Origin: an uncultured Flavobacteriaceae bacterium
GTDB taxonomy: Bacteria; Bacteroidota; Bacteroidia; Flavobacteriales; Flavobacteriaceae
Length of the DNA: 64,000 nt
Direction of reading: 5' to 3'
Assembly (NCBI GenBank): GCA_947500525.1
Contig: CANMSH010000007.1
Coordinates: 1 to 64,000 of the forward strand
Positions 1 to 64,000 of the stretch are shown piece by piece. Position 1 is the first letter of the stretch; every line of letters starts with the position of its first letter. A program made the position numbers and the translations under genes. Below the pieces are notes generated by a model. The model saw nothing but the letters and a program-made list of their open reading frames with translations. It did not search any database and had not been told where the DNA came from.

Positions 1-1338
1 GGTGTAACAGCTACAGGCACAAATACACCAAGTCAAGGAAGTTATGATGGAACCACATGGACCATTGGAACGATAGACAATGGTAATAATGCAACATTAA
101 CCATTGAGGCTACAGTTGATGCAGGAACAAGTGATGATACTATTACGAATACAGTTACAAATGTAACGGCTGATCAGATAGATAGCAATTTAACACCTGA
201 TGATCCGAGTGAAGATATTGTTGTAGAGAATAATTCTGATCTGGCAATTACCAAGACGGTTGATCAGGCAACACCAGCGGAGGGCGATACGATTTTATAT
301 ACGATTACAGTATCGAATAATGGACCCGCTCAGGCAACCAATGTTAGTGTAGATGATGTGTTGCCAGCAGGTGTTACAGCTACAGGCACAAATACACCTA
401 GTCAAGGAAGTTATGATGGAACCACATGGACCATTGGAACAATAGATAATGGTAATAATGCAACATTAACCATTGAGGCTACCATCGATGTTGGAACTGG
501 AGGTTTGGTGATTACGAATACTGTAACGAATGTTACCTTAGATCAAGTAGATAGTAACATTACAGCTGATGATTTAAGTGAAGATATAACCGTAGAGAAT
601 AATTCTGATTTAGTAATTTCTAAGACAGTAGATGATAGTACTCCAGCAGAGGGCGATACGATCTTGTATACGATTACAGTATCAAATAATGGTCCAGCAA
701 GAGCTACAAATGTTAGTGTGGATGATGTATTGCCAGCAGGTGTTACAGCTACAGGCACAAATACACCTAGTCAAGGAAGTTATGATGGAACTACATGGAC
801 CATTGGAACGATAGACAATGGTAACAACGTAACGTTAACGATTGAAGCTACGGTAGACGTAGGTACTAGTGATGACACAATTACCAATACAGTAACGAAT
901 ATTACCTTAGATCAAGTAGATAGCAATATAACTGCAGATGATTTGAGTGAAGATATTATCGTTGAAAACGAATCAGACTTGGTGATTTCTAAGACCGTTG
1001 ATAACTCAACGCCGTTTGTAGGAGAAACGATTGTATACACCATTACGTTGTTGAATAATGGTCCAGCTCAAGTAACTAACTTAAGTGTAGATGATGTATT
1101 ACCAGCAGGTGTAACAGCAACTGGTACAAATACAGTCACTCAAGGAAGTTACGATGGTACGACATGGACCGTTGGTACAATTGATAGTGGTAATGGTGCT
1201 ACTCTGACAATTGAGGCAACTGTAGATCTAAATGTTGGTGGTACTATGATCACTAATACAGTTACGAATATCGTGCTAGACCAGATAGATAGTAATATTA
1301 CTCCAGATGACCTTGATGAGACCATAGATGCTATTGCT
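1..1338 (+). repeat. 369-bp (123-aa) tandem coding repeat, units beginning at 1, 370, 739 and 1108 (last partial)
   Basis: The 'ggtgtwacagctacaggcacaaatacacc...caaggaagttatgatgg' block recurs exactly every 369 bp. Confidence 0.9.
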
Positions 1339-4300
1339 GTTTCAGATATTGAAATTACCAAGGCAATTACGAGTACTAGTGCAAGTGGTAATAATGCAAC
1401 ACCTTTTGTGGGAGAGAATATTACGTTCCAATTAACGGTAACTAATGTCGGTCCAAGTATTGCAACGAATGTTGTATTAAATGACCAATTGCCAAGTGGT
1501 TATACCTATGTGTCAGATACAAGTGGTGGTGCATATAATTCTGCAACTGGAGATTGGACACTACCAACAATTGCTGTTGGAGTTACAGAAACAATAGAAA
1601 TTACTGCGGTGGTATTGGCTGCGGGCAATTATGATAACTATGCTGAGATTACAGCAAGTGATAATGAAGATTTTGATTCAGATCCAGATCCTACGCCAGA
1701 TACAGATGCTCCAGTAGAAGATGATGAAGCATTTGTTGAAGTAAATCCGGTTCCAGTTTCAGATATTGAAATAACAAAATCAATAACTAGCACAAGTGCT
1801 AGTGGAGATCCTGCTACGCCATATGTAGGAGAGAACATTACGTTCCAATTAACAGTAACCAATGTAGGGCCAAGTATCGCGACGAATGTTGTGTTGAATG
1901 ATCAATTACCAAGCGGTTATGCTTACGACTCAGATACAAGTGGAGGAACATATAACCCGGCAACTGGTGATTGGACGCTACCGACAATAGCCATTGGTGC
2001 CACTGAAACAATAGAAATTACGGCATTGGTATTAGCTACAGGTAATTATGATAATTATGCTGAAATCACAGCAAGTGATAATATAGATTTAGATTCTAAT
2101 CCAGACCCTACACCGGATACAGATGCGCCGGTAGAAGATGACGAAGCATTCGTAATGGTAGAACCAATAGCAGTATCGGATATTGAAATAACAAAATCAA
2201 TAACGAGTACAAGCGCTAGTGGAGACAATGCTACACCATATGTAGGAGAGAACATTACATTCCAATTAACAGTAACCAATGTAGGGCCAAGTATCGCGAC
2301 GAATGTTGTGTTGAATGATCAATTACCAAGTGGTTATTCATATGTTTCAGATACAAGTGGCGGCGCGTATAACTCAACAACAGGTGATTGGACCTTGTCT
2401 ACAATAGCGATAGGTGCTACAGAAACTATGGAAGTTACTGCATTGGTGTTGGCAACAGGTGATTATGATAATTACGCAGAAATCACAGCAAGTGATAATG
2501 TAGATTTAGATTCCAATCCAGATACTACACCAGATACAGATGCGCCTGTTGAAGATGATGAAGCGTTTGTAGCGGTAGACCCGATTCCAGTTTCAGATGT
2601 AGAATTAACCAAAACAGTTGATAATTTAACTCCATTTGTAGGTACAAACGTTGTATTCACGTTGACAGTTGCAAATAATGGTCCAAGTGAAGCGACCGGA
2701 GTTGAAGTTACAGACTTATTACCAGCTGGATATACATACATTAGTGATGATAGTGGTGGTGCTTACGCAGCGGGTACAGGAATTTGGACAGTGTCTAGTA
2801 TACCAATTGGAACCGCTCAAACTATAAATATTACGGCGTTTGTATTAGCTAATGGTGTTGCTTCAGACTATGACAATTTTGCGCAAGTGACGGCATCAGA
2901 TAATATTGATTTTGATAGTGACCCAGCTGTTGGCTTTGGTGTAGATGATATTGGTGATGGCTTGGCGGATGACGATGAAGATTTTGTGGAAGTTAGACCA
3001 ATTCCAGTTTCGGATTTAAGTATTGAAAAAACAATAAATATAGCAGATCCAATTACGGGAGTTTCAAATCCTACGACGGGTGATGTCATAACTTTTATTG
3101 TAACGGTTACGAACGACGGACCAAGTGATGTGACAGGAGTCGCTGTGGAAGATGTAATTCCTGATGGTTTCGGTAATATTTCCAACATTAGTAATGGAGG
3201 TATATTGACAGGTAATACAATTACTTGGACAGGCTTAAGCATTGCGAATGCAAATAACATTCCTTTAACGTTTGACGCTGAAGTATTAACTACGGGTACG
3301 AATACAACCACAAGCTACTATAACCAAGCTGAAATAACAGCTTCTGATAATGTTGATTTTGATAGTGATTTCAACGAGAGTTTTGGTGTTGATGATGGTG
3401 GTGATGGAATTGCAGATGATGACGAAAGTATTGCTGATAATATCATTGTCAACTTCTTGCCAACAGCATTCGATGACGACGTGTTTGTTGTAGAAAATTC
3501 AAATGACAATCCAATTGCGGTATTAGATGATAATGGTAATGGAGCGGATGATTTCGGTAGGGATGGACCAAGCAGTAATACAATTGTGATTACAACACCA
3601 CCAACCAATGGTACAGCGGTTGTGAATGATAATGGTACACCAACGGATCCAACAGATGATTTTGTAGAATATACGCCAAACCCTGACTTTGTAGGATTTG
3701 ACACACTTATTTATAGAATTGAAGATGGTCAAGGTTTAATAGGTACAACTGTTGGTGATTATTCTTTCGCGACATTAACGATTGAAGTATTGGTAGATAC
3801 TGATGGAGATGGTATACCTGACAGATTTGATATTGACGATGATAATGACGGAATCACAGATATTGTTGAATCAAATGGAATAAATCCTGACGGAGACGAT
3901 GATGGAGATGGTACTCCTAATTTTGAAGATCCTGATTTCTGTACTGTGCCGCTGAATGCTTCTGGAACATGTACTGACTTTGATTTTGACGGTGATGGTC
4001 TTCCAAATCACTTAGATATAGATGCTGATGGTGATGGTATTCCAGATAATGTTGAAGCGCAACCTACTGAAGGTTATGTGACCCCATCAAATATTGATGC
4101 CAACAATAATGGATTGGATGATATTTATGAAACCGCGCAAGGAGGAACAGATATAAATCCAGAAAATACAGACAACGCGGATAGTCCAGATTATTTAGAT
4201 CTTGATAGTGATAATGATAATGTGCCAGATAGTATTGAAGCACATGATGCGAATAGTAATGGTATGATCGATGTTGGTGAAGCAACGAGTTTAGGCTTAG

Positions 4301-5490
4301 ATACAGACCTAGATGGATTAGATGATGGATATGAAGGTGCTGACGTCGATGATAATTTCGATGTGAATGATGATATTGATAGTCCAGCGTTGGATTTAAC
4401 AGATACTGATGGAGATGCTACTGATGCAGATACAACTACTGGAGATGTTGATTATCGTGATACAGATGATGACGGCGACGGAATAGAGACGTTTGATGAG
4501 GACGTTGATGGTAATGGAGATCCATTTGATGATGATTCTGATGGCGATGGACAGCCTAACTATTTGGATATCGATGATGATGGAGACGGTATTTTAACAA
4601 GTCTTGAAACAGATGATGATTTAGACAATGATGGAAATCCAAATTATTTAGATATTGATGCTGATGGAGATGGTATTCCTGATAATGTAGAAGCGCAACC
4701 AACAGATGGATATATTGAGCCAACTGGTTTGGATTCTGATGGAGATGGTCTTGATGATGCGTATGAAACTACGGGAGGTTTAATTCCAGTGAATACAGAT
4801 GGCGAGGATGATCCAGATTATTTAGATGAAGATAGTGACAATGACGGAGTATTGGATTCAATAGAAGGACACGATGCTGACTTTAATGGTATACCAGATG
4901 TAGAATCAATTGGTGTAGATACTGATGGCGATGGTCTTGATGATGGGTTCGAAGGAAGTAATTTAAATGATCCTTTTGATGTGAATGACGAAATTGATGA
5001 TCCGCGATCTAATTTACCAGATTTTGACGCCATAGGTGACTTAACTATAGATGATGATGTAAATTATAGAGATACTGATGATGATAATGACGGTACTCCG
5101 ACATTTGAAGAAGATGCGAATTTAAATGGAGATTGGTCTGATGATGATTGTGATTTCGACACATTCCCAGATTATTTAGATGTGACGCCATGTGATAGGG
5201 TTCCTTCTGGATTCTCACCGAATGATGATGGTAATAATGATGAATTTGTAATCCCGTTAGTATCTAAATTCCCGAACTTCAGATTAGAAGTATATGATCG
5301 TTGGGGAACACGAGTATTCGACTATAGTAATAACAATAGACCGGTGCCACAATGGTGGGATGGTTTCTCTACAGGAAGATTGACCATTAAGAAGGGTGTA
5401 AAAGTACCGGTAGGAACGTATTATTATATTCTTTATTTAAACAAGGATAATGAGAAGCCACGAACTGGCTGGATATATGTAAATTATTAA
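1..5490 (+). CDS. Giant secreted repeat protein (5' truncated): DUF11-like repeats, Ca-binding TSP3-like DxDxDG repeats, T9SS type-B (gliding motility-associated) C-terminal domain
   Basis: Frame +1 is open from base 1 (GVTATGTNTPSQGSYDG...), so the CDS extends beyond the ORF-track start at 358. Repeated SDLVISKTVD..NNGPA..TNVSVDDVLPAGV modules; Asp-rich DSDGDGIPDNxE repeats; C-term VPSGFSPNDDGNNDEFVIP...YDRWGTRVFDY...WWDGFSTG...VPVGTYYYILYLN. Confidence 0.93.
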   Translation, partial: GVTATGTNTPSQGSYDGTTWTIGTIDNGNNATLTIEATVDAGTSDDTITNTVTNVTADQIDSNLTPDDPSEDIVVENNSDLAITKTVDQATPAEGDTILYTITVSNNGPAQATNVSVDDVLPAGVTATGTNTPSQGSYDGTTWTIGTIDNGNNATLTIEATIDVGTGGLVITNTVTNVTLDQVDSNITADDLSEDITVENNSDLVISKTVDDSTPAEGDTILYTITVSNNGPARATNVSVDDVLPAGVTATGTNTPSQGSYDGTTWTIGTIDNGNNVTLTIEATVDVGTSDDTITNTVTNITLDQVDSNITADDLSEDIIVENESDLVISKTVDNSTPFVGETIVYTITLLNNGPAQVTNLSVDDVLPAGVTATGTNTVTQGSYDGTTWTVGTIDSGNGATLTIEATVDLNVGGTMITNTVTNIVLDQIDSNITPDDLDETIDAIAVSDIEITKAITSTSASGNNATPFVGENITFQLTVTNVGPSIATNVVLNDQLPSGYTYVSDTSGGAYNSATGDWTLPTIAVGVTETIEITAVVLAAGNYDNYAEITASDNEDFDSDPDPTPDTDAPVEDDEAFVEVNPVPVSDIEITKSITSTSASGDPATPYVGENITFQLTVTNVGPSIATNVVLNDQLPSGYAYDSDTSGGTYNPATGDWTLPTIAIGATETIEITALVLATGNYDNYAEITASDNIDLDSNPDPTPDTDAPVEDDEAFVMVEPIAVSDIEITKSITSTSASGDNATPYVGENITFQLTVTNVGPSIATNVVLNDQLPSGYSYVSDTSGGAYNSTTGDWTLSTIAIGATETMEVTALVLATGDYDNYAEITASDNVDLDSNPDTTPDTDAPVEDDEAFVAVDPIPVSDVELTKTVDNLTPFVGTNVVFTLTVANNGPSEATGVEVTDLLPAGYTYISDDSGGAYAAGTGIWTVSSIPIGTAQTINITAFVLANGVASDYDNFAQVTASDNIDFDSDPAVGFGVDDIGDGLADDDEDFVEVRPIPVSDLSIEKTINIADPITGVSNPTTGDVITFIVTVTNDGPSDVTGVAVEDVIPDGFGNISNISNGGILTGNTITWTGLSIANANNIPLTFDAEVLTTGTNTTTSYYNQAEITASDNVDFDSDFNESFGVDDGGDGIADDDESIADNIIVNFLPTAFDDDVFVVENSNDNPIAVLDDNGNGADDFGRDGPSSNTIVITTPPTNGTAVVNDNGTPTDPTDDFVEYTPNPDFVGFDTLIYRIEDGQGLIGTTVGDYSFATLTIEVLVDTDGDGIPDRFDIDDDNDGITDIVESNGINPDGDDDGDGTPNFEDPDFCTVPLNASGTCTDFDFDGDGLPNHLDIDADGDGIPDNVEAQPTEGYVTPSNIDANNNGLDDIYETAQGGTDINPENTDNADSPDYLDLDSDNDNVPDSIEAHDANSNGMIDVGEATSLGLDTDLDGLDDGYEGADVDDNFDVNDDIDSPALDLTDTDGDATDADTTTGDVDYRDTDDDGDGIETFDEDVDGNGDPFDDDSDGDGQPNYLDIDDDGDGILTSLETDDDLDNDGNPNYLDIDADGDGIPDNVEAQPTDGYIEPTGLDSDGDGLDDAYETTGGLIPVNTDGEDDPDYLDEDSDNDGVLDSIEGHDADFNGIPDVESIGVDTDGDGLDDGFEGSNLNDPFDVNDEIDDPRSNLPDFDAIGDLTIDDDVNYRDTDDDNDGTPTFEEDANLNGDWSDDDCDFDTFPDYLDVTPCDRVPSGFSPNDDGNNDEFVIPLVSKFPNFRLEVYDRWGTRVFDYSNNNRPVPQWWDGFSTGRLTIKKGVKVPVGTYYYILYLNKDNEKPRTGWIYVNY
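1339..2589 (+). repeat. 417-bp (139-aa) tandem coding repeat x3, units at 1339, 1756 and 2173
   Basis: VSDIEITKxITSTSASGxxATPxVGENITFQLTVTNVGPSIATNVVLNDQLPSGY... recurs every 417 bp. Confidence 0.9.
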
Positions 5491-5498
5491 ACAATAAA

Positions 5499-5522
5499 AT
5501 GAGGAGCTTATATGCTCCTCAT
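5499..5522 (+). other. Intercistronic hairpin ATGAGGAGC-TTATAT-GCTCCTCAT between adhesin and PorP/SprF gene
   Basis: Perfect 9-bp inverted repeat with 6-nt loop and no T-tract. It overlaps the ORF-track start at 5512; ATG at 5533 (MSKKIIFSILAF...) is the likelier start. Confidence 0.7.
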
Positions 5523-5532
5523 ACGATATATT

Positions 5533-6456
5533 ATGAGTAAAAAAATTATATTTAGTATACTAGCATTTAGTTGTTTTGTTTTGCTAGGCTATAGTCAGCA
5601 GGATCCACAGTATACGCAATATATGTACAATATGAATGTTGTGAATCCGGCATATGCGGGGTCACGCGGTACGTTAAGTATAGGTGTTTTGGGACGTACC
5701 CAATGGGTTGGTATAGATGGAGCTCCAAATACAGCTACGTTATCTATCCATGCTCCCGTGGGTCGAAATTTAGGGGCTGGCTTTTCGGTAATTGCAGATG
5801 AGATAGGTCCAGTAAAGGAGCAGAATATTTATGCAGATATATCGTATACAATTTCTACATCAGAGGAAGGGAGATTGGCTTTTGGATTAAAGGGAGGAGT
5901 TACATTGTTTAATGCGAATTTAGTAGATATAGAGTTACCTCAGAATGATATAGATGATTTGTTTGGGGAGAATTTGAGTAGAACGTTTCCTAATGTAGGA
6001 GCAGGAGCTTATTATTACAATGAGCGTTTTTATGCAGGATTGTCAGTTCCCAATATTTTACAGACGGTACATTTTGAGAAGGGTGGTAATTTTATTACAC
6101 GTGCCGCAGAGGAGACACACTTCTTTTTTACCAGTGGGTATGTTTTTGATTTGTCAGATAATTTAAAGTTCAAGCCATCTACGATGGTTAAGGCCGTATC
6201 TGGAGCTCCTTTATCTGTAGATGTTTCGGCTAATTTTTTGATGAATGATCGCTTAGAGTTAGGGTTGAATTACCGATTAGATGATTCTATAGGAGCGTTG
6301 ATTAATTTTGGAGTGACGCCGAGTTTACGTATTGGCTATGCGTATGATTATACGACGACTAATTTAGGTAATTTCAATAGTGGCACCCATGAGGCCTTTT
6401 TACTATGGGATATAGATTTCTCAAAGAAGAACTTAAAATCACCTAGATTTTTCTAA
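5533..6456 (+). CDS. PorP/SprF family type IX secretion system membrane protein (copy 1)
   Basis: Signal peptide followed by QQDPQYTQYMYNMNVVNPAYAGSRGTLSIGVLGRTQWVGIDGAP, typical of PorP/SprF; lies directly downstream of a type-B CTD protein. Confidence 0.93.
   Translation: MSKKIIFSILAFSCFVLLGYSQQDPQYTQYMYNMNVVNPAYAGSRGTLSIGVLGRTQWVGIDGAPNTATLSIHAPVGRNLGAGFSVIADEIGPVKEQNIYADISYTISTSEEGRLAFGLKGGVTLFNANLVDIELPQNDIDDLFGENLSRTFPNVGAGAYYYNERFYAGLSVPNILQTVHFEKGGNFITRAAEETHFFFTSGYVFDLSDNLKFKPSTMVKAVSGAPLSVDVSANFLMNDRLELGLNYRLDDSIGALINFGVTPSLRIGYAYDYTTTNLGNFNSGTHEAFLLWDIDFSKKNLKSPRFF
5590..6455 (+). repeat. 866-bp near-identical direct repeat, copy 1 (partner 18668-19533)
   Basis: Base-by-base reading at offset 13078 shows only two differences (5796 A/G, 6177 A/C), both synonymous. 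Confidence 0.9.
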
Positions 6457-6460
6457 AAAT

Positions 6461-9061
6461 ATGGATAGTATACAGCCAAATAAAATGTACAAAATGAGAC
6501 AGTTCGTAACACTAATTTTTGCAATAGTATCATTTACAATTTTTGCTCAAACTTCTCCAGGAGAATATGAGATAAAGTTGTTGAAAGTTAACACTAAGTA
6601 TTCTGATTTTGGAACTACTTTTTTCGGTAAAGATAAAGTCGTTTTTGCTTCACCAAAAGATAACGCAGTAATTACAAGAACTACTTGGGAAGGAAATAAA
6701 CAAGCTTTTTTAGACTTATATATTGGTAAGATTGATGAGAATAATGAAATTGTAGGTAAAAGAAGGATTTTAGGCGATATAAATACAAAGTTTCATGAGA
6801 GTAATGTGTGTTTCACTAAAGATTTGAAAACTGTCTATTATAGCGCTAATAATACCCTGAATAATAAGGCATTAAAAGATTCGACAGGTACTGTAAATAT
6901 TCAATTATATAAAGCCGATGTGGCTCCAAATGGGTCATGGAAAAATATTGTTAAATTACCTTTTAATAATAGTGAATTTTCGACTGGTCATCCCACTTTA
7001 AACATTGATGACACAAAATTATACTTTATTTCTGACCGTCCTGAATCAATAGGTAAAACAGATATCTATGTTGTGGATATAAATGATGATGGAACATATT
7101 CAGAGCCTAAAAATTTAGGCCCAAGAATTAATACTGAAGAAAGAGAAATGTTTCCGTTCATTAGTGATGAAAACATCTTATATTTTTCTTCAAACGGTCT
7201 TCCTGGCTATGGAGAATTAGATGTTTTTGCGAGCAAAATATATGATACTACGGTAGCAGTTCCAATAAATTTGGAAGATCCTGTAAACAGTAAAAAGGAT
7301 GATTTTGCATATATTATTGATGATACTAAATTAAAAGGATTCTTTTCTTCGAATCGAAAAGGAGGAAAAGGAGATGATGATATATATACATTCGTGGCCG
7401 ATCCTGGGATTCAATTTGAATGTAATCAAGTTGTCAATGGTATTACAAGAGACAAAGATACGCAAGAGATATTGCCCGGTACAACAGTAGTTGTTCTTGA
7501 TAGTGATGGAAAAGAACTTTTTACAAAAGTTTCAAGCGAAGAAGATGCTTCATTTAGTTTCGAATTACCATGTGATACGGAATTTAAATTAACAGGAACT
7601 GCGAGCGGATATCTTCAAGAGGAGTTAGAATCAAAAACGGCAAATGATATTGATGTAGATCCATTAGAACTATTCTTAGATTTAGCACCAGAATTAATCG
7701 TTGTGAACGAGAAGATTATGATCAATATAAATACCATTTATTTTGATTTCGATAAGTGGAATATTCGTCCAGATGCTGCCAAAGAATTAGATAAAGTTAT
7801 TGCAGTTATGAAAGAGCATCCTTCGATGGTTATTGAAGGAGGGTCACATACAGATTCTAGAGCGAGAGAGGCCTATAATCAGATTTTATCTGAGAAAAGA
7901 GCCAAAGCAACTGTAGATTATATTATTGCGAGAGGAATTGATCCTAGTCGTTTGACTTCAAAGGGTTACGGCGAAATGCAGCTAGTAAATAACTGCTCAA
8001 GTTTTGTAAAATGTAAAAGAGAGGAACATCAATTAAATCGTCGTACTGAGTTCGTGATAGTGAATGATAATGATCGCTTCGCTTCAAATGCTGCGGGGCT
8101 CGAGAATGTGAAAGTTGATAGAACTATCAATAGAACATATGTTGATCTAAATTCGGTCGTTTCTAACAGAAATGAAACAGTCGTTGAAGCTTCAGAGAGC
8201 ATTTCTACCTTCGAGAGTTCAGAAGGAGAAGTAGTCTCAGTTGAAAGGGTGGATACGAACGATGTTGCGATAGAAAGCCAAAACACTGGTTCTATAGAAA
8301 CAACAACGAAGTTTATTAAAATTGCGCCAATTTATTATGAATTTGACAAGTGGAGTGTATCAAATAAAGAACTGGTGCAACTGGATAAAGTAGTACGTAT
8401 ATTAAGAGATAATCCAGGTCTTGTCATAGAAGTAGGGGCACATACCGATTCTAAAAACAGAGAATCATATAACCAAATTTTTTCTGATAAGAGAGCTAAA
8501 TCGGTAGTTGACTATTTAGTTTCTAAAAGTATAAACGCGAATAGAATTACAGCGAAAGGTTATGGAGAAATGCGATTAGTAAATCGCTGTACAAGTTTCG
8601 TTAAATGTTCAGAAATTGAGCAGCAAGCGAATCGAAGAATTGAATTTATGATTGTATCCGGCAATAATTATCCGAATGGAGACATGATTGATAAAAATGA
8701 TGATAAATTCATAAATACCAACCCCATTTATTTTGATTATGATAAAGCAGATATCCGTAAGGATGCTGAATATGAATTAAAAAGGGTTGCCAATATTTTA
8801 AAGAAAAACCCTGAGATGCGCGTTGAAGCTGGTTCACATTCTGATTCAAATAATCTTGAATCATATAATCAAAAGCTTTCTGAAAGAAGAGCAAGCGCGG
8901 TAAAAAACTATTTGATTTCGAAAGGAATCAGGTCAAATCGGATCGTAAGTAAGGGATACGGTGAGATGCGATTAATCAATAATTGTTCAAGTTTTGTGAA
9001 GTGCACACCTGAGCAGCATCAAGAAAATAGAAGAACAGAATTTAAGATTTTAAAAATGTAA
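6461..9061 (+). CDS. PD40 beta-propeller/OmpA family outer membrane protein with three C-terminal OmpA-like peptidoglycan-binding domains
   Basis: PD40-like motifs (LYFISDRPESIGKTDIYVV; GFFSSNRKGGKGDDDIYTF) and three copies of IYFDFDK...HTDSR...YNQ.LSEKRAK..DYIxxRGIxxxRxxxKGYGE...NRRTEF. Start may be the ATG at 6488 or 6497. Confidence 0.9.
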   Translation: MDSIQPNKMYKMRQFVTLIFAIVSFTIFAQTSPGEYEIKLLKVNTKYSDFGTTFFGKDKVVFASPKDNAVITRTTWEGNKQAFLDLYIGKIDENNEIVGKRRILGDINTKFHESNVCFTKDLKTVYYSANNTLNNKALKDSTGTVNIQLYKADVAPNGSWKNIVKLPFNNSEFSTGHPTLNIDDTKLYFISDRPESIGKTDIYVVDINDDGTYSEPKNLGPRINTEEREMFPFISDENILYFSSNGLPGYGELDVFASKIYDTTVAVPINLEDPVNSKKDDFAYIIDDTKLKGFFSSNRKGGKGDDDIYTFVADPGIQFECNQVVNGITRDKDTQEILPGTTVVVLDSDGKELFTKVSSEEDASFSFELPCDTEFKLTGTASGYLQEELESKTANDIDVDPLELFLDLAPELIVVNEKIMININTIYFDFDKWNIRPDAAKELDKVIAVMKEHPSMVIEGGSHTDSRAREAYNQILSEKRAKATVDYIIARGIDPSRLTSKGYGEMQLVNNCSSFVKCKREEHQLNRRTEFVIVNDNDRFASNAAGLENVKVDRTINRTYVDLNSVVSNRNETVVEASESISTFESSEGEVVSVERVDTNDVAIESQNTGSIETTTKFIKIAPIYYEFDKWSVSNKELVQLDKVVRILRDNPGLVIEVGAHTDSKNRESYNQIFSDKRAKSVVDYLVSKSINANRITAKGYGEMRLVNRCTSFVKCSEIEQQANRRIEFMIVSGNNYPNGDMIDKNDDKFINTNPIYFDYDKADIRKDAEYELKRVANILKKNPEMRVEAGSHSDSNNLESYNQKLSERRASAVKNYLISKGIRSNRIVSKGYGEMRLINNCSSFVKCTPEQHQENRRTEFKILKM

Positions 9062-9234
9062 AAAATGAATATTTTAAATTAGTGAAAATAATGCTTTTGA
9101 AAAAAAAGGCTTTAACATTTTTTTATATATTTGTAAGATTAGAATGTATTGTCAAAACATACACAAAAAAGGGATAAATGATATAGTTTTATTTTCTGAA
9201 ACTATTAGCCAAAAATATATTAAGTAAACACATT

Positions 9235-12200
9235 ATGATAAAAGATTACTTAACTTCAATGAGTAGAAAAAAAAGTTATTCTTTAAAGGGAAAATCTATA
9301 AACTTATTTTTCTTAGCTACAATTCTTTTTGCTACACAATCAATTACTAGTCAATCAATTCCGGCTTCTGATGGGGGTTCACCATGTTCGACATGTGCTC
9401 CTACTGGTTGGAACGTTGTACTTGGTACTCCTGACATCTCTGATCGTAATGAAGCAGCAACTTCTTTTACGATAGGTGGAGGAACTCCATGGGATGCAGC
9501 TCCTTTACCACTGCCTCCAAATGGGCATACAGACTGGATATCTTTAAGGGATTTAGGTGCTTCAGGTACAGAAGAAGTTGTTGGTACTACGATGACAGGT
9601 TTGGTAATAGGTTCGGAATATGAAGTTAGAGTGTATAGTTTAAGTGCCACAGGAGTATACTCTCCAGCGTTTAATGATTCTTTTACTTATCAAGTTGGTG
9701 CGAATCCAATTATAACAGTTAGTCCAATTACTCAAAATGTTTGGGGGACAAGTCGTTTTAGATTTATAGCGACGGCGACAACAGAAACTTTATCTTTAAG
9801 ACCAGGTAGCAATGCTGCTGCGGGTTTTGATGAATCAGTTCAAATATCGGTAACCTTAAATGCAATTTCACTCGTGTCTGCAAGCCAGGAGATTGATCTG
9901 TTAGGAAACTTTATTTCAATTGTTGGAGATGGTACGAATGCGCCCAGTACAGCAGACAATACAAATTTTGGACCAGTAACATCAGGTTCATCATTAGAGC
10001 AATTTTTCACTATTGAAAATTTAGGAGCTTTAGATTTAAATTTGGGAGCAATAACGTCTTCCAATCCGTTATTCACAATTACTACTCTACCTTCATCTCC
10101 AGTTGCACCTGGAGGCTCAACGGTTGTTGGGATTACGTATAATTCACCGGTGACTCCAGGAGTTAATACATCAATTATTACAATTCCAAATAATGATCCA
10201 GATGAAAGTTCTTATGTAATAAATATTCAAGCTGAGACACCAGGTCCACCACCAGAAATTGATGTTCAAGGAAATACTATTTCAATTGCTGGTGACGGTA
10301 CGAATGTGCCAGTAGAAATTGATAGAACAAATTTTGGTGATATTGCAATAAATACAAGTTCTTCGGAACGATTTTTTACGATTACAAATACTGGCTCAGG
10401 AGACTTAAATCTAGGAGCATTAACATCTTCTAATCCCTTATTTGTAGTTACGACATTTCCTTCTACTCCGATACCAGTTGGTGGTTCAGCTACTATTGGA
10501 GTTACGTTTAATGCTCCGGCAACTACTGGTGTTAATACAGCTACGTTATCACTTGATAATAATGATTTAGATGAGAATCCGTATGTATTTAATATTAGTG
10601 CTACAGCTGTTGGAGATAGTGATACCGATGGAATACCTGACTCTCGTGATTTAGACGATGACAATGATGGAATTTCAGATGTGGCAGAAGGAGAGGGAGA
10701 TGCCGATGGTGATGGTATTATTAACAGGCTAGATTTAGATGCTGACAATGATGGTATTGCAGATGTAGTTGAAAACGGTAATTTAGATGCTAATAATGAT
10801 GGTAGAATAGATGGCTTTGTTGATCTCGATAATAATGGATTTCACGATTTAGTACAAAACCTCGAATTGCATACACAAGATAATGCCGCGAGTACAATTA
10901 CTGAAGTTGACGGCGTTGGGTCTTGGAATCCGATTACCGCGTCTATAACTTCAGATGCTTCGAGTTCTATAGATGGTGATTTCGCGCTAAGAATTCAATC
11001 GACTAACTCGAGTAATTTCGAAAGAGCTGAATTTGTCTTTCCAGTTGTAAATGGTACAAATTATACCATCCGTATTTGGGCAAGACAGGGTATATCTGTT
11101 GAAGGAGCTCAAAGATTTGCGAACTGGGTTGGTTTTGTTCCTTTTGCGAGTGTTCCGGTAACGACTCCGTTCTTTCAAGAGTATGTTTTTAATGTTACTG
11201 CAAATATTACAGGAAATGCGATCATAAGAGCTTATAGTGCAGCCTTTGTTACTTCTTTAGAGGATGAATTATTCATCGATAAAATTACAATACAAGAAGA
11301 CGAAGTATTACAAGATACAGATGGAGATTCAATTCCTGACTATCTAGATTTAGATTCGGATAATGATGGTTGCTTTGATGCAATTGAAGGAGCGGGAACT
11401 TTTTCGTTTGTAGATATAGATCTAAACGGAGAACTGTTAGCAGCATCTGATGCAAATGGAGTTCCTGGAGGTACTTTACAAGCTTCAACTTCTGATGTTT
11501 TAGATAGTACTATAGTGAGCGCAGTATGTGATCCTGATGGAGATGGTGTTTCCTACGCTGTGGATCCTGATAACGATAACGACGGTATTTTAGACGTATT
11601 CGAGGGTACGACTGATACTGATGGAGATGGTTTAATAAATAGTCTAGATTTAGATAGTGATAATGATGGTATTTTAGATGTTGTTGAATTTGGAGGTGTG
11701 GATGCAGATGGTAATGGTATTCTTGACGGATTTACAGATTTAGATAATAGTGGTGTTGATGATACTATTGAAAACCCTGATTTACACCCTCAAGATAATG
11801 CAGCGAGCACGTTGACAGAAGTTAATAGTATTGGTTCTTGGTCTCCAATTACCGCAACCATGACTACAGACGCTTCAACGTCCGTTGATGGTGGTTTTTC
11901 TCTAAGAATACAATCTACCAATTCAAGTAATTTTGAAAGAGCAGAATTGAGTTTTCCTGTTACTAACGGTACTCAGTATACAATTAAAATATGGGCGAGA
12001 CAAGGAATTTCGGTTGATGGTGTACAACGATTTACCAATTGGGTTGGTTTTGTGACAAGCCCAATAGTTCCGGTAACTTCCACCCAGTGGACCGAATATG
12101 AATTTAATGTTACTGCGAACATAACAGGAAATGCAATAATTAGAGCCTACAGTGCGGCATTTACAACATCAGTTGCCGATGAATTATTTATTGACCGAGT

Positions 12201-15200
12201 TTCGATAAGAGAAACTCTTGTTCAAACTTTACCAAATAATGATACTGATGCTTTTGCAGATTATATAGATTTAGACAGTGATAATGATGGTATTCCTGAT
12301 AATATTGAAGCTCAAACAACTTTAGGGTTCGTGCCAGCTTCAGGGTCTTATGACGCTAGAGGAATAGATACTGCGTATCCAAATGGTTTGACACCAGTTA
12401 ATACTGATGGAGCAGCGGATAATCCAGATTATTTAGATTTGGATAGTGATGACGAAGGAGCAGATGATACTGTTGAAGCTGGTCTTACATTATCTGGTTC
12501 AGTTGGTAACAATGGATTAGACGATTCATTTGATAATGGAGATGATTTTGTAGATGTCAATGGTAATTTTGATGATACACAGGCCGACAATTTTCCAGAT
12601 ACTGATAACGATGTAAATTTTTCTGGTGGTGATGTAGATTATAGAGATGATTTTGATAATCCTGATTATGACGCAGATTCAGTTCCTGATATTGGCGATT
12701 TAGACGATGATAATGATGGAGTTTTAGATGTTGATGAGTCAGGAGGGTTAGATCCAAGTCTTGATGCTGATGGAGATAATATTCCTTTTTACTTAGACGA
12801 TAATGATGCCGATGATACTATAGGAAATGACAACGGAGTTATTGAGCCTGGATTTGATTTTGATGGAGACGGTGTTCCAAATCATTTAGATTTGGATAGT
12901 GATAATGATGGATTGTCTGATGTGACCGAAGCATTGGGTACAGATGCTGATGGAGATGGAATATTAGATGGTTTTGTGGATGGGGATGGAGACGGATTGA
13001 ATGATCTTGTTGATAATGTTGATAGTGGTTCTGGTGCCGGAGAAGTAACTTCAGGTACTCCTTTAATTGATCCAAATTCAGATGGAGATCCGCTTTCAGA
13101 TAGGCTAGACCTAGATAGTGATAATGATGGTATTACCGATGTAATTGAGGCTGGAGGTCTTGATGCCGACGGTAATGGTATTATAGACGGTTTTTCAGAT
13201 GTTGGGCCAGTTAACGGTTGGGATGATGCAACCCAATTAACGCCATTGGCAGATACTGATACTGATGGAGATACAGTTCCAGATAGAAGAGATATAGATA
13301 GTGATAATGATGGTATTACCGATGCAACCGAGCTAGGAAGTTTAGACGTAAATGGAGATGGAGAAGTTGATACATTTGCAGATGCAAATACAAATGGTTT
13401 AGATGATGCGGTTGAAGGTGTTGTTTTTGCACCTATAAATACGGATGCAGCTGCGGGTGACGTTTTACCTAATTATTTAGACTTAGATTCAGACGGTGAT
13501 GGTATTTCAGATATCATCGAAGCCGGAGGAGTCGATATAAATGGAGATGGTCAGGTAGATTATCCAACTGCGGGTGATCCAACAAGCATGACCGACGTAA
13601 ATAGAAATGGATTAACAGATGATCCAGTAGTTGATACAGATAGTAATGGCGTGGCTGACTTAGGAATTGATGCAGGAACCGCTATTCCTTTACCAAATAC
13701 CGATAGTGGAAGCGACACTTTACCAGATTATCTCGATATAGATGCCGATGGTGATGGTATCGTTGATAATATCGAATCACAAGTTTCATTGATTGGTCCA
13801 GGTGGATATAGATCACCAACAGGTGTTGATACTGATGGTGATGGAATTGATGATGCATACGATGTTGATAACGCAGGAGATATAGTTCCAGAAGATACTG
13901 ATGGAGATTTAATTCCAGATTATATAGACACCAATTCTGACGGTGATTCTGAAGATGACCTCTTAGAAGGATGGGATGTTAATAATGATGGCGATACTGC
14001 TGATGCAGGAGAACGTTCTCCAAATGGAACAGATAGTGATAATGATGGTTTAGATAATGGATTTGATGACGTACCAGGAGGATGGGACGTTACAAATGGT
14101 GGTCAGAATGCAAGTGTTTTTCCGGATAATGATATTCCTGGTGGAGAACCAAACTGGAGAGAACCTCTAGATATAGATTGGGATAATGATGGTGTAGACG
14201 ATATAGCAGATTTAGATACAGATAATGATGGTATACCAGACACTGATGAATCAGGAGGTTTAAATCCAAATGCAGACGGTGATGCAGATGGTATTCCACT
14301 ATACTTAGATGATGATGATACCGATGGAGCTGTGGGTGATACCGATGGCATTGAAGCTGGATTTGATACCGATGGAGATGGCGTGCCAAATCATCAAGAT
14401 TTAGACAGCGATAATGATGGTATTTATGATATTGTTGAATCAGGTCAATTAAACGGTACAACTATAGTTGATGCTAATAACGATGGTATATTAGACGCAG
14501 CATCTCCTACGAGTGTAGGCTCAAACGGATTATTAGATTTAATAGAAAGTGCACCAGATAGTGGAACGTTGGGAATTGCGACAGCAGACTCAGATACAGA
14601 TGGTATTCCAGATTCAAATGAAATTAACGCAGATAATGATGGATGTAATGATGTGTTAGAAGCTGGTTTTACTGATACTGATGGTAATGGATTATTGGGT
14701 ACTGGAGATATTGGTACTGGTTTGACAGTTGACGTAAATGGTGTTGTAACAAGTGGTACAGATGGTTATACCGCCCCTGCGGATGGAGATACAAATGGAG
14801 TGTTCGATTTTCAAGAGATGGGACAAGCGGTAATGCTAACCTCTCAACCAATGAATCAAACGATCATCATTAATGCGAATGCTAATTTTGACGTTACAGG
14901 TACAGCGGCCGTATATCAGTGGCAAGAAAGTACTGATAATGGTGTTACTTGGACAAATATAACTGACGGTGGTACGAACCCAACATATGCTGGAGCTACA
15001 ACCAATACCTTGTCTTTAACAATGGTACCGGCCTCTTTTGGCGGTAACCAGTACAGAGTAATCTTGTCTTCACCGGCTTTTGCATGTGATAGTAATATTA
15101 CTTCTGATGAAGTTGTGTTGAACTTATTTTCTGATAACGACGGAGATGGAACCCCTGATTTTTCGGATTTAGATGATGATAATGATGGTATTCCAGATAC

Positions 15201-18200
15201 TGATGAATCTGGTGGTTTGAATCCAAATGCAGATGTAGATGGCGATGGTATTCCCGCGTACTTAGATGATAACGATAATGATGGAGCAATAGGAGATACC
15301 GATGGAATTGAAGCTGGTTTTGATGGTGATAATGATGGCGTTCCTAATCATTTAGATTTAGATAGCGATAATGATGGTATTTATGATGTTGTAGAATCAG
15401 GCCAATTAAATGGAACGACTATAATAGACGCGGATACTAATGGTATTTTAGATGGAGCTCCAGGATTATTCGGAGCGAATGGTTTATTGGATACTCTCGA
15501 AGATGCTCCTGATAGCGGAGTATTAAATTCGGCTACTGCCGATTCAGATACTGATGGTATTCCAGATTCTAACGAGCTAAATGCTGATAATGATGGGTGT
15601 TCTGATGTGCTCGAAGCAGGCTTTACAGATAGTGATGGTAGTGGAAGACTTGGGAGTGATACAGGCTTAACGGTTGATGCAAACGGTGTTGTGAATACTC
15701 CCGGTTTAGTAGATGGATATACCACTCCGTTGGATGGTGACTCAAATGGTACGTTTGATTTTCAGGAAGTTGGAGCTGCGGTTACATTGACTGATCAACC
15801 AATGGATCAAACAATAACAATTAACTCAAATGCTAATTTTGATGTTACTGGAACTGCTCCAACATTTCAATGGCAAGAAAGTACAGATAGTGGTGTTACA
15901 TGGAGTAATATTACGAATGGTGGAACAGCCCCAACATATGCAGGAGCAACAACAGATGCCTTAACATTAACATTCGTTCCAGCTTCATTTAGTGGAAATC
16001 AATATCGTGTAATTTTATCATCTCCGGCGTTCGCCTGTGATGGAAATATTACTTCAAATCCAGCAACTTTAATAGTTCAAGCAGATTTTGACGGTGATGG
16101 TATTGGTGATCCTGTAGACTTAGATGACGATAATGACGGTATTCCTGATTTAGTTGAATTAAACGGCTTAGATCCTTTGGCTGATGTTGATGGAGATGGT
16201 GTGCCAGCTTATTTGGATGATAATGACAATAATATTTCAGTTGGTAATGCGGATGGTTTAGTTGAAACTGCCTTTGATCTTGACGGAGATGGAGATCCTA
16301 ACCATTTAGATTTAGATGCCGATGGAGATGGAATATACGATGTGAATGAAAGCGGCCTAACCGATCTTGATGCGGATAACGATGGAGATATTGATGGAGT
16401 TCCGGGCGATTTTGGAGCAAATGGATTGTTTGACGCTATTGAAGATAATGATACGGCAGGTGCAGTAATAAACTTCACTCCTTTGGATAGTGATAATGAT
16501 GGAATTATCAATGTTCTAGATACCGACGATGATGGTGATGGAGTAGACACAGCATCAGAAAATCCTGACCCCAACGGTGACGGAGACCCTTCTGATGGTC
16601 AAGACACAGATGGTGACGGGGTTGATGATTATCTAGATATTGATGATGATAACGACGGTATTTTAACTGCAACTGAAGGCACGACAAATAGTGATGGTGA
16701 TAGTTTCCCGAACTATCTAGATCAAGATTCTGATGGAGATGGTATTGCAGATAATGTGGAGGCACAATCTACGGCGGGTTATATTACTCCAGATGGAGTA
16801 GATACTGATGGTGATGGTCTTGATGACGCATATGACAATTTTGATGACCTTACGGTGAATGACCCTGATAATAATGGTGGTACTACGAATGGTATCCAAC
16901 CAATAGATTCTGACTCAGGAATCGTAGGAGCTGATGGTAATCCAGATTATATCGATAATGATAGTGATGGTGATAATGTACCTGATAGTATTGAAGGACA
17001 TGACCTAGACAACGATGGGATTCAAGATAATTTCCCAACAACTGATGTTGATAATGATGGCCTAAATGATGCGTATGATGGAGATACCTCAGGGTTTGGA
17101 GATCCAAATGGACTTATTGTAACTACAGATCCATCTACAGATTTACCTGATACAGATGGTACCGAAGATGTGAATTACAGAGATATAGATGATGATGGAG
17201 ATGGTATACATACTAGATTTGAAGATTTAGATGGAAATGGAGATTTTGCAAATGATGATACAGATGGAGATGGTATTCCGAATTATTTAGATAGTGATGA
17301 TGATGGTGATGGTATAGCTACAGCAGATGAGAATCCTGATCCAAATGGCGATGGTAACCCTTCAGACGCGCAGGATATAGATAGTGATGGTATTCCAGAC
17401 TATTTAGATGATGATGATGATAATGATGGCATTGCTACAATTGATGAAGATATAGATGGTGACGGTGATCCAACGAATGATGATTCAGACGGAGATGGAA
17501 GACCAAATTACCTAGATATAGATGATGATAATGATGGTATTATGACTTTAGTTGAAGGTGATGATGATCAAGATGGGGATACGTTCCCTAATTATTTAGA
17601 TCAAGATGCTGATGCTGATGGTATTCCAGATAATGTAGAAGGACAAACAACTGCAGGCTATACAAATCCTTTAGGAACGGATAGTGATAATGATGGTTTA
17701 GACGATGCATATGATAATGATATTGATGGTACAAACGGTCTTGATAATTTTGGTATTGGAAATGGTATTCAACCAGTAAATACAGATGGTGCTGATAATG
17801 ATGATTATTTAGACGAAGATTCTGATAATGATAATGTTCCAGATTCGGTTGAAGGTCATGACTATAGTGATCCTTTAAATGTTATAGGTTCACCTAATGG
17901 AGAAGCAGATGTGTTACCGTCTAATCAAGATATTGATAATGATGGTTTAGATGATGCCTATGACGGAGATACGACAGGTTTTGGAGACCCTAATGGATTA
18001 AATGTAGGTACAGACCCGGCATTAGACTTGCCGAATAGAGACCAAGCTTTGTTTGACTTTTTCGGAGGGCCAAATGATAATTTCTCTCCAATCACTCCTG
18101 ATGCTGAAGTAGATTATAGAGATACAGATGACGACGGTGATGGTAGATTGACATCTTCTCTTGATGAAGATAGAGATGGCGATGGAGATCCAAGAAATGA

Positions 18201-18564
18201 CAATTGTAATGGGCCGCCAGATAACAATACACCAAATTACTTAGATCCAATTGATTGTGAAAGAGTTCCTTCTGGGTTCTCGCCAAACGATGATGGTAAT
18301 AACGACACCTTTATCATTCCGGCACTTGATCAATCACCTAATTTCACGATGGAGGTCTATGATCGATGGGGTAATGTAGTTTATGAGTATAATAATAATG
18401 GTAGAACAGGCGCTGAAATTCAATGGTGGGATGGTTTCTCAACAGGATCAAGAACTATTGGAAAAGGTAATAAAGTTCCAGTGGGCACCTATTTCTATAT
18501 AATTAACTTCAATAATACGGCAAGAACACCTTCAAAGTCTGGGTGGGTATATGTAAATTATTGA
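9235..18564 (+). CDS. Giant (3109 aa) secreted protein: ASPM/choice-of-anchor D-like repeats, lectin/CBM-like modules, many TSP3-like Ca-binding repeats, Ig-like modules, T9SS type-B C-terminal domain
   Basis: Signal peptide (SINLFFLATILFATQSITSQS); repeated DxDxDGIPDxxDxDxDNDGI motifs; C-term VPSGFSPNDDGNNDTFIIP...YDRWGNVVYEY...WWDGFSTGS...VPVGTYFYIINF. Confidence 0.93.
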   Translation: MIKDYLTSMSRKKSYSLKGKSINLFFLATILFATQSITSQSIPASDGGSPCSTCAPTGWNVVLGTPDISDRNEAATSFTIGGGTPWDAAPLPLPPNGHTDWISLRDLGASGTEEVVGTTMTGLVIGSEYEVRVYSLSATGVYSPAFNDSFTYQVGANPIITVSPITQNVWGTSRFRFIATATTETLSLRPGSNAAAGFDESVQISVTLNAISLVSASQEIDLLGNFISIVGDGTNAPSTADNTNFGPVTSGSSLEQFFTIENLGALDLNLGAITSSNPLFTITTLPSSPVAPGGSTVVGITYNSPVTPGVNTSIITIPNNDPDESSYVINIQAETPGPPPEIDVQGNTISIAGDGTNVPVEIDRTNFGDIAINTSSSERFFTITNTGSGDLNLGALTSSNPLFVVTTFPSTPIPVGGSATIGVTFNAPATTGVNTATLSLDNNDLDENPYVFNISATAVGDSDTDGIPDSRDLDDDNDGISDVAEGEGDADGDGIINRLDLDADNDGIADVVENGNLDANNDGRIDGFVDLDNNGFHDLVQNLELHTQDNAASTITEVDGVGSWNPITASITSDASSSIDGDFALRIQSTNSSNFERAEFVFPVVNGTNYTIRIWARQGISVEGAQRFANWVGFVPFASVPVTTPFFQEYVFNVTANITGNAIIRAYSAAFVTSLEDELFIDKITIQEDEVLQDTDGDSIPDYLDLDSDNDGCFDAIEGAGTFSFVDIDLNGELLAASDANGVPGGTLQASTSDVLDSTIVSAVCDPDGDGVSYAVDPDNDNDGILDVFEGTTDTDGDGLINSLDLDSDNDGILDVVEFGGVDADGNGILDGFTDLDNSGVDDTIENPDLHPQDNAASTLTEVNSIGSWSPITATMTTDASTSVDGGFSLRIQSTNSSNFERAELSFPVTNGTQYTIKIWARQGISVDGVQRFTNWVGFVTSPIVPVTSTQWTEYEFNVTANITGNAIIRAYSAAFTTSVADELFIDRVSIRETLVQTLPNNDTDAFADYIDLDSDNDGIPDNIEAQTTLGFVPASGSYDARGIDTAYPNGLTPVNTDGAADNPDYLDLDSDDEGADDTVEAGLTLSGSVGNNGLDDSFDNGDDFVDVNGNFDDTQADNFPDTDNDVNFSGGDVDYRDDFDNPDYDADSVPDIGDLDDDNDGVLDVDESGGLDPSLDADGDNIPFYLDDNDADDTIGNDNGVIEPGFDFDGDGVPNHLDLDSDNDGLSDVTEALGTDADGDGILDGFVDGDGDGLNDLVDNVDSGSGAGEVTSGTPLIDPNSDGDPLSDRLDLDSDNDGITDVIEAGGLDADGNGIIDGFSDVGPVNGWDDATQLTPLADTDTDGDTVPDRRDIDSDNDGITDATELGSLDVNGDGEVDTFADANTNGLDDAVEGVVFAPINTDAAAGDVLPNYLDLDSDGDGISDIIEAGGVDINGDGQVDYPTAGDPTSMTDVNRNGLTDDPVVDTDSNGVADLGIDAGTAIPLPNTDSGSDTLPDYLDIDADGDGIVDNIESQVSLIGPGGYRSPTGVDTDGDGIDDAYDVDNAGDIVPEDTDGDLIPDYIDTNSDGDSEDDLLEGWDVNNDGDTADAGERSPNGTDSDNDGLDNGFDDVPGGWDVTNGGQNASVFPDNDIPGGEPNWREPLDIDWDNDGVDDIADLDTDNDGIPDTDESGGLNPNADGDADGIPLYLDDDDTDGAVGDTDGIEAGFDTDGDGVPNHQDLDSDNDGIYDIVESGQLNGTTIVDANNDGILDAASPTSVGSNGLLDLIESAPDSGTLGIATADSDTDGIPDSNEINADNDGCNDVLEAGFTDTDGNGLLGTGDIGTGLTVDVNGVVTSGTDGYTAPADGDTNGVFDFQEMGQAVMLTSQPMNQTIIINANANFDVTGTAAVYQWQESTDNGVTWTNITDGGTNPTYAGATTNTLSLTMVPASFGGNQYRVILSSPAFACDSNITSDEVVLNLFSDNDGDGTPDFSDLDDDNDGIPDTDESGGLNPNADVDGDGIPAYLDDNDNDGAIGDTDGIEAGFDGDNDGVPNHLDLDSDNDGIYDVVESGQLNGTTIIDADTNGILDGAPGLFGANGLLDTLEDAPDSGVLNSATADSDTDGIPDSNELNADNDGCSDVLEAGFTDSDGSGRLGSDTGLTVDANGVVNTPGLVDGYTTPLDGDSNGTFDFQEVGAAVTLTDQPMDQTITINSNANFDVTGTAPTFQWQESTDSGVTWSNITNGGTAPTYAGATTDALTLTFVPASFSGNQYRVILSSPAFACDGNITSNPATLIVQADFDGDGIGDPVDLDDDNDGIPDLVELNGLDPLADVDGDGVPAYLDDNDNNISVGNADGLVETAFDLDGDGDPNHLDLDADGDGIYDVNESGLTDLDADNDGDIDGVPGDFGANGLFDAIEDNDTAGAVINFTPLDSDNDGIINVLDTDDDGDGVDTASENPDPNGDGDPSDGQDTDGDGVDDYLDIDDDNDGILTATEGTTNSDGDSFPNYLDQDSDGDGIADNVEAQSTAGYITPDGVDTDGDGLDDAYDNFDDLTVNDPDNNGGTTNGIQPIDSDSGIVGADGNPDYIDNDSDGDNVPDSIEGHDLDNDGIQDNFPTTDVDNDGLNDAYDGDTSGFGDPNGLIVTTDPSTDLPDTDGTEDVNYRDIDDDGDGIHTRFEDLDGNGDFANDDTDGDGIPNYLDSDDDGDGIATADENPDPNGDGNPSDAQDIDSDGIPDYLDDDDDNDGIATIDEDIDGDGDPTNDDSDGDGRPNYLDIDDDNDGIMTLVEGDDDQDGDTFPNYLDQDADADGIPDNVEGQTTAGYTNPLGTDSDNDGLDDAYDNDIDGTNGLDNFGIGNGIQPVNTDGADNDDYLDEDSDNDNVPDSVEGHDYSDPLNVIGSPNGEADVLPSNQDIDNDGLDDAYDGDTTGFGDPNGLNVGTDPALDLPNRDQALFDFFGGPNDNFSPITPDAEVDYRDTDDDGDGRLTSSLDEDRDGDGDPRNDNCNGPPDNNTPNYLDPIDCERVPSGFSPNDDGNNDTFIIPALDQSPNFTMEVYDRWGNVVYEYNNNGRTGAEIQWWDGFSTGSRTIGKGNKVPVGTYFYIINFNNTARTPSKSGWVYVNY

Positions 18565-18610
18565 TCAATAGATAAGAAGAAAATTCGTTTTAACAATATA
18601 AAGTACAATT

Positions 18611-19534
18611 ATGAGAATTACATCATTAGTTTTACTGTTACTACTAAGCTTTATTTCCATCGAGGGATATAGTCAGCAGGATCCACAGTATACGCAATAT
18701 ATGTACAATATGAATGTTGTGAATCCGGCATATGCGGGGTCACGCGGTACGTTAAGTATAGGTGTTTTGGGACGTACCCAATGGGTTGGTATAGATGGAG
18801 CTCCAAATACAGCTACGTTATCTATCCATGCTCCCGTGGGTCGAAATTTAGGGGCTGGCTTTTCGGTAATTGCGGATGAGATAGGTCCAGTAAAGGAGCA
18901 GAATATTTATGCAGATATATCGTATACAATTTCTACATCAGAGGAAGGGAGATTGGCTTTTGGATTAAAGGGAGGAGTTACATTGTTTAATGCGAATTTA
19001 GTAGATATAGAGTTACCTCAGAATGATATAGATGATTTGTTTGGGGAGAATTTGAGTAGAACGTTTCCTAATGTAGGAGCAGGAGCTTATTATTACAATG
19101 AGCGTTTTTATGCAGGATTGTCAGTTCCCAATATTTTACAGACGGTACATTTTGAGAAGGGTGGTAATTTTATTACACGTGCCGCAGAGGAGACACACTT
19201 CTTTTTTACCAGTGGGTATGTTTTTGATTTGTCAGATAATTTAAAGTTCAAGCCCTCTACGATGGTTAAGGCCGTATCTGGAGCTCCTTTATCTGTAGAT
19301 GTTTCGGCTAATTTTTTGATGAATGATCGCTTAGAGTTAGGGTTGAATTACCGATTAGATGATTCTATAGGAGCGTTGATTAATTTTGGAGTGACGCCGA
19401 GTTTACGTATTGGCTATGCGTATGATTATACGACGACTAATTTAGGTAATTTCAATAGTGGCACCCATGAGGCCTTTTTACTATGGGATATAGATTTCTC
19501 AAAGAAGAACTTAAAATCACCTAGATTTTTCTAG
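18611..19534 (+). CDS. PorP/SprF family type IX secretion system membrane protein (copy 2)
   Basis: Protein identical to copy 1 from YSQQDPQYTQ to the end; only the signal peptide differs. Confidence 0.93.
   Translation: MRITSLVLLLLLSFISIEGYSQQDPQYTQYMYNMNVVNPAYAGSRGTLSIGVLGRTQWVGIDGAPNTATLSIHAPVGRNLGAGFSVIADEIGPVKEQNIYADISYTISTSEEGRLAFGLKGGVTLFNANLVDIELPQNDIDDLFGENLSRTFPNVGAGAYYYNERFYAGLSVPNILQTVHFEKGGNFITRAAEETHFFFTSGYVFDLSDNLKFKPSTMVKAVSGAPLSVDVSANFLMNDRLELGLNYRLDDSIGALINFGVTPSLRIGYAYDYTTTNLGNFNSGTHEAFLLWDIDFSKKNLKSPRFF
18668..19533 (+). repeat. 866-bp near-identical direct repeat, copy 2 (partner 5590-6455)
   Basis: See copy 1. Confidence 0.9.
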
Positions 19535-19551
19535 AAAAAGAAAAGCAAATT

Positions 19552-21243
19552 ATGAAAAGAATATTTTTAATAGTATGTATGTTTAGCATTGCATTTTTAA
19601 GTGCACAAACTGAAACATCTGGTAAATATGGGACCGTTAAGAATTTAGAGATAAATACGAAGAATTCAGATTTTGGACCTTCTTATTTAGGTGAGAATCA
19701 ATTGATATTTGCATCTCCAAAAAAAGGTTTTAGAATCATAAAAGATGTATGGGAGCAAAACGGACAACGATTTTTAGAATTGTACGTTGGTACCATTAAC
19801 AATGAAACGGGTGAAGTGTCTGAACAAGAAAGGTTAAAAGGAGAAGTTAATTCGCGTTATCACGATGCACAGGCAGTATTTACAAAAGATGGTAAGACGG
19901 TATATTTTACTAGAGATAATTATTATAACAAATTATTAGGAATTGATAATAAAGGATGGACTAACCTCGCAATGTTTAAAGCTACGGTAAACAATGAAGG
20001 AGAATGGATAAATATTATTCCTATGCCATTTAATAACGTGGAGTATTCTGTTGGTCATCCTGCTTTGAGTGAAGATGAAAAAACGCTTTATTTTGCCTCT
20101 GATATGCCAGGAACACTTGGAGAAACAGATATTTTCATGGTAACAGTTAATCAGAGTGGTTTTGGAAATCCTACGAATATGGGTGATAAAGTAAACTCAA
20201 CATCAAAAGATTGGTTTCCTTTCGTTGATAAAGGGGTACTATATTTCACTTCAGATAGAAGTGGGGGTATGGGAGGATCTGATGTATATGCCTCTAAATT
20301 AGAAGGTTTTTCTCCAGATCCAGTATTACTTAGTGAACCTATCAATTCAGGTGCTGATGACTTTGCTTTTGTGATTGATAATGAAACCCGAAAAGGATAT
20401 TTTTCTTCAAATAGAGAAGGTGGTAAAGGTGATGACGATATCTATTCTTTTATCGAAGAAGAAACCGTAGAATTTAAATGTAAACAATTAGTATCGGGTG
20501 AAGTTAGAGATAAGAACACTACCGATTTGTTGCCAGGAGCAGAAGTGGTATTGAGTGACGAAGAAGGAAACGTGCTCGAATCTATGATTGTAGGTTCAGA
20601 TGGTATATTTACCTTTAATGTATTATGTGAAACAGTATATAAGTTAGAAGGTAAAAAAATAAACTATACGCCGCAATCTAAAGGGTTTACTACCGATAAT
20701 GAAGCTGATAAGGAGTCGAAATTATTAATTCTACTTGGAACAGGAGATATAGATTTTATTAGTGATGGCAGTGAAGTTGATAAAACGACACAGGAGTTAT
20801 TTGAGGACAACAAACCTGAAGGAGCACCTGAGAATCCAGATGATTTACCACAAGAAATTACTATTCAAGGTAGCACAGGTAAATATCTTGTGAATATAGA
20901 TCCTATTTATTTTGACTTTAATTCATCTTATTTAACAAAACAAGCGAAAGGTGAATTACAAAAAGTAATCGATTTAATGAATCAATACCCCAAAATGATT
21001 ATAGAATCTGCTTCGCACACAGATGCGAGAGGACCTAGGGGATATAATATGTGGCTGTCTGATAGACGGGCAAAATCAACTGTTAATTATATTATAGAAA
21101 GAGGAATAGACGCTACTAGAATTACAGGTAGAGGATATGGAGACACCGAATTAGCGGTTAAAAAATGTGAGAGAGGAGTACCATGTACCGAAGCAGAACA
21201 TGCTGCGAATAGAAGAACAGAATTTGTAATTATAAAAATGTAA
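19552..21243 (+). CDS. PD40 beta-propeller/OmpA family outer membrane protein with one OmpA domain
   Basis: LYFASDMPGTLGETDIFMV, GYFSSNREGGKGDDDIYSF, IDPIYFDFNSSYLTKQAKGEL...SHTDARGPRGYNMWLSDRRAKSTVNYI...NRRTEFVI. Confidence 0.92.
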   Translation: MKRIFLIVCMFSIAFLSAQTETSGKYGTVKNLEINTKNSDFGPSYLGENQLIFASPKKGFRIIKDVWEQNGQRFLELYVGTINNETGEVSEQERLKGEVNSRYHDAQAVFTKDGKTVYFTRDNYYNKLLGIDNKGWTNLAMFKATVNNEGEWINIIPMPFNNVEYSVGHPALSEDEKTLYFASDMPGTLGETDIFMVTVNQSGFGNPTNMGDKVNSTSKDWFPFVDKGVLYFTSDRSGGMGGSDVYASKLEGFSPDPVLLSEPINSGADDFAFVIDNETRKGYFSSNREGGKGDDDIYSFIEEETVEFKCKQLVSGEVRDKNTTDLLPGAEVVLSDEEGNVLESMIVGSDGIFTFNVLCETVYKLEGKKINYTPQSKGFTTDNEADKESKLLILLGTGDIDFISDGSEVDKTTQELFEDNKPEGAPENPDDLPQEITIQGSTGKYLVNIDPIYFDFNSSYLTKQAKGELQKVIDLMNQYPKMIIESASHTDARGPRGYNMWLSDRRAKSTVNYIIERGIDATRITGRGYGDTELAVKKCERGVPCTEAEHAANRRTEFVIIKM

Positions 21244-21275
21244 TATAATTAGTTGATCAAAAACAATTAACCTTG

Positions 21276-21307
21276 AAAAACCTCGTATATATTGCGAGGT
21301 TTTTTTA
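21276..21307 (+). terminator. Rho-independent terminator after second OmpA gene
   Basis: AAAAACCTCG-N9-CGAGGTTTTTTT. Confidence 0.85.
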
Positions 21308-21337
21308 TTCAAGTAAAACTATCAAAGAATTTGTAAA

Positions 21338-21820
21338 GTGCCAAAAATTGAACTACGAACCAAAATTAATGCACCTAAACAAATTGTATTTGATTTAGCT
21401 CGCAGTATTGACTTGCATAAGATATCTACACAACAAACGAACGAAGAAGCTATAGATGGCGTTACGAGTGGCTTGATAGAACTATATGAGTCGGTAACTT
21501 GGAAAGCAAAACATTTTGGCGTATATCAAAGATTAACATCAAAAATAACCGAGTTTGAAAGTCCGAATTATTTTGTTGATGAAATGATGCAAGGCGCTTT
21601 TAAAAATTTCAAACACGAACATCATTTTATAGAAGCGAATGGAGTTACAGAAATGATAGATGTTTTCGAATATGAATCACCCTTTGGATGTATTGGTAGA
21701 TTGGCCGACACTATCTTTCTCAAAAAATATATGACTAATTTACTCCTAAAGCGCAATGAAACGATTGTAACTTTTGCTGAATCGGATAGATGGCAAGAAA
21801 TCATACCGACTGCACGGTAA
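21338..21820 (+). CDS. SRPBCC/START-like family protein
   Basis: GTG start; PKIELRTKINAPKQIVFDLARSIDLH...FEYESPFGCIGRLADTIFLKKYMTNLLLKRN. Confidence 0.75.
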   Translation: MPKIELRTKINAPKQIVFDLARSIDLHKISTQQTNEEAIDGVTSGLIELYESVTWKAKHFGVYQRLTSKITEFESPNYFVDEMMQGAFKNFKHEHHFIEANGVTEMIDVFEYESPFGCIGRLADTIFLKKYMTNLLLKRNETIVTFAESDRWQEIIPTAR

Positions 21821-21918
21821 TTTAGATTCTAAATAGAATAATCTCAACTCATTTTCCTCTCCATGAAGGTAAACCCTTCTTTAATTAACTAAAAAGAGAA
21901 TATTAAATAATTCAAAAA

Positions 21919-22443
21919 TCAGGCAACACTTGTATCTTTCTTTTTAGTAATTAAAGATGCAATCAAGGCATAAACGCATCCTGGTAAAATAATACCTATA
22001 ATCCAAGTTACAAACTGTGAGCTCAATGAAAATTGAAGAGGTTTTTCATTGGCCTCTTCTATTGCAAGGGCTATTTCTTCTTGAGACATACCCATCATAC
22101 TCATGGTACTTTCAATAACTTTGTTTGATGCTTCTCTCATTAATTCTAATAATTCAGGATTAAATTTTACCATAAGAGTTGAGAATATCATGTAAATAAT
22201 AAATGACGCCATGGCATATATGGCTATCGAAGCAACAAAAACTTGACCAAAACCCATATAACCTCCAAGGTTTTTTCGCTGTTGAAACCCGGCTCGAATA
22301 AGAAAAAAAAGAGAGATTATAGTAGTGTAGGCAATACCAATAGTAGGATCAAAATTGAGTCTAGGATCAATAAAATATAATATTAAATAAATAACAATTA
22401 AAGTTACTCCAAGCTTAAGTCCATTTGACAGGATATTTTTCAT
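21919..22443 (-). CDS. DUF4199-like integral membrane protein
   Basis: Internal ATG (MKNILSNGLKLGVTLIVIYLILYF) preferred; multiple TM helices, GGYMGFGQVFVASIAIYA. Confidence 0.65.
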   Translation of the reverse strand: MKNILSNGLKLGVTLIVIYLILYFIDPRLNFDPTIGIAYTTIISLFFLIRAGFQQRKNLGGYMGFGQVFVASIAIYAMASFIIYMIFSTLMVKFNPELLELMREASNKVIESTMSMMGMSQEEIALAIEEANEKPLQFSLSSQFVTWIIGIILPGCVYALIASLITKKKDTSVA

Positions 22444-22463
22444 ATGAGGGTCGGGTTGTAGTG

Positions 22464-24071
22464 TTAAAATTTCCAAAAAGGAATGTGTATTGTTCTTGTT
22501 TTCACAGAATCTGTTGCGTCTTTATCATAGGTTTTATTGAGAAGGGTCAATAGATGTTCTCCTATGTCCAGGCTATCAGTAGGGAAATAACATAACAATC
22601 CTTTCTCATTCATATTAGGATGTATATAAAATTTACATTTTAAAGAATCTGTATAGGAAACACCATCAATAAAAATCTGATTAGCTTCTAATAATGCTGT
22701 TTGTATTTTTAAAATCTTTTTTTCCTTTGCATTTTCAATCTTTTCATCCCAAGCCTTTCTTGCACTATCTCTTTTGTACTTGAAATAATCATCTAGATTC
22801 GAGATACTTTTGTCATAGTAACCTGCATTAAGTCTTTTTGTAAAGCTCGTTTTAAACTTCAAATTTAAAGTGTCTTTTCTAACTTCTCTGCGTTCTTCAA
22901 TTAATTTTAGAAGTGCTTCTGATTTTTCTTTTTCAAGATTTAAGATTGTTGAGTCTGTTACGTTTCCTTTAAATAAACTATGTCGCAATCCAGACTTTCG
23001 GTAACCAGTAATACCATATTTTTTTGAAAGCAATTCTTCGTCTATTCCAGCTTGTCTTATAAATAGACTTGCATAACTATTTGTTATTTCATAGTTAGAA
23101 AGGCTTATATATCGGATTCTTTTACGCTCAGCATTTGAAATAGCCAAGTCCTTCTCTCGTAGATCGTCATAATTATTACTGGTGACAACATGTTTTGAGA
23201 TAAAATTATTACCGCTCGAGAGTCCTGTTGTGTTAGGAAAATGCGGGTTAGCTTCCAATATAAAGTTTGGTAATACAAGTGTTAATAACAGTAAATAAGG
23301 TATAGAAAACCAAAAAAGTTTGCGTGTATATTTGGTGTCTAAAAAATTATAGAGTAGCGGTCGATAAATAAAAGATAAAGTAATGAAAGAAAAAAATCTA
23401 TAAATACTACCGTAGATTTTAGAATAGCTCTTACCCTCTATCTTTTTAAATAAACCTAAGGTTATGAAATCAATAAAAACGAAAAAAGCCAAAAAGCCAA
23501 AAACGGTATTAGCAATAAGTGAAATTGCGACGTATGAAGAATCTGGACCGAAGAAATGATTTAATATGGAAGAAAATAAAATCCAAAAAATAATAAAAAA
23601 AGCAAATGATAAAAAAATAAAAAAGAGTAAAAAAGTATAAGCAAAAATAGAGCTACAAATTTTTTCTAAACGTTCTATATAGTCATCAAACCCTCCAACT
23701 TTTCTTTTAAAATAGTTGGTAAAGAAATCAGAAAATTTAAGTTTTTCGTAGTCAATTTCTCCAGACACATATCTTAATCCAATTGCCCCAATCCACAAAC
23801 CTCTTAGTATTACATGGATTAATAAATTGGTAAAGAAAACCAACCATGCAGCTCGAAGCATTTGTATAACTATTTTAAGCACTGATGTGGCTTCACTATT
23901 TACGGGATTATTGACTCCTAGAAAATCAGTAAAATAGGTAAGGGTATCTCTAACTTCCCAAATACCGAATAATGCAAACCCAGAAATTAATAATTCTAAT
24001 TGCCAACTTTCTTGTTGCAATTGTTCAAGCCACTGTGAAAATATATTTTTCTTTTCTTTTTCGTCTAGCAT
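22464..24071 (-). CDS. Hypothetical integral membrane protein
   Basis: Long ORF with several hydrophobic helices; no family recognised. Confidence 0.7.
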   Translation of the reverse strand: MLDEKEKKNIFSQWLEQLQQESWQLELLISGFALFGIWEVRDTLTYFTDFLGVNNPVNSEATSVLKIVIQMLRAAWLVFFTNLLIHVILRGLWIGAIGLRYVSGEIDYEKLKFSDFFTNYFKRKVGGFDDYIERLEKICSSIFAYTFLLFFIFLSFAFFIIFWILFSSILNHFFGPDSSYVAISLIANTVFGFLAFFVFIDFITLGLFKKIEGKSYSKIYGSIYRFFSFITLSFIYRPLLYNFLDTKYTRKLFWFSIPYLLLLTLVLPNFILEANPHFPNTTGLSSGNNFISKHVVTSNNYDDLREKDLAISNAERKRIRYISLSNYEITNSYASLFIRQAGIDEELLSKKYGITGYRKSGLRHSLFKGNVTDSTILNLEKEKSEALLKLIEERREVRKDTLNLKFKTSFTKRLNAGYYDKSISNLDDYFKYKRDSARKAWDEKIENAKEKKILKIQTALLEANQIFIDGVSYTDSLKCKFYIHPNMNEKGLLCYFPTDSLDIGEHLLTLLNKTYDKDATDSVKTRTIHIPFWKF

Positions 24072-24256
24072 CAGAATGAAAATTTTTGCACTAAAATCCT
24101 ATATTATTATAGTTTCAATTTGTTTAAAATAAAGAGTGTCTAATTACTTAAAAATGAATACAATAAAAATTAGAGCCTATCGAAACATAAATTAGTAACA
24201 ATGTACGAATATATTTAAAAAAATAATTTGAAAATGCGCTTTATAATTTTAAACCA

Positions 24257-24286
24257 AAAAAACCTCGCTAAGTAGCGAGGTTTTTT
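24257..24286 (-). terminator. Terminator downstream of tsf
   Basis: AAAAAACCTCGCTA-AG-TAGCGAGGTTTTTT, symmetric and T-tracted on both strands. Confidence 0.85.
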
Positions 24287-24335
24287 ATAATTATAAAACT
24301 ACCGAAATTAGTTTATAATAATAAAACTTTATTGA

Positions 24336-25301
24336 TTACCCAAGAGTTACTCTTTTGAAATCGCTCACAGTAACATCGCCGTATGATGAAACATACTTGG
24401 CAACATTAATTTTCTCGTCTTTAATGAAGTTTTGATCTAAAAGACACTGTTCTTGATCCAATGTTGTATTATCGGCGATAAAACGTTCCATTTTACCTGG
24501 TAAAATTCTATCCCAAATCTGCTCAGGCTTACCTTCTGCTTTTAATTCAGCTTTTGCATCATCTTCTGCTTTTGCTAATACTTCTGGTGTCAATTGAGCC
24601 ATAGAAATAAATTGAGGTACATTTTTAAGTGTTTTACCTAAACGTCCTAACTCAATGTTATCTTTTTCTATTACAGCAATTCTTGCTTCCGTTTCTGAAG
24701 CAATATAAGCCGCGTCAAAATCTTTGTAAGATAATGTAGTAGCGCCCATTGAAGCTACTTGCATAGCTACATCTTTTGATAATACATCTGCGTTATCAAC
24801 TTTTGCAGATAAACCTACTAAGGCAGCAATTTTATTGATATGTACATAGCTACTTACAAACGGAGCTTCTAATTTTTCAAACCCGTTAATATCTAATTTC
24901 TCACCAATCACTCCAGTTTGTTCAACTAACTTTTCTGCAACTGTCATTCCGTTAAAATCAGCCGCTAAAAATTCCTCTTTAGTAGCACAATTTAAGGCAA
25001 CTTCGGCAAGTTCATTAGCTAATGCTAAAAACTTATCATTCTTACCTACAAAATCAGTTTCACAACCTAAAACAATAGCAACACCGGCAGTGTTATCAGC
25101 ATTTATTTTTGATACTGCAGCTCCTTCAGTTGATTCACGATCAGCTCTTTTTGCTGCAACTTTTTGACCTTTTTTACGCAAAACATCTATTGCTTTGTCA
25201 AAATCACCTTCAGCTTCAACTAACGCTTTCTTGCAATCCATCATTCCAGCACCAGTTGCTTTTCTTAATTTATTTACTTCTGCAGCGGTTACTTTAACCA
25301 T
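24336..25301 (-). CDS. tsf: Translation elongation factor Ts
   Basis: VTAAEVNKLRKATGAGMMDCKKALVEAEGDFDKAIDVLRKKG. Confidence 0.97.
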   Translation of the reverse strand: MVKVTAAEVNKLRKATGAGMMDCKKALVEAEGDFDKAIDVLRKKGQKVAAKRADRESTEGAAVSKINADNTAGVAIVLGCETDFVGKNDKFLALANELAEVALNCATKEEFLAADFNGMTVAEKLVEQTGVIGEKLDINGFEKLEAPFVSSYVHINKIAALVGLSAKVDNADVLSKDVAMQVASMGATTLSYKDFDAAYIASETEARIAVIEKDNIELGRLGKTLKNVPQFISMAQLTPEVLAKAEDDAKAELKAEGKPEQIWDRILPGKMERFIADNTTLDQEQCLLDQNFIKDEKINVAKYVSSYGDVTVSDFKRVTLG

Positions 25302-25322
25302 TTCTATGTTGTTTTTTATTAA

Positions 25323-26168
25323 TTATTTTTCTTCTTTAACTTCTTCCGCAGCTGTCTCAGCTTTCACTGCTTCTTTTTCTTCTTTCTTAGGCTCTTCCTT
25401 TTTCGGCGCTTCTGCTTCTACTTTAGGAGCTTCTTCTTTTTTAGGAGCTTCTTTTTGAGCATTTGCCTGATCTTTATCAGCTTTTCTTTCTGCTAGACCT
25501 TCAGCAATAGCATCCGTTACGAATGATAAAATTTTATCAATAGATTTTGATGCATCATCATTTGCAGGAATTGAAAAATCAACCAATCTAGGATCAGAAT
25601 TAGTGTCAACCATTGCAAAAATTGGAATATTTAACTTTTGAGCTTCCGCGATAGCGATATGCTCACGTTTTGTGTCAACAACGAATAATGCACCTGGTAA
25701 ACGTGTCATATCAACGATAGATCCTAAGTTCTTTTCTAATTTCGCTCTTTGACGATCAATTTGTAATTTCTCTCTTTTTGATAAAGCATTGAAACTACCA
25801 TCTTGCTTCATTCTATCTATTTGAGCCATTTTTTTAACAGCTTTACGGATAGTTACAAAATTTGTTAACATTCCTCCTGGCCATCTTTCTGTAATGAAAG
25901 GCATATTCACCGATTTCGCCTTATCTGCAACGATATCTTTAGCCTGCTTTTTAGTAGCTACAAATAAAATTTTTCTGCCAGAGGCAGCAATTTTGTGTAA
26001 TGCTTTAGAAGATTCTTCAATCTTAGCAGCCGTTTTGTAAAGATCTAAAATATGAACACCGTTACGCTCAGTATAAATATACGGAGCCATATTCGGATTC
26101 CATTTTCTTGTTAGGTGACCGAAGTGTACACCTGCATCTAATAATTCTTTGATTTCAATATTTGCCAT
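25323..26168 (-). CDS. rpsB: 30S ribosomal protein S2 with Lys/Glu/Ala-rich C-terminal tail
   Basis: [36 protein letters not shown]-like; WPGGMLTNF. Confidence 0.97.
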   Translation of the reverse strand: [281 protein letters not shown]

Positions 26169-26285
26169 CTTGTTTTTTAGTTTACGTTCCGTGGTTTTAG
26201 CAATAACTGAGTAGCCACAATGTGAGTCTCAATTATTTGGGTGCTAAACTTATACGATAACAGATTTGTATATAATAATATGTGA

Positions 26286-26672
26286 TTAACGTTTCGAGAA
26301 TTGGAATTTCTTACGTGCTTTCTTCTGACCGAATTTCTTACGTTCAACCATTCTTGGGTCTCTTGTAAGTAATCCTTCTGGTTTTAAGATTGCTTTATGC
26401 TCTTCGTTTATAGAAACTAGTGCTCTAGTTACTGCTAATCGAATTGCTTCAGCTTGACCAGTTACTCCACCTCCGAAAACATTTACTTTAATGTCGTAAG
26501 CTTTGGCGGTATCAGTTAATACCAACGGTTGCATTACTTTGTATTGTAATGTTCCTGTAGTGAAATAATTTGTTAACTCTCTATCATTGATAGTAATGTT
26601 TCCTTTACCTTTAGAAACATACGCACGGGCAACAGCCGTTTTTCTTCTACCTATTTTGTGTACTATTTCCAT
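26286..26672 (-). CDS. rpsI: 30S ribosomal protein S9
   Basis: IGRRKTAVARAYVSKGKGNITINDRE...KKFGQKKARKKFQFSKR; start overlaps the rplM stop (TAATG). Confidence 0.97.
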   Translation of the reverse strand: MEIVHKIGRRKTAVARAYVSKGKGNITINDRELTNYFTTGTLQYKVMQPLVLTDTAKAYDIKVNVFGGGVTGQAEAIRLAVTRALVSINEEHKAILKPEGLLTRDPRMVERKKFGQKKARKKFQFSKR

Positions 26673-27127
26673 TATTTAAGATCGTTTAGGTTTAATGCTT
26701 TCGGGTTTTGAGCTTGATGTTGGTGCTCTCCAGCAGCATATACATATAAATTTCTGTATAACGCGCTACCTAATTTGTTTTTAGGTAACATTCCTTTTAC
26801 TGCTTTTTCGATCAATCTTGTTGGATTCTTCTCGAAAACTTCTGTCGCAGTAAGCGATCTCTGACCTCCAGGATAACCAGTATGACGGATATAAGATTTA
26901 TCAGTCCACTTTTTCCCAGTTAAATTAATTTTTTCTGCATTGATAATTACAACATTATCTCCACAGTCTACATGAGGTGTGTAGTTAGGTTTGTACTTGC
27001 CTCTAATTAGCTTTGCTACTTTAGAAGCTAAACGACCCAATGTCTGTCCGTCCGCATCAACTAAAACCCACTCTTTATTTACGGTGGCTTTGTTCGCTGA
27101 TACTGTTTTGTAACTTAATGTGTTCAC
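26672..27127 (-). CDS. rplM: 50S ribosomal protein L13
   Basis: VDADGQTLGRLASKVAKLIRGKYKPNYTPHVDCGDNVVIINAEKI. Confidence 0.97.
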   Translation of the reverse strand: MNTLSYKTVSANKATVNKEWVLVDADGQTLGRLASKVAKLIRGKYKPNYTPHVDCGDNVVIINAEKINLTGKKWTDKSYIRHTGYPGGQRSLTATEVFEKNPTRLIEKAVKGMLPKNKLGSALYRNLYVYAAGEHQHQAQNPKALNLNDLK

Positions 27128-27181
27128 ACGATTAGTTTTTGTCTATTAATAATTTCTTTTTATCCCTCTAAAAAGGGAGTG

Positions 27182-27212
27182 CAAATGTACAAACTATTAT
27201 TTATATAACAAA
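27182..27212 (-). promoter_or_regulatory. Bacteroidota-type promoter of the rplM-rpsI-rpsB-tsf group
   Basis: Minus strand TTTG-N19-TACATTTG, exact spacing to the TTTG/TAnnTTTG consensus. Confidence 0.75.
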
Positions 27213-27321
27213 CAGTGTTTTAAGTATATTTTTATCCTGTATTTTTTTAGTTATGAAATCTCTTTTTTTAGCAAAAGAAAATACTCTTTTGTAAGACTCA
27301 GTCAAGGTCTAAATTACTCAG

Positions 27322-27354
27322 TTTAACATAAGTTTAAGATTAATTTAAGATTTC
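27322..27354 (+). promoter_or_regulatory. Three tandem 11-bp repeats upstream of DUF5916 gene
   Basis: TTTAACATAAG / TTTAAGATTAA / TTTAAGATTTC in exact 11-bp register, 81 bp before the ATG. Confidence 0.6.
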
Positions 27355-27434
27355 GGCGAGGTTCTTTGTGTAACAATTACTAAAAAGGGTGGTCTCTATT
27401 AGCAAAACCAAATGAATTCATCTACACCCACTCT

Positions 27435-30083
27435 ATGAAATATGTACTTTCTTTACTGGTAGTTTTTTTTATTTTCAATTACCAAATATCGGCTCAAGAA
27501 GAAGAGAAAAAACAAGAAAAAGTCCCAAAAAGAATATATACCACTAAGTATCTTGGTGATGAAACCCCTCCAGTTATTGATGGGCTGTTGAATGATTCTA
27601 GTTGGAATATAGTAGAATGGACGGGCGATTATATTGAAAATGACCCCGATGAGAATACACCCCCAAGTGAACAAACTAGATTTAAAATTGTATACGACAA
27701 AAAAAACTTATACATAGGAGTACGAGCTTTTGATTCTCATCCAGATAGTATAGTAAAACGCTTATCAAGACGAGATGGTTTTGCCGGCGATTGGGTAGAA
27801 TTTAATATTGATAGTTACCATGACTTACGTACAGCATTTTCGTTTACCATAACAGCAGCTGGTGTAAAAGGAGACGAATTTATTTCAAATAATGGGAATA
27901 ATTGGGACGGTAGTTGGAACCCTATTTGGTATACAAAAACGAATATTGATGAAAAAGGATGGACGGCAGAAATGAAGATTCCATTAAGTCAATTACGTTT
28001 CGGAAAAAGCAAAGAGCAAATTTGGGGATTACAATCTACGAGGCGTTTTTTTAGAAAAGAAGAACGCTCACTTTGGCAACGAAAGCCTCAGGATGCTCCA
28101 GGTTGGGTAAGTGAATTTGGTGAATTGCATGGGTTGATTGATTTAGAACCTCAAAAACAACTAGAAATACAACCTTTTGCTGTTACAAAGCTAGATACCT
28201 ATCCTAGAGAGGCAGGAAACCCTTTTAGAGACGGAAGTGATTTTGAACTGAATGGTGGATTAGATGCGAAAATTGGAATTACAAATGACCTCACTTTAGA
28301 TTTAACAGTAAACCCTGATTTCGGACAGGTAGAGGCTGATCCATCTGCAATTGCCCTAGATGGATTTGAAATTTTCTTTAGAGAACAACGACCATTTTTT
28401 GTTGAGAATAATAATATTTTTAATTATCAGGTTTCGCAATCGCAAGCTGGTGATAGTTTTGGATCTGATAATTTGTTTTTCTCAAGGCGTATCGGAAGAA
28501 GTCCGCAAGGTTTTCCAGATACAAATGGTTTTGTTGATCAACCCGTGAATACAACAATTCTAGGAGCTGCTAAGTTTAGTGGAAAAACCAAAAATGGATG
28601 GTCTATTGGTGTGCTTGAGAGCGTTACAGATAGAGAGTTTGCTGTAATTGATAATAACGGTGTACGAACTGAAGAGGAAGTAGAACCTTTAACTAACTAT
28701 TTTGTGGGTAGACTACAAAAAGACTTTAATGAACGAAATACCTTCATTGGAGGAATAGTTACGGCTACAAATCGTAATTTACCTGATCATTTAAATTTCT
28801 TGCATGAATCGGCGTACAGCGGGGGTCTAGATTTCAAACATTTATGGAAAAATAGAGCTTGGTATATAGGAGGTAACGTTGTAGTAAGTCATGTAGAAGG
28901 AAGTAAAGAGGCTATTCAAAATACGCAGCAATCCTTTCGTCATCTTTTTAACCGTGTTGGTGCTGATTATTTATCAGTCGATCCAAATAAGACTTCGTTA
29001 ACAGGAACAGGTGGAAACATTCAAATAGGCAAACAGGCAGAAGGACATTGGAGATTTGAGAGTGGTTTCACATGGAGATCGCCAGAGTTAGAATTAAATG
29101 ACCTTGGGTTTCAGCGTCAAGCAGATGATTTAAGACACTATACATGGGTAGGGTATAGAACCTTAAAACCATTTTCAATCTTTAGGCAATGGGCCATGAA
29201 TTACAATCATTGGACCGCTTGGGATTTTGGAGGGAATCACAATTTATTACAATTCAATGTAAACAGTTGGGCTAATTTTAAGAATAACTGGTTTGGTAAT
29301 TTAGGAGTGACTTATAGAGCAATAAATCATTCAAATTTCGCTTTACGCGGAGGTCCAAGATTACGATTTTCACCAAATGTTTTCTTTTGGAATAATATAG
29401 GAACCGACAATCGCAAAAAAGTACGATTCAACGCAGGACACAACGGAAGTAGAGCGAATGATAACTCATTTAATAGTTACCGAGTGTATATGGGTGTTTC
29501 GTATCAACCATTAAATGCCTTGCGCGTATCGCTTAACCCTTCATATAATATTAATAATGACAATTTACAATTCGTTAATAATGTTGAAGTGGGTGACGAA
29601 ACGAGATATATTAATGCTAGAATAGAGCAACGTACGCTGAGTATGTCGTTACGTGTGAATTATACAATAAATCCTAATTTAACGATTCAATATTGGGGTC
29701 AGCCCTTCGTTTCTCGAGGAAGATATTCAAACTTTAAATCAATTACAGATGCACAAGCGACTAATTTTAATGATCGTTTTTTGCAGTATAATAATACTCA
29801 AGTTACACTTAATGACGGTACGTACTCTGTAGATGAAGGTCTTGATGGGGCTGCAGATTTTACTTTTAGCGACCCCGACTTTTCTTTTGTGCAATTTCGT
29901 TCAAATTTAGTAGTGCGATGGGAATATATCCCAGGATCTGAAGTCTTTTTAGTTTGGTCACAAGGAGTTACAGGATCGGGTGATCCGTCAAATAGGCTAT
30001 TTGAGAATTTGGATAATCAAATCCTTGGTCAAGAAAAAGAGAACACTTTCTTAATAAAAGCTACCTATCGCTTTAGATTGTAA
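27435..30083 (+). CDS. DUF5916 / CBM9-like N-terminal domain outer membrane protein
   Basis: PKRIYTTKYLGDETPPVIDGLLNDSSWN...FKIVYDKKNLYIGVRAFD...QVEADPSAIALDGFEIFFREQRPFFVENNNIF; C-terminal KATYRFRL. Confidence 0.85.
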   Translation: MKYVLSLLVVFFIFNYQISAQEEEKKQEKVPKRIYTTKYLGDETPPVIDGLLNDSSWNIVEWTGDYIENDPDENTPPSEQTRFKIVYDKKNLYIGVRAFDSHPDSIVKRLSRRDGFAGDWVEFNIDSYHDLRTAFSFTITAAGVKGDEFISNNGNNWDGSWNPIWYTKTNIDEKGWTAEMKIPLSQLRFGKSKEQIWGLQSTRRFFRKEERSLWQRKPQDAPGWVSEFGELHGLIDLEPQKQLEIQPFAVTKLDTYPREAGNPFRDGSDFELNGGLDAKIGITNDLTLDLTVNPDFGQVEADPSAIALDGFEIFFREQRPFFVENNNIFNYQVSQSQAGDSFGSDNLFFSRRIGRSPQGFPDTNGFVDQPVNTTILGAAKFSGKTKNGWSIGVLESVTDREFAVIDNNGVRTEEEVEPLTNYFVGRLQKDFNERNTFIGGIVTATNRNLPDHLNFLHESAYSGGLDFKHLWKNRAWYIGGNVVVSHVEGSKEAIQNTQQSFRHLFNRVGADYLSVDPNKTSLTGTGGNIQIGKQAEGHWRFESGFTWRSPELELNDLGFQRQADDLRHYTWVGYRTLKPFSIFRQWAMNYNHWTAWDFGGNHNLLQFNVNSWANFKNNWFGNLGVTYRAINHSNFALRGGPRLRFSPNVFFWNNIGTDNRKKVRFNAGHNGSRANDNSFNSYRVYMGVSYQPLNALRVSLNPSYNINNDNLQFVNNVEVGDETRYINARIEQRTLSMSLRVNYTINPNLTIQYWGQPFVSRGRYSNFKSITDAQATNFNDRFLQYNNTQVTLNDGTYSVDEGLDGAADFTFSDPDFSFVQFRSNLVVRWEYIPGSEVFLVWSQGVTGSGDPSNRLFENLDNQILGQEKENTFLIKATYRFRL

Positions 30084-30211
30084 TTTGTAAAATAGAGTAT
30101 TGTAAATTTTAACAGGGGCCTTTTATTATTAACATATAATTAAGAATATAACACTAGATATCATTGTTCATTTGTGCTGACTTTCTAAACCCGAGTCATT
30201 AGCCAACCTCA

Positions 30212-32842
30212 ATGAAAAATGTAATTCTCAATTGTATTTGTATATTGTTTGTATTGCAAATAGTTGTTGCTCAAAACGGAGTGATTAAAGTTCCTAAAAG
30301 AATATATACCACTCAAGTTTTAAAACAACAAAAAGAACCTGTAATTGATGGTGTTTTAGATGATGCAGCTTGGGATATTGTTGACTGGGGTACCGATTTT
30401 ATAGAGAATGAACCAGATGAGAATACACCGCCAACATTTCAAACAAAGTTTAAAATAGTATATGACGCTAAGAACTTGTATGTTGCGTTAAAGGCATTAG
30501 ACAGCGCACCAGATAGTATTGTAAATAGATTGTCTCGAAGAGATGGATTTGCAGGAGACCGTATCAATGTGTTGATAGATAGTTATCATGATCAACGTAC
30601 AGGTTTTGTTTTTACAGTAACGTCGGCAGGGGTGAAGGGTGATGAAATTGCTACTGAGAATGGAGATGATATTGATGATAGTTGGAATCCGGTTTGGTAT
30701 ACCAAGACGGCTATTGATAAAGATGGTTGGACTGCAGAAATGAAAATCCCCTTAAGTCAATTGCGCTTTGGCGAATCTAAAGAACAAATTTGGGGATTGA
30801 ATGTGGTGCGTCGAATATTTAGAAAGAATGAGACTTCTGTATGGCAACGTATCCCAGTAGATGCAGCAGGTTTTGTAAGTGAGGCCGGAGAGCTACACGG
30901 TTTAATAGATCTAATTCCGCAAAAGCAATTAGAAATTCAACCTTTTACAGTGATACAATATGATTCATATCCTCAAGAAGGAAATAATCCATTCCGTGAT
31001 GGAAGCGATTTTAAATTAAATGGAGGATTGGATGCAAAAATTGGTATTACCAATGACTTGACTTTAGATCTTACGGTAAATCCTGATTTTGGTCAGGTAG
31101 AAGCCGACCCTGCTGCGATTACATTAGACGGATTTGAAATCTTTTTTAGAGAACAACGACCTTTTTTCGTAGAGAACAAAAATATTTTTGACTTCCGTTT
31201 AGGAGGCAATCAGGATAATTTGTTTTTTTCAAGAAGAATAGGACGAACACCTCAAGGATCGGCTACCACCTCAGCTGGTGAATTCGTTGATCAACCTGCA
31301 AATACAACCATACTAGGCGCAGCAAAATTTAGCGGTAAAACAAAAGATGGGTGGTCTATAGGAGTACTAGAGAGTGTTACTTCAAAAGAATTTGCTAAAA
31401 TAGATGCGAATGGCGATAGAAGAAAAGAAATAGTAGAGCCTTTAACCAATTATTTTGTTGGAAGATTACAAAAAGACTTAAACAATCGAAACTCCTATGT
31501 AGGTGGAATTTTTACAGCAACTAATAGACAACTAGATGGCAATCTCGATTTTTTAAGAAAAGCTGCCTATACTGGTGGTTTAGATTTTAAACATCAATGG
31601 AAAGATCGTAAATATTATCTTGAAGGAAATGTAATTATGAGTCATGTTGAAGGTAGTGCGACCGCAATTAAAAATACCCAAGAGTCTCTTACGCATTTAT
31701 TCAATAGGGTTGATGCAAGTCATGTAGAAGTTGATCCTACGAGAACATCGTTAACAGGAACAAGTGGCAGAATAGAATACGGAAAAGCAGGCAGTGGTCA
31801 CTGGCGTTATAGTGTCGGCGCCAATTGGCGTTCACCTGAACTCGAACTGAATGACATTGGTTTTTTAAGACAGGCAGATGAAATTCGTCAATACGCATCA
31901 CTTCGCTATAGAACGTTGAAACCTTTTGGGAAGTTTCGCAGTTGGAATGCGGGAGCAAATATGTTTACCACCTATGACTTTGAAGGGAATTACAACCGAA
32001 TTCAATATAGATTGACAAGTTTTGCTGAATTAAAAAACAATTGGGCAATGGAAGCAGGGTTTATTCATAAGCCTAGAATATTTACGAATACCATTCTACG
32101 AGGAGGGCCTCGCTGGCGTTTTTCAGAAGAGAATATTAGTTTCTTTTTTATGAATAGCGATAACCGAAAAAAGTTACGTTTTTTTGGTGGATATGTATAT
32201 TCACAAGCGAAAGAAAATAACTTTAGTTTTTTACGTTTTGAAGCTGGTGTGACCTATCAACCAACCGATGCGTTGACAATTTCGGTAAATCCAGAATACT
32301 CCAAGAATCCAAATAGGACTCAGTATGTTACTGAAACTAATTTTAATGGGACGTCACGCTATATTTTAGGAACGATAGATCAGCAAACGTTGAGTGGTTC
32401 TATACGATTAAACTATACCATCAACCCCAATTTAACAATTCAATATTATGGGCAACCTTTCGTTTCTCGTGGTAAATATGAACAATTTAAATTTGTGACT
32501 GATGCCAGTGCTGATATACTTGCTGATCGGTTTCAATCGCTTACGAACACCCAAGTAACATTTGATGATAATGATGACACCTATTACATTGATGAAAACT
32601 TAGACGGTTCAACTGATTATGAAATAGGGAATCCTGATTTCTCTTTTGTTCAATTCCGTTCGAATCTAGTAGTGAGATGGGAGTATATCCCAGGGTCGGA
32701 AGTATTTTTAGTTTGGTCACAAGGAGTCACAGGATCTGGTGATCCAACAGAACACTTATTTGCGAATCTTGACAATCAAATTTTAGGGCAAAAGAAAGAA
32801 AATTCTTTTTTGATTAAGGCAACATATAGATTTAGATTGTAA
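30212..32842 (+). CDS. DUF5916 / CBM9-like N-terminal domain outer membrane protein (paralogue)
   Basis: Collinear with the preceding ORF; shared blocks include GFAGD, NGGLDAKIGITNDLTLDLTVNPDFGQVEADP, GSEVFLVWSQGVTGSGDP. Confidence 0.85.
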   Translation: MKNVILNCICILFVLQIVVAQNGVIKVPKRIYTTQVLKQQKEPVIDGVLDDAAWDIVDWGTDFIENEPDENTPPTFQTKFKIVYDAKNLYVALKALDSAPDSIVNRLSRRDGFAGDRINVLIDSYHDQRTGFVFTVTSAGVKGDEIATENGDDIDDSWNPVWYTKTAIDKDGWTAEMKIPLSQLRFGESKEQIWGLNVVRRIFRKNETSVWQRIPVDAAGFVSEAGELHGLIDLIPQKQLEIQPFTVIQYDSYPQEGNNPFRDGSDFKLNGGLDAKIGITNDLTLDLTVNPDFGQVEADPAAITLDGFEIFFREQRPFFVENKNIFDFRLGGNQDNLFFSRRIGRTPQGSATTSAGEFVDQPANTTILGAAKFSGKTKDGWSIGVLESVTSKEFAKIDANGDRRKEIVEPLTNYFVGRLQKDLNNRNSYVGGIFTATNRQLDGNLDFLRKAAYTGGLDFKHQWKDRKYYLEGNVIMSHVEGSATAIKNTQESLTHLFNRVDASHVEVDPTRTSLTGTSGRIEYGKAGSGHWRYSVGANWRSPELELNDIGFLRQADEIRQYASLRYRTLKPFGKFRSWNAGANMFTTYDFEGNYNRIQYRLTSFAELKNNWAMEAGFIHKPRIFTNTILRGGPRWRFSEENISFFFMNSDNRKKLRFFGGYVYSQAKENNFSFLRFEAGVTYQPTDALTISVNPEYSKNPNRTQYVTETNFNGTSRYILGTIDQQTLSGSIRLNYTINPNLTIQYYGQPFVSRGKYEQFKFVTDASADILADRFQSLTNTQVTFDDNDDTYYIDENLDGSTDYEIGNPDFSFVQFRSNLVVRWEYIPGSEVFLVWSQGVTGSGDPTEHLFANLDNQILGQKKENSFLIKATYRFRL

Positions 32843-32861
32843 AAAATCATTTTAATACAAA

Positions 32862-32886
32862 AAAGGGAAGCGTAATGCTTCCCTTT
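32862..32886. terminator. Bidirectional terminator between convergent genes
   Basis: AAAGGGAAGC-GTAAT-GCTTCCCTTT. Confidence 0.8.
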
Positions 32887-32912
32887 CTGAATAATCTACC
32901 TGTTACTAAGGT

Positions 32913-33770
32913 CTAATTCATGGTCATAATATTCTCAGAAGTAAAACCATTATTGAATTTAACATTTGTTAGTGTTTGTACTAAATTTGGCTTTTCGCCA
33001 TATTCACCCTTTTCATTTGGCATAAAGTAGGTGCGTTTTGTTGCAATTTTTTGACCTTCAATTTCTTCATATTCGTAATTAGCAATAATAGCAGGTACAT
33101 TAACATTCATAGCAGGTAAAGAAAAATAAAACCGATCTATCATCTTAGTAGTTGGGTTTATGTACAAAATGTAAATATCATTCTGTTCCTTGCCAGTGAT
33201 TGTTGGGTCATATGTAACTTCTACTTTGTCATAAGAAGTTCCGTTGTACTCTTCTTGCCCCATATATTTTAGGATGGTTCCTTTATCAGTCAATTTGTAC
33301 GGCATTAAAAACCAAAAGTAATTCGCGCGTCTTAAAAATTCGCTAGTACCAACAGCTGTAGGATCATCAATATCCTTTCCGGCTATTGTAGCCATGGTTG
33401 TTTTTCCATCAAAATACTGCATAATATCACCTTCTTCGCCAGGCATTGCATTGATATCATGTTGGGTGTAATATCCGAAAGATGTTTCAGTAGCAAAAAC
33501 ATAACGTTCAGTAGAAACATCTGCTTTGCCATCTGCACTTCGGTAGTCATAAGTGTATTGTACATCTTTTTTATTCCAAAGATCATCCCATCCTCCATGA
33601 GCATGAGCAATAGAAGCTAACATAGAGTTCGGATCTTCGGTATTATATACTGGAGCTTCAACTGTTGTTTCTGGAGTAGGATTTACTTTTGATTTAGTTT
33701 TTTCGTTACAAGAGGTAATTATGAGTAAAATACTAAATGATAGGAATGTTAAATAAGATTTTGTAGTCAT
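32913..33770 (-). CDS. Putative outer membrane lipoprotein (DUF6503-like)
   Basis: Internal ATG preferred: MTTKSYLTFLSFSILLIITSCNEK (lipobox TSC); AHGGWDDLWNKKDVQYTYDY. Confidence 0.65.
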   Translation of the reverse strand: MTTKSYLTFLSFSILLIITSCNEKTKSKVNPTPETTVEAPVYNTEDPNSMLASIAHAHGGWDDLWNKKDVQYTYDYRSADGKADVSTERYVFATETSFGYYTQHDINAMPGEEGDIMQYFDGKTTMATIAGKDIDDPTAVGTSEFLRRANYFWFLMPYKLTDKGTILKYMGQEEYNGTSYDKVEVTYDPTITGKEQNDIYILYINPTTKMIDRFYFSLPAMNVNVPAIIANYEYEEIEGQKIATKRTYFMPNEKGEYGEKPNLVQTLTNVKFNNGFTSENIMTMN

Positions 33771-33882
33771 TTTTGTGTCTTTAGTTAACTTAATAAGACG
33801 TTGAAATTTAAAATCCTTACAAGTTTTTAAATTCATTTGACATGATTATAATGAAATGATATTATAACTTTACAACACTAAT

Positions 33883-34545
33883 ATGATGTCTATGGATTTT
33901 AAAAATATGATTGTATTTCTTAAAGAGCTGCAAGAAAACAATTCGAAAGAATGGATGGATGCTAATCGAAAATGGTATCGAGAAGTACGCAAAGATTACG
34001 TACAATGGTTAGATGAAATGAACGTAACGTTAGCCGCCATAGATAACGAGTACTATGATACTCCCGGTAAAAGAGGCATCAATCGCATAAATAATAATTT
34101 ATTATTCCATCCCCAAAAACATGTGTACAAGGATCATTTTGGTGCTGGTTTAGATAAGAGACCTAATACTGGTGATTTTTACGTTGAAATTGGGATAGAC
34201 CGGTGTATTTTCGCAGGTGGTCTTTGGAGACCTGATGCTCAAGTATTAAGAAGTCTTAGGGATGCCATTGATTATGATGGAGAGGTATTACAAAAGATAC
34301 TAAATAAAAAATCTTTTAAACGTGTTTTTGGTGAATTATATAAAGATGAACGATTAAAAACTGCGCCAAAGGGATTTTCTCAAGATCATCCTCATATAGA
34401 GTTATTACGTAATAAAACGTTTGCCGTTGTACATGAGTTTAGCTCAAAGGAGGTGTTTGAATCAAATTTTAATTCTAAGCTTATCAAGGCATACAAAGAA
34501 ATGCTCCCTTTTAGGAGGTATTTGAATCGTGCCATTACAGTCTAA
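33883..34545 (+). CDS. DUF2461 family protein
   Basis: FLKELQENNSKEWMDANRKWYREVRKDY...NRINNNLLFHPQKHVYKDHFGAGLDKRPNTGDFYVEIG. Confidence 0.8.
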   Translation: MMSMDFKNMIVFLKELQENNSKEWMDANRKWYREVRKDYVQWLDEMNVTLAAIDNEYYDTPGKRGINRINNNLLFHPQKHVYKDHFGAGLDKRPNTGDFYVEIGIDRCIFAGGLWRPDAQVLRSLRDAIDYDGEVLQKILNKKSFKRVFGELYKDERLKTAPKGFSQDHPHIELLRNKTFAVVHEFSSKEVFESNFNSKLIKAYKEMLPFRRYLNRAITV

Positions 34546-34556
34546 CCGTACATAAA

Positions 34557-35525
34557 CTATATCTCTTCTGCGTCGTATGCCACGTAGTGCCCTGTTACAC
34601 CTTGTTCTTGATTTGGATCATCTGCTGGCAAAAAGAAATCATAACTTATCCAACAATATCCGGCATCACCCCATCCTGTTCCCCAAGAATTAACAAATTT
34701 AAAAGCGTTTAGGGTGTCATCATAACCAACAATGAGAACGGCATGTCCGCAAACATCAGGATTAGAGCTTTCATCAAAAGAAGTGGCCATACATTGGGGT
34801 GAATTTTCAAAATTTAATCTAGCAATATCGAAGGACATAACAATAGGGTCCCCTTGTGAAAGTAGAGTTTTTATTATGTTAATTCGCGTAGATTTTGCAT
34901 CTGTATTTGTTAAGGAAACATCAACAAAGAAATAATCCTTTATCTTACGTTGCGCTGCTTCTTCGACTAAATCTTCAGAAGGTTGCTCAGAACAAACTTG
35001 GTCAGAATAAGGAAAATCTTGCCAAGTGCTCACTCCTTGTGTTTTTAATAATTCTAAGGCCTCAACAATTATAGAACCCGAACCGCAGTTTGGGTTTACC
35101 TTTGTTTGATTATATACATAGGCTGGACTCATAACATCTTCAAAAGAATTGTAATCATATCCAAATTGAACTTTTTCTTGATAGCTTTTTAAGTAGTATG
35201 CAGTCGCCCAAGAAACACAGCTACCCTGTATACCTTGACTTTTTACTGGGGGCATAAGCGCCGATAAATCAAAGGTTTCGGGTAAATCATCTGGAATTTC
35301 AATAGGGTCAAGAAGTTTAACTGTTATGGCACTTTTAGATAAATGAGCGCAAGCAACACCTGTTTCTTGAGGATCATCAATTGATTCATCGGGTTCGAGT
35401 ATTTCCGGAACTTCAATGGGAGTATTTTCGGCGGCTGTGCCAACCCAAACAAAGGAAGGCTCACAGCTTGTAAAAATAAAAAAGGTCGAGACAGATAATA
35501 GGAAGAATGTTTTATTTAATTTCAT
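34557..35525 (-). CDS. Papain-like C1 family cysteine peptidase, lipoprotein
   Basis: Lipobox FTSC; QGIQGSCVSWATAYYLKSYQ (Cys), VCGHAVLIVGYDD (His), FVNSWGTGWGDAGYCWISY (Asn). Confidence 0.88.
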   Translation of the reverse strand: MKLNKTFFLLSVSTFFIFTSCEPSFVWVGTAAENTPIEVPEILEPDESIDDPQETGVACAHLSKSAITVKLLDPIEIPDDLPETFDLSALMPPVKSQGIQGSCVSWATAYYLKSYQEKVQFGYDYNSFEDVMSPAYVYNQTKVNPNCGSGSIIVEALELLKTQGVSTWQDFPYSDQVCSEQPSEDLVEEAAQRKIKDYFFVDVSLTNTDAKSTRINIIKTLLSQGDPIVMSFDIARLNFENSPQCMATSFDESSNPDVCGHAVLIVGYDDTLNAFKFVNSWGTGWGDAGYCWISYDFFLPADDPNQEQGVTGHYVAYDAEEI

Positions 35526-35583
35526 TTGGATGTTATTTATAAATTACACTAGGGGTTAGTAGTTAATAAATAATTTTTTCTTA

Positions 35584-35599
35584 CTTAAGAAACGGTTAA
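35584..35599 (-). promoter_or_regulatory. TTAAC-N6-TTAAG motif upstream of C1 peptidase
   Basis: Minus strand TTAAC CGTTTC TTAAG, same 11-bp register as at 27322 and 30129. Confidence 0.45.
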
Positions 35600-35671
35600 G
35601 GTAACTATTTAGTATGTAACTATTTACATAATAACAGGTGTTTTTTTAGTTTTTAAATATAATAGAAAAAT

Positions 35672-38515
35672 CTAATGCGCTTCTAACCAATTTTGACCGA
35701 TATCCATTTCAACATCTAATGGTACTGCCAATGTATAGGCGTTTTCCATTTCTTCTTTTATGATTGGCTTTATAATCTCCAATTCATCTTTGTGAGCATC
35801 AAAAACGAGTTCATCATGTACTTGCAATAGCATTTTTGATTGAAATTTTTCTTTTTCAAATCGGTTGTGAATATTAATCATTGCAAGTTTAATAATATCT
35901 GCAGCGCTTCCTTGTATAGGCGCATTCACTGCATTTCTTTCAGCGGCACCTCTTACAACTGCGTTTCTTGAATTGATATCTTTTAAGTACCTACGACGCC
36001 CCAGTACCGTTTCGACATAGCCATGATCTCGAGCAAAATCTACTTGTTCGGCCATATAGCTTCTCAGTTTAGGATAGGTTTCATAATAAGTATCTATAAG
36101 TTCCTTTGCCTCACTTCGCGAAAGTGTTGTTTGATTGCTTAATCCAAAAGCCGATACACCGTAAATGATGCCAAAGTTGACTGTTTTGGCATTACCACGT
36201 TGTTCTCGAGTCACCTCATTTAAGGGTACATTAAAAACTCGGGCTGCTGTCGAAGCATGAATATCCTCATTGTTTTTAAATGCTTCAATCATTGTTGTTT
36301 CTTCGCTTAAAGCAGCGATAATTCTTAGTTCAATTTGCGAGTAATCGGCAGCTAATAAAACATGATTTTCATCTCTCGGAATGAACGCTTTTCGAACTTG
36401 TTTCCCTCGTTCTGTTCGGATAGGAATATTCTGTAAATTCGGATTATTAGAACTCAAACGCCCAGTCGCTGCAACGGCTTGAGCATATACCGTATGAATT
36501 CTACCTGTTTTAGAGTTTACTTCATGCGGTAAGGCATCGACATACGTGCTTTTTAGTTTTTTGTACTGTCTATATTCTTGAATGTCGCGAATAATTTGAT
36601 GATCTTTTGCTAAATAAGATAACACATCTTCTGCGGTAGAGTATTGACCTGTTTTCGTCTTTTTTGGCTTATCAACCAATTTCAATTTATCAAATAAGAT
36701 CGGTCCTAATTGCTTTGGTGAGGCTAAGTTAAATTCTTCTCCCGCCTGCTCGTAAATTCCTTTTTCTAAACGTTCAATGTCTTTGTTGAGTTCAACAGAT
36801 AGGTCCTGTAAGAAGATCGTATCAATATTAATCCCTTCAATTTCCATAGCTGTTAACACTTTTACTAAGGGAAGTTCTACATCCTTAAAGAGTTTTGTTA
36901 CGTTACCACTTTCTAGTTCTTTCTCAAAATGTTCTTTTAACTGCAAGGTAATATCTGCATCTTCTACTGCATATTCACTTTGTTTTGATGCCTCAACACT
37001 GCGCATTGAGAGCTGATTCTTGCCTTTTTTACCAATCAATTCAGTAATTGAAACAGGTTGGTATCCTAAATAGGTTTCGGCTAAAACATCCATATTATGC
37101 CGCATATCAGGATTGATCAAATAATGCGCAATCATTGTATCAAATAAAGGGCCTTTTACAGGGATATTATAATTAGAAAGAACTTTGACATCATACTTCA
37201 AGTTATGTCCAATTTTTTCTATTTCTTCATTTTCAAAAAAAGGTAAAAACTCTTCAATAATTGTTTGTGTTTCTTCTTGATCCTCTGGAAAAGTTACGTA
37301 ATAGCCTTTCTCTTTTTCCCATGAAAATGCGATGCCTATTAATTCAACTTCTAATGCTTTTAAGCCAGTAGTTTCTGTATCAAAACATACTGATTTTTGT
37401 TGTAGCAATTTTTTGAGGAGTAATTTTCTGGCTAATGATGTATTTACATATTGGTAAAAGTGATTGGTATTGGCAATGGTTTTAAATCCTGAAATTTCAG
37501 CACCTTCCTCGTTCTGGATAGTTCCTGTGCCTGGCGTTGCAAACAAATCGAATTGACCATCATTAGGTTGAACAGTTTTCTTTTTAACTGGTGTATCTGG
37601 TTTTTTCTGAACTGCTTCTGTAGTGGTAGCTTCAGTTGAAAATGTTTTAACAAAATTATCAATGAGTCTTCTAAATTCTAGTTCTTCAAAGATTGTTTTT
37701 ACTTTGTCAATATCTGGTTGATCAAGTTCAAAGTCTTTCTCATGAAATTCAACAGGAACATCGAGCATTATTCTCGCCAATTCTTTAGATAGCAAGCCTA
37801 AATCTTTAGCTCCTTCAACTTTCTCTTTCATTTTGCCTTTGAGTTCATGAGTATTGGCTAAAAGTCCTTCCATACTTCCATAGGCTGCTAGAAATTTTTT
37901 AGCCGTTTTTTCACCCACACCTGGTAATCCCGGAATATTATCGGCAGAATCTCCCATCATACCTAAAAAATCAATGACTTGTTCGGGTCTTTCTACTTCA
38001 AACTTTTTTTGAACCTCCGGAATTCCCCAGGTCTCATAGCCTCCTCCGAATACGGGTTTGTACATAAATATATTGTCTGAAACCAATTGGGCAAAATCCT
38101 TATCTGGTGTTACCATAAACGTTTTATACCCTTGCTTTTCTGCTTTTTTTGCGAGGGTGCCAATAACATCATCAGCTTCAAAACCTGCCTTTACCATGAT
38201 AGGTATATGCATGGCTCTTAAAATTTCTTCAATATAAGGAACGGCAATTTTTATGGCTTCGGGTGTTTCATCTCTGTTTGCCTTGTATTCGGCAAACATT
38301 TCTACGCGATCTACACTTCCACCTTTATCAAAACATACAGCTAAATGATCAGGACGTTCTCTTTTAATAACATCTAACAAAGAATTCATAAAACCCATAA
38401 TTGCTGAGGTATCGAGACCTTTAGAATTAATTCTTGGGTTTTTAATAAAGGCATAATAACCTCTGAAAATTAGTGCATAAGCATCGACAAGAAAGAGTCG
38501 TTTTTGTTCAGCCAT
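35672..38515 (-). CDS. polA: DNA polymerase I
   Basis: 5' nuclease (LFLVDAYALIFRGYYAF, PDKDFAQLVSDNIFMYKP), 3'-5' exonuclease (CFDTETTGLKALEVELIGIAF) and polymerase motifs (ADYSQIELRIIAALS, QVHDELVFDAH). Confidence 0.97.
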   Translation of the reverse strand: MAEQKRLFLVDAYALIFRGYYAFIKNPRINSKGLDTSAIMGFMNSLLDVIKRERPDHLAVCFDKGGSVDRVEMFAEYKANRDETPEAIKIAVPYIEEILRAMHIPIMVKAGFEADDVIGTLAKKAEKQGYKTFMVTPDKDFAQLVSDNIFMYKPVFGGGYETWGIPEVQKKFEVERPEQVIDFLGMMGDSADNIPGLPGVGEKTAKKFLAAYGSMEGLLANTHELKGKMKEKVEGAKDLGLLSKELARIMLDVPVEFHEKDFELDQPDIDKVKTIFEELEFRRLIDNFVKTFSTEATTTEAVQKKPDTPVKKKTVQPNDGQFDLFATPGTGTIQNEEGAEISGFKTIANTNHFYQYVNTSLARKLLLKKLLQQKSVCFDTETTGLKALEVELIGIAFSWEKEKGYYVTFPEDQEETQTIIEEFLPFFENEEIEKIGHNLKYDVKVLSNYNIPVKGPLFDTMIAHYLINPDMRHNMDVLAETYLGYQPVSITELIGKKGKNQLSMRSVEASKQSEYAVEDADITLQLKEHFEKELESGNVTKLFKDVELPLVKVLTAMEIEGINIDTIFLQDLSVELNKDIERLEKGIYEQAGEEFNLASPKQLGPILFDKLKLVDKPKKTKTGQYSTAEDVLSYLAKDHQIIRDIQEYRQYKKLKSTYVDALPHEVNSKTGRIHTVYAQAVAATGRLSSNNPNLQNIPIRTERGKQVRKAFIPRDENHVLLAADYSQIELRIIAALSEETTMIEAFKNNEDIHASTAARVFNVPLNEVTREQRGNAKTVNFGIIYGVSAFGLSNQTTLSRSEAKELIDTYYETYPKLRSYMAEQVDFARDHGYVETVLGRRRYLKDINSRNAVVRGAAERNAVNAPIQGSAADIIKLAMINIHNRFEKEKFQSKMLLQVHDELVFDAHKDELEIIKPIIKEEMENAYTLAVPLDVEMDIGQNWLEAH

Positions 38516-38554
38516 AAAAGTAAAAAAGTTGATTGCGAAATATCTGAATCAAAG

Positions 38555-39562
38555 CTACGAAGATTGTTTCAAATAATAGTCAGATTGTTTATTTTCATTC
38601 TTTCCATTTTGATATTTCGTCATGCTAAAATCTTTATGGATTGAGTACGAACCTGTTTCTCCATTTTTATTAACTGCTATATATCCTACTTGAAAATTTT
38701 CATGATTGCTATCTGGTTTATTCACAATTCGCTTGATTGCTTCCTCACAGGCTTCTTGAGGTGATTTGCCTTGACGCATAAGTTCAACAACTAAAAAACT
38801 CCCTACAGTTTTTACGACTTCTTCTCCCATTCCTGTTGCAACGGCCGCACCTATTTCGTTATCTACGAACAAACCTGATCCAATAATTGGAGAATCACCA
38901 ACACGCCCGCTCATTTTGTATGCCAATCCGCTAGTCGTGCAAGCTCCAGAAATATCTCCATTTTTATCTATCGCTAGCATGCCTATTGTGTCATGATTTT
39001 CTATATTTATAATAGGTTTATAGGCTGCTTTTACTAACCACTCTTCCCATTCTTTTTTAGAAGCTTCTGTTAATAAGTTCTCTCGTTTCATACCCTTAGA
39101 AACAGCAAAATTTTCCGCTCCTTTTCCGGCTAGCATTACGTGTGGAGTTTCTTCCATTACTTTACGTGCTACAGAAATGGCATGAGTAATATTTTGCATC
39201 GCAACTACTGCTCCACAATCACCTTTGGTGTTCATAATGCAGGCGTCTAATGTGACATTACCATCACGATCTGGTCGTCCGCCTTTACCAACAGATTGGT
39301 TTTTAATATCTGCTTCCTCAACCATACAACCCTGCTCTAAAGCATCGAGTAAACTGCCTTCCGTTTGCAAAACTTCCCACGCTTTTTTTGTGGCATTAGG
39401 AACATTCCATGTGGCGATCACCAAGGGCAGAGAAACCTTATTTGCAACGGCTATTATGTTGTTGGTTTCTGGAGTTTTTTCTGAACAACTCGTCAAGTTT
39501 GTTGTAACGGCGAGTCCTATTCCAGTTAAAGAGGCATTTTTAATAAAGTTTCTGCGTTTCAT
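38555..39562 (-). CDS. N4-(beta-N-acetylglucosaminyl)-L-asparaginase family (Ntn hydrolase), Tat-like signal
   Basis: MKRRNFIKNASLTGIGLAV; NHDTIGMLAIDKNGDISGACTTSGLAYKMSGRVGDSPIIGSGLFVDNEIGAAVATGMGEE. Confidence 0.9.
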   Translation of the reverse strand: MKRRNFIKNASLTGIGLAVTTNLTSCSEKTPETNNIIAVANKVSLPLVIATWNVPNATKKAWEVLQTEGSLLDALEQGCMVEEADIKNQSVGKGGRPDRDGNVTLDACIMNTKGDCGAVVAMQNITHAISVARKVMEETPHVMLAGKGAENFAVSKGMKRENLLTEASKKEWEEWLVKAAYKPIINIENHDTIGMLAIDKNGDISGACTTSGLAYKMSGRVGDSPIIGSGLFVDNEIGAAVATGMGEEVVKTVGSFLVVELMRQGKSPQEACEEAIKRIVNKPDSNHENFQVGYIAVNKNGETGSYSIHKDFSMTKYQNGKNENKQSDYYLKQSS

Positions 39563-39610
39563 GATTCTATGTAATTTATCTACATTAGCAAGATACAAAA
39601 ACGAGCTAAA

Positions 39611-40333
39611 ATGAATGTCGAGATATGTGCCAATTCTTATAAGTCAGCATTTAATGCATTAATCGCTGGTGCCGATAGAATAGAATTATGCTCAGAGTTG
39701 GCAGTAGGAGGAATAACTCCATCCTATGGACTGATCCAAAAAGTTAAGAAAGAACTCGATATCGCTGTCAATGTCTTGATTCGTCCTAGAAGTGGTGACT
39801 TTACTTTTTCGGATGATGAGTTTGATGTTATGAAAAGGGATATCCAATTTTGTAAAGATCTTGGCTGCAGTGGAATAGTCTCAGGTATTCTCACAAAAGA
39901 TGCTAAAATTGATATTGCAAGAACCAAAGAGCTTGTTGCTTTGGCGAAACCGTTATCTTTTACCTTTCACAGAGCATTTGATTGGGTGATCAATCCTGTA
40001 GAAGCTGTTCATGAACTGATTGAAATGGGTGTTGATAGGATATTAACATCTGGTCAAGCGTCGAGTGCTGTTCATGGCCTAGAATTACTTTCAAATCTTA
40101 AAAAAGCATCCTCGGATAAGATTATAATTATGCCGGGAGGAGGTATTAGCGAGAAAAACATTGAACAATTTAAAAAAGAAAAATTTAAGGAAATACATTT
40201 CTCTGCGACTACCTTACATAAAACTATAGAAGCGCCAGAAGTGTCTATGAATAGTGATCGTTTTTTTGATGAAACACAAATTGCGTATTCAGATCTGAAG
40301 AAGCTAGAGAAATTGATTGCACTCGTTAAATAA
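39611..40333 (+). CDS. cutC: Copper homeostasis protein CutC
   Basis: EICANSYKSAFNALIAGADRIELCSELAVGGITPSYGLI...LIRPRSGDF...ALxFHRAFD-like; DRILTSGQ; IIMPGGGI. Confidence 0.93.
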   Translation: MNVEICANSYKSAFNALIAGADRIELCSELAVGGITPSYGLIQKVKKELDIAVNVLIRPRSGDFTFSDDEFDVMKRDIQFCKDLGCSGIVSGILTKDAKIDIARTKELVALAKPLSFTFHRAFDWVINPVEAVHELIEMGVDRILTSGQASSAVHGLELLSNLKKASSDKIIIMPGGGISEKNIEQFKKEKFKEIHFSATTLHKTIEAPEVSMNSDRFFDETQIAYSDLKKLEKLIALVK

Positions 40334-40397
40334 GTGCTAAAGTTTAGGGTATTCTAGTAGTTTAAAGTAATTTTATGTTTTCTAAAATTTAGAGTAT

Positions 40398-41642
40398 ATG
40401 CGTCGTTGGATAGTGTTCATTTCATTTTATATTTTGGTAGATATTTATGCCTTTCAAGCAGTAAAAACCTTATCAAAAAATAAAACACTGCATGTTATAT
40501 ATTGGCTAGTTTCTGGACTAGTTTTAGGTAATTTAATTTATCAGATTTATATTAATATGAGTCGAGTAGGTGGGCTTACACCATATACGAATCAGGCTAT
40601 AGGGTATTTTTTGGTCTTTTTTGTACCGAAACTCTTTATAGTATTTTTCGTTTTTGGTGAAGATATCATTCGCACACCGCAAGCGATATATAGCTTTTTT
40701 ACGGAAGGTAAATCTTCAAATAATGGACATTTTCCATCGAGACGAAAATTTGTGAGTAGTTTAGCATTGATCGTTGCCGCAATACCATTTAGTTCTTTGT
40801 TGTATGGTATGTATAGAGGTAAATACAACTTCAAGGTATTAAAATATGCACTTGAGTTCGACGACTTGCCTGAAGCCTTTGATGGATATCAAATAACGCA
40901 AATATCGGACGTTCATAGCGGTAGTTTTGATAATGCTGAGAAAATTGGTTATGGTATAGATTTAATTAATCAACAACAATCAGATGTGATTGTTTTTACA
41001 GGAGATTTGGTGAATAATAGGGCCGATGAAATGGACCCTTGGATAGATATATTTAAGAAACTGGAAGCCAAAGATGGTAAGTTTTCGGTTTTAGGGAATC
41101 ATGATTATGGAGATTATGTGAAGTGGGATAGTGCCGATGCTAAGCGTGAAAATATGGAGAAATTAAAAGGCGTTCATAAGCAGATAGGTTTTGATTTATT
41201 GTTAAACAATCATCGAAAACTGACAAGAAATGGCGAAGAAATAGCCTTAATTGGGGTCGAGAATTGGGGAGCCGGAGGTTTTAAAAAAGCTGGTGATTTG
41301 AAGGGAGCTTCTTTGGGAGTCGGAAAAAAAGATTTTAAAATTTTATTGAGTCATGACCCAAGTCATTGGGAAACAGAGGTGAAAGGACATGAAGATCATT
41401 ATCATTTAACTTTGAGCGGTCATACACATGGAATGCAGTTTGGTATCGAGATTCCTGGATGGATAAAATGGAGTCCGGTGAAATGGCGTTATAAATATTG
41501 GGCAGGTATTTATGAAGAAGCGGGAAGGTTTATAAACGTAAATCGTGGTTTTGGCTTTTTAGCCTACCCAGGACGCGTAGGAATTTGGCCTGAGATATCT
41601 GTTATTACCTTGAAAAAGAGAGTGCAGGCTCACGATAGTTAA
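40398..41642 (+). CDS. Membrane-anchored metallophosphoesterase
   Basis: N-terminal TM helices; ISDVHSGSF, VFTGDLVNNRADE, VLGNHDYGDY, LSHDPSHW, LSGHTHGMQFG. Confidence 0.92.
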   Translation: MRRWIVFISFYILVDIYAFQAVKTLSKNKTLHVIYWLVSGLVLGNLIYQIYINMSRVGGLTPYTNQAIGYFLVFFVPKLFIVFFVFGEDIIRTPQAIYSFFTEGKSSNNGHFPSRRKFVSSLALIVAAIPFSSLLYGMYRGKYNFKVLKYALEFDDLPEAFDGYQITQISDVHSGSFDNAEKIGYGIDLINQQQSDVIVFTGDLVNNRADEMDPWIDIFKKLEAKDGKFSVLGNHDYGDYVKWDSADAKRENMEKLKGVHKQIGFDLLLNNHRKLTRNGEEIALIGVENWGAGGFKKAGDLKGASLGVGKKDFKILLSHDPSHWETEVKGHEDHYHLTLSGHTHGMQFGIEIPGWIKWSPVKWRYKYWAGIYEEAGRFINVNRGFGFLAYPGRVGIWPEISVITLKKRVQAHDS

Positions 41643-41706
41643 ACAAAAACACTATATTTGTAGTAGTAATACTCATATAGATTACGAATTACCAACACGT
41701 AAATTC

Positions 41707-42009
41707 ATGCTTATGGCGAAGTTTGGCGAATTAATAAGTTCTAGTATTCCTACCTTAATCGATTTTTATGCCGATTGGAATGAGAACAATTCAAGCTTAC
41801 ATTCTGTACTAAGAGATGTGGCCGCTGCTTTAGGTGATAAAGCTAAAGTAATAAAGATTGATATTGATAAAAATGAGACCTTAGCAAGCGCTCTTAGGAT
41901 AAAAGGAAACCCAACATTCATTATTTATAAAAATGGTGAAATGAAATGGCGCCAATCAGGAGAGCAAGATGCGAATACACTAATAAGTCTTGTGCAGCAA
42001 TACGTTTAG
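41707..42009 (+). CDS. Thioredoxin-fold protein lacking the CxxC motif
   Basis: STLIDFYADWNENNSSLHSVLRDVAAALGDKAKVIKIDIDKNETLASALRIKGNPTFIIYKNGE; WNENNS where WCxxC would be expected. Confidence 0.85.
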   Translation: MLMAKFGELISSSIPTLIDFYADWNENNSSLHSVLRDVAAALGDKAKVIKIDIDKNETLASALRIKGNPTFIIYKNGEMKWRQSGEQDANTLISLVQQYV

Positions 42010-42650
42010 AGTACAATATTTTTAAAACGATAACCTTTTTTTGAAAAAAAAGTCAATGCTTTGGGTAGAGCGTATAGCATATTTTCTGAAGCTTTAAGAC
42101 TATCATGTAATACCACAATACTGCCGTCATCTGTATTCTTAATAATATTTTGAGCAACTTGCTCCTTTGAAAGAGAGGCATCCCAATCGATAGCCAGTAC
42201 ATCCCACATGACCACTTTATAACCCAATTTTTGCAGTGATTTTCCTTGAGAAGGTTTCAATCTTCCATAGGGAGGCCTAAATAACTTTGTACTATTTTTA
42301 GACAGCGCTTTATCTAAGATATCTTGGGTCTTTTTAATATCTTTTAAATAATCGGTATTGTTGTTTTTCCAACCTTTTAGATGCGAATACGTATGATTGC
42401 CTAATGAGTGACCTTCAGAAATTATTTGTTCATATATTCCCAGGTTTTGTTCAATGTTTTTACCAATACAAAAGAAGGTAGCTTTAGCATCAAAATTACT
42501 CAAGATTGTGAGTACTTGATTCGTCACACCAGGTGTGGGACCATCGTCAAAAGTGAGGTAAATTACTTTTTCTTGGTTAGAAATATCCCAAACATACGAT
42601 GGAAAAGCTTTCTTCGCTAACCATGGAGTTTTAGGATGCAACAGTTTCAA
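42006..42650 (-). CDS. Polysaccharide deacetylase (NodB) family protein
   Basis: VIYLTFDDGPTPGVTNQVLTIL, SLGNHTYSH, FRPPYGR, VMWDVLAIDWD. Confidence 0.93.
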   Translation of the reverse strand: MKLLHPKTPWLAKKAFPSYVWDISNQEKVIYLTFDDGPTPGVTNQVLTILSNFDAKATFFCIGKNIEQNLGIYEQIISEGHSLGNHTYSHLKGWKNNNTDYLKDIKKTQDILDKALSKNSTKLFRPPYGRLKPSQGKSLQKLGYKVVMWDVLAIDWDASLSKEQVAQNIIKNTDDGSIVVLHDSLKASENMLYALPKALTFFSKKGYRFKNIVL

Positions 42651-42667
42651 TTTTGCCCAATATTAGA

Positions 42668-45600
42668 TTAAATATTATTTATGTATTCTTCAAAACCTTT
42701 AAGGAATTTTAAATATTCTAAAAACTGAGGTTTTAAGGAATCAGAAAACTCTTTATCATATTCATCAGCGGCAGCTAAGACATTATTATACATTAAATAA
42801 GTCGTCTGAATATCGTCATAATTGTCAATATTTTCGTCATAACTCAAATCGAGATAATAATCAAAACGGTCGTTGAAAATTTTAAGTAAGGTATTGGCTA
42901 CGTTTCTTGCTTTTTCCTTTTTATCAATCTTATAATAATTCTCTACATATCCTAATACCATTCCGTAATGTCCATATCTTACAATAGGCATTTTTTCGAT
43001 AGAAAGATCTAATATTTCTTCGGCTTTTTCTTTTTTACCTTCGTCGATTAAGGTCTCCGCTAGACGTACCAAATTGTTTCTAAATGAAATTCCATTTTTT
43101 CTGGTTTCTACATCGACGTAAATGTCATCACTATTAGAGTTTTTCCAATCCCATTTTTTTACATTGGCATACATTACATCTGTATTTATCCTCCCAATGT
43201 CTAAGATACTTCTAGAACGTCCGTCAGGATACTTACTGGAGGTTCTTATAGGTACAAATTTATACGCCAATCCATCTAATTGTAAATAATCTTTAAGCCA
43301 TATGTATTCTTCGGCAGCATGTGCTCCACCGGTAAAGTAAATCGGACGTTCCCAATTAGCATTGGCCAATACATCTAACATTAGAATTCTATTTTTAGTC
43401 AATCCATTCGGATCAATTTCAAAATCAATATATGGCAATATTAAATCGGCATCTTTTTGTTCTACAATACCATTTTTAAGAACTTTCTCTTTATCTACAT
43501 ACAAACGCAACTTATTAGTTGGATAGATTTTTTCAGGTGTACCATCTTCATTGAGGTCATAGCTAGTTCTATCGCTGTCGCTGGACAACCACGTCATAAA
43601 AAATTCTAAATCAACTCTATTTTCTTTCGGACGCTGAGGCTCCGATTCGTCTAATGAAAATAAGTTAGCTGTATCTTTTACCGCTACCGCCTGCAAGTCT
43701 ATTGGTATGTGGTAGGCCACATCTAAAGTTCCGGTGCGATATTGTTTATGTGTTAACTGTGAAGGTATAGGATCAGCATCATAAGTTTTACGCTTTTGCT
43801 GATCAATGTACCAATCTGTTGCGAATAAACTCGTATTTACAAGTTTAATGTCGGTTCGATAATCTTCAACTTCTTGCATATACCAAAGCGGAAAAGTATC
43901 ATTATCTCCGATGGTGAAAACAATAGCATTTTCTTGACAAGAATCAAGATAGGCTTTCGCATTGTTATGGGTTGCATATCTTCCAGAACGGTCGTGATCA
44001 TCCCAATTTTGGTAACCCATCAAGAGTGGTACGGCCAAAAGGCACAGACTGCTAATCCCAAAAGACGCTATTTTCGGATTCAATTTATCTTTGAATTGTT
44101 CGTATAATGCTAATACACCAAAACCTATCCATATAGCGAAAATGTAAAATGAACCAACTACGGCATAATCTCGTTCTCGAGGTTCAAAGGGTTTCGGATT
44201 GGTATAAAAAATAATGGCTAATCCAGTGAATGCGAAAAACAAAAGGAGTATATAAAAATTCTTTTTATCAAATTTAATATGAAATAAAAGACCAATAAGC
44301 CCTAGGATAAGTGGTAGGAAAAAGTAGGTGTTTCTACCTTTGTTCAATTTCATTTCATCGGGTAAATTACTTTGGTCTCCAAGTCTAATACTATCAATGA
44401 AGTTAATTCCACTTAACCAATTACCATTATTGTCTAAGTTTCCTTGAACATCATTTTGTCTACCAACAAAGTTCCACATAAAATAGCGGCCATACATATA
44501 TCCGAACTGATATTGAAACATAAATTTCAAGTTCTCACCAAATGTAGGTCTGCGATTACTTTTTTGAGGAATACCAGCAATAGATTTGTAATTGGCAATA
44601 ACACTTGGTGACGGATCAACCATTCTAGGTATAAAACCCTTATGCTTATCTGTATAATTGGGTAGGGCGTTTTTGTAATTATTTACAATGACATATTTGC
44701 CTGCTTTTTTATCTTTTTCATACTTAGGCTTATCATCTCTATACGGATCATTTCTATCTTGCTGTCTCGTTTCAGAGTAATAAGAGTCGTAAAAAATACT
44801 AGCATCACCATACTGCTCACGATTGTAGTACGCTAATAATTCCCTAGCACTTGACGGATTGTTTTCATTGATCGTTGTGTTGGCGTTCGCTCTAATGGGC
44901 AACATTAACCAAGAGGAAAACCCAATCATTATGAATAACAATCCCAAGATTACAATATTGGCTCCATATAATTTCTTTTTGCGAGTAAAGCGAATGCCAA
45001 AGAAAAAAGCGGCAATTAGAATGATACCCGCAATAATACTTCCTGAATTAAAAGGCATACCTAATGAATTGACAAAAAACAACTCAGAAGCACTGAAGAA
45101 AGCCAGTGTATAAGGGAATAAAAATTTAAAAACAAAGGCTAAAACGAGAACAGAAACAATGTTAGCAATGATGAATTTTTTAGAGGTAATATTGTCATAT
45201 TTTTTGTAGAAATATAAAAATACGATAGAAGGAATTACTAATAGAGATAAGATATGTACGCCGAAGGACAATCCTACAACAAAACATATTAATAATAACC
45301 ATTTATGACCTCGGGGCTCGTTCATTTCACCTTCCCAACGCAAACCTAACCAAAATAATAAAGCCATTAGAAACGAAGACATCGCGTACACTTCACCTTC
45401 TACAGCACTAAACCAAAAACTATCTGAAAAAGTATAGGCCAAAGCGCCAACCATACCACTTCCTAAAATGGCAATGGTATTACCATCAGTAAGTTCTTTA
45501 CTTTTACCAACTATTTTTTTTGCTAAAGATGTAATGGTCCAAAATAAAAACAGAATGGTAAATGCACTCGCCAGCGCCGACATAAAGTTTACCATTTTCG

Positions 45601-45829
45601 CTATTTCGGTAACATCTGTTGTGAACATTGCGAAAAAAGCACCCAGCATTTGAAATAAAGGTGCTCCTGGAGGGTGTCCTATCTCTAATTTTACAGCGGT
45701 CGATATATATTCGCCACAATCCCAGTAACTTACTGTTGGTTCTAGCGTAAGAGAATATGTTAGTAATGCAATTGCAAAAGCCACCCATCCTAAAATGATA
45801 TTTAACTTTTTATAATTGAATGTATTCAT
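42668..45829 (-). CDS. DUF2723 family multi-pass membrane protein (glycosyltransferase GT-C-like)
   Basis: TYSLTLEPTVSYWDCGEYISTAVKLEIGHPPGAPLFQMLGAFFAMF; many TM helices; soluble C-terminus. Confidence 0.88.
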   Translation of the reverse strand: MNTFNYKKLNIILGWVAFAIALLTYSLTLEPTVSYWDCGEYISTAVKLEIGHPPGAPLFQMLGAFFAMFTTDVTEIAKMVNFMSALASAFTILFLFWTITSLAKKIVGKSKELTDGNTIAILGSGMVGALAYTFSDSFWFSAVEGEVYAMSSFLMALLFWLGLRWEGEMNEPRGHKWLLLICFVVGLSFGVHILSLLVIPSIVFLYFYKKYDNITSKKFIIANIVSVLVLAFVFKFLFPYTLAFFSASELFFVNSLGMPFNSGSIIAGIILIAAFFFGIRFTRKKKLYGANIVILGLLFIMIGFSSWLMLPIRANANTTINENNPSSARELLAYYNREQYGDASIFYDSYYSETRQQDRNDPYRDDKPKYEKDKKAGKYVIVNNYKNALPNYTDKHKGFIPRMVDPSPSVIANYKSIAGIPQKSNRRPTFGENLKFMFQYQFGYMYGRYFMWNFVGRQNDVQGNLDNNGNWLSGINFIDSIRLGDQSNLPDEMKLNKGRNTYFFLPLILGLIGLLFHIKFDKKNFYILLLFFAFTGLAIIFYTNPKPFEPRERDYAVVGSFYIFAIWIGFGVLALYEQFKDKLNPKIASFGISSLCLLAVPLLMGYQNWDDHDRSGRYATHNNAKAYLDSCQENAIVFTIGDNDTFPLWYMQEVEDYRTDIKLVNTSLFATDWYIDQQKRKTYDADPIPSQLTHKQYRTGTLDVAYHIPIDLQAVAVKDTANLFSLDESEPQRPKENRVDLEFFMTWLSSDSDRTSYDLNEDGTPEKIYPTNKLRLYVDKEKVLKNGIVEQKDADLILPYIDFEIDPNGLTKNRILMLDVLANANWERPIYFTGGAHAAEEYIWLKDYLQLDGLAYKFVPIRTSSKYPDGRSRSILDIGRINTDVMYANVKKWDWKNSNSDDIYVDVETRKNGISFRNNLVRLAETLIDEGKKEKAEEILDLSIEKMPIVRYGHYGMVLGYVENYYKIDKKEKARNVANTLLKIFNDRFDYYLDLSYDENIDNYDDIQTTYLMYNNVLAAADEYDKEFSDSLKPQFLEYLKFLKGFEEYINNI

Positions 45830-45959
45830 GATTTTGGTTTATGTCGTGGGCGAATTTACTAAATAATTATCTATAAATAACTTATTTCTGAGATGATCCA
45901 GCATAGAAATGGTATTAAAAATCTGTTAAAGTTCTCTTTCGAAATTTTTGTAAAAAATG

Positions 45960-45990
45960 TTTGTTGAATTAAAACTTTACTTTAAATTTG
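45960..45990 (+). promoter_or_regulatory. Promoter of tRNA-Gln, exact TTTG-N19-TAAATTTG
   Basis: TTTG at 45960-45963, TAAATTTG at 45983-45990, tRNA starts at 46000. Confidence 0.8.
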
Positions 45991-45999
45991 CACCCGCAT

Positions 46000-46071
46000 T
46001 GGCCCATGGTGTAATTGGCAACACTCCGGTTTTTGGTACCGTCATTCAAGGTTCGAGTCCTTGTGGGCCAA
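46000..46071 (+). tRNA. tRNA-Gln (anticodon TTG)
   Basis: TGGCCCA...TGGGCCA acceptor pairing; GGTTCGAGTCC T-arm; anticodon loop TTTTGGT. Confidence 0.95.
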
Positions 46072-46079
46072 CATTAATT

Positions 46080-46119
46080 AAGTCTTAACTGTTTATTATT
46101 AAATAAGTTAAGACTTTTT
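46080..46119 (+). terminator. Terminator after tRNA-Gln
   Basis: AAGTCTTAAC...GTTAAGACTT followed by T-tract. Confidence 0.75.
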
Positions 46120-46256
46120 TTTATGAGATTAATTGAGGAGTGGTTTTCTCCAAATTTGGATAAAAAATATGACTACTATTCTTTTCAATTATAGATATAA
46201 AACTATATTTGATATTCTTTAGTAAAACAAGGTTTCAATCAGTAAAAAGAAGGTAC

Positions 46257-47738
46257 GTGTATAATATAGGTTTTGATTTAGGTAGTTCTTCAGTAAAAGT
46301 GGCGATAACGGATGCTATTTCGGGTAAGAAAGTAATTAGTTTACATGAACCAATTGAAGAGATGCCGATTATTGCATTGCAAAGTGACTGGGCTGAACAA
46401 GATCCGATGAGTTGGTGGTATTATCTATGTACAGCTTCAAAGAAAGCGATAGCTACATCTAAAATTGATGCTGCTAAAATTACGGCGATAGGTATATCGT
46501 ATCAGATGCATGGTTTGGTAATAGTTGATGAAATGGGAGCACCTCTTCGAGATGCAATTATTTGGTGCGATAGCCGAGCTGTTGCTATTGGAAACAAGGC
46601 TTATAATGATTTGGGTAAAGATGTATGTGGGGCGCAGTTCTTGAATTCTCCTGGAAACTTTACAGCTTCAAAATTAAAATGGGTCAAAGAGAATGAACCA
46701 GAGATTTACGATAAGATTTACAAATATATGTTACCAGGTGATTTCATTTCGTATCAATTAACTGGCGAAATTGCAACCACTAAAAATGGTTTGTCTGAAG
46801 GTATTCTTTGGGATTATAAAAACAATACCGTTGCTTCGAAATTGTTAAATTATTATGGCATCGATCAAGATCTAACACCTTCAATTGTTGAGAATTTTTC
46901 TGTTCAAGGAGCTGTTCATGAATTGGCTGCAGAAGCAACTGGTTTGCCAAAAGGAATTCCGGTGACTTATCGGGCTGGAGATCAACCTAACAATGCCTTG
47001 TCATTAAATGTTTTTAATGCTGGTGAGGTAGCTATGACGGGAGGTACTTCTGGGGTGGTGTACGCCGTTACAAATAATGAAAGTCCAAATGAAGTTGAAA
47101 GGATAAATCATTTCGCACATGTTAATCATACCAATGATAATTCTTCTATTGGAAAGCTATTATGTATTAATGGAGCTGGTATACAATATAGATGGTTAAA
47201 GAATATTTGTGGAGAGAAAACATATGAAGAAATGAATGCGAAAGTCGCATCTGTACCTATTGGTTCTGAAGGAGTAGTAGTTCTTCCATTTGGTAATGGA
47301 GCAGAACGAATGTTGTACAATAAGAATGTAGGAATGCATCTATTGAATGTGAATTTAAACGGACATAGTAATGGCCATTTGTATAGGGCGGCACTCGAAG
47401 GTATTGCTTTTTCTTTTGTTTATGGCGTCAATATTATGGAAAAAGATGAAGTAGATATTCAAGTGATGAAAGCGGGTAATGACAATTTATTTCGATCAGA
47501 AATTTTCTCGAATACAGTTGCATCATTATTAGGGAAAGAAATTGAAATTTATAATACTACGGGGGCCGTTGGAGCTGCTAGAGCTGCAGGTTTGTTAGAT
47601 GGTGATTTTTCGAAATTTGGTGAACATAGTATCAACAATGATTTTGTAAAAACGTTTACTCCTGTAAAAAATACAGAAGCTTACCAAGAAGCGTATCAAA
47701 AGTGGTTACAAGAGTTAGAAGTCATCTTAAAAAAGTAG
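46257..47738 (+). CDS. xylB: Xylulokinase-like FGGY carbohydrate kinase
   Basis: GTG start giving VYNIGFDLGSSSVKVAI; QSDWAEQDPMSWW; GISYQMHGLVIVDEMGAPLRDAIIWCDSRA; GTSGVVYAV. Confidence 0.85.
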   Translation: MYNIGFDLGSSSVKVAITDAISGKKVISLHEPIEEMPIIALQSDWAEQDPMSWWYYLCTASKKAIATSKIDAAKITAIGISYQMHGLVIVDEMGAPLRDAIIWCDSRAVAIGNKAYNDLGKDVCGAQFLNSPGNFTASKLKWVKENEPEIYDKIYKYMLPGDFISYQLTGEIATTKNGLSEGILWDYKNNTVASKLLNYYGIDQDLTPSIVENFSVQGAVHELAAEATGLPKGIPVTYRAGDQPNNALSLNVFNAGEVAMTGGTSGVVYAVTNNESPNEVERINHFAHVNHTNDNSSIGKLLCINGAGIQYRWLKNICGEKTYEEMNAKVASVPIGSEGVVVLPFGNGAERMLYNKNVGMHLLNVNLNGHSNGHLYRAALEGIAFSFVYGVNIMEKDEVDIQVMKAGNDNLFRSEIFSNTVASLLGKEIEIYNTTGAVGAARAAGLLDGDFSKFGEHSINNDFVKTFTPVKNTEAYQEAYQKWLQELEVILKK

Positions 47739-47819
47739 CTACAATTCTTTTTTCATTTAGGGTCTGTATTTTTCGATATATCTGACTGATTTTTTGGAGA
47801 AGCTAATATTTTTAGTTAG

Positions 47820-47840
47820 TTTCGTATACGGTATACGAAA
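47820..47840. promoter_or_regulatory. Perfect 21-bp palindrome, candidate GntR operator
   Basis: TTTCGTATAC-G-GTATACGAAA, 10 bp upstream of the preferred gntR ATG at 47851. Confidence 0.75.
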
Positions 47841-47850
47841 TGATCTAAAT

Positions 47851-48489
47851 ATGGCTAAAATCTTTAACAACGAATTGAGTTTACAGGCTTACAAGGAAGT
47901 AAGAGAAATGATTATATCTAAAAAATTAGCTCCTGGGCAAAAGATCGTTCAAGATAAGTTAGCTGAAAATTTAGGGATTAGTAGAACCCCTTTGCGATCT
48001 GCATTACAGATGCTCGAAGGTGAAGGATTAATCGAATCTGCTCCAAAGAAAGGGGTTATTGTTAAAGAATTTAGCAATCATGAAATTGTAGAAATTTATG
48101 ATTGTAGAATAGCACTTGAACGTACTGCTGTAGGTCTATTCGCTGATCGTGTTTCTGATAGTGACATTGAAAAACTACGAAGTTTGTTTGAGCCATTCTT
48201 AAAAGGAGATATAGATGATTTCGAATATCAAAAGGCTGATGCCGAATTTCACGACTATATGATTCGTAATAGCGGAAATTCCTTTCTCCACAGAATTTTT
48301 CAACAAAGTAACTTATTAGTTTGCATTGATTCCCTTGGGTTATTAAGACCATCAAAAGAAACGCTGACTGAGCATATAGAAATTATAGATGCTTTAGAAA
48401 AAAGAGATGCTAACTTGGCGGAATCTTTAATTGTCTCGCATTTAGATATCACAAAGCAATTAATCCTTAATGAAATAAATGAGCACTAA
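47851..48489 (+). CDS. GntR family (FadR/FCD-type) transcriptional regulator
   Basis: AYKEVREMIISKKLAPGQKIVQDKLAENLGISRTPLRSALQMLEGEGLIESAPKKGVIVKEFS; FCD-like helical C-terminus. Confidence 0.92.
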   Translation: MAKIFNNELSLQAYKEVREMIISKKLAPGQKIVQDKLAENLGISRTPLRSALQMLEGEGLIESAPKKGVIVKEFSNHEIVEIYDCRIALERTAVGLFADRVSDSDIEKLRSLFEPFLKGDIDDFEYQKADAEFHDYMIRNSGNSFLHRIFQQSNLLVCIDSLGLLRPSKETLTEHIEIIDALEKRDANLAESLIVSHLDITKQLILNEINEH

Positions 48490-49744
48490 AGGAACTTTTT
48501 TTCCTGTTCGATATCGTATGGTTATCGGAACTTTCATTTTGTCTATGATCGTATTATTTGATCGTATCCTAATTTCTGTTGCAAAAGATCCGGTGGCAAC
48601 TGACCTTGCACTTTCCGATAAACAAATGGGGTGGGTACTTTCTATATTCGCCTTAGGTTACGCCTTATTTCAAACACCTTCGGGATACTTAGCAGATAAG
48701 TATGGAGCGAGAAAAACACTAGCAATCATTGTGAGCCTTTGGTCTCTTTTTACTGCATTGACGGGCGCTGTTTATAATTTTTTTGTTCTTGTCGTTGTGC
48801 GATTTCTCTTTGGCGTAGGAGAGGCAGGAGCTTTTCCGAGTATGTCGCGAGCTATTTATAGTTGGATTCCAGTAAAAGAGCGCGGGATTGTTCACGGTAT
48901 CAATTTTTCAGGAGGAAGAATTGGTGCAGCCATCGCCTTACCTATTGTAGCTTGGCTTATTGATCAAACAAGTTGGCGAGCTAGTTTCGTAATTCTTGGA
49001 GGTATCGGGATAATTTGGGCAGTTATTTGGTATTGGTGGTTTAGAGACGATCCAGCAAATCATCCATCGGTTAATGACGAAGAATTAAATGTAATACGTA
49101 AAAATGTTCAAGAAAACAACGTTGAAAAAGAAACTATCTCGCTAAAAAAACTGTTTAAATCACCCGTGATGTGGTTGTTAATGGGTCAGTATTTTAGCAG
49201 TAATTTCACTTTTTTCTTCTGTTTGACATGGTTGTTTCCTCATTTGAAAGCAAAGTACAATTTAGATGTTATTGAGGCCGGATTGTACACTTCGGCACCA
49301 TTTGTTTTCGGTGCCTTAGGAAATTGGGTGTCAGGATATATGGTGGATGCTATTTATAAAATGAATAAATGGGAACTATCTCGAAAATTACCGGCAATTA
49401 TCGGTTTCGCTTTAGCGGCAATTGGTATTATTGGAAGTATCTATATGACTGAAATAGTAGGTGCTATTATTTTTATCTCATTAGCGGTTTTTGGTGCTGA
49501 TATGACTTTAAGTCCGTCATGGTCAGCTTGCGTAGATATTGGCAAGGAACACTCAGGTGCTGTTAGCGGCACTATGAACATGGCAGGTAATTTGGGCTCA
49601 TTTGTCACAGCGTTAGCATTCCCATATATGGTGGCATTTACAGGTTCTCACACACCATTTTTTGTGCTTGCGGCCGTATTGAATTTATTGGCGATACCCA
49701 TGTGGCTGGTAATTAAACCTCAAAAAATCGTGAAATTAATATAA
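48479..49744 (+). CDS. MFS transporter (anion:cation symporter / hexuronate-type)
   Basis: YALFQTPSGYLADKYGARKTLAIIVSLWSLFTALTGA; RFLFGVGEAGAFPSMSRAIYSWIPVKERG; overlaps gntR end. Confidence 0.92.
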   Translation: MSTKGTFFPVRYRMVIGTFILSMIVLFDRILISVAKDPVATDLALSDKQMGWVLSIFALGYALFQTPSGYLADKYGARKTLAIIVSLWSLFTALTGAVYNFFVLVVVRFLFGVGEAGAFPSMSRAIYSWIPVKERGIVHGINFSGGRIGAAIALPIVAWLIDQTSWRASFVILGGIGIIWAVIWYWWFRDDPANHPSVNDEELNVIRKNVQENNVEKETISLKKLFKSPVMWLLMGQYFSSNFTFFFCLTWLFPHLKAKYNLDVIEAGLYTSAPFVFGALGNWVSGYMVDAIYKMNKWELSRKLPAIIGFALAAIGIIGSIYMTEIVGAIIFISLAVFGADMTLSPSWSACVDIGKEHSGAVSGTMNMAGNLGSFVTALAFPYMVAFTGSHTPFFVLAAVLNLLAIPMWLVIKPQKIVKLI

Positions 49745-49754
49745 GAGTCAAATC

Positions 49755-50315
49755 ATGATAAAATTTGAAGAATTTAAAGAAGTATGTGGTAGATCGATAG
49801 AAATGATTGAGGCTGCAGGGTTGTTTCTTACGCCAGAAGATAAAGAAAAAATGACCGCTGCTGATTTTGGATTAAGTCGAATCAAAGAAGAAGGAGTACA
49901 AATACTTACTATGTTTCAAACAGATCGAATAGCGGGAAAGATTTTGGTACTCTTGCCTTATCAAACCGAGCCAGAACATTGGCATCCTACCGTTGGAGAA
50001 GACGCAGGTAAAGAAGAGGTAATTAGAGCGATTAACGGAGAGTTGTATTTCTATATTCCAGGAGAAGATACTATGAAGCATGGTTTTATCGTAGATGGAA
50101 AAGAAAGTTGCTATACAATGAGAAATGAAGTGGTGATGCAACCAGGTGATCAATTGATCCTTCCGGCAGGAACAAAGCATTGGTTCCAAGCGGGCGAAAA
50201 GGGAGCTGTTATGTATTCTTTTTCAACGACTGTAACAGATTTGTTAGATCAATTTACAGATCAAGATATAGTTAGAGAAACGGTTATAGAGAAAGCGCCA
50301 AATGATGTGCATTAA
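49755..50315 (+). CDS. D-lyxose isomerase-like cupin (D-lyxose/D-mannose family sugar isomerase)
   Basis: EPEHWHPTVGEDAGKEEVIRAINGELYFYIPGEDT...MQPGDQLILPAGTKHWFQAG, carrying the cupin HxH, E and H metal ligands. Confidence 0.85.
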   Translation: MIKFEEFKEVCGRSIEMIEAAGLFLTPEDKEKMTAADFGLSRIKEEGVQILTMFQTDRIAGKILVLLPYQTEPEHWHPTVGEDAGKEEVIRAINGELYFYIPGEDTMKHGFIVDGKESCYTMRNEVVMQPGDQLILPAGTKHWFQAGEKGAVMYSFSTTVTDLLDQFTDQDIVRETVIEKAPNDVH

Positions 50316-50345
50316 AGCATCCATAAAGAATCAAAAAATATACAA

Positions 50346-51305
50346 ATGAAACAAAGTATAATTACAGCATTTTTAAGCAAGACACAAGATAGGTTTTCAG
50401 AATATCAGAAACCAACAGGCTTGAAAGAGCGCCTTGAAATTGTTCAAAAAATAGATGGTGTAACTGGTATAGAAATCGTTTATCCTTATGAAACGGAAGA
50501 TCCAGGAGATACTAAGAAGATGATGCAAGAAATGGGTTTGGAATTTGCTGCAGTAAATGCAAATATTAAAAAAGAGACAAAATGGGTGCCAGGAGCCCTG
50601 TCTCGACCAAAAGAAAATTTACGTAATGAAGCGGTACAGTTAATTAAAGATGCGAAAGATTATGCCTTGGCAGTTGGAGCACCTCTTGTAACGTGCTGTC
50701 CATTATCAGATGGCTATGATAATTTGTTTCAGGTCGACTATGAAAAAGGATGGAAGTATATGATTGATGCTTTCGCCGAAGCGGCTGACTATAAACCAGA
50801 AGTACCTTTGTTCGTTGAGTATAAAATAAATGAAACAAGAGTAAACTGCTTTTTAGATAGCTGTGCAAAGACAATTGTTTTCTTGAAAGAGGTGGCCAAT
50901 GCAGCTACAGGAGTAACGATTGACTTTGGACATTCATTATTAGCAAAAGAAAATCCAGCAGAAATATTGGCAATGTGTGAGCATTCGAATGTAGATTATT
51001 ATTTACATACAAATGATAATGATTGGCAATTTGACTGGGATCTTATAGGAGGGTCAAGAAATTTTTTACATACCGTAGAATTTTTCTTTTATGCAAAAGA
51101 GTTCGGGTATGATAAGTATTTCACGGCCGATGCATCACCTAGAATTTTCGATATGGTCAGTTTTTTTACCGAACATGCAGAAATGAATAAAGCGATATGG
51201 AATATTGTAGAGAAGTTAGATCGTACTAAATATAGACGTTTGATGCAAGAAGAGAGACATATGGATTTAATGAAATTAGTAAGAAAAGAAATTTACAGGC
51301 TATAA
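50346..51305 (+). CDS. Sugar phosphate isomerase/epimerase-like TIM-barrel protein
   Basis: VTGIEIVYPYETEDPGDTKKMMQEMGLEFAAVNANI; VTIDFGHSLLAKENPAEILAM; YYLHTNDNDWQFDWDLIGGS. Confidence 0.85.
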   Translation: MKQSIITAFLSKTQDRFSEYQKPTGLKERLEIVQKIDGVTGIEIVYPYETEDPGDTKKMMQEMGLEFAAVNANIKKETKWVPGALSRPKENLRNEAVQLIKDAKDYALAVGAPLVTCCPLSDGYDNLFQVDYEKGWKYMIDAFAEAADYKPEVPLFVEYKINETRVNCFLDSCAKTIVFLKEVANAATGVTIDFGHSLLAKENPAEILAMCEHSNVDYYLHTNDNDWQFDWDLIGGSRNFLHTVEFFFYAKEFGYDKYFTADASPRIFDMVSFFTEHAEMNKAIWNIVEKLDRTKYRRLMQEERHMDLMKLVRKEIYRL

Positions 51306-51331
51306 TAAGGCCTTCTAAAAAAATTACATTT

Positions 51332-54139
51332 ATGAAACGTCTATTTTATTTGAAAAATACCCTGACAAGCTTAATATTCTTGATCTTCCTATCGAGTTGT
51401 AATCAACAAAACGACAAAGATTGGCAATGGGAAACTATAGCTGCAAATGGTGAACCTACTGCGAGACATGAGGCAGGGTTGATAGCTTTTGAAGATAAAA
51501 TTTTGCTTATTGGCGGCCGACGAATAAATGCAACTGACGAATTCGATACAAATACGAATACTTGGACAGCGAAATCACCAACTCCCATTGAATTGCATCA
51601 CTTTCAACCTGTAGCTATAGATGATGCTATTTATTTAATTGGGGCAATGACAGGGAAATGGCCAAATGAAAAACCTCTCGATAGAGTCATTATTTATTAT
51701 CCCAAAAAAGATGTTTATGAGTATGGAGATGAGATACCCGAAGATCGCAGAAGAGGTGGTGCAGGAGTGGTTACGTACAACAATAAAATATATGTCATTG
51801 GAGGTATTGTCAACGGACATGTCGATGGTTACAAACCATGGTTTGATGAGTATGATCCCAAGACGGGCGAATGGAAAGTTCTAGATGATGCTCCAGATGC
51901 AAGAGATCATTTCAATGCAGCAATTGTCAATGATAAATTGTACGCTTTCGCAGGTCGCAGAACCTCTAAAAGAACAAATCAAGATATGGCGTTGACCAGC
52001 AGTCATGGTAACGTGTATAATTTTTCTACAAACCAATGGGAAATTGTTACTAATAATTTAGCCATTCCTACCCAACGAGCCGGGAATGCTGCTTTTGCTT
52101 GGAATGATGAAATTATTGTTGGTGGTGGTGAAAGTAGTTCGCAAGAAGCAGCACATAGTGAGGTAGAGTCATATAACAGTAAGACGAAAACATGGAGCTC
52201 ATGGCCTTCATTTAAACAAGGTCGACACGGTTCGGGTTTCGCCGTCGTTAACGACTATGTATATACTGCTTCAGGTAGTGGAAATAGAGGAGGTGGTCCG
52301 GAACTCACTACTATCGAACGACTAAAATTACCAACACGTACAAAAAACAGAAATAATGGGGTGGCCGATATGACTGCTGTCTATAAAAAATGGCATACCA
52401 TTTCATTGGCGTTTGAAGGTCCTAACACATCAGAATTGGACGAAGATAATCCATTCTTAAATTATGCTCTCAATGTTGTTTTTAAACATGAAAAAAAGGA
52501 GTATAAAGTACGCGGATTTTATGCTGCCGATGGTAACGCTTCAGAAACAGGTGCTAGTAAAGGAAATGTTTGGAAAACTAGATTTACGCCAGATATGATT
52601 GGAAAATGGACCTATACAGCAACATTATATCAGGGTGATAGCATTGCACTAGAGAATGATTTTTCAAAAGGAAAGTCGATTAAAATTAGCAATTCAACTG
52701 GGCAATTTGTGGTTAGGAATTCTGACAAAGACAAGGTAGATTTTAGAACCAATGGTAGATTAAAAGCATATAAAGGTTATTATAAATTTCAAGATTCTGA
52801 TAATTATTGGATAAAGGGAGGGGCGAATAGTCCTGAAAATTTGCTGGCGTATACAGATTTTGATGATACCTATCGGATGCAAGGACAAAACGAAGAAGGA
52901 GAGGCCAGTGTTACTGAAGTGATACATTCTTTTGAGCCACATTTAAAAGATTGGAAGCAAGGCGATCCCACTTGGAAAAACGGAAAAGGAAAATCGTTAA
53001 TTGGAGCATATAATTACCTGGCAAGTAAAGGTATGAATTCATCTTATTTCTTAACAATGAACATTTTAGGAGATGGGAAAGATGTTTGGCCATATGCGAA
53101 TCCGAAAGATGTGATGAGATTTGATGTGAGCAAATTAGCGCAATGGGAAATAGTCTTTGAACATATGCAGTCAAAAGGCATTTTACTTCATATGGTTCTG
53201 CAAGAAACAGAAAATGAAACGATGCTCGATAATGGTGATACAGGTAAGACCAGACAATTATATTTAAGAGAACTCATAGCTCGTTTTGGTCATCATTTAG
53301 CGTTAACCTGGAACCTTGGCGAAGAAAATGGTCCAGCATCATGGTCTCCAATTGGTCAAAATGATCGCCAGCGAAAAGCAATGGCTAAATTCTTAAAGGA
53401 TAATGATCCTTATAAACATCCTGTGTTATTACATACCCATGCTTACGATCCTTTGAGAAGCACAGTGCTAGATTCTATTGTAGGGTATAAATATGTTGAT
53501 GGATTATCCCTTCAACAAGATAAGAGAGAATTGGCCGCTGGGGTGGTAGAATCCTGGAAAGATAAAGCCAAGAAAAATGGGCATGAATGGTTGATTACAA
53601 TGGATGAGATTGGAATGTGGCATACAGCAGCTTTACCTGACAATGTAGATCCTAATCACGATACGCTCCGCAGTTATGTTCTTTGGGGAACTTTGTTATC
53701 AGGAGGAGCTGGAATAGAATGGTATTTTGGCGCAAAATTTCCTCATAACGATTTGACCTCTGAAGATTGGCGTCAAAGAGATCGATTATGGGAATTAACA
53801 AACCATGCGCTTACTTTTTTTCAGCAGCATATACCGTTTTGGGAAATGGAAGCAGCAAATAAGTTGACCAATGCTAAGAACGCATATTGCTTACAAAAAA
53901 AGGGTCAAACCTATGCCTTATACTTTCCTAAAACAGGACAACATACACTAGATTTATCGGATGTGTCGGGTGATTTTAGTATTGAATGGTATGATCCGTT
54001 AAACGGAGGAGCCTTACAAAAGGGGTCATTAGAAAAAATTGAAGGTGGCGCTATTAGAGTACTCGGCAAAGCACCAGTTCGAAAGATGCATTCAGAGGAA
54101 AAGGACTGGGTTTGTCTAGTGAGAAAAATAAATGAATAG
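51332..54139 (+). CDS. Lipoprotein fusion: N-terminal Kelch repeats + DUF5060 + glycosidase-like domain
   Basis: Lipobox LSSC; Kelch units (KILLIGGRRINATDEFDTNTNTW; IYVIGGIVNGH...FDEYDPKTGEWK); YKKWHTISLAFEGPNTSELDEDNPFLNYALNVVFKHEKKEYKVRGFYAADGNASETGA; TWNLGEENG and DEIGMWH. Confidence 0.82.
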   Translation: MKRLFYLKNTLTSLIFLIFLSSCNQQNDKDWQWETIAANGEPTARHEAGLIAFEDKILLIGGRRINATDEFDTNTNTWTAKSPTPIELHHFQPVAIDDAIYLIGAMTGKWPNEKPLDRVIIYYPKKDVYEYGDEIPEDRRRGGAGVVTYNNKIYVIGGIVNGHVDGYKPWFDEYDPKTGEWKVLDDAPDARDHFNAAIVNDKLYAFAGRRTSKRTNQDMALTSSHGNVYNFSTNQWEIVTNNLAIPTQRAGNAAFAWNDEIIVGGGESSSQEAAHSEVESYNSKTKTWSSWPSFKQGRHGSGFAVVNDYVYTASGSGNRGGGPELTTIERLKLPTRTKNRNNGVADMTAVYKKWHTISLAFEGPNTSELDEDNPFLNYALNVVFKHEKKEYKVRGFYAADGNASETGASKGNVWKTRFTPDMIGKWTYTATLYQGDSIALENDFSKGKSIKISNSTGQFVVRNSDKDKVDFRTNGRLKAYKGYYKFQDSDNYWIKGGANSPENLLAYTDFDDTYRMQGQNEEGEASVTEVIHSFEPHLKDWKQGDPTWKNGKGKSLIGAYNYLASKGMNSSYFLTMNILGDGKDVWPYANPKDVMRFDVSKLAQWEIVFEHMQSKGILLHMVLQETENETMLDNGDTGKTRQLYLRELIARFGHHLALTWNLGEENGPASWSPIGQNDRQRKAMAKFLKDNDPYKHPVLLHTHAYDPLRSTVLDSIVGYKYVDGLSLQQDKRELAAGVVESWKDKAKKNGHEWLITMDEIGMWHTAALPDNVDPNHDTLRSYVLWGTLLSGGAGIEWYFGAKFPHNDLTSEDWRQRDRLWELTNHALTFFQQHIPFWEMEAANKLTNAKNAYCLQKKGQTYALYFPKTGQHTLDLSDVSGDFSIEWYDPLNGGALQKGSLEKIEGGAIRVLGKAPVRKMHSEEKDWVCLVRKINE

Positions 54140-54292
54140 CTCGAAATGAAGTAAATACTGAATGACGAAATTCTATAAATGAAGTAAACAAAAATAATTA
54201 TTAAACATTACAAAAGTATGAAAGATTGCGAATGCGTTGGACTCTTAAGATCCGATTCCTTTAAATTAAAAATTCAAATTATAACAGATCAA

Positions 54293-55210
54293 ATGCGTTC
54301 GCGGTTTGATAAATTGGTAATTCTTGTTTTTATATGCCTGCTCTGTGTTTCATGTAATGAAACTAAGAATAAGACAGAAGAAGAAAAAGAAGTAGACCCT
54401 ATTGAATGGGTGAATTTGATCGATAAAGATCTCTCAAAATGGGATACTTATTTAAGTTTTAAACACAAAGTAGGTTATGATGGAAGTCATCCGCTTGACT
54501 CTTTAGGAAATAAAATAGCTCCAATAGGTTTGAATCAACCGGGTTATGATGTTTTTTCAACCGTTATGAAGGATAATGAACAAGTCATTAAAGTTACTGG
54601 CGAGTATTATGGATGTTTAGTAACAAAGGAAATATATGACAATTATCATTTTCAATTGAAGTTTAAGTGGGGAGACAAAAAATGGGTTCCTAGAAAAGAT
54701 CGCATGAAAGATTCTGGTATTTTATATCATTCAGTTGGTGATTTTGGAGCAGAACATTGGCGTTCATGGATGATGTCGCAAGAATTTCAAATCATGGAAG
54801 CACATACAGGAGATTTTTGGAGTCAAGCAACCTCAGCAATCGATATACGAGCATTTGCGTCTGAGTCAGGTCTAAATCCTATGGCTCACGAAAGTCAAGA
54901 TTTTCTAAGTTTTGGAGAAAGAGGAGAAGCAGGAAAATATTGCTTGAGAAGTAATAACTATGAGAATGATTCGGGAGAATGGAATACGCTCGATTTGGTT
55001 TGCTATAATGGTAAAAGTTTGCATATCGTAAATGGTGAAGTTGTGATGGTATTGAAAGATTCGCGATATATCAATGAAAATGGCGAAGTAATGCCTTTAG
55101 AAAAAGGTAAAATTCAGTTACAGAGTGAAGCTGCTGAACTATTCTTTAAGGAAATTAAAATTAGACCAATTGCGGAGCTGTCTTCAAAACATGCAGCTTA
55201 CTTTGAATAA
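54293..55210 (+). CDS. DUF1080 (3-keto-glycoside hydrolase-like) lipoprotein
   Basis: MRSRFDKLVILVFICLLCVSCNE; YYGCLVTKEIYDNYHFQLKFKWG...RKDRMKDSGILYHSVGDFG...WRSWMMSQEFQIMEAHTGDFW. Confidence 0.85.
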   Translation: MRSRFDKLVILVFICLLCVSCNETKNKTEEEKEVDPIEWVNLIDKDLSKWDTYLSFKHKVGYDGSHPLDSLGNKIAPIGLNQPGYDVFSTVMKDNEQVIKVTGEYYGCLVTKEIYDNYHFQLKFKWGDKKWVPRKDRMKDSGILYHSVGDFGAEHWRSWMMSQEFQIMEAHTGDFWSQATSAIDIRAFASESGLNPMAHESQDFLSFGERGEAGKYCLRSNNYENDSGEWNTLDLVCYNGKSLHIVNGEVVMVLKDSRYINENGEVMPLEKGKIQLQSEAAELFFKEIKIRPIAELSSKHAAYFE

Positions 55211-55282
55211 TTTAGGTTAACGAGTTTTATAATTATTAGAAGCCAAAATGTAGTGATAGCGGTGTAGTAATAATATAAAACG

Positions 55283-55312
55283 AAAAAACGCTCAGAGATG
55301 AGCGTTTTTTTT
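55283..55312. terminator. Bidirectional terminator between DUF1080 and MarR genes
   Basis: AAAAAACGCTCA-GAGA-TGAGCGTTTTTT. Confidence 0.88.
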
Positions 55313-55323
55313 GTTTTTTATAA

Positions 55324-55842
55324 TTAATCGTTTACATCAACCAACAGCTGGTGAAAAGACTTTAATTTTTCATCTTCGTTGATCAATTTACTCATACATG
55401 CTTCTAAAAATAGCAAGAAGGTTTTTTTCTCTGATTCGTTAAAACCTTCTGTTAAATATTTTATTACTCCAAAACGAGAAGGCTGAGTTCTATTTACCAA
55501 AGCAATGCCTTCTTTAGTTAATCTCAGTCTCTTTTTTCTTCTGTCAAATTCATCCTCGTATTGTTTGATAAGTCCTTTATCTAACAATACACTTATTAAA
55601 TTTGTAATATTGGCTCTAGTCACATTTAACGAATCTGCCAATTCACTTGCCATAAGTGCTTTATCATGTTTTTCTCTTTTGAAAAAAGGTAAATTAGGGT
55701 TATTGGCTAAATGTAATAATATAAGCCATTGTTGCGTAGTTAATCCCACCTTTTGATACACTTCATCTCCAATTTTCTTTAGTTGATTTGCCAAATCAAA
55801 AATGCTCATCACTATAGATTCTTCAATACTTTTTTCTATCAT
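55324..55842 (-). CDS. MarR family transcriptional regulator
   Basis: VGLTTQQWLILLHLANNPNLPFFKREKHDKALMASELADSLNVTRANITNLISVLLDKGLIKQYEDEFDRRKKRLRLTKEG. Confidence 0.93.
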   Translation of the reverse strand: MIEKSIEESIVMSIFDLANQLKKIGDEVYQKVGLTTQQWLILLHLANNPNLPFFKREKHDKALMASELADSLNVTRANITNLISVLLDKGLIKQYEDEFDRRKKRLRLTKEGIALVNRTQPSRFGVIKYLTEGFNESEKKTFLLFLEACMSKLINEDEKLKSFHQLLVDVND

Positions 55843-55890
55843 TTTCTCTTATTTAAATTTTTAGAGGCTGCAAATATACAAGGACGTGCC

Positions 55891-56904
55891 TTAGTGATGC
55901 AGCTTTTTTATAACTTTTAATTGTGTTTTTATAAACAAATCTTTGTTAGGGGTTTCATTTTTAAATGAATTAGCTGGATAATGACTGAATGATTGATATG
56001 AAGGCGCGTATAGTTCAAAACGTTGTCTTGCAATATAATTTTGCATCGATACTTTAGATCTATAATTTCGTAAGGCCATAATATCAACATAACTATTACC
56101 AACTATACTTTCTCCTGCACTCGCTTCTGCAAGTACATGTCCTTCATAATGAATCACTTTTGATCCTCCATTCGTACTTGAATGAGGAATGTCGATTCCA
56201 GAAATTCCACCAGAGTTTGCAGATATAACATAGGCCATATTTTCAATAGCTCTGGCTCTTTTCGCAATTTCTTTATGTGTTAACTGCGGGCTGCTCGTTT
56301 CTGAAGAAGAGTGCAAGAATACTTCTGCTCCTCTCATAATTAAACAACGTGCTATTTCGGGATATAAAATTTCTTCAGAGGCGATACAAGCCAGTTTACC
56401 TAATTTTGTATCTGCTACTGGGAAGAAAGAATCTTCACCATAAATTTTTATGTATTCGTCCATGACGTCGTGCGGTGTAGGGGCGAACATAGAATTTAGA
56501 CGTCTGTATCGAAGTATTAGTTTTCCTTCGTCATTTATAATAAAACTACTCTGAAAATATAGGTTTGGAAAATGTTCATCTAATTCATAGAAGTTTCCAG
56601 ATAAAAATACCTGTTCTTGAATACAAAATTCTTTCATTTGAACAAATAAATCGTCCTTTATACTAATACAAGCTTTTTCTTTCCATTCCTGTAAATTTTC
56701 TCCAAAAGGAAAACTTGTTAAAAAATACTCAGGCAAGACAATCAATTTTAAATCTGGACCAAGAAACCTTTTAGCTGCGCGAACTTGCGCAAGTACCTTG
56801 TGTAAGGTCTTTTGCATTAGTGCATAACTCGAATCTCTGTCTTCACATAAATTAATTGCTTGACATTCAGTTTGCAATGCTAAAGATTTATATCGATCTA
56901 TCAC
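55891..56904 (-). CDS. Carbon-nitrogen hydrolase (nitrilase superfamily)
   Basis: LKLIVLPEYFLTSFPFGEN (Glu), RYRRLNSMFAPTP (Lys position reads R), KLACIASEEILYPEIARCLIMRGAEVFLHSSSE (Cys position reads A-C-I-A), ARAIENMAYVISANSGGISG. Confidence 0.82.
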   Translation of the reverse strand: MIDRYKSLALQTECQAINLCEDRDSSYALMQKTLHKVLAQVRAAKRFLGPDLKLIVLPEYFLTSFPFGENLQEWKEKACISIKDDLFVQMKEFCIQEQVFLSGNFYELDEHFPNLYFQSSFIINDEGKLILRYRRLNSMFAPTPHDVMDEYIKIYGEDSFFPVADTKLGKLACIASEEILYPEIARCLIMRGAEVFLHSSSETSSPQLTHKEIAKRARAIENMAYVISANSGGISGIDIPHSSTNGGSKVIHYEGHVLAEASAGESIVGNSYVDIMALRNYRSKVSMQNYIARQRFELYAPSYQSFSHYPANSFKNETPNKDLFIKTQLKVIKKLHH

Positions 56905-56933
56905 AGAATAGCTATTTATTTTAGTAATATTAC

Positions 56934-56962
56934 AAAAATAGTTAATTATATTAACTATTAAC
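56934..56962 (-). promoter_or_regulatory. Operator/promoter element 1 of the MarR-locus family, upstream of the nitrilase gene
   Basis: Minus strand GTTAATAGTTAATATAATTAACTATTTTT(G); contains perfect palindrome AATAGTTAAT-TAT-ATTAACTATT (56937-56959) and ends in a TATTTTTG -7-like box. Confidence 0.7.
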
Positions 56963-56995
56963 GTAATTTATCTTTTTTTATTTAACATATTTTCA

Positions 56996-58066
56996 TTAAT
57001 CCTGTGTTTCAAAATTTAGTTCGGTCGCTGGTGTATTTTTAGGTTTCTCTTTTTTCTCAATTATTTGCCAACTAACCCCCGCTGTATCAGTAAAGATAAA
57101 AGAAGATTCATCAAATTCGTTTTGTTGAATTTTTGAAGGTTTTAGTTCATGATCTTTTACCAATTTATGAACCATTTTTAATTTTGGAGTGTAAAAAGAA
57201 TGCAACGTAATTCCTTTTTCTCCTATACGTTGATGCGAAGATTTATTGGGTTTGTTCCCGTTAGGGATGAAGAACTTTAATTTTCCACAGATATTGTTTG
57301 CCGAAACAAAGCCTTGGTACCAATGACTAAACCCAGGTTCCATCTGAAAAACTCTTTTAGGTCCTTTAAGCCAATCGCCGTCGATCGCAGGATCCTCTTC
57401 GGCGATTAAGCCTAGTGCTGTAGATAAATAGGACATTTGATCCATCGATGTGGCATCAATAATAAAATCGTGATGTGTAAATTCACTGGTCTTTAGTTTA
57501 GAACTTGGTGTAATGGTTCCATATCCTGGTATTGAGTAACCGTAACGTTGAAAAAAGATATGATTGAAAAACTCACCGTATACGGCATTTTCTCGCACTA
57601 AAACGGGTCGATTAAAAAAATCTCGATCACCTGTGTTGAGACCAAAAAGATCATCAGCAATAGGTTCAGTTGGCAACCAAGGTTTTTTACCAACATCTCT
57701 GGCAGTTTGATAAATATCATACAATCTAAAAATGTCATTGGTGCGCATAACAGCAATACGAGACCCAATGGTTTCAACTGGCGCATAACCTATGCCATTT
57801 CCAAGAGGTTCGTCCCACTCTAAAATTCGAAGCAGCCCATGGCTATCTATACTACCATTTTGTAAACGATACGAGGTTAATTTAGAATTGACACCATAAA
57901 TTTTTTGAGCTTCTTCAGATCGAATCGAACGCTTCATAGTTACCTCAAAACCAAAATCAGCAAAGTATTTTATGGCGTATTCAGCATTCTGAACACCAAG
58001 CATTACTTCATAAACACCGCTAATACCGGTATTAGGAATCTTTTGAGTTATTGTTTTGGAAGACAT
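56996..58066 (-). CDS. VOC (glyoxalase/dioxygenase fold) family protein
   Basis: GVYEVMLGVQNAEYAIKYFADFGFEVTMKR...GSRIAVMRTNDIFRLYDIYQ...TDTAGVSWQIIEKKEKP. Confidence 0.75.
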   Translation of the reverse strand: MSSKTITQKIPNTGISGVYEVMLGVQNAEYAIKYFADFGFEVTMKRSIRSEEAQKIYGVNSKLTSYRLQNGSIDSHGLLRILEWDEPLGNGIGYAPVETIGSRIAVMRTNDIFRLYDIYQTARDVGKKPWLPTEPIADDLFGLNTGDRDFFNRPVLVRENAVYGEFFNHIFFQRYGYSIPGYGTITPSSKLKTSEFTHHDFIIDATSMDQMSYLSTALGLIAEEDPAIDGDWLKGPKRVFQMEPGFSHWYQGFVSANNICGKLKFFIPNGNKPNKSSHQRIGEKGITLHSFYTPKLKMVHKLVKDHELKPSKIQQNEFDESSFIFTDTAGVSWQIIEKKEKPKNTPATELNFETQD

Positions 58067-58106
58067 AGAAAAGGTTCAAGTAGTACAGTAACAGGTGTAA
58101 TCATAG

Positions 58107-59102
58107 TTATACGGTTAAAATAAGTTTGCCAAAGTTTTCTCCTGTATATAACATTTTGAGCGTACTAGGAAAATTATCTAATCCATGAACGACATGTTCT
58201 TTTGGATGTATTTTTTTCTCCTGTATCCATGTCGCAATTTCTTTAGCGGCTTCTGGCCATTGACTTACATAATCAAAGACTATAATTCCGTTAAGTACTC
58301 CGCGGGCTGTTACAATTTTCATATAATTTTGAGGACCATGAATGTTAGCCATATCATTATATTGAGAAATAGCTCCACATATGGTAACGCGAGCACCTTG
58401 TGCCAAATTTGCCAAAGCAATATCTAATATCGGACCTCCAACATTATCATAAAAAATATGCACGCCTTTAGGAGCATATTCTTTAAGTTTTGCATCAATA
58501 TCATCTGTTTTATAATTTATCGCATGATCGAAGCCACATTCATTAATTAAGTAATCACATTTGGCATCTGTACCAGCAGAACCAATAACGACACAACCTT
58601 TAATTTTGGCAATTTGCCCAACTGTGGAGCCTACAATTCCTGCCGCCCCCGATATAAAAACGGTTTCGCCCTTTTGAGGCTTGCCTTTTTCTAGTAAACC
58701 GAAATACGCGGTCATTCCTGGCATTCCTAGGATGCCTAAGTGATATGATAATTTGCCATTTGAAATATCCAACTTACTCAATCCCGTACCGTCAGAAATA
58801 CTGTAATTTTGAACTCCTAAAAGTCCAGAGACATAATCCCCTTCTTTGAAAGAATCATTCTTAGTTGCAACTACTTTTCCAGCTGAAAATGAGCGCATAA
58901 CGGCACCTATTTCTACACCTTTAATATAGGTGGTTCCCTCATTCATCCAACCTCTCATTGCTGGATCCAACGAAATAGCCTCTATTTTGATGAGTAGCTC
59001 TCCATCTTTAAGATCTCTTACTCTTTCGGTAAGTATGTCAAAATTACTTTCGGTTACTGCTCCTTTTGGTCTATTTGCGAGTATTACTTTTGTATTGTTC
59101 AT
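58107..59102 (-). CDS. NADP-dependent MDR oxidoreductase (CurA/alkenal reductase-like)
   Basis: LANRPKGAVTESNFDI...LSLDPAMRGWMNE...GMPGMTAYFGLLEKGKPQKGETVFISGAAGIVGSTVGQIAKIKGCVVIGSAGTDAKC...IFYDNVGG. Confidence 0.92.
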   Translation of the reverse strand: MNNTKVILANRPKGAVTESNFDILTERVRDLKDGELLIKIEAISLDPAMRGWMNEGTTYIKGVEIGAVMRSFSAGKVVATKNDSFKEGDYVSGLLGVQNYSISDGTGLSKLDISNGKLSYHLGILGMPGMTAYFGLLEKGKPQKGETVFISGAAGIVGSTVGQIAKIKGCVVIGSAGTDAKCDYLINECGFDHAINYKTDDIDAKLKEYAPKGVHIFYDNVGGPILDIALANLAQGARVTICGAISQYNDMANIHGPQNYMKIVTARGVLNGIIVFDYVSQWPEAAKEIATWIQEKKIHPKEHVVHGLDNFPSTLKMLYTGENFGKLILTV

Positions 59103-59148
59103 AGTTGCTCTCTTGATAATTCAATAATTATTATGGTATAAAATTAAA

Positions 59149-59178
59149 AAAAAATAGTTAACATTGTAAATAATTAAC
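59149..59178 (-). promoter_or_regulatory. Operator/promoter element 2, facing the CurA-like gene
   Basis: Minus strand GTTAATTATTTACAATGTTAACTATTTTTT, 28/30 identical to element 4. Confidence 0.72.
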
Positions 59179-59195
59179 TAATTTAACTATTTTAA
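59166..59195 (+). promoter_or_regulatory. Operator/promoter element 3, facing the alpha/beta hydrolase gene
   Basis: GTAAATAATTAACTAATTTAACTATTTTAA, 24/30 identical to element 4, overlapping element 2 in opposite orientation. Confidence 0.62.
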
Positions 59196-59209
59196 TTTAA
59201 ACAAGTACA

Positions 59210-60241
59210 GTGAATCGCAGTAAATATGTTCGGGTAAGAGGTAAAAGATTACATCTACAAGTATTAGGTGCTGGACCAGCATTGGTGTTAATGCACCCAT
59301 CACCACACACCTCTGAATTATTAATGCCTTTGGCAACCGAATTGTCCTCCAAATTTACAACAATATGTATTGACACGCCAGGTTATGGTAAATCTGACGA
59401 TTTAGGATTTGAACCAAACTCGTTGGAGGATTATACCGAATTTTTGCATGAGGCTTTTACTGAGTTAAATTTAGTTCGTCCTTTTCTTTATGGTTCGGCA
59501 ACTGGTGCCCAATTAGCAGTGCGTTATGCTTTGAACTACCCAAATGAAGTCGCTCATGTGTTTTTAGATAATTCCGCACATTTTGGAGATGATCTAAGAG
59601 CTAGAATTTTAGAAAACTATTTTCCCGATTTAACGCCTAAAGTTGATGGCAGTCATTTAACTAAAGTTTGGCAGATAGTAAGTCAAATAGGATTGTATTT
59701 TCCATGGTGTTTTACTACCGAGGAATATGCATTAAATCGACCTCAAATGCCGAAGGAATTAAGACATTACATCGCTAAAGATTTTCTAATAGCGGGAGCT
59801 AATTACGATCATGCCTATCGCGTAGCCTTTTTACATGAGAAAGGCGAATATGTACAAATGCTAAAAGTACCTACAACTATCTACAATTGGAAGGGTAGTA
59901 TCATTGCAGACTATATTGATGCTTTGGTAAGTTTTAAGATGCCGACGAATGTGAAGGAAGTGAAGCTACCAGAAGGTAAGGAGGAACGAAATACAAGAAT
60001 GACACAGCATATGATGACAAAATCGAGTGGAAAAGCATGCGAAATAAAAAATGTTCTGAATCCCGAAGATTGTGACCTACCAACAAAAATAAATTATCAA
60101 ATTCCGAAAGGTGCACGACCCGCAATATCTGACGATGGAACATATTTAAGAATTGCATGGGGAAATTTGGTTGAAGTTAACCCAGATTTAACACCAGAAG
60201 AAATTCAAACTAGTTTGATAAATTGGTATTCGAACCAATAA
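59210..60241 (+). CDS. Alpha/beta hydrolase-fold protein with non-canonical nucleophile elbow (GSATG)
   Basis: GTG start; RGKRLHLQVLGAGPALVLMHPSPHTSELLMPLATELSSKFTTICIDTPGYGKSDD; LYGSATGAQLAVRYALNYP. Confidence 0.85.
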   Translation: MNRSKYVRVRGKRLHLQVLGAGPALVLMHPSPHTSELLMPLATELSSKFTTICIDTPGYGKSDDLGFEPNSLEDYTEFLHEAFTELNLVRPFLYGSATGAQLAVRYALNYPNEVAHVFLDNSAHFGDDLRARILENYFPDLTPKVDGSHLTKVWQIVSQIGLYFPWCFTTEEYALNRPQMPKELRHYIAKDFLIAGANYDHAYRVAFLHEKGEYVQMLKVPTTIYNWKGSIIADYIDALVSFKMPTNVKEVKLPEGKEERNTRMTQHMMTKSSGKACEIKNVLNPEDCDLPTKINYQIPKGARPAISDDGTYLRIAWGNLVEVNPDLTPEEIQTSLINWYSNQ

Positions 60242-60250
60242 ACAATTTGT

Positions 60251-60988
60251 ATGAGAAAACAAATAATAATATGCTGTATTTTAGTTGTATTTGCAGCGTG
60301 TAAAGAAGTTGAAAAGAAAACAGATGTTCTGAACGAAGAACTGTCTGAGTACGCAGGTGAATGGGATAATTTTCTACAAGTTTGGCAAGAAAATACTGCA
60401 GATGACATCCATCGTACGGAGGTTGATCAAAAACATAAACATTATCATTTAAGTATTTCAGAAAACGAGAATGATAGTCTTTATATTTCGATTTCTAAGG
60501 GAAGAAATGGTAAAAATTTTGTAGAAAAAATTAGTGTAGCTAAAGTGTCTCTGCGGATTGATGTCGACACTCTCTTTGTTTCAGGTTTAAATCATTTTGA
60601 AAATAAGAATTCGTATAAATTTATCAGAGCAAGAACTTTTTCTGGTTGGCTTGAATATCCAATGAAGCAATATAAAGACAGTGTGTATCGTCAAGGAAAT
60701 CTTGAAATTCATGACCAAGGAGGAATGGCCGAAATTGATATTGAAGGTGTGCGGTACACAGCTGAACTCACCCAATTAGTTTACGGGAAACGGTTGGCAA
60801 TAATGAAACTTGCGATTTATGATATGCCAATGGATAGTGTAGGGATAAATAGCAGATCAATATGTTATACTTGGGTGAATCCGAAGGCTAAGCGTATAGG
60901 TATCAATTTAAGAAAAATGATTACTGGTTGGACACTCATAGAGCCAGGTTTTCAAAATCAAAATACCTGGAGAAAAGAGAAGCAATAA
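60251..60988 (+). CDS. Hypothetical lipoprotein
   Basis: MRKQIIICCILVVFAACKEVEKK (lipobox FAAC); no family recognised. Confidence 0.65.
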   Translation: MRKQIIICCILVVFAACKEVEKKTDVLNEELSEYAGEWDNFLQVWQENTADDIHRTEVDQKHKHYHLSISENENDSLYISISKGRNGKNFVEKISVAKVSLRIDVDTLFVSGLNHFENKNSYKFIRARTFSGWLEYPMKQYKDSVYRQGNLEIHDQGGMAEIDIEGVRYTAELTQLVYGKRLAIMKLAIYDMPMDSVGINSRSICYTWVNPKAKRIGINLRKMITGWTLIEPGFQNQNTWRKEKQ

Positions 60989-61027
60989 GTGGAGGTTTTA
61001 GTTTAATAATCATGTGATACATATACT

Positions 61028-61774
61028 ATGATACGTATAAAGTACAACTCAAAGGATACTTTCGTTGTTGTTATTGGGGCGAACAGTGGAATTGGCATGT
61101 CACTTTGCAAGCAATTGTTAGAAAGCAATGTAATTGTTTTTGGCGTAGACATTCAAGAAAAGACCGAAACAATAATCGGTGAAAATTATACGTATTTTCA
61201 AGCAAACCCTTTAGATCTTGATGAGTTTAGTAATTTAATAGAAGAAATTAAGAAGATAACACCTTTCATTAACGGTTTGGTAAATTTATCTGGAACTATT
61301 CATAATTTTAAATTGATTGAGGAAACATCACTAGAGGAATGGAATCAAACATATGATATTAGCTTTAAGAGTTCTTTTAATAGCGTTAAAGCCTTCGTTC
61401 CGTTGCTAAAGAAAGCTGAGCGAGCTTCGATCGTAAATATGTCTTCTGGTTTGGCATTTGCAGGACAAAGAAACTATGGTTCATATGCAACCGCGAAGAA
61501 TGCAATCGTTAGTTTTAGTCGAACTTTAGCAACCGAACTTGCACCATCCATAAGGGTCAATACAGTGGCGCCAGGAGCAGTGGATACCAATTTTATTTAT
61601 ACAGAAGATGGTTCTATGAGGTTTGATAAAGACACATATGAAAAAATCGTTCCTTTAGGTACGATTGCAAAACCAAAAGAAATAAGTCAGGTAATTCTGT
61701 TTTTACTCAGTGAGGGAGCGAGTCATATTACAGGACAATCCATACATATCAATGGGGGTGCCATGATGCTTTGA
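61028..61774 (+). CDS. Short-chain dehydrogenase/reductase (SDR)
   Basis: VVVIGANSGIGMSLCKQLL; NLSGT; NMSSGLAFAGQRNYGSYATAKNAIVSFSRTLATELAPSIRVNTVAPGAVDTNF. Confidence 0.92.
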   Translation: MIRIKYNSKDTFVVVIGANSGIGMSLCKQLLESNVIVFGVDIQEKTETIIGENYTYFQANPLDLDEFSNLIEEIKKITPFINGLVNLSGTIHNFKLIEETSLEEWNQTYDISFKSSFNSVKAFVPLLKKAERASIVNMSSGLAFAGQRNYGSYATAKNAIVSFSRTLATELAPSIRVNTVAPGAVDTNFIYTEDGSMRFDKDTYEKIVPLGTIAKPKEISQVILFLLSEGASHITGQSIHINGGAMML

Positions 61775-61799
61775 GGTGAATAAATTAATTATTAACTAT

Positions 61800-61829
61800 G
61801 TTAATAATTAACAATGTTAACTATTTTTT
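61800..61829 (+). promoter_or_regulatory. Operator/promoter element 4, facing the downstream VOC gene; part of a larger palindromic block 61785-61821
   Basis: GTTAATAATTAACAATGTTAACTATTTTTT; also perfect palindrome TTAATTATTAAC-TAT-GTTAATAATTAA at 61785-61811. Confidence 0.72.
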
Positions 61830-61843
61830 GTATCTTCGGCTCT

Positions 61844-62800
61844 ATGTTTAAGCTAAAAACCATTTTAGAAGTTGTTTATAGCGTTGGTGATCTTGCTAAA
61901 GTACAGCACTTTTTCTGTAATTATGGAGGGTTAACGACCGCTGGAAAATATAAAACCGATCGTTCGGTACTTGATTTTTGGAATTTAGATGAATCTGCTG
62001 AGGGAAACGAGGTATTAATTCAGTTTGATACGCATCCATCAGGAAAGATTCGATTGGTGAAATATAATAACATCGACCAAGAGTATATTCGTTCTTCTCA
62101 AAATCCTTGGGATACAGGAGGAATCATGGATATTAATTTGCGTGTGCCAGAAGTGGCTCAAACTTTTAATGAATTACGGGATTTGGGTTGGCATGGATTG
62201 AGTGATCCTTTATTGCAAAAAATGGGTCCGTTTGAGTTGTATGATATTTTGATGAAAGGATATGACGATATAATTATTGCTTTTACACATCGTGTGCAGC
62301 CTCCTTTAGAATTACCCGAAGGATATAAAATACCATCACATGTGTACAATTCTTCCTTAACAGTGAGAGACCTCCAGTTAACGAAAGAATTCTATGCAGA
62401 TACCTTGGGGTTTTCTATATTAAATGAATATGAGGTTAACAAAGATGAACCAATTGAAAATATGTTTGGAATTCCAATGAATATGATAGAAGATGTCACC
62501 TGCAAGGCAACTATATTTTCATTGGATGGTACCAGAGATGTGATGTTTCAGGCATGTGAATTTGAAGGTCTGGAAGGGAAGGATTTTTCTGATTTAGCAA
62601 TTCCGCCAAACAGAGGTTTGTTATTATATCGTTGCGAAGTTGAAAATGTACACAATTATTATAATTCACTCATAGGAAAGGGTTTGAATATACACCAACC
62701 TTTACAAGAAATAAACATAGAGCCATATGGTAAAGTGAATTGCTTTGCTCTCAAAAGCCCCGATGGGGTTTGGTGGGAATTTTTAGAAACTAACACTTAA
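61844..62800 (+). CDS. VOC (glyoxalase/dioxygenase fold) family protein, two-domain
   Basis: ATG at 61844 preferred because the track start (61814) lies inside the operator; LEVVYSVGDLAKVQHFFCNYGG..., HVYNSSLTVRDLQLTKEFYADTLGFSILNEYEV...SPDGVWWEFLET. Confidence 0.78.
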   Translation: MFKLKTILEVVYSVGDLAKVQHFFCNYGGLTTAGKYKTDRSVLDFWNLDESAEGNEVLIQFDTHPSGKIRLVKYNNIDQEYIRSSQNPWDTGGIMDINLRVPEVAQTFNELRDLGWHGLSDPLLQKMGPFELYDILMKGYDDIIIAFTHRVQPPLELPEGYKIPSHVYNSSLTVRDLQLTKEFYADTLGFSILNEYEVNKDEPIENMFGIPMNMIEDVTCKATIFSLDGTRDVMFQACEFEGLEGKDFSDLAIPPNRGLLLYRCEVENVHNYYNSLIGKGLNIHQPLQEINIEPYGKVNCFALKSPDGVWWEFLETNT

Positions 62801-62811
62801 ACTTTATACAA

Positions 62812-63711
62812 ATGAAAATTAAAATCGCACTCTTCTTTAGCTTGTTGTTTGCATTAAATTTACAAGCCCAAAAAATGGAATTTGAAGGTGAAAAAGCTTT
62901 AGAAATACGACAAAAAACAACATGTAATACTCTAGAAGAAGGAAAACCTGTATACGGCATGTGGGAAGGTAGAATTTATAGTAGAGTTCAAGGTGAAAAA
63001 GATCGTCATTTATTTAATGTAGTAGGTATCAATGTGCGTCAATGTGATTGCGTTGATGATCCGGTGAGAGGTAAAGGATTTAGAAGTGTGGGTCGTGAAA
63101 TAATGATGTACTTAGATCCTAAAACAAATGAAATTATGGATACTTGGGAAAATCCTTGGACAGGAGATACGGTAGACGTTGTACACGTTGCTAATGACCC
63201 GGTGAGCATGAGAGGATATGTATATGAAAAAGATAAAGAAGGCAAGGTTTCAGCGAAAACAAGCTTCCGAAAGTATGGTGAAGTTGCGGTGACATCATAT
63301 GAAATACCCCTTTTCTACAACAACCCACTCTCTGGAGATTACCAGAAATATGTAGGCGGTACCTATCACGCTATGGAAATTTTTAACACATACTATAAAG
63401 CCGAAGAATTGACAAATTCTAAGATCAAAGACCTGAGTCAATCAAATATTTCATGGTCGCGTATTTCTCAATGGTTGCCATGGATGGAAATGGGGAGTAG
63501 ACCTGGTTGGATTATTGCCAACGCCACAGGCGAAAGTATCTTAGAGAAAGAAAAAGTATGGCCTCGACTTCAAAAAATATTAAAAGAGCGCTATCCAATA
63601 TATGCAAACCCTCCAGCAAAAGATGATAAAAGATCTAATGAGACTTCTTGGACCGTGTTTAAAAAATTCTTAGCAGATAAAGGAGCGAAAACAGAAAAAT
63701 CTAAACATTAA
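62812..63711 (+). CDS. DUF1838 family secreted protein
   Basis: Signal peptide; KPVYGMWEGRIYSRVQGEKDRHLFNVVGINVRQC...KGFRSVGREIMMYLDPKTNEIMDTWENPWTGDTVDVVHVANDPVSMR. Confidence 0.82.
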   Translation: MKIKIALFFSLLFALNLQAQKMEFEGEKALEIRQKTTCNTLEEGKPVYGMWEGRIYSRVQGEKDRHLFNVVGINVRQCDCVDDPVRGKGFRSVGREIMMYLDPKTNEIMDTWENPWTGDTVDVVHVANDPVSMRGYVYEKDKEGKVSAKTSFRKYGEVAVTSYEIPLFYNNPLSGDYQKYVGGTYHAMEIFNTYYKAEELTNSKIKDLSQSNISWSRISQWLPWMEMGSRPGWIIANATGESILEKEKVWPRLQKILKERYPIYANPPAKDDKRSNETSWTVFKKFLADKGAKTEKSKH

Positions 63712-63721
63712 TTAATCAATT

Positions 63722-64000
63722 ATGGCACTAATTGTTGGACAAAAAGCACCAAACTTTAAACTAGTAGGTACCGATTTAGAACCGATTAACTTGGATGATT
63801 ATAAAGGAAAAAATCTCATTTTACATTTTTTTCCATTGGCGTTTACAAGCGTCTGTACAGAACAGCTATGTACGGCAAACGGCGAAGAGAATGATTATGC
63901 TTCACTAAATGCAGAAGTTGTTGGGGTATCCGTAGATTCTCCTTTTGTATTGGATAAATTTTCTAAAGAGAATAAGTTGAATTTCCTATTGGGATCTGAT
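63722..64000 (+). CDS. Peroxiredoxin (truncated at window end)
   Basis: Not in ORF track; MALIVGQKAPNFKLVGTDLEPINLDDYKGKNLILHFFPLAFTSVCTEQLCTANG...VVGVSVDSPFVLDKFSKENKLNFLLGSD. Confidence 0.9.
   Translation, partial: MALIVGQKAPNFKLVGTDLEPINLDDYKGKNLILHFFPLAFTSVCTEQLCTANGEENDYASLNAEVVGVSVDSPFVLDKFSKENKLNFLLGSD

Follow-up and report, generated by a model that had tools for sequence, protein, structure and literature searches.

What reads the similar short elements that stand before several neighbouring enzyme genes in a marine flavobacterium, and how far does their influence extend? The question is raised by a stretch of 64,000 nucleotides (the window) from the genome of an uncultured member of the Flavobacteriaceae (GCA_947500525.1, contig CANMSH010000007.1). 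An earlier note on this DNA had described four copies, here called A to D, facing genes for a VOC-2 protein, a CurA-like enzyme, an alpha/beta hydrolase and a nitrilase, respectively. All their coordinates and strands proved correct, and a recount gave the same identities (28/30, 24/30 and 24/29). Common to the four is a 23-bp palindrome, AATAGTTAAC-NNN-GTTAACTATT, centred at 61814 (A), 59164 (B), 59180 (C) and 56948 (D). With a scoring matrix built solely from orthologous loci in other genomes or species, they reach 33.6, 23.1, 24.4 and 35.3 bits, compared with a top score of 10.8 in twenty 140-kb Markov shuffles.

Operator D (56933-56963, minus strand) is a single palindrome before a nitrilase-type C-N hydrolase gene (55891-56904, minus strand; Pfam CN_hydrolase), which is followed after a gap of 48 bp, on the same strand, by marR (55324-55842), the gene of the proposed repressor. 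This gene order is kept in relatives, as is operator D in nearly all orthologous promoters. The nitrilase is the first gene of an operon that probably includes marR, and operator D is therefore predicted to serve in marR autoregulation as well. The earlier note pointed out the lack of a copy upstream of marR; a separate operator is not needed there since marR starts so shortly after the nitrilase. Operators B (59149-59179, minus strand) and C (59165-59195, plus strand) are weak copies that form the two halves of one pair, spaced by 16 bp, in a divergent promoter. B lies on the side of the CurA-like NADPH-dependent ene-reductase (58107-59102, minus strand; NCBIfam CurcmRedCuraProt, 5.5e-106, below the curated cut-off), with a VOC-like protein without Pfam match downstream (56996-58066, minus strand). 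C lies on the side of the alpha/beta hydrolase (59210-60241; Pfam Abhydrolase_1), with a lipoprotein-like ORF of no family match (60251-60988) and an SDR oxidoreductase (61028-61774; Pfam adh_short_C2) also on the plus strand. Operator A (61799-61829, plus strand) precedes the operon headed by VOC-2 (61844-62800, plus strand; Pfam Glyoxalase); a longer ORF start for this gene, at 61814, is unlikely because it would fall inside the operator. On the same strand lie genes for a DUF1838 protein (62812-63711; Pfam 2.5e-68), a family on which literature searches returned nothing relevant, and a peroxiredoxin-like protein, named from its sequence, that continues beyond the end of the window (63722-64000). 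A second, weaker palindrome that the earlier note did not have lies 16 bp before A, at 61783-61813 on the plus strand (centre 61798); it scores 17.1 bits against the shuffle maximum of 10.8 and repeats the spacing of the B and C pair. Palindromes paired in this way occur at about half of the promoters, most second halves being weak, and the spacing of adjacent sites was exactly 16 bp in 20 of 20 pairs from four genomes.

The set is larger than four. We scanned the genome (3.59 Mb) by pattern, allowing up to three mismatches, and found 12 palindromes, nine of them inside the 65 kb that run from 56.9 kb of the window to 120.8 kb of the contig (binomial p about 5e-14); the reversed pattern, used as a control, gave a single match. 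Six more sites follow on the same contig past the window, at 79376, 91070, 98175, 100033, 111419 and 120813, and altogether there are about 14 operators, distributed over 70 kb and four unlinked operons. Within the conserved catabolic island that they mark, all five divergent gaps carry a site, while none was found inside its genes. Unlinked sites face the operons of propionyl-CoA carboxylase (pcc), methylmalonyl-CoA mutase (mut) and malic enzyme. A class V aminotransferase gene, found directly downstream of marR in two relatives (G026 and G217), is unlinked here and has a perfect site of its own. The motif is thus restricted to one island and to metabolically linked operons, rather than common at unrelated A+T-rich sites of the genome.

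An inverted repeat at promoters that occurs together with the regulator and lies close to marR is what a MarR-type operator would look like. Judging from these sequence comparisons, we are confident that the MarR-family protein encoded at 55324-55842 has its operators in these repeats and would through them switch the island and the propionyl-CoA pathway. This winged-helix protein (172 aa) belongs to the family by its Pfam scores (MarR_2, 43.1 bits for a cut-off of 27, 4.6e-11; MarR, 35.9 bits for a cut-off of 24.6). Its orthologs are 78-95% identical, with a nearly invariant wHTH; a single-sequence AlphaFold model of it (mean pLDDT 49) was unusable. One MarR dimer would recognise AATAGTTAAC-N3-GTTAACTATT or the variant ATTAGTTAAC-N3-GTTAACTAAT, and in the 16-bp pairs, amounting to 1.5 helical turns, two dimers would sit side by side on opposite faces of the DNA.

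The placement of the promoters suggests how such binding might act. A -7-like TAnnTTT box is most frequent 17-19 bp beyond the operator centre (16 of 60, for 1.7 expected), and in the case of operator A the -7-like TATCTTCG follows at 61831; a -33 element was not recognisable by eye. With this geometry a bound MarR would lie over both the -33 region and the spacer and would exclude RNA polymerase. Its release would be brought about by a ligand derived from the island's substrate and would turn on the whole 70 kb, with its functions in uptake, in oxidation and in the hydrolysis of amides, imides and lactams, and its ring-fragment lyases. marR itself would be derepressed too, through the nitrilase promoter, and so would the unlinked carboxylase, mutase and malic enzyme operons, whose role would be to carry off the products. 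The geometry must differ at the hydantoinase B promoter (120813), since its start codon lies just 20 bp past the operator centre. It is unlikely, though some MarR proteins do activate, that MarR is here an activator or a dual regulator. Co-occurrence alone cannot tell the two modes apart, the reach of the pairs upstream of the promoter exceeds what repression requires, and the site of a TonB receptor gene is separated from the start codon by about 140 bp. However, an overlap with RNA polymerase is expected in most promoters that have such a box, and repression is the mode of most characterised MarR proteins (for both modes, PMC4737184).

The connection between the motif and this particular protein comes from its distribution among genomes. 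A MarR ortholog is present in five of 400 genomes of the family; the motif was found in all five, with 9, 8, 7, 6 and 1 sites, and in 8 of the 395 others, with one site each (Fisher p=1.5e-8). It was also found in 22 of 23 further records with MarR (one of which, G410, is G026 again), the exception being G403, a probably incomplete genome of 2.1 Mb without a site at up to two mismatches. Genes that are always inherited together cannot be separated by co-occurrence, and another co-inherited regulator might read the operators instead, to which we give a small probability. The genome contains 11 MarR-like matches, and a LacI-type gene is located at the far edge of the island (125592-126644). The latter has no counterpart in three sister islands and was rejected as the reader of the motif, and a scan of nearly all proteins of the island brought up no further DNA-binding family. 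The genome G154 keeps marR and the operator at its pcc operon but lacks the nitrilase and the island hydantoinase B; therefore, the motif follows marR and not the island. Two genomes of the same genus without MarR had no site at up to three mismatches. A second, weak site of G154 (C10:164804) has a cysteine desulfurase-like gene on one side and a small ORF on the other. The inverted AT-rich repeat also resembles characterised MarR operators, such as that of PefR (PMC8044140), and MarR remains our preferred reader.

The earlier note saw in the TATTTT arm of the element a likeness to the -7 box, and it could be argued that the arm (TTAACTATTTT) is a plain shared promoter, the similarity among copies being due to sigma factor binding. 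We consider this very improbable. TATTTTTG, which overlaps the downstream arm of operator D, or TAATTTTG does fit TAnnTTTG (PMC9723704) at the nitrilase promoter and at a few others. Nevertheless, the arm has its symmetrical counterpart on the side that points away from the genes, it equals TAnnTTTG in just 9 of 102 oriented sites, and the separate -7-like box lies one turn further on; a generic promoter element would moreover be expected in all flavobacteria, and this interpretation was mostly rejected. Scarcely credible is the idea of non-regulatory repeats, whether as AT-rich hairpins, as terminators or as matches arising by chance in intergenic DNA of 36% GC, even if perfect palindromes followed by T runs can mimic terminators: the scores far above those of shuffles and the scarcity in genomes without MarR reject chance or an artefact of composition, terminators are rejected because the sites point toward gene starts and hardly occur where marR is missing, the one convergent gap listed for the island has no site, and identity in 24 orthologous promoters is 95% inside the operator versus 51-52% outside.

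What the predicted MarR regulon is for can be approached through its genes. The unstudied 70-kb island would serve the catabolism of nitrogen compounds, possibly of oligopyrroles or cyclic imides. Much more tentatively, and with more doubt than conviction, we suggest an undescribed pathway in which the rings of oligopyrroles (bilins, phycobilins or similar pigments) would be opened one after another and MarR would sense an intermediate. The pigment would be the task of CpeT/CpcT-like and HapK/DUF3598 proteins and the lactam that of caprolactamase-like hydantoinase A/B, with PuuE-like and isochorismatase-like enzymes acting on maleimide and maleamate. LeuCD/DmdAB-like hydratases with HMGL-like and HpaI-like lyases would then convert substituted malates to propionyl-CoA, and the co-regulated carboxylase, mutase and malic enzyme would finish it. 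Literature searches returned nothing relevant on how these genera might break down phycobilins or tetrapyrroles, or on a Bacteroidota MarR regulon with propionyl-CoA carboxylase. The value of predicting, for marine Flavobacteriaceae, a MarR regulon whose operator is defined is that it ties a patchily distributed, uncharacterised island to the propionyl-CoA pathway, which narrows its substrate, and offers a direct route to it (a reporter plus MarR). The strictly spaced 16-bp pairs also offer a clean setting in which to study cooperative MarR binding.

Among known systems, the CouR regulon of Rhodococcus jostii RHA1 is alike: several of its catabolic operons carry an inverted repeat for a MarR protein, and one operator, overlapping the -35 region, is common to divergent promoters, among them the promoter of the regulator gene itself. 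It differs in the sequence and spacing of the repeat, in its four promoters against about a dozen or more here, and in its known ligand, p-coumaroyl-CoA; 16-bp pairs are not described in the part of the report on which this comparison draws (PMC4737184). The half-sites of PefR, a MarR haem sensor of Streptococcus agalactiae, are nearly identical to ours (AATAGTT...AACTATT), although with a spacer of 8 bp instead of 9; the winged helix reads that pseudo-palindrome and places its wing in the minor groove, and PefR controls haem efflux (PMC8044140). No PefR entry was among the 60 PDB matches listed for the MarR profile. The wHTH of MepR from Staphylococcus aureus (PDB 4LLN) does match the profile of these orthologs (E about 3e-7), and its GTTAG signature (PMC8044140) resembles the TTAG/GTTA arms found here, but MepR regulates drug efflux (mepRA) and no catabolic island. 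Similarity is also detectable to the MarR-type catabolic or stress repressors BilQ, HpaR and MprA. Against the NCBIfam equivalogs of these three, AdcR and SlyA the best score is 37.8 bits for a cut-off of 157, and since all scores are far below the curated cut-offs this MarR belongs to none of them.

The four repeats that the earlier note had placed in front of the enzyme genes beside marR (55324-55842, minus strand) were found exactly at the positions claimed. Aligned on their symmetry, they are copies of a single palindrome, AATAGTTAAC-NNN-GTTAACTATT, centred at 56948, 59164, 59180 and 61814. In order to avoid circularity, sites of this genome were left out of the training of a 31-bp matrix, for which we have used only the sites found at 23 orthologous loci in other genomes. 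A scan of 140 kb of contig 7 (whose first 64 kb are the window) gave scores of 35.3, 23.1, 24.4 and 33.6, respectively, against at most 10.8 when 140 kb of sequence was Markov-shuffled twenty times. The observation was thus confirmed and also extended, by a palindrome (score 17.1) 16 bp upstream of the copy at 61814 and by a pair at 111403/111419 gained on top of the pattern matches.

Genome-wide (3.59 Mb), 12 palindromes appeared at three mismatches or fewer, versus one for the reversed pattern. Nine of the 12 fall in a stretch of contig 7 from 56.9 to 120.8 kb (binomial p ~5e-14), in the region of a 70-kb catabolic island (55.3-125.6 kb, its window part from 55324; locus extracts L001, L002, L003 and L025) that is conserved, with rearrangements, in three compared genomes (G026, G217 and G336). 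Each of the island's five divergent gene pairs has a site, the remaining island sites each point at a single gene start, and none of the island sites is intragenic. Unlinked sites precede a propionyl-CoA carboxylase (pcc) operon (C8:18643; L004, L067), the udk-ftsB-mutA-x-mutB operon of methylmalonyl-CoA mutase (C2:13965; L007, L066), a malic enzyme gene (C3:455909; L026; an ATTAG-type site) and a class V aminotransferase gene (C3:126966), all named from reading translations rather than by family search. In two relatives marR is immediately followed by the aminotransferase gene, which here stands at another place, yet with its own operator.

Orthologs of this MarR (78-84% identity) were found in only four of 399 other genomes sampled from the family. 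At two mismatches or fewer, the motif was present in all five MarR-containing genomes (9, 8, 7, 6 and 1 sites) and in 8 of the 395 lacking MarR, with a single site each (Fisher p=1.5e-8). Two same-genus genomes without MarR had zero sites at three mismatches or fewer, and 22 of 23 further named MarR-containing records (one of them, G410, a duplicate of G026) carried 2-10. The marker of the island, hydantoinase B, occurred in 4 of 400 family genomes, every one MarR-containing. Genome G154 lacks hydantoinase B and nitrilase and keeps marR, with the pcc operon adjoining it and one site in front (L063-L065, its contig C9), so that the motif tracks marR and not the island. That operator stands at a combined pcc/mut operon, and the genus-mate G336 has the whole island. 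A second, weaker G154 site (C10:164804; L073:2005-2027) has a cysteine desulfurase-like gene on one side and a small ORF on the other. Across 24 orthologous nitrilase promoters, the operator columns were 95% identical, compared to 51-52% on either side, bearing out the conservation that the earlier note had suggested looking for in orthologous loci.

The sites are of two kinds, lone strong palindromes and pairs. In four genomes, 20 of 20 closely adjacent pairs were spaced exactly 16 bp centre-to-centre (in the form TTAAC-N3-GTTAA-N3-TTAAC-N3-GTTAA), the next smallest distance being 54 bp. Sixteen bp is about 1.5 turns, which would put two dimers on opposite faces of the DNA. The flavobacterial -7 consensus is TAnnTTTG, at positions -12 to -5 (PMC9723704). 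The likeness to a -7 box that the earlier note saw in the palindrome arm does not hold generally: exact matches occur in 9 of 102 oriented sites, the arm, TA(T/A)TTTT, is symmetric, and a separate TAnnTTT box is concentrated at +17 to +19 relative to the centre, in 16 of 60 promoters where 1.7 would be expected and shuffles reach 6 at most. In front of nitrilase and of hydantoinase B the arm itself may serve as the -7. From the position of the peak, the operator would span approximately -41 to -19 and so lie over the -33 region and the spacer, where a repressor would sit. As marR starts 48 bp past the stop of the nitrilase gene (55891-56904) on the same strand, the site at 56948 probably controls marR too.

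Beside marR (46209-55210) is a separate sugar-type cluster with an FGGY-like kinase, a GntR-type regulator, an MFS transporter and isomerase-like proteins, of which only the transporter matched sister islands (distantly, ~32%). At the far island edge is a LacI-type regulator (C7:125592-126644; L025:5592-6644), with no counterpart found in the sister islands. Elsewhere in the window, two copies of a PorP/SprF-like protein (5512-6456 and 18611-19534) are nearly identical past the N-terminus, and an OmpA-like gene comes after each.

Pfam and NCBIfam searches of the island, with most scores below equivalog cut-offs, gave VOC proteins, CurA-like and other zinc-type reductases, two nitrilases, three flavin amine oxidases, three DUF1838, three CpeT/CpcT-like, one DUF3598 and one HapK-like protein, a hydantoinase A/B whose nearest family is caprolactamase, two polysaccharide-deacetylase-fold proteins (one nearest to allantoinase PuuE), an isochorismatase-fold hydrolase, two LeuCD-like hydratases, an HMGL-like lyase, an HpaI-like aldolase, a CoA-transferase, E1/E2 2-oxoacid dehydrogenase parts, a TonB receptor and MFS/SBF transporters. 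Such enzymes could hydrolyse lactams, imides and amides, hydrate a substituted maleate and release propionyl-CoA by cleavage, a set of reactions that would fit oligopyrrole pigments. Judging from general knowledge of these families, such pigments are a conceivable, although less than likely, substrate; no haem oxygenase or bilin reductase appeared among the scanned island proteins, and a literature search found no published account of such a pathway.

The computational evidence supports the MarR-operator interpretation, with binding and repression as predictions. MarR regulons are already known as a kind, and the interest of this predicted one lies in how large it is, in the strict 16-bp pairing and in the substrate of its catabolic island. 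The half-site found here, AATAGTT/AACTATT, comes very close to the one of the haem sensor PefR, with a spacer of 9 bp where PefR has 8 bp (PMC8044140); since PefR does not figure among the PDB matches listed, the likeness may reflect convergence on an AT-rich MarR site. The general arrangement is similar to that of the CouR regulon, in which inverted repeats at several catabolic promoters overlap the -35 region, one being common to divergent genes (PMC4737184).
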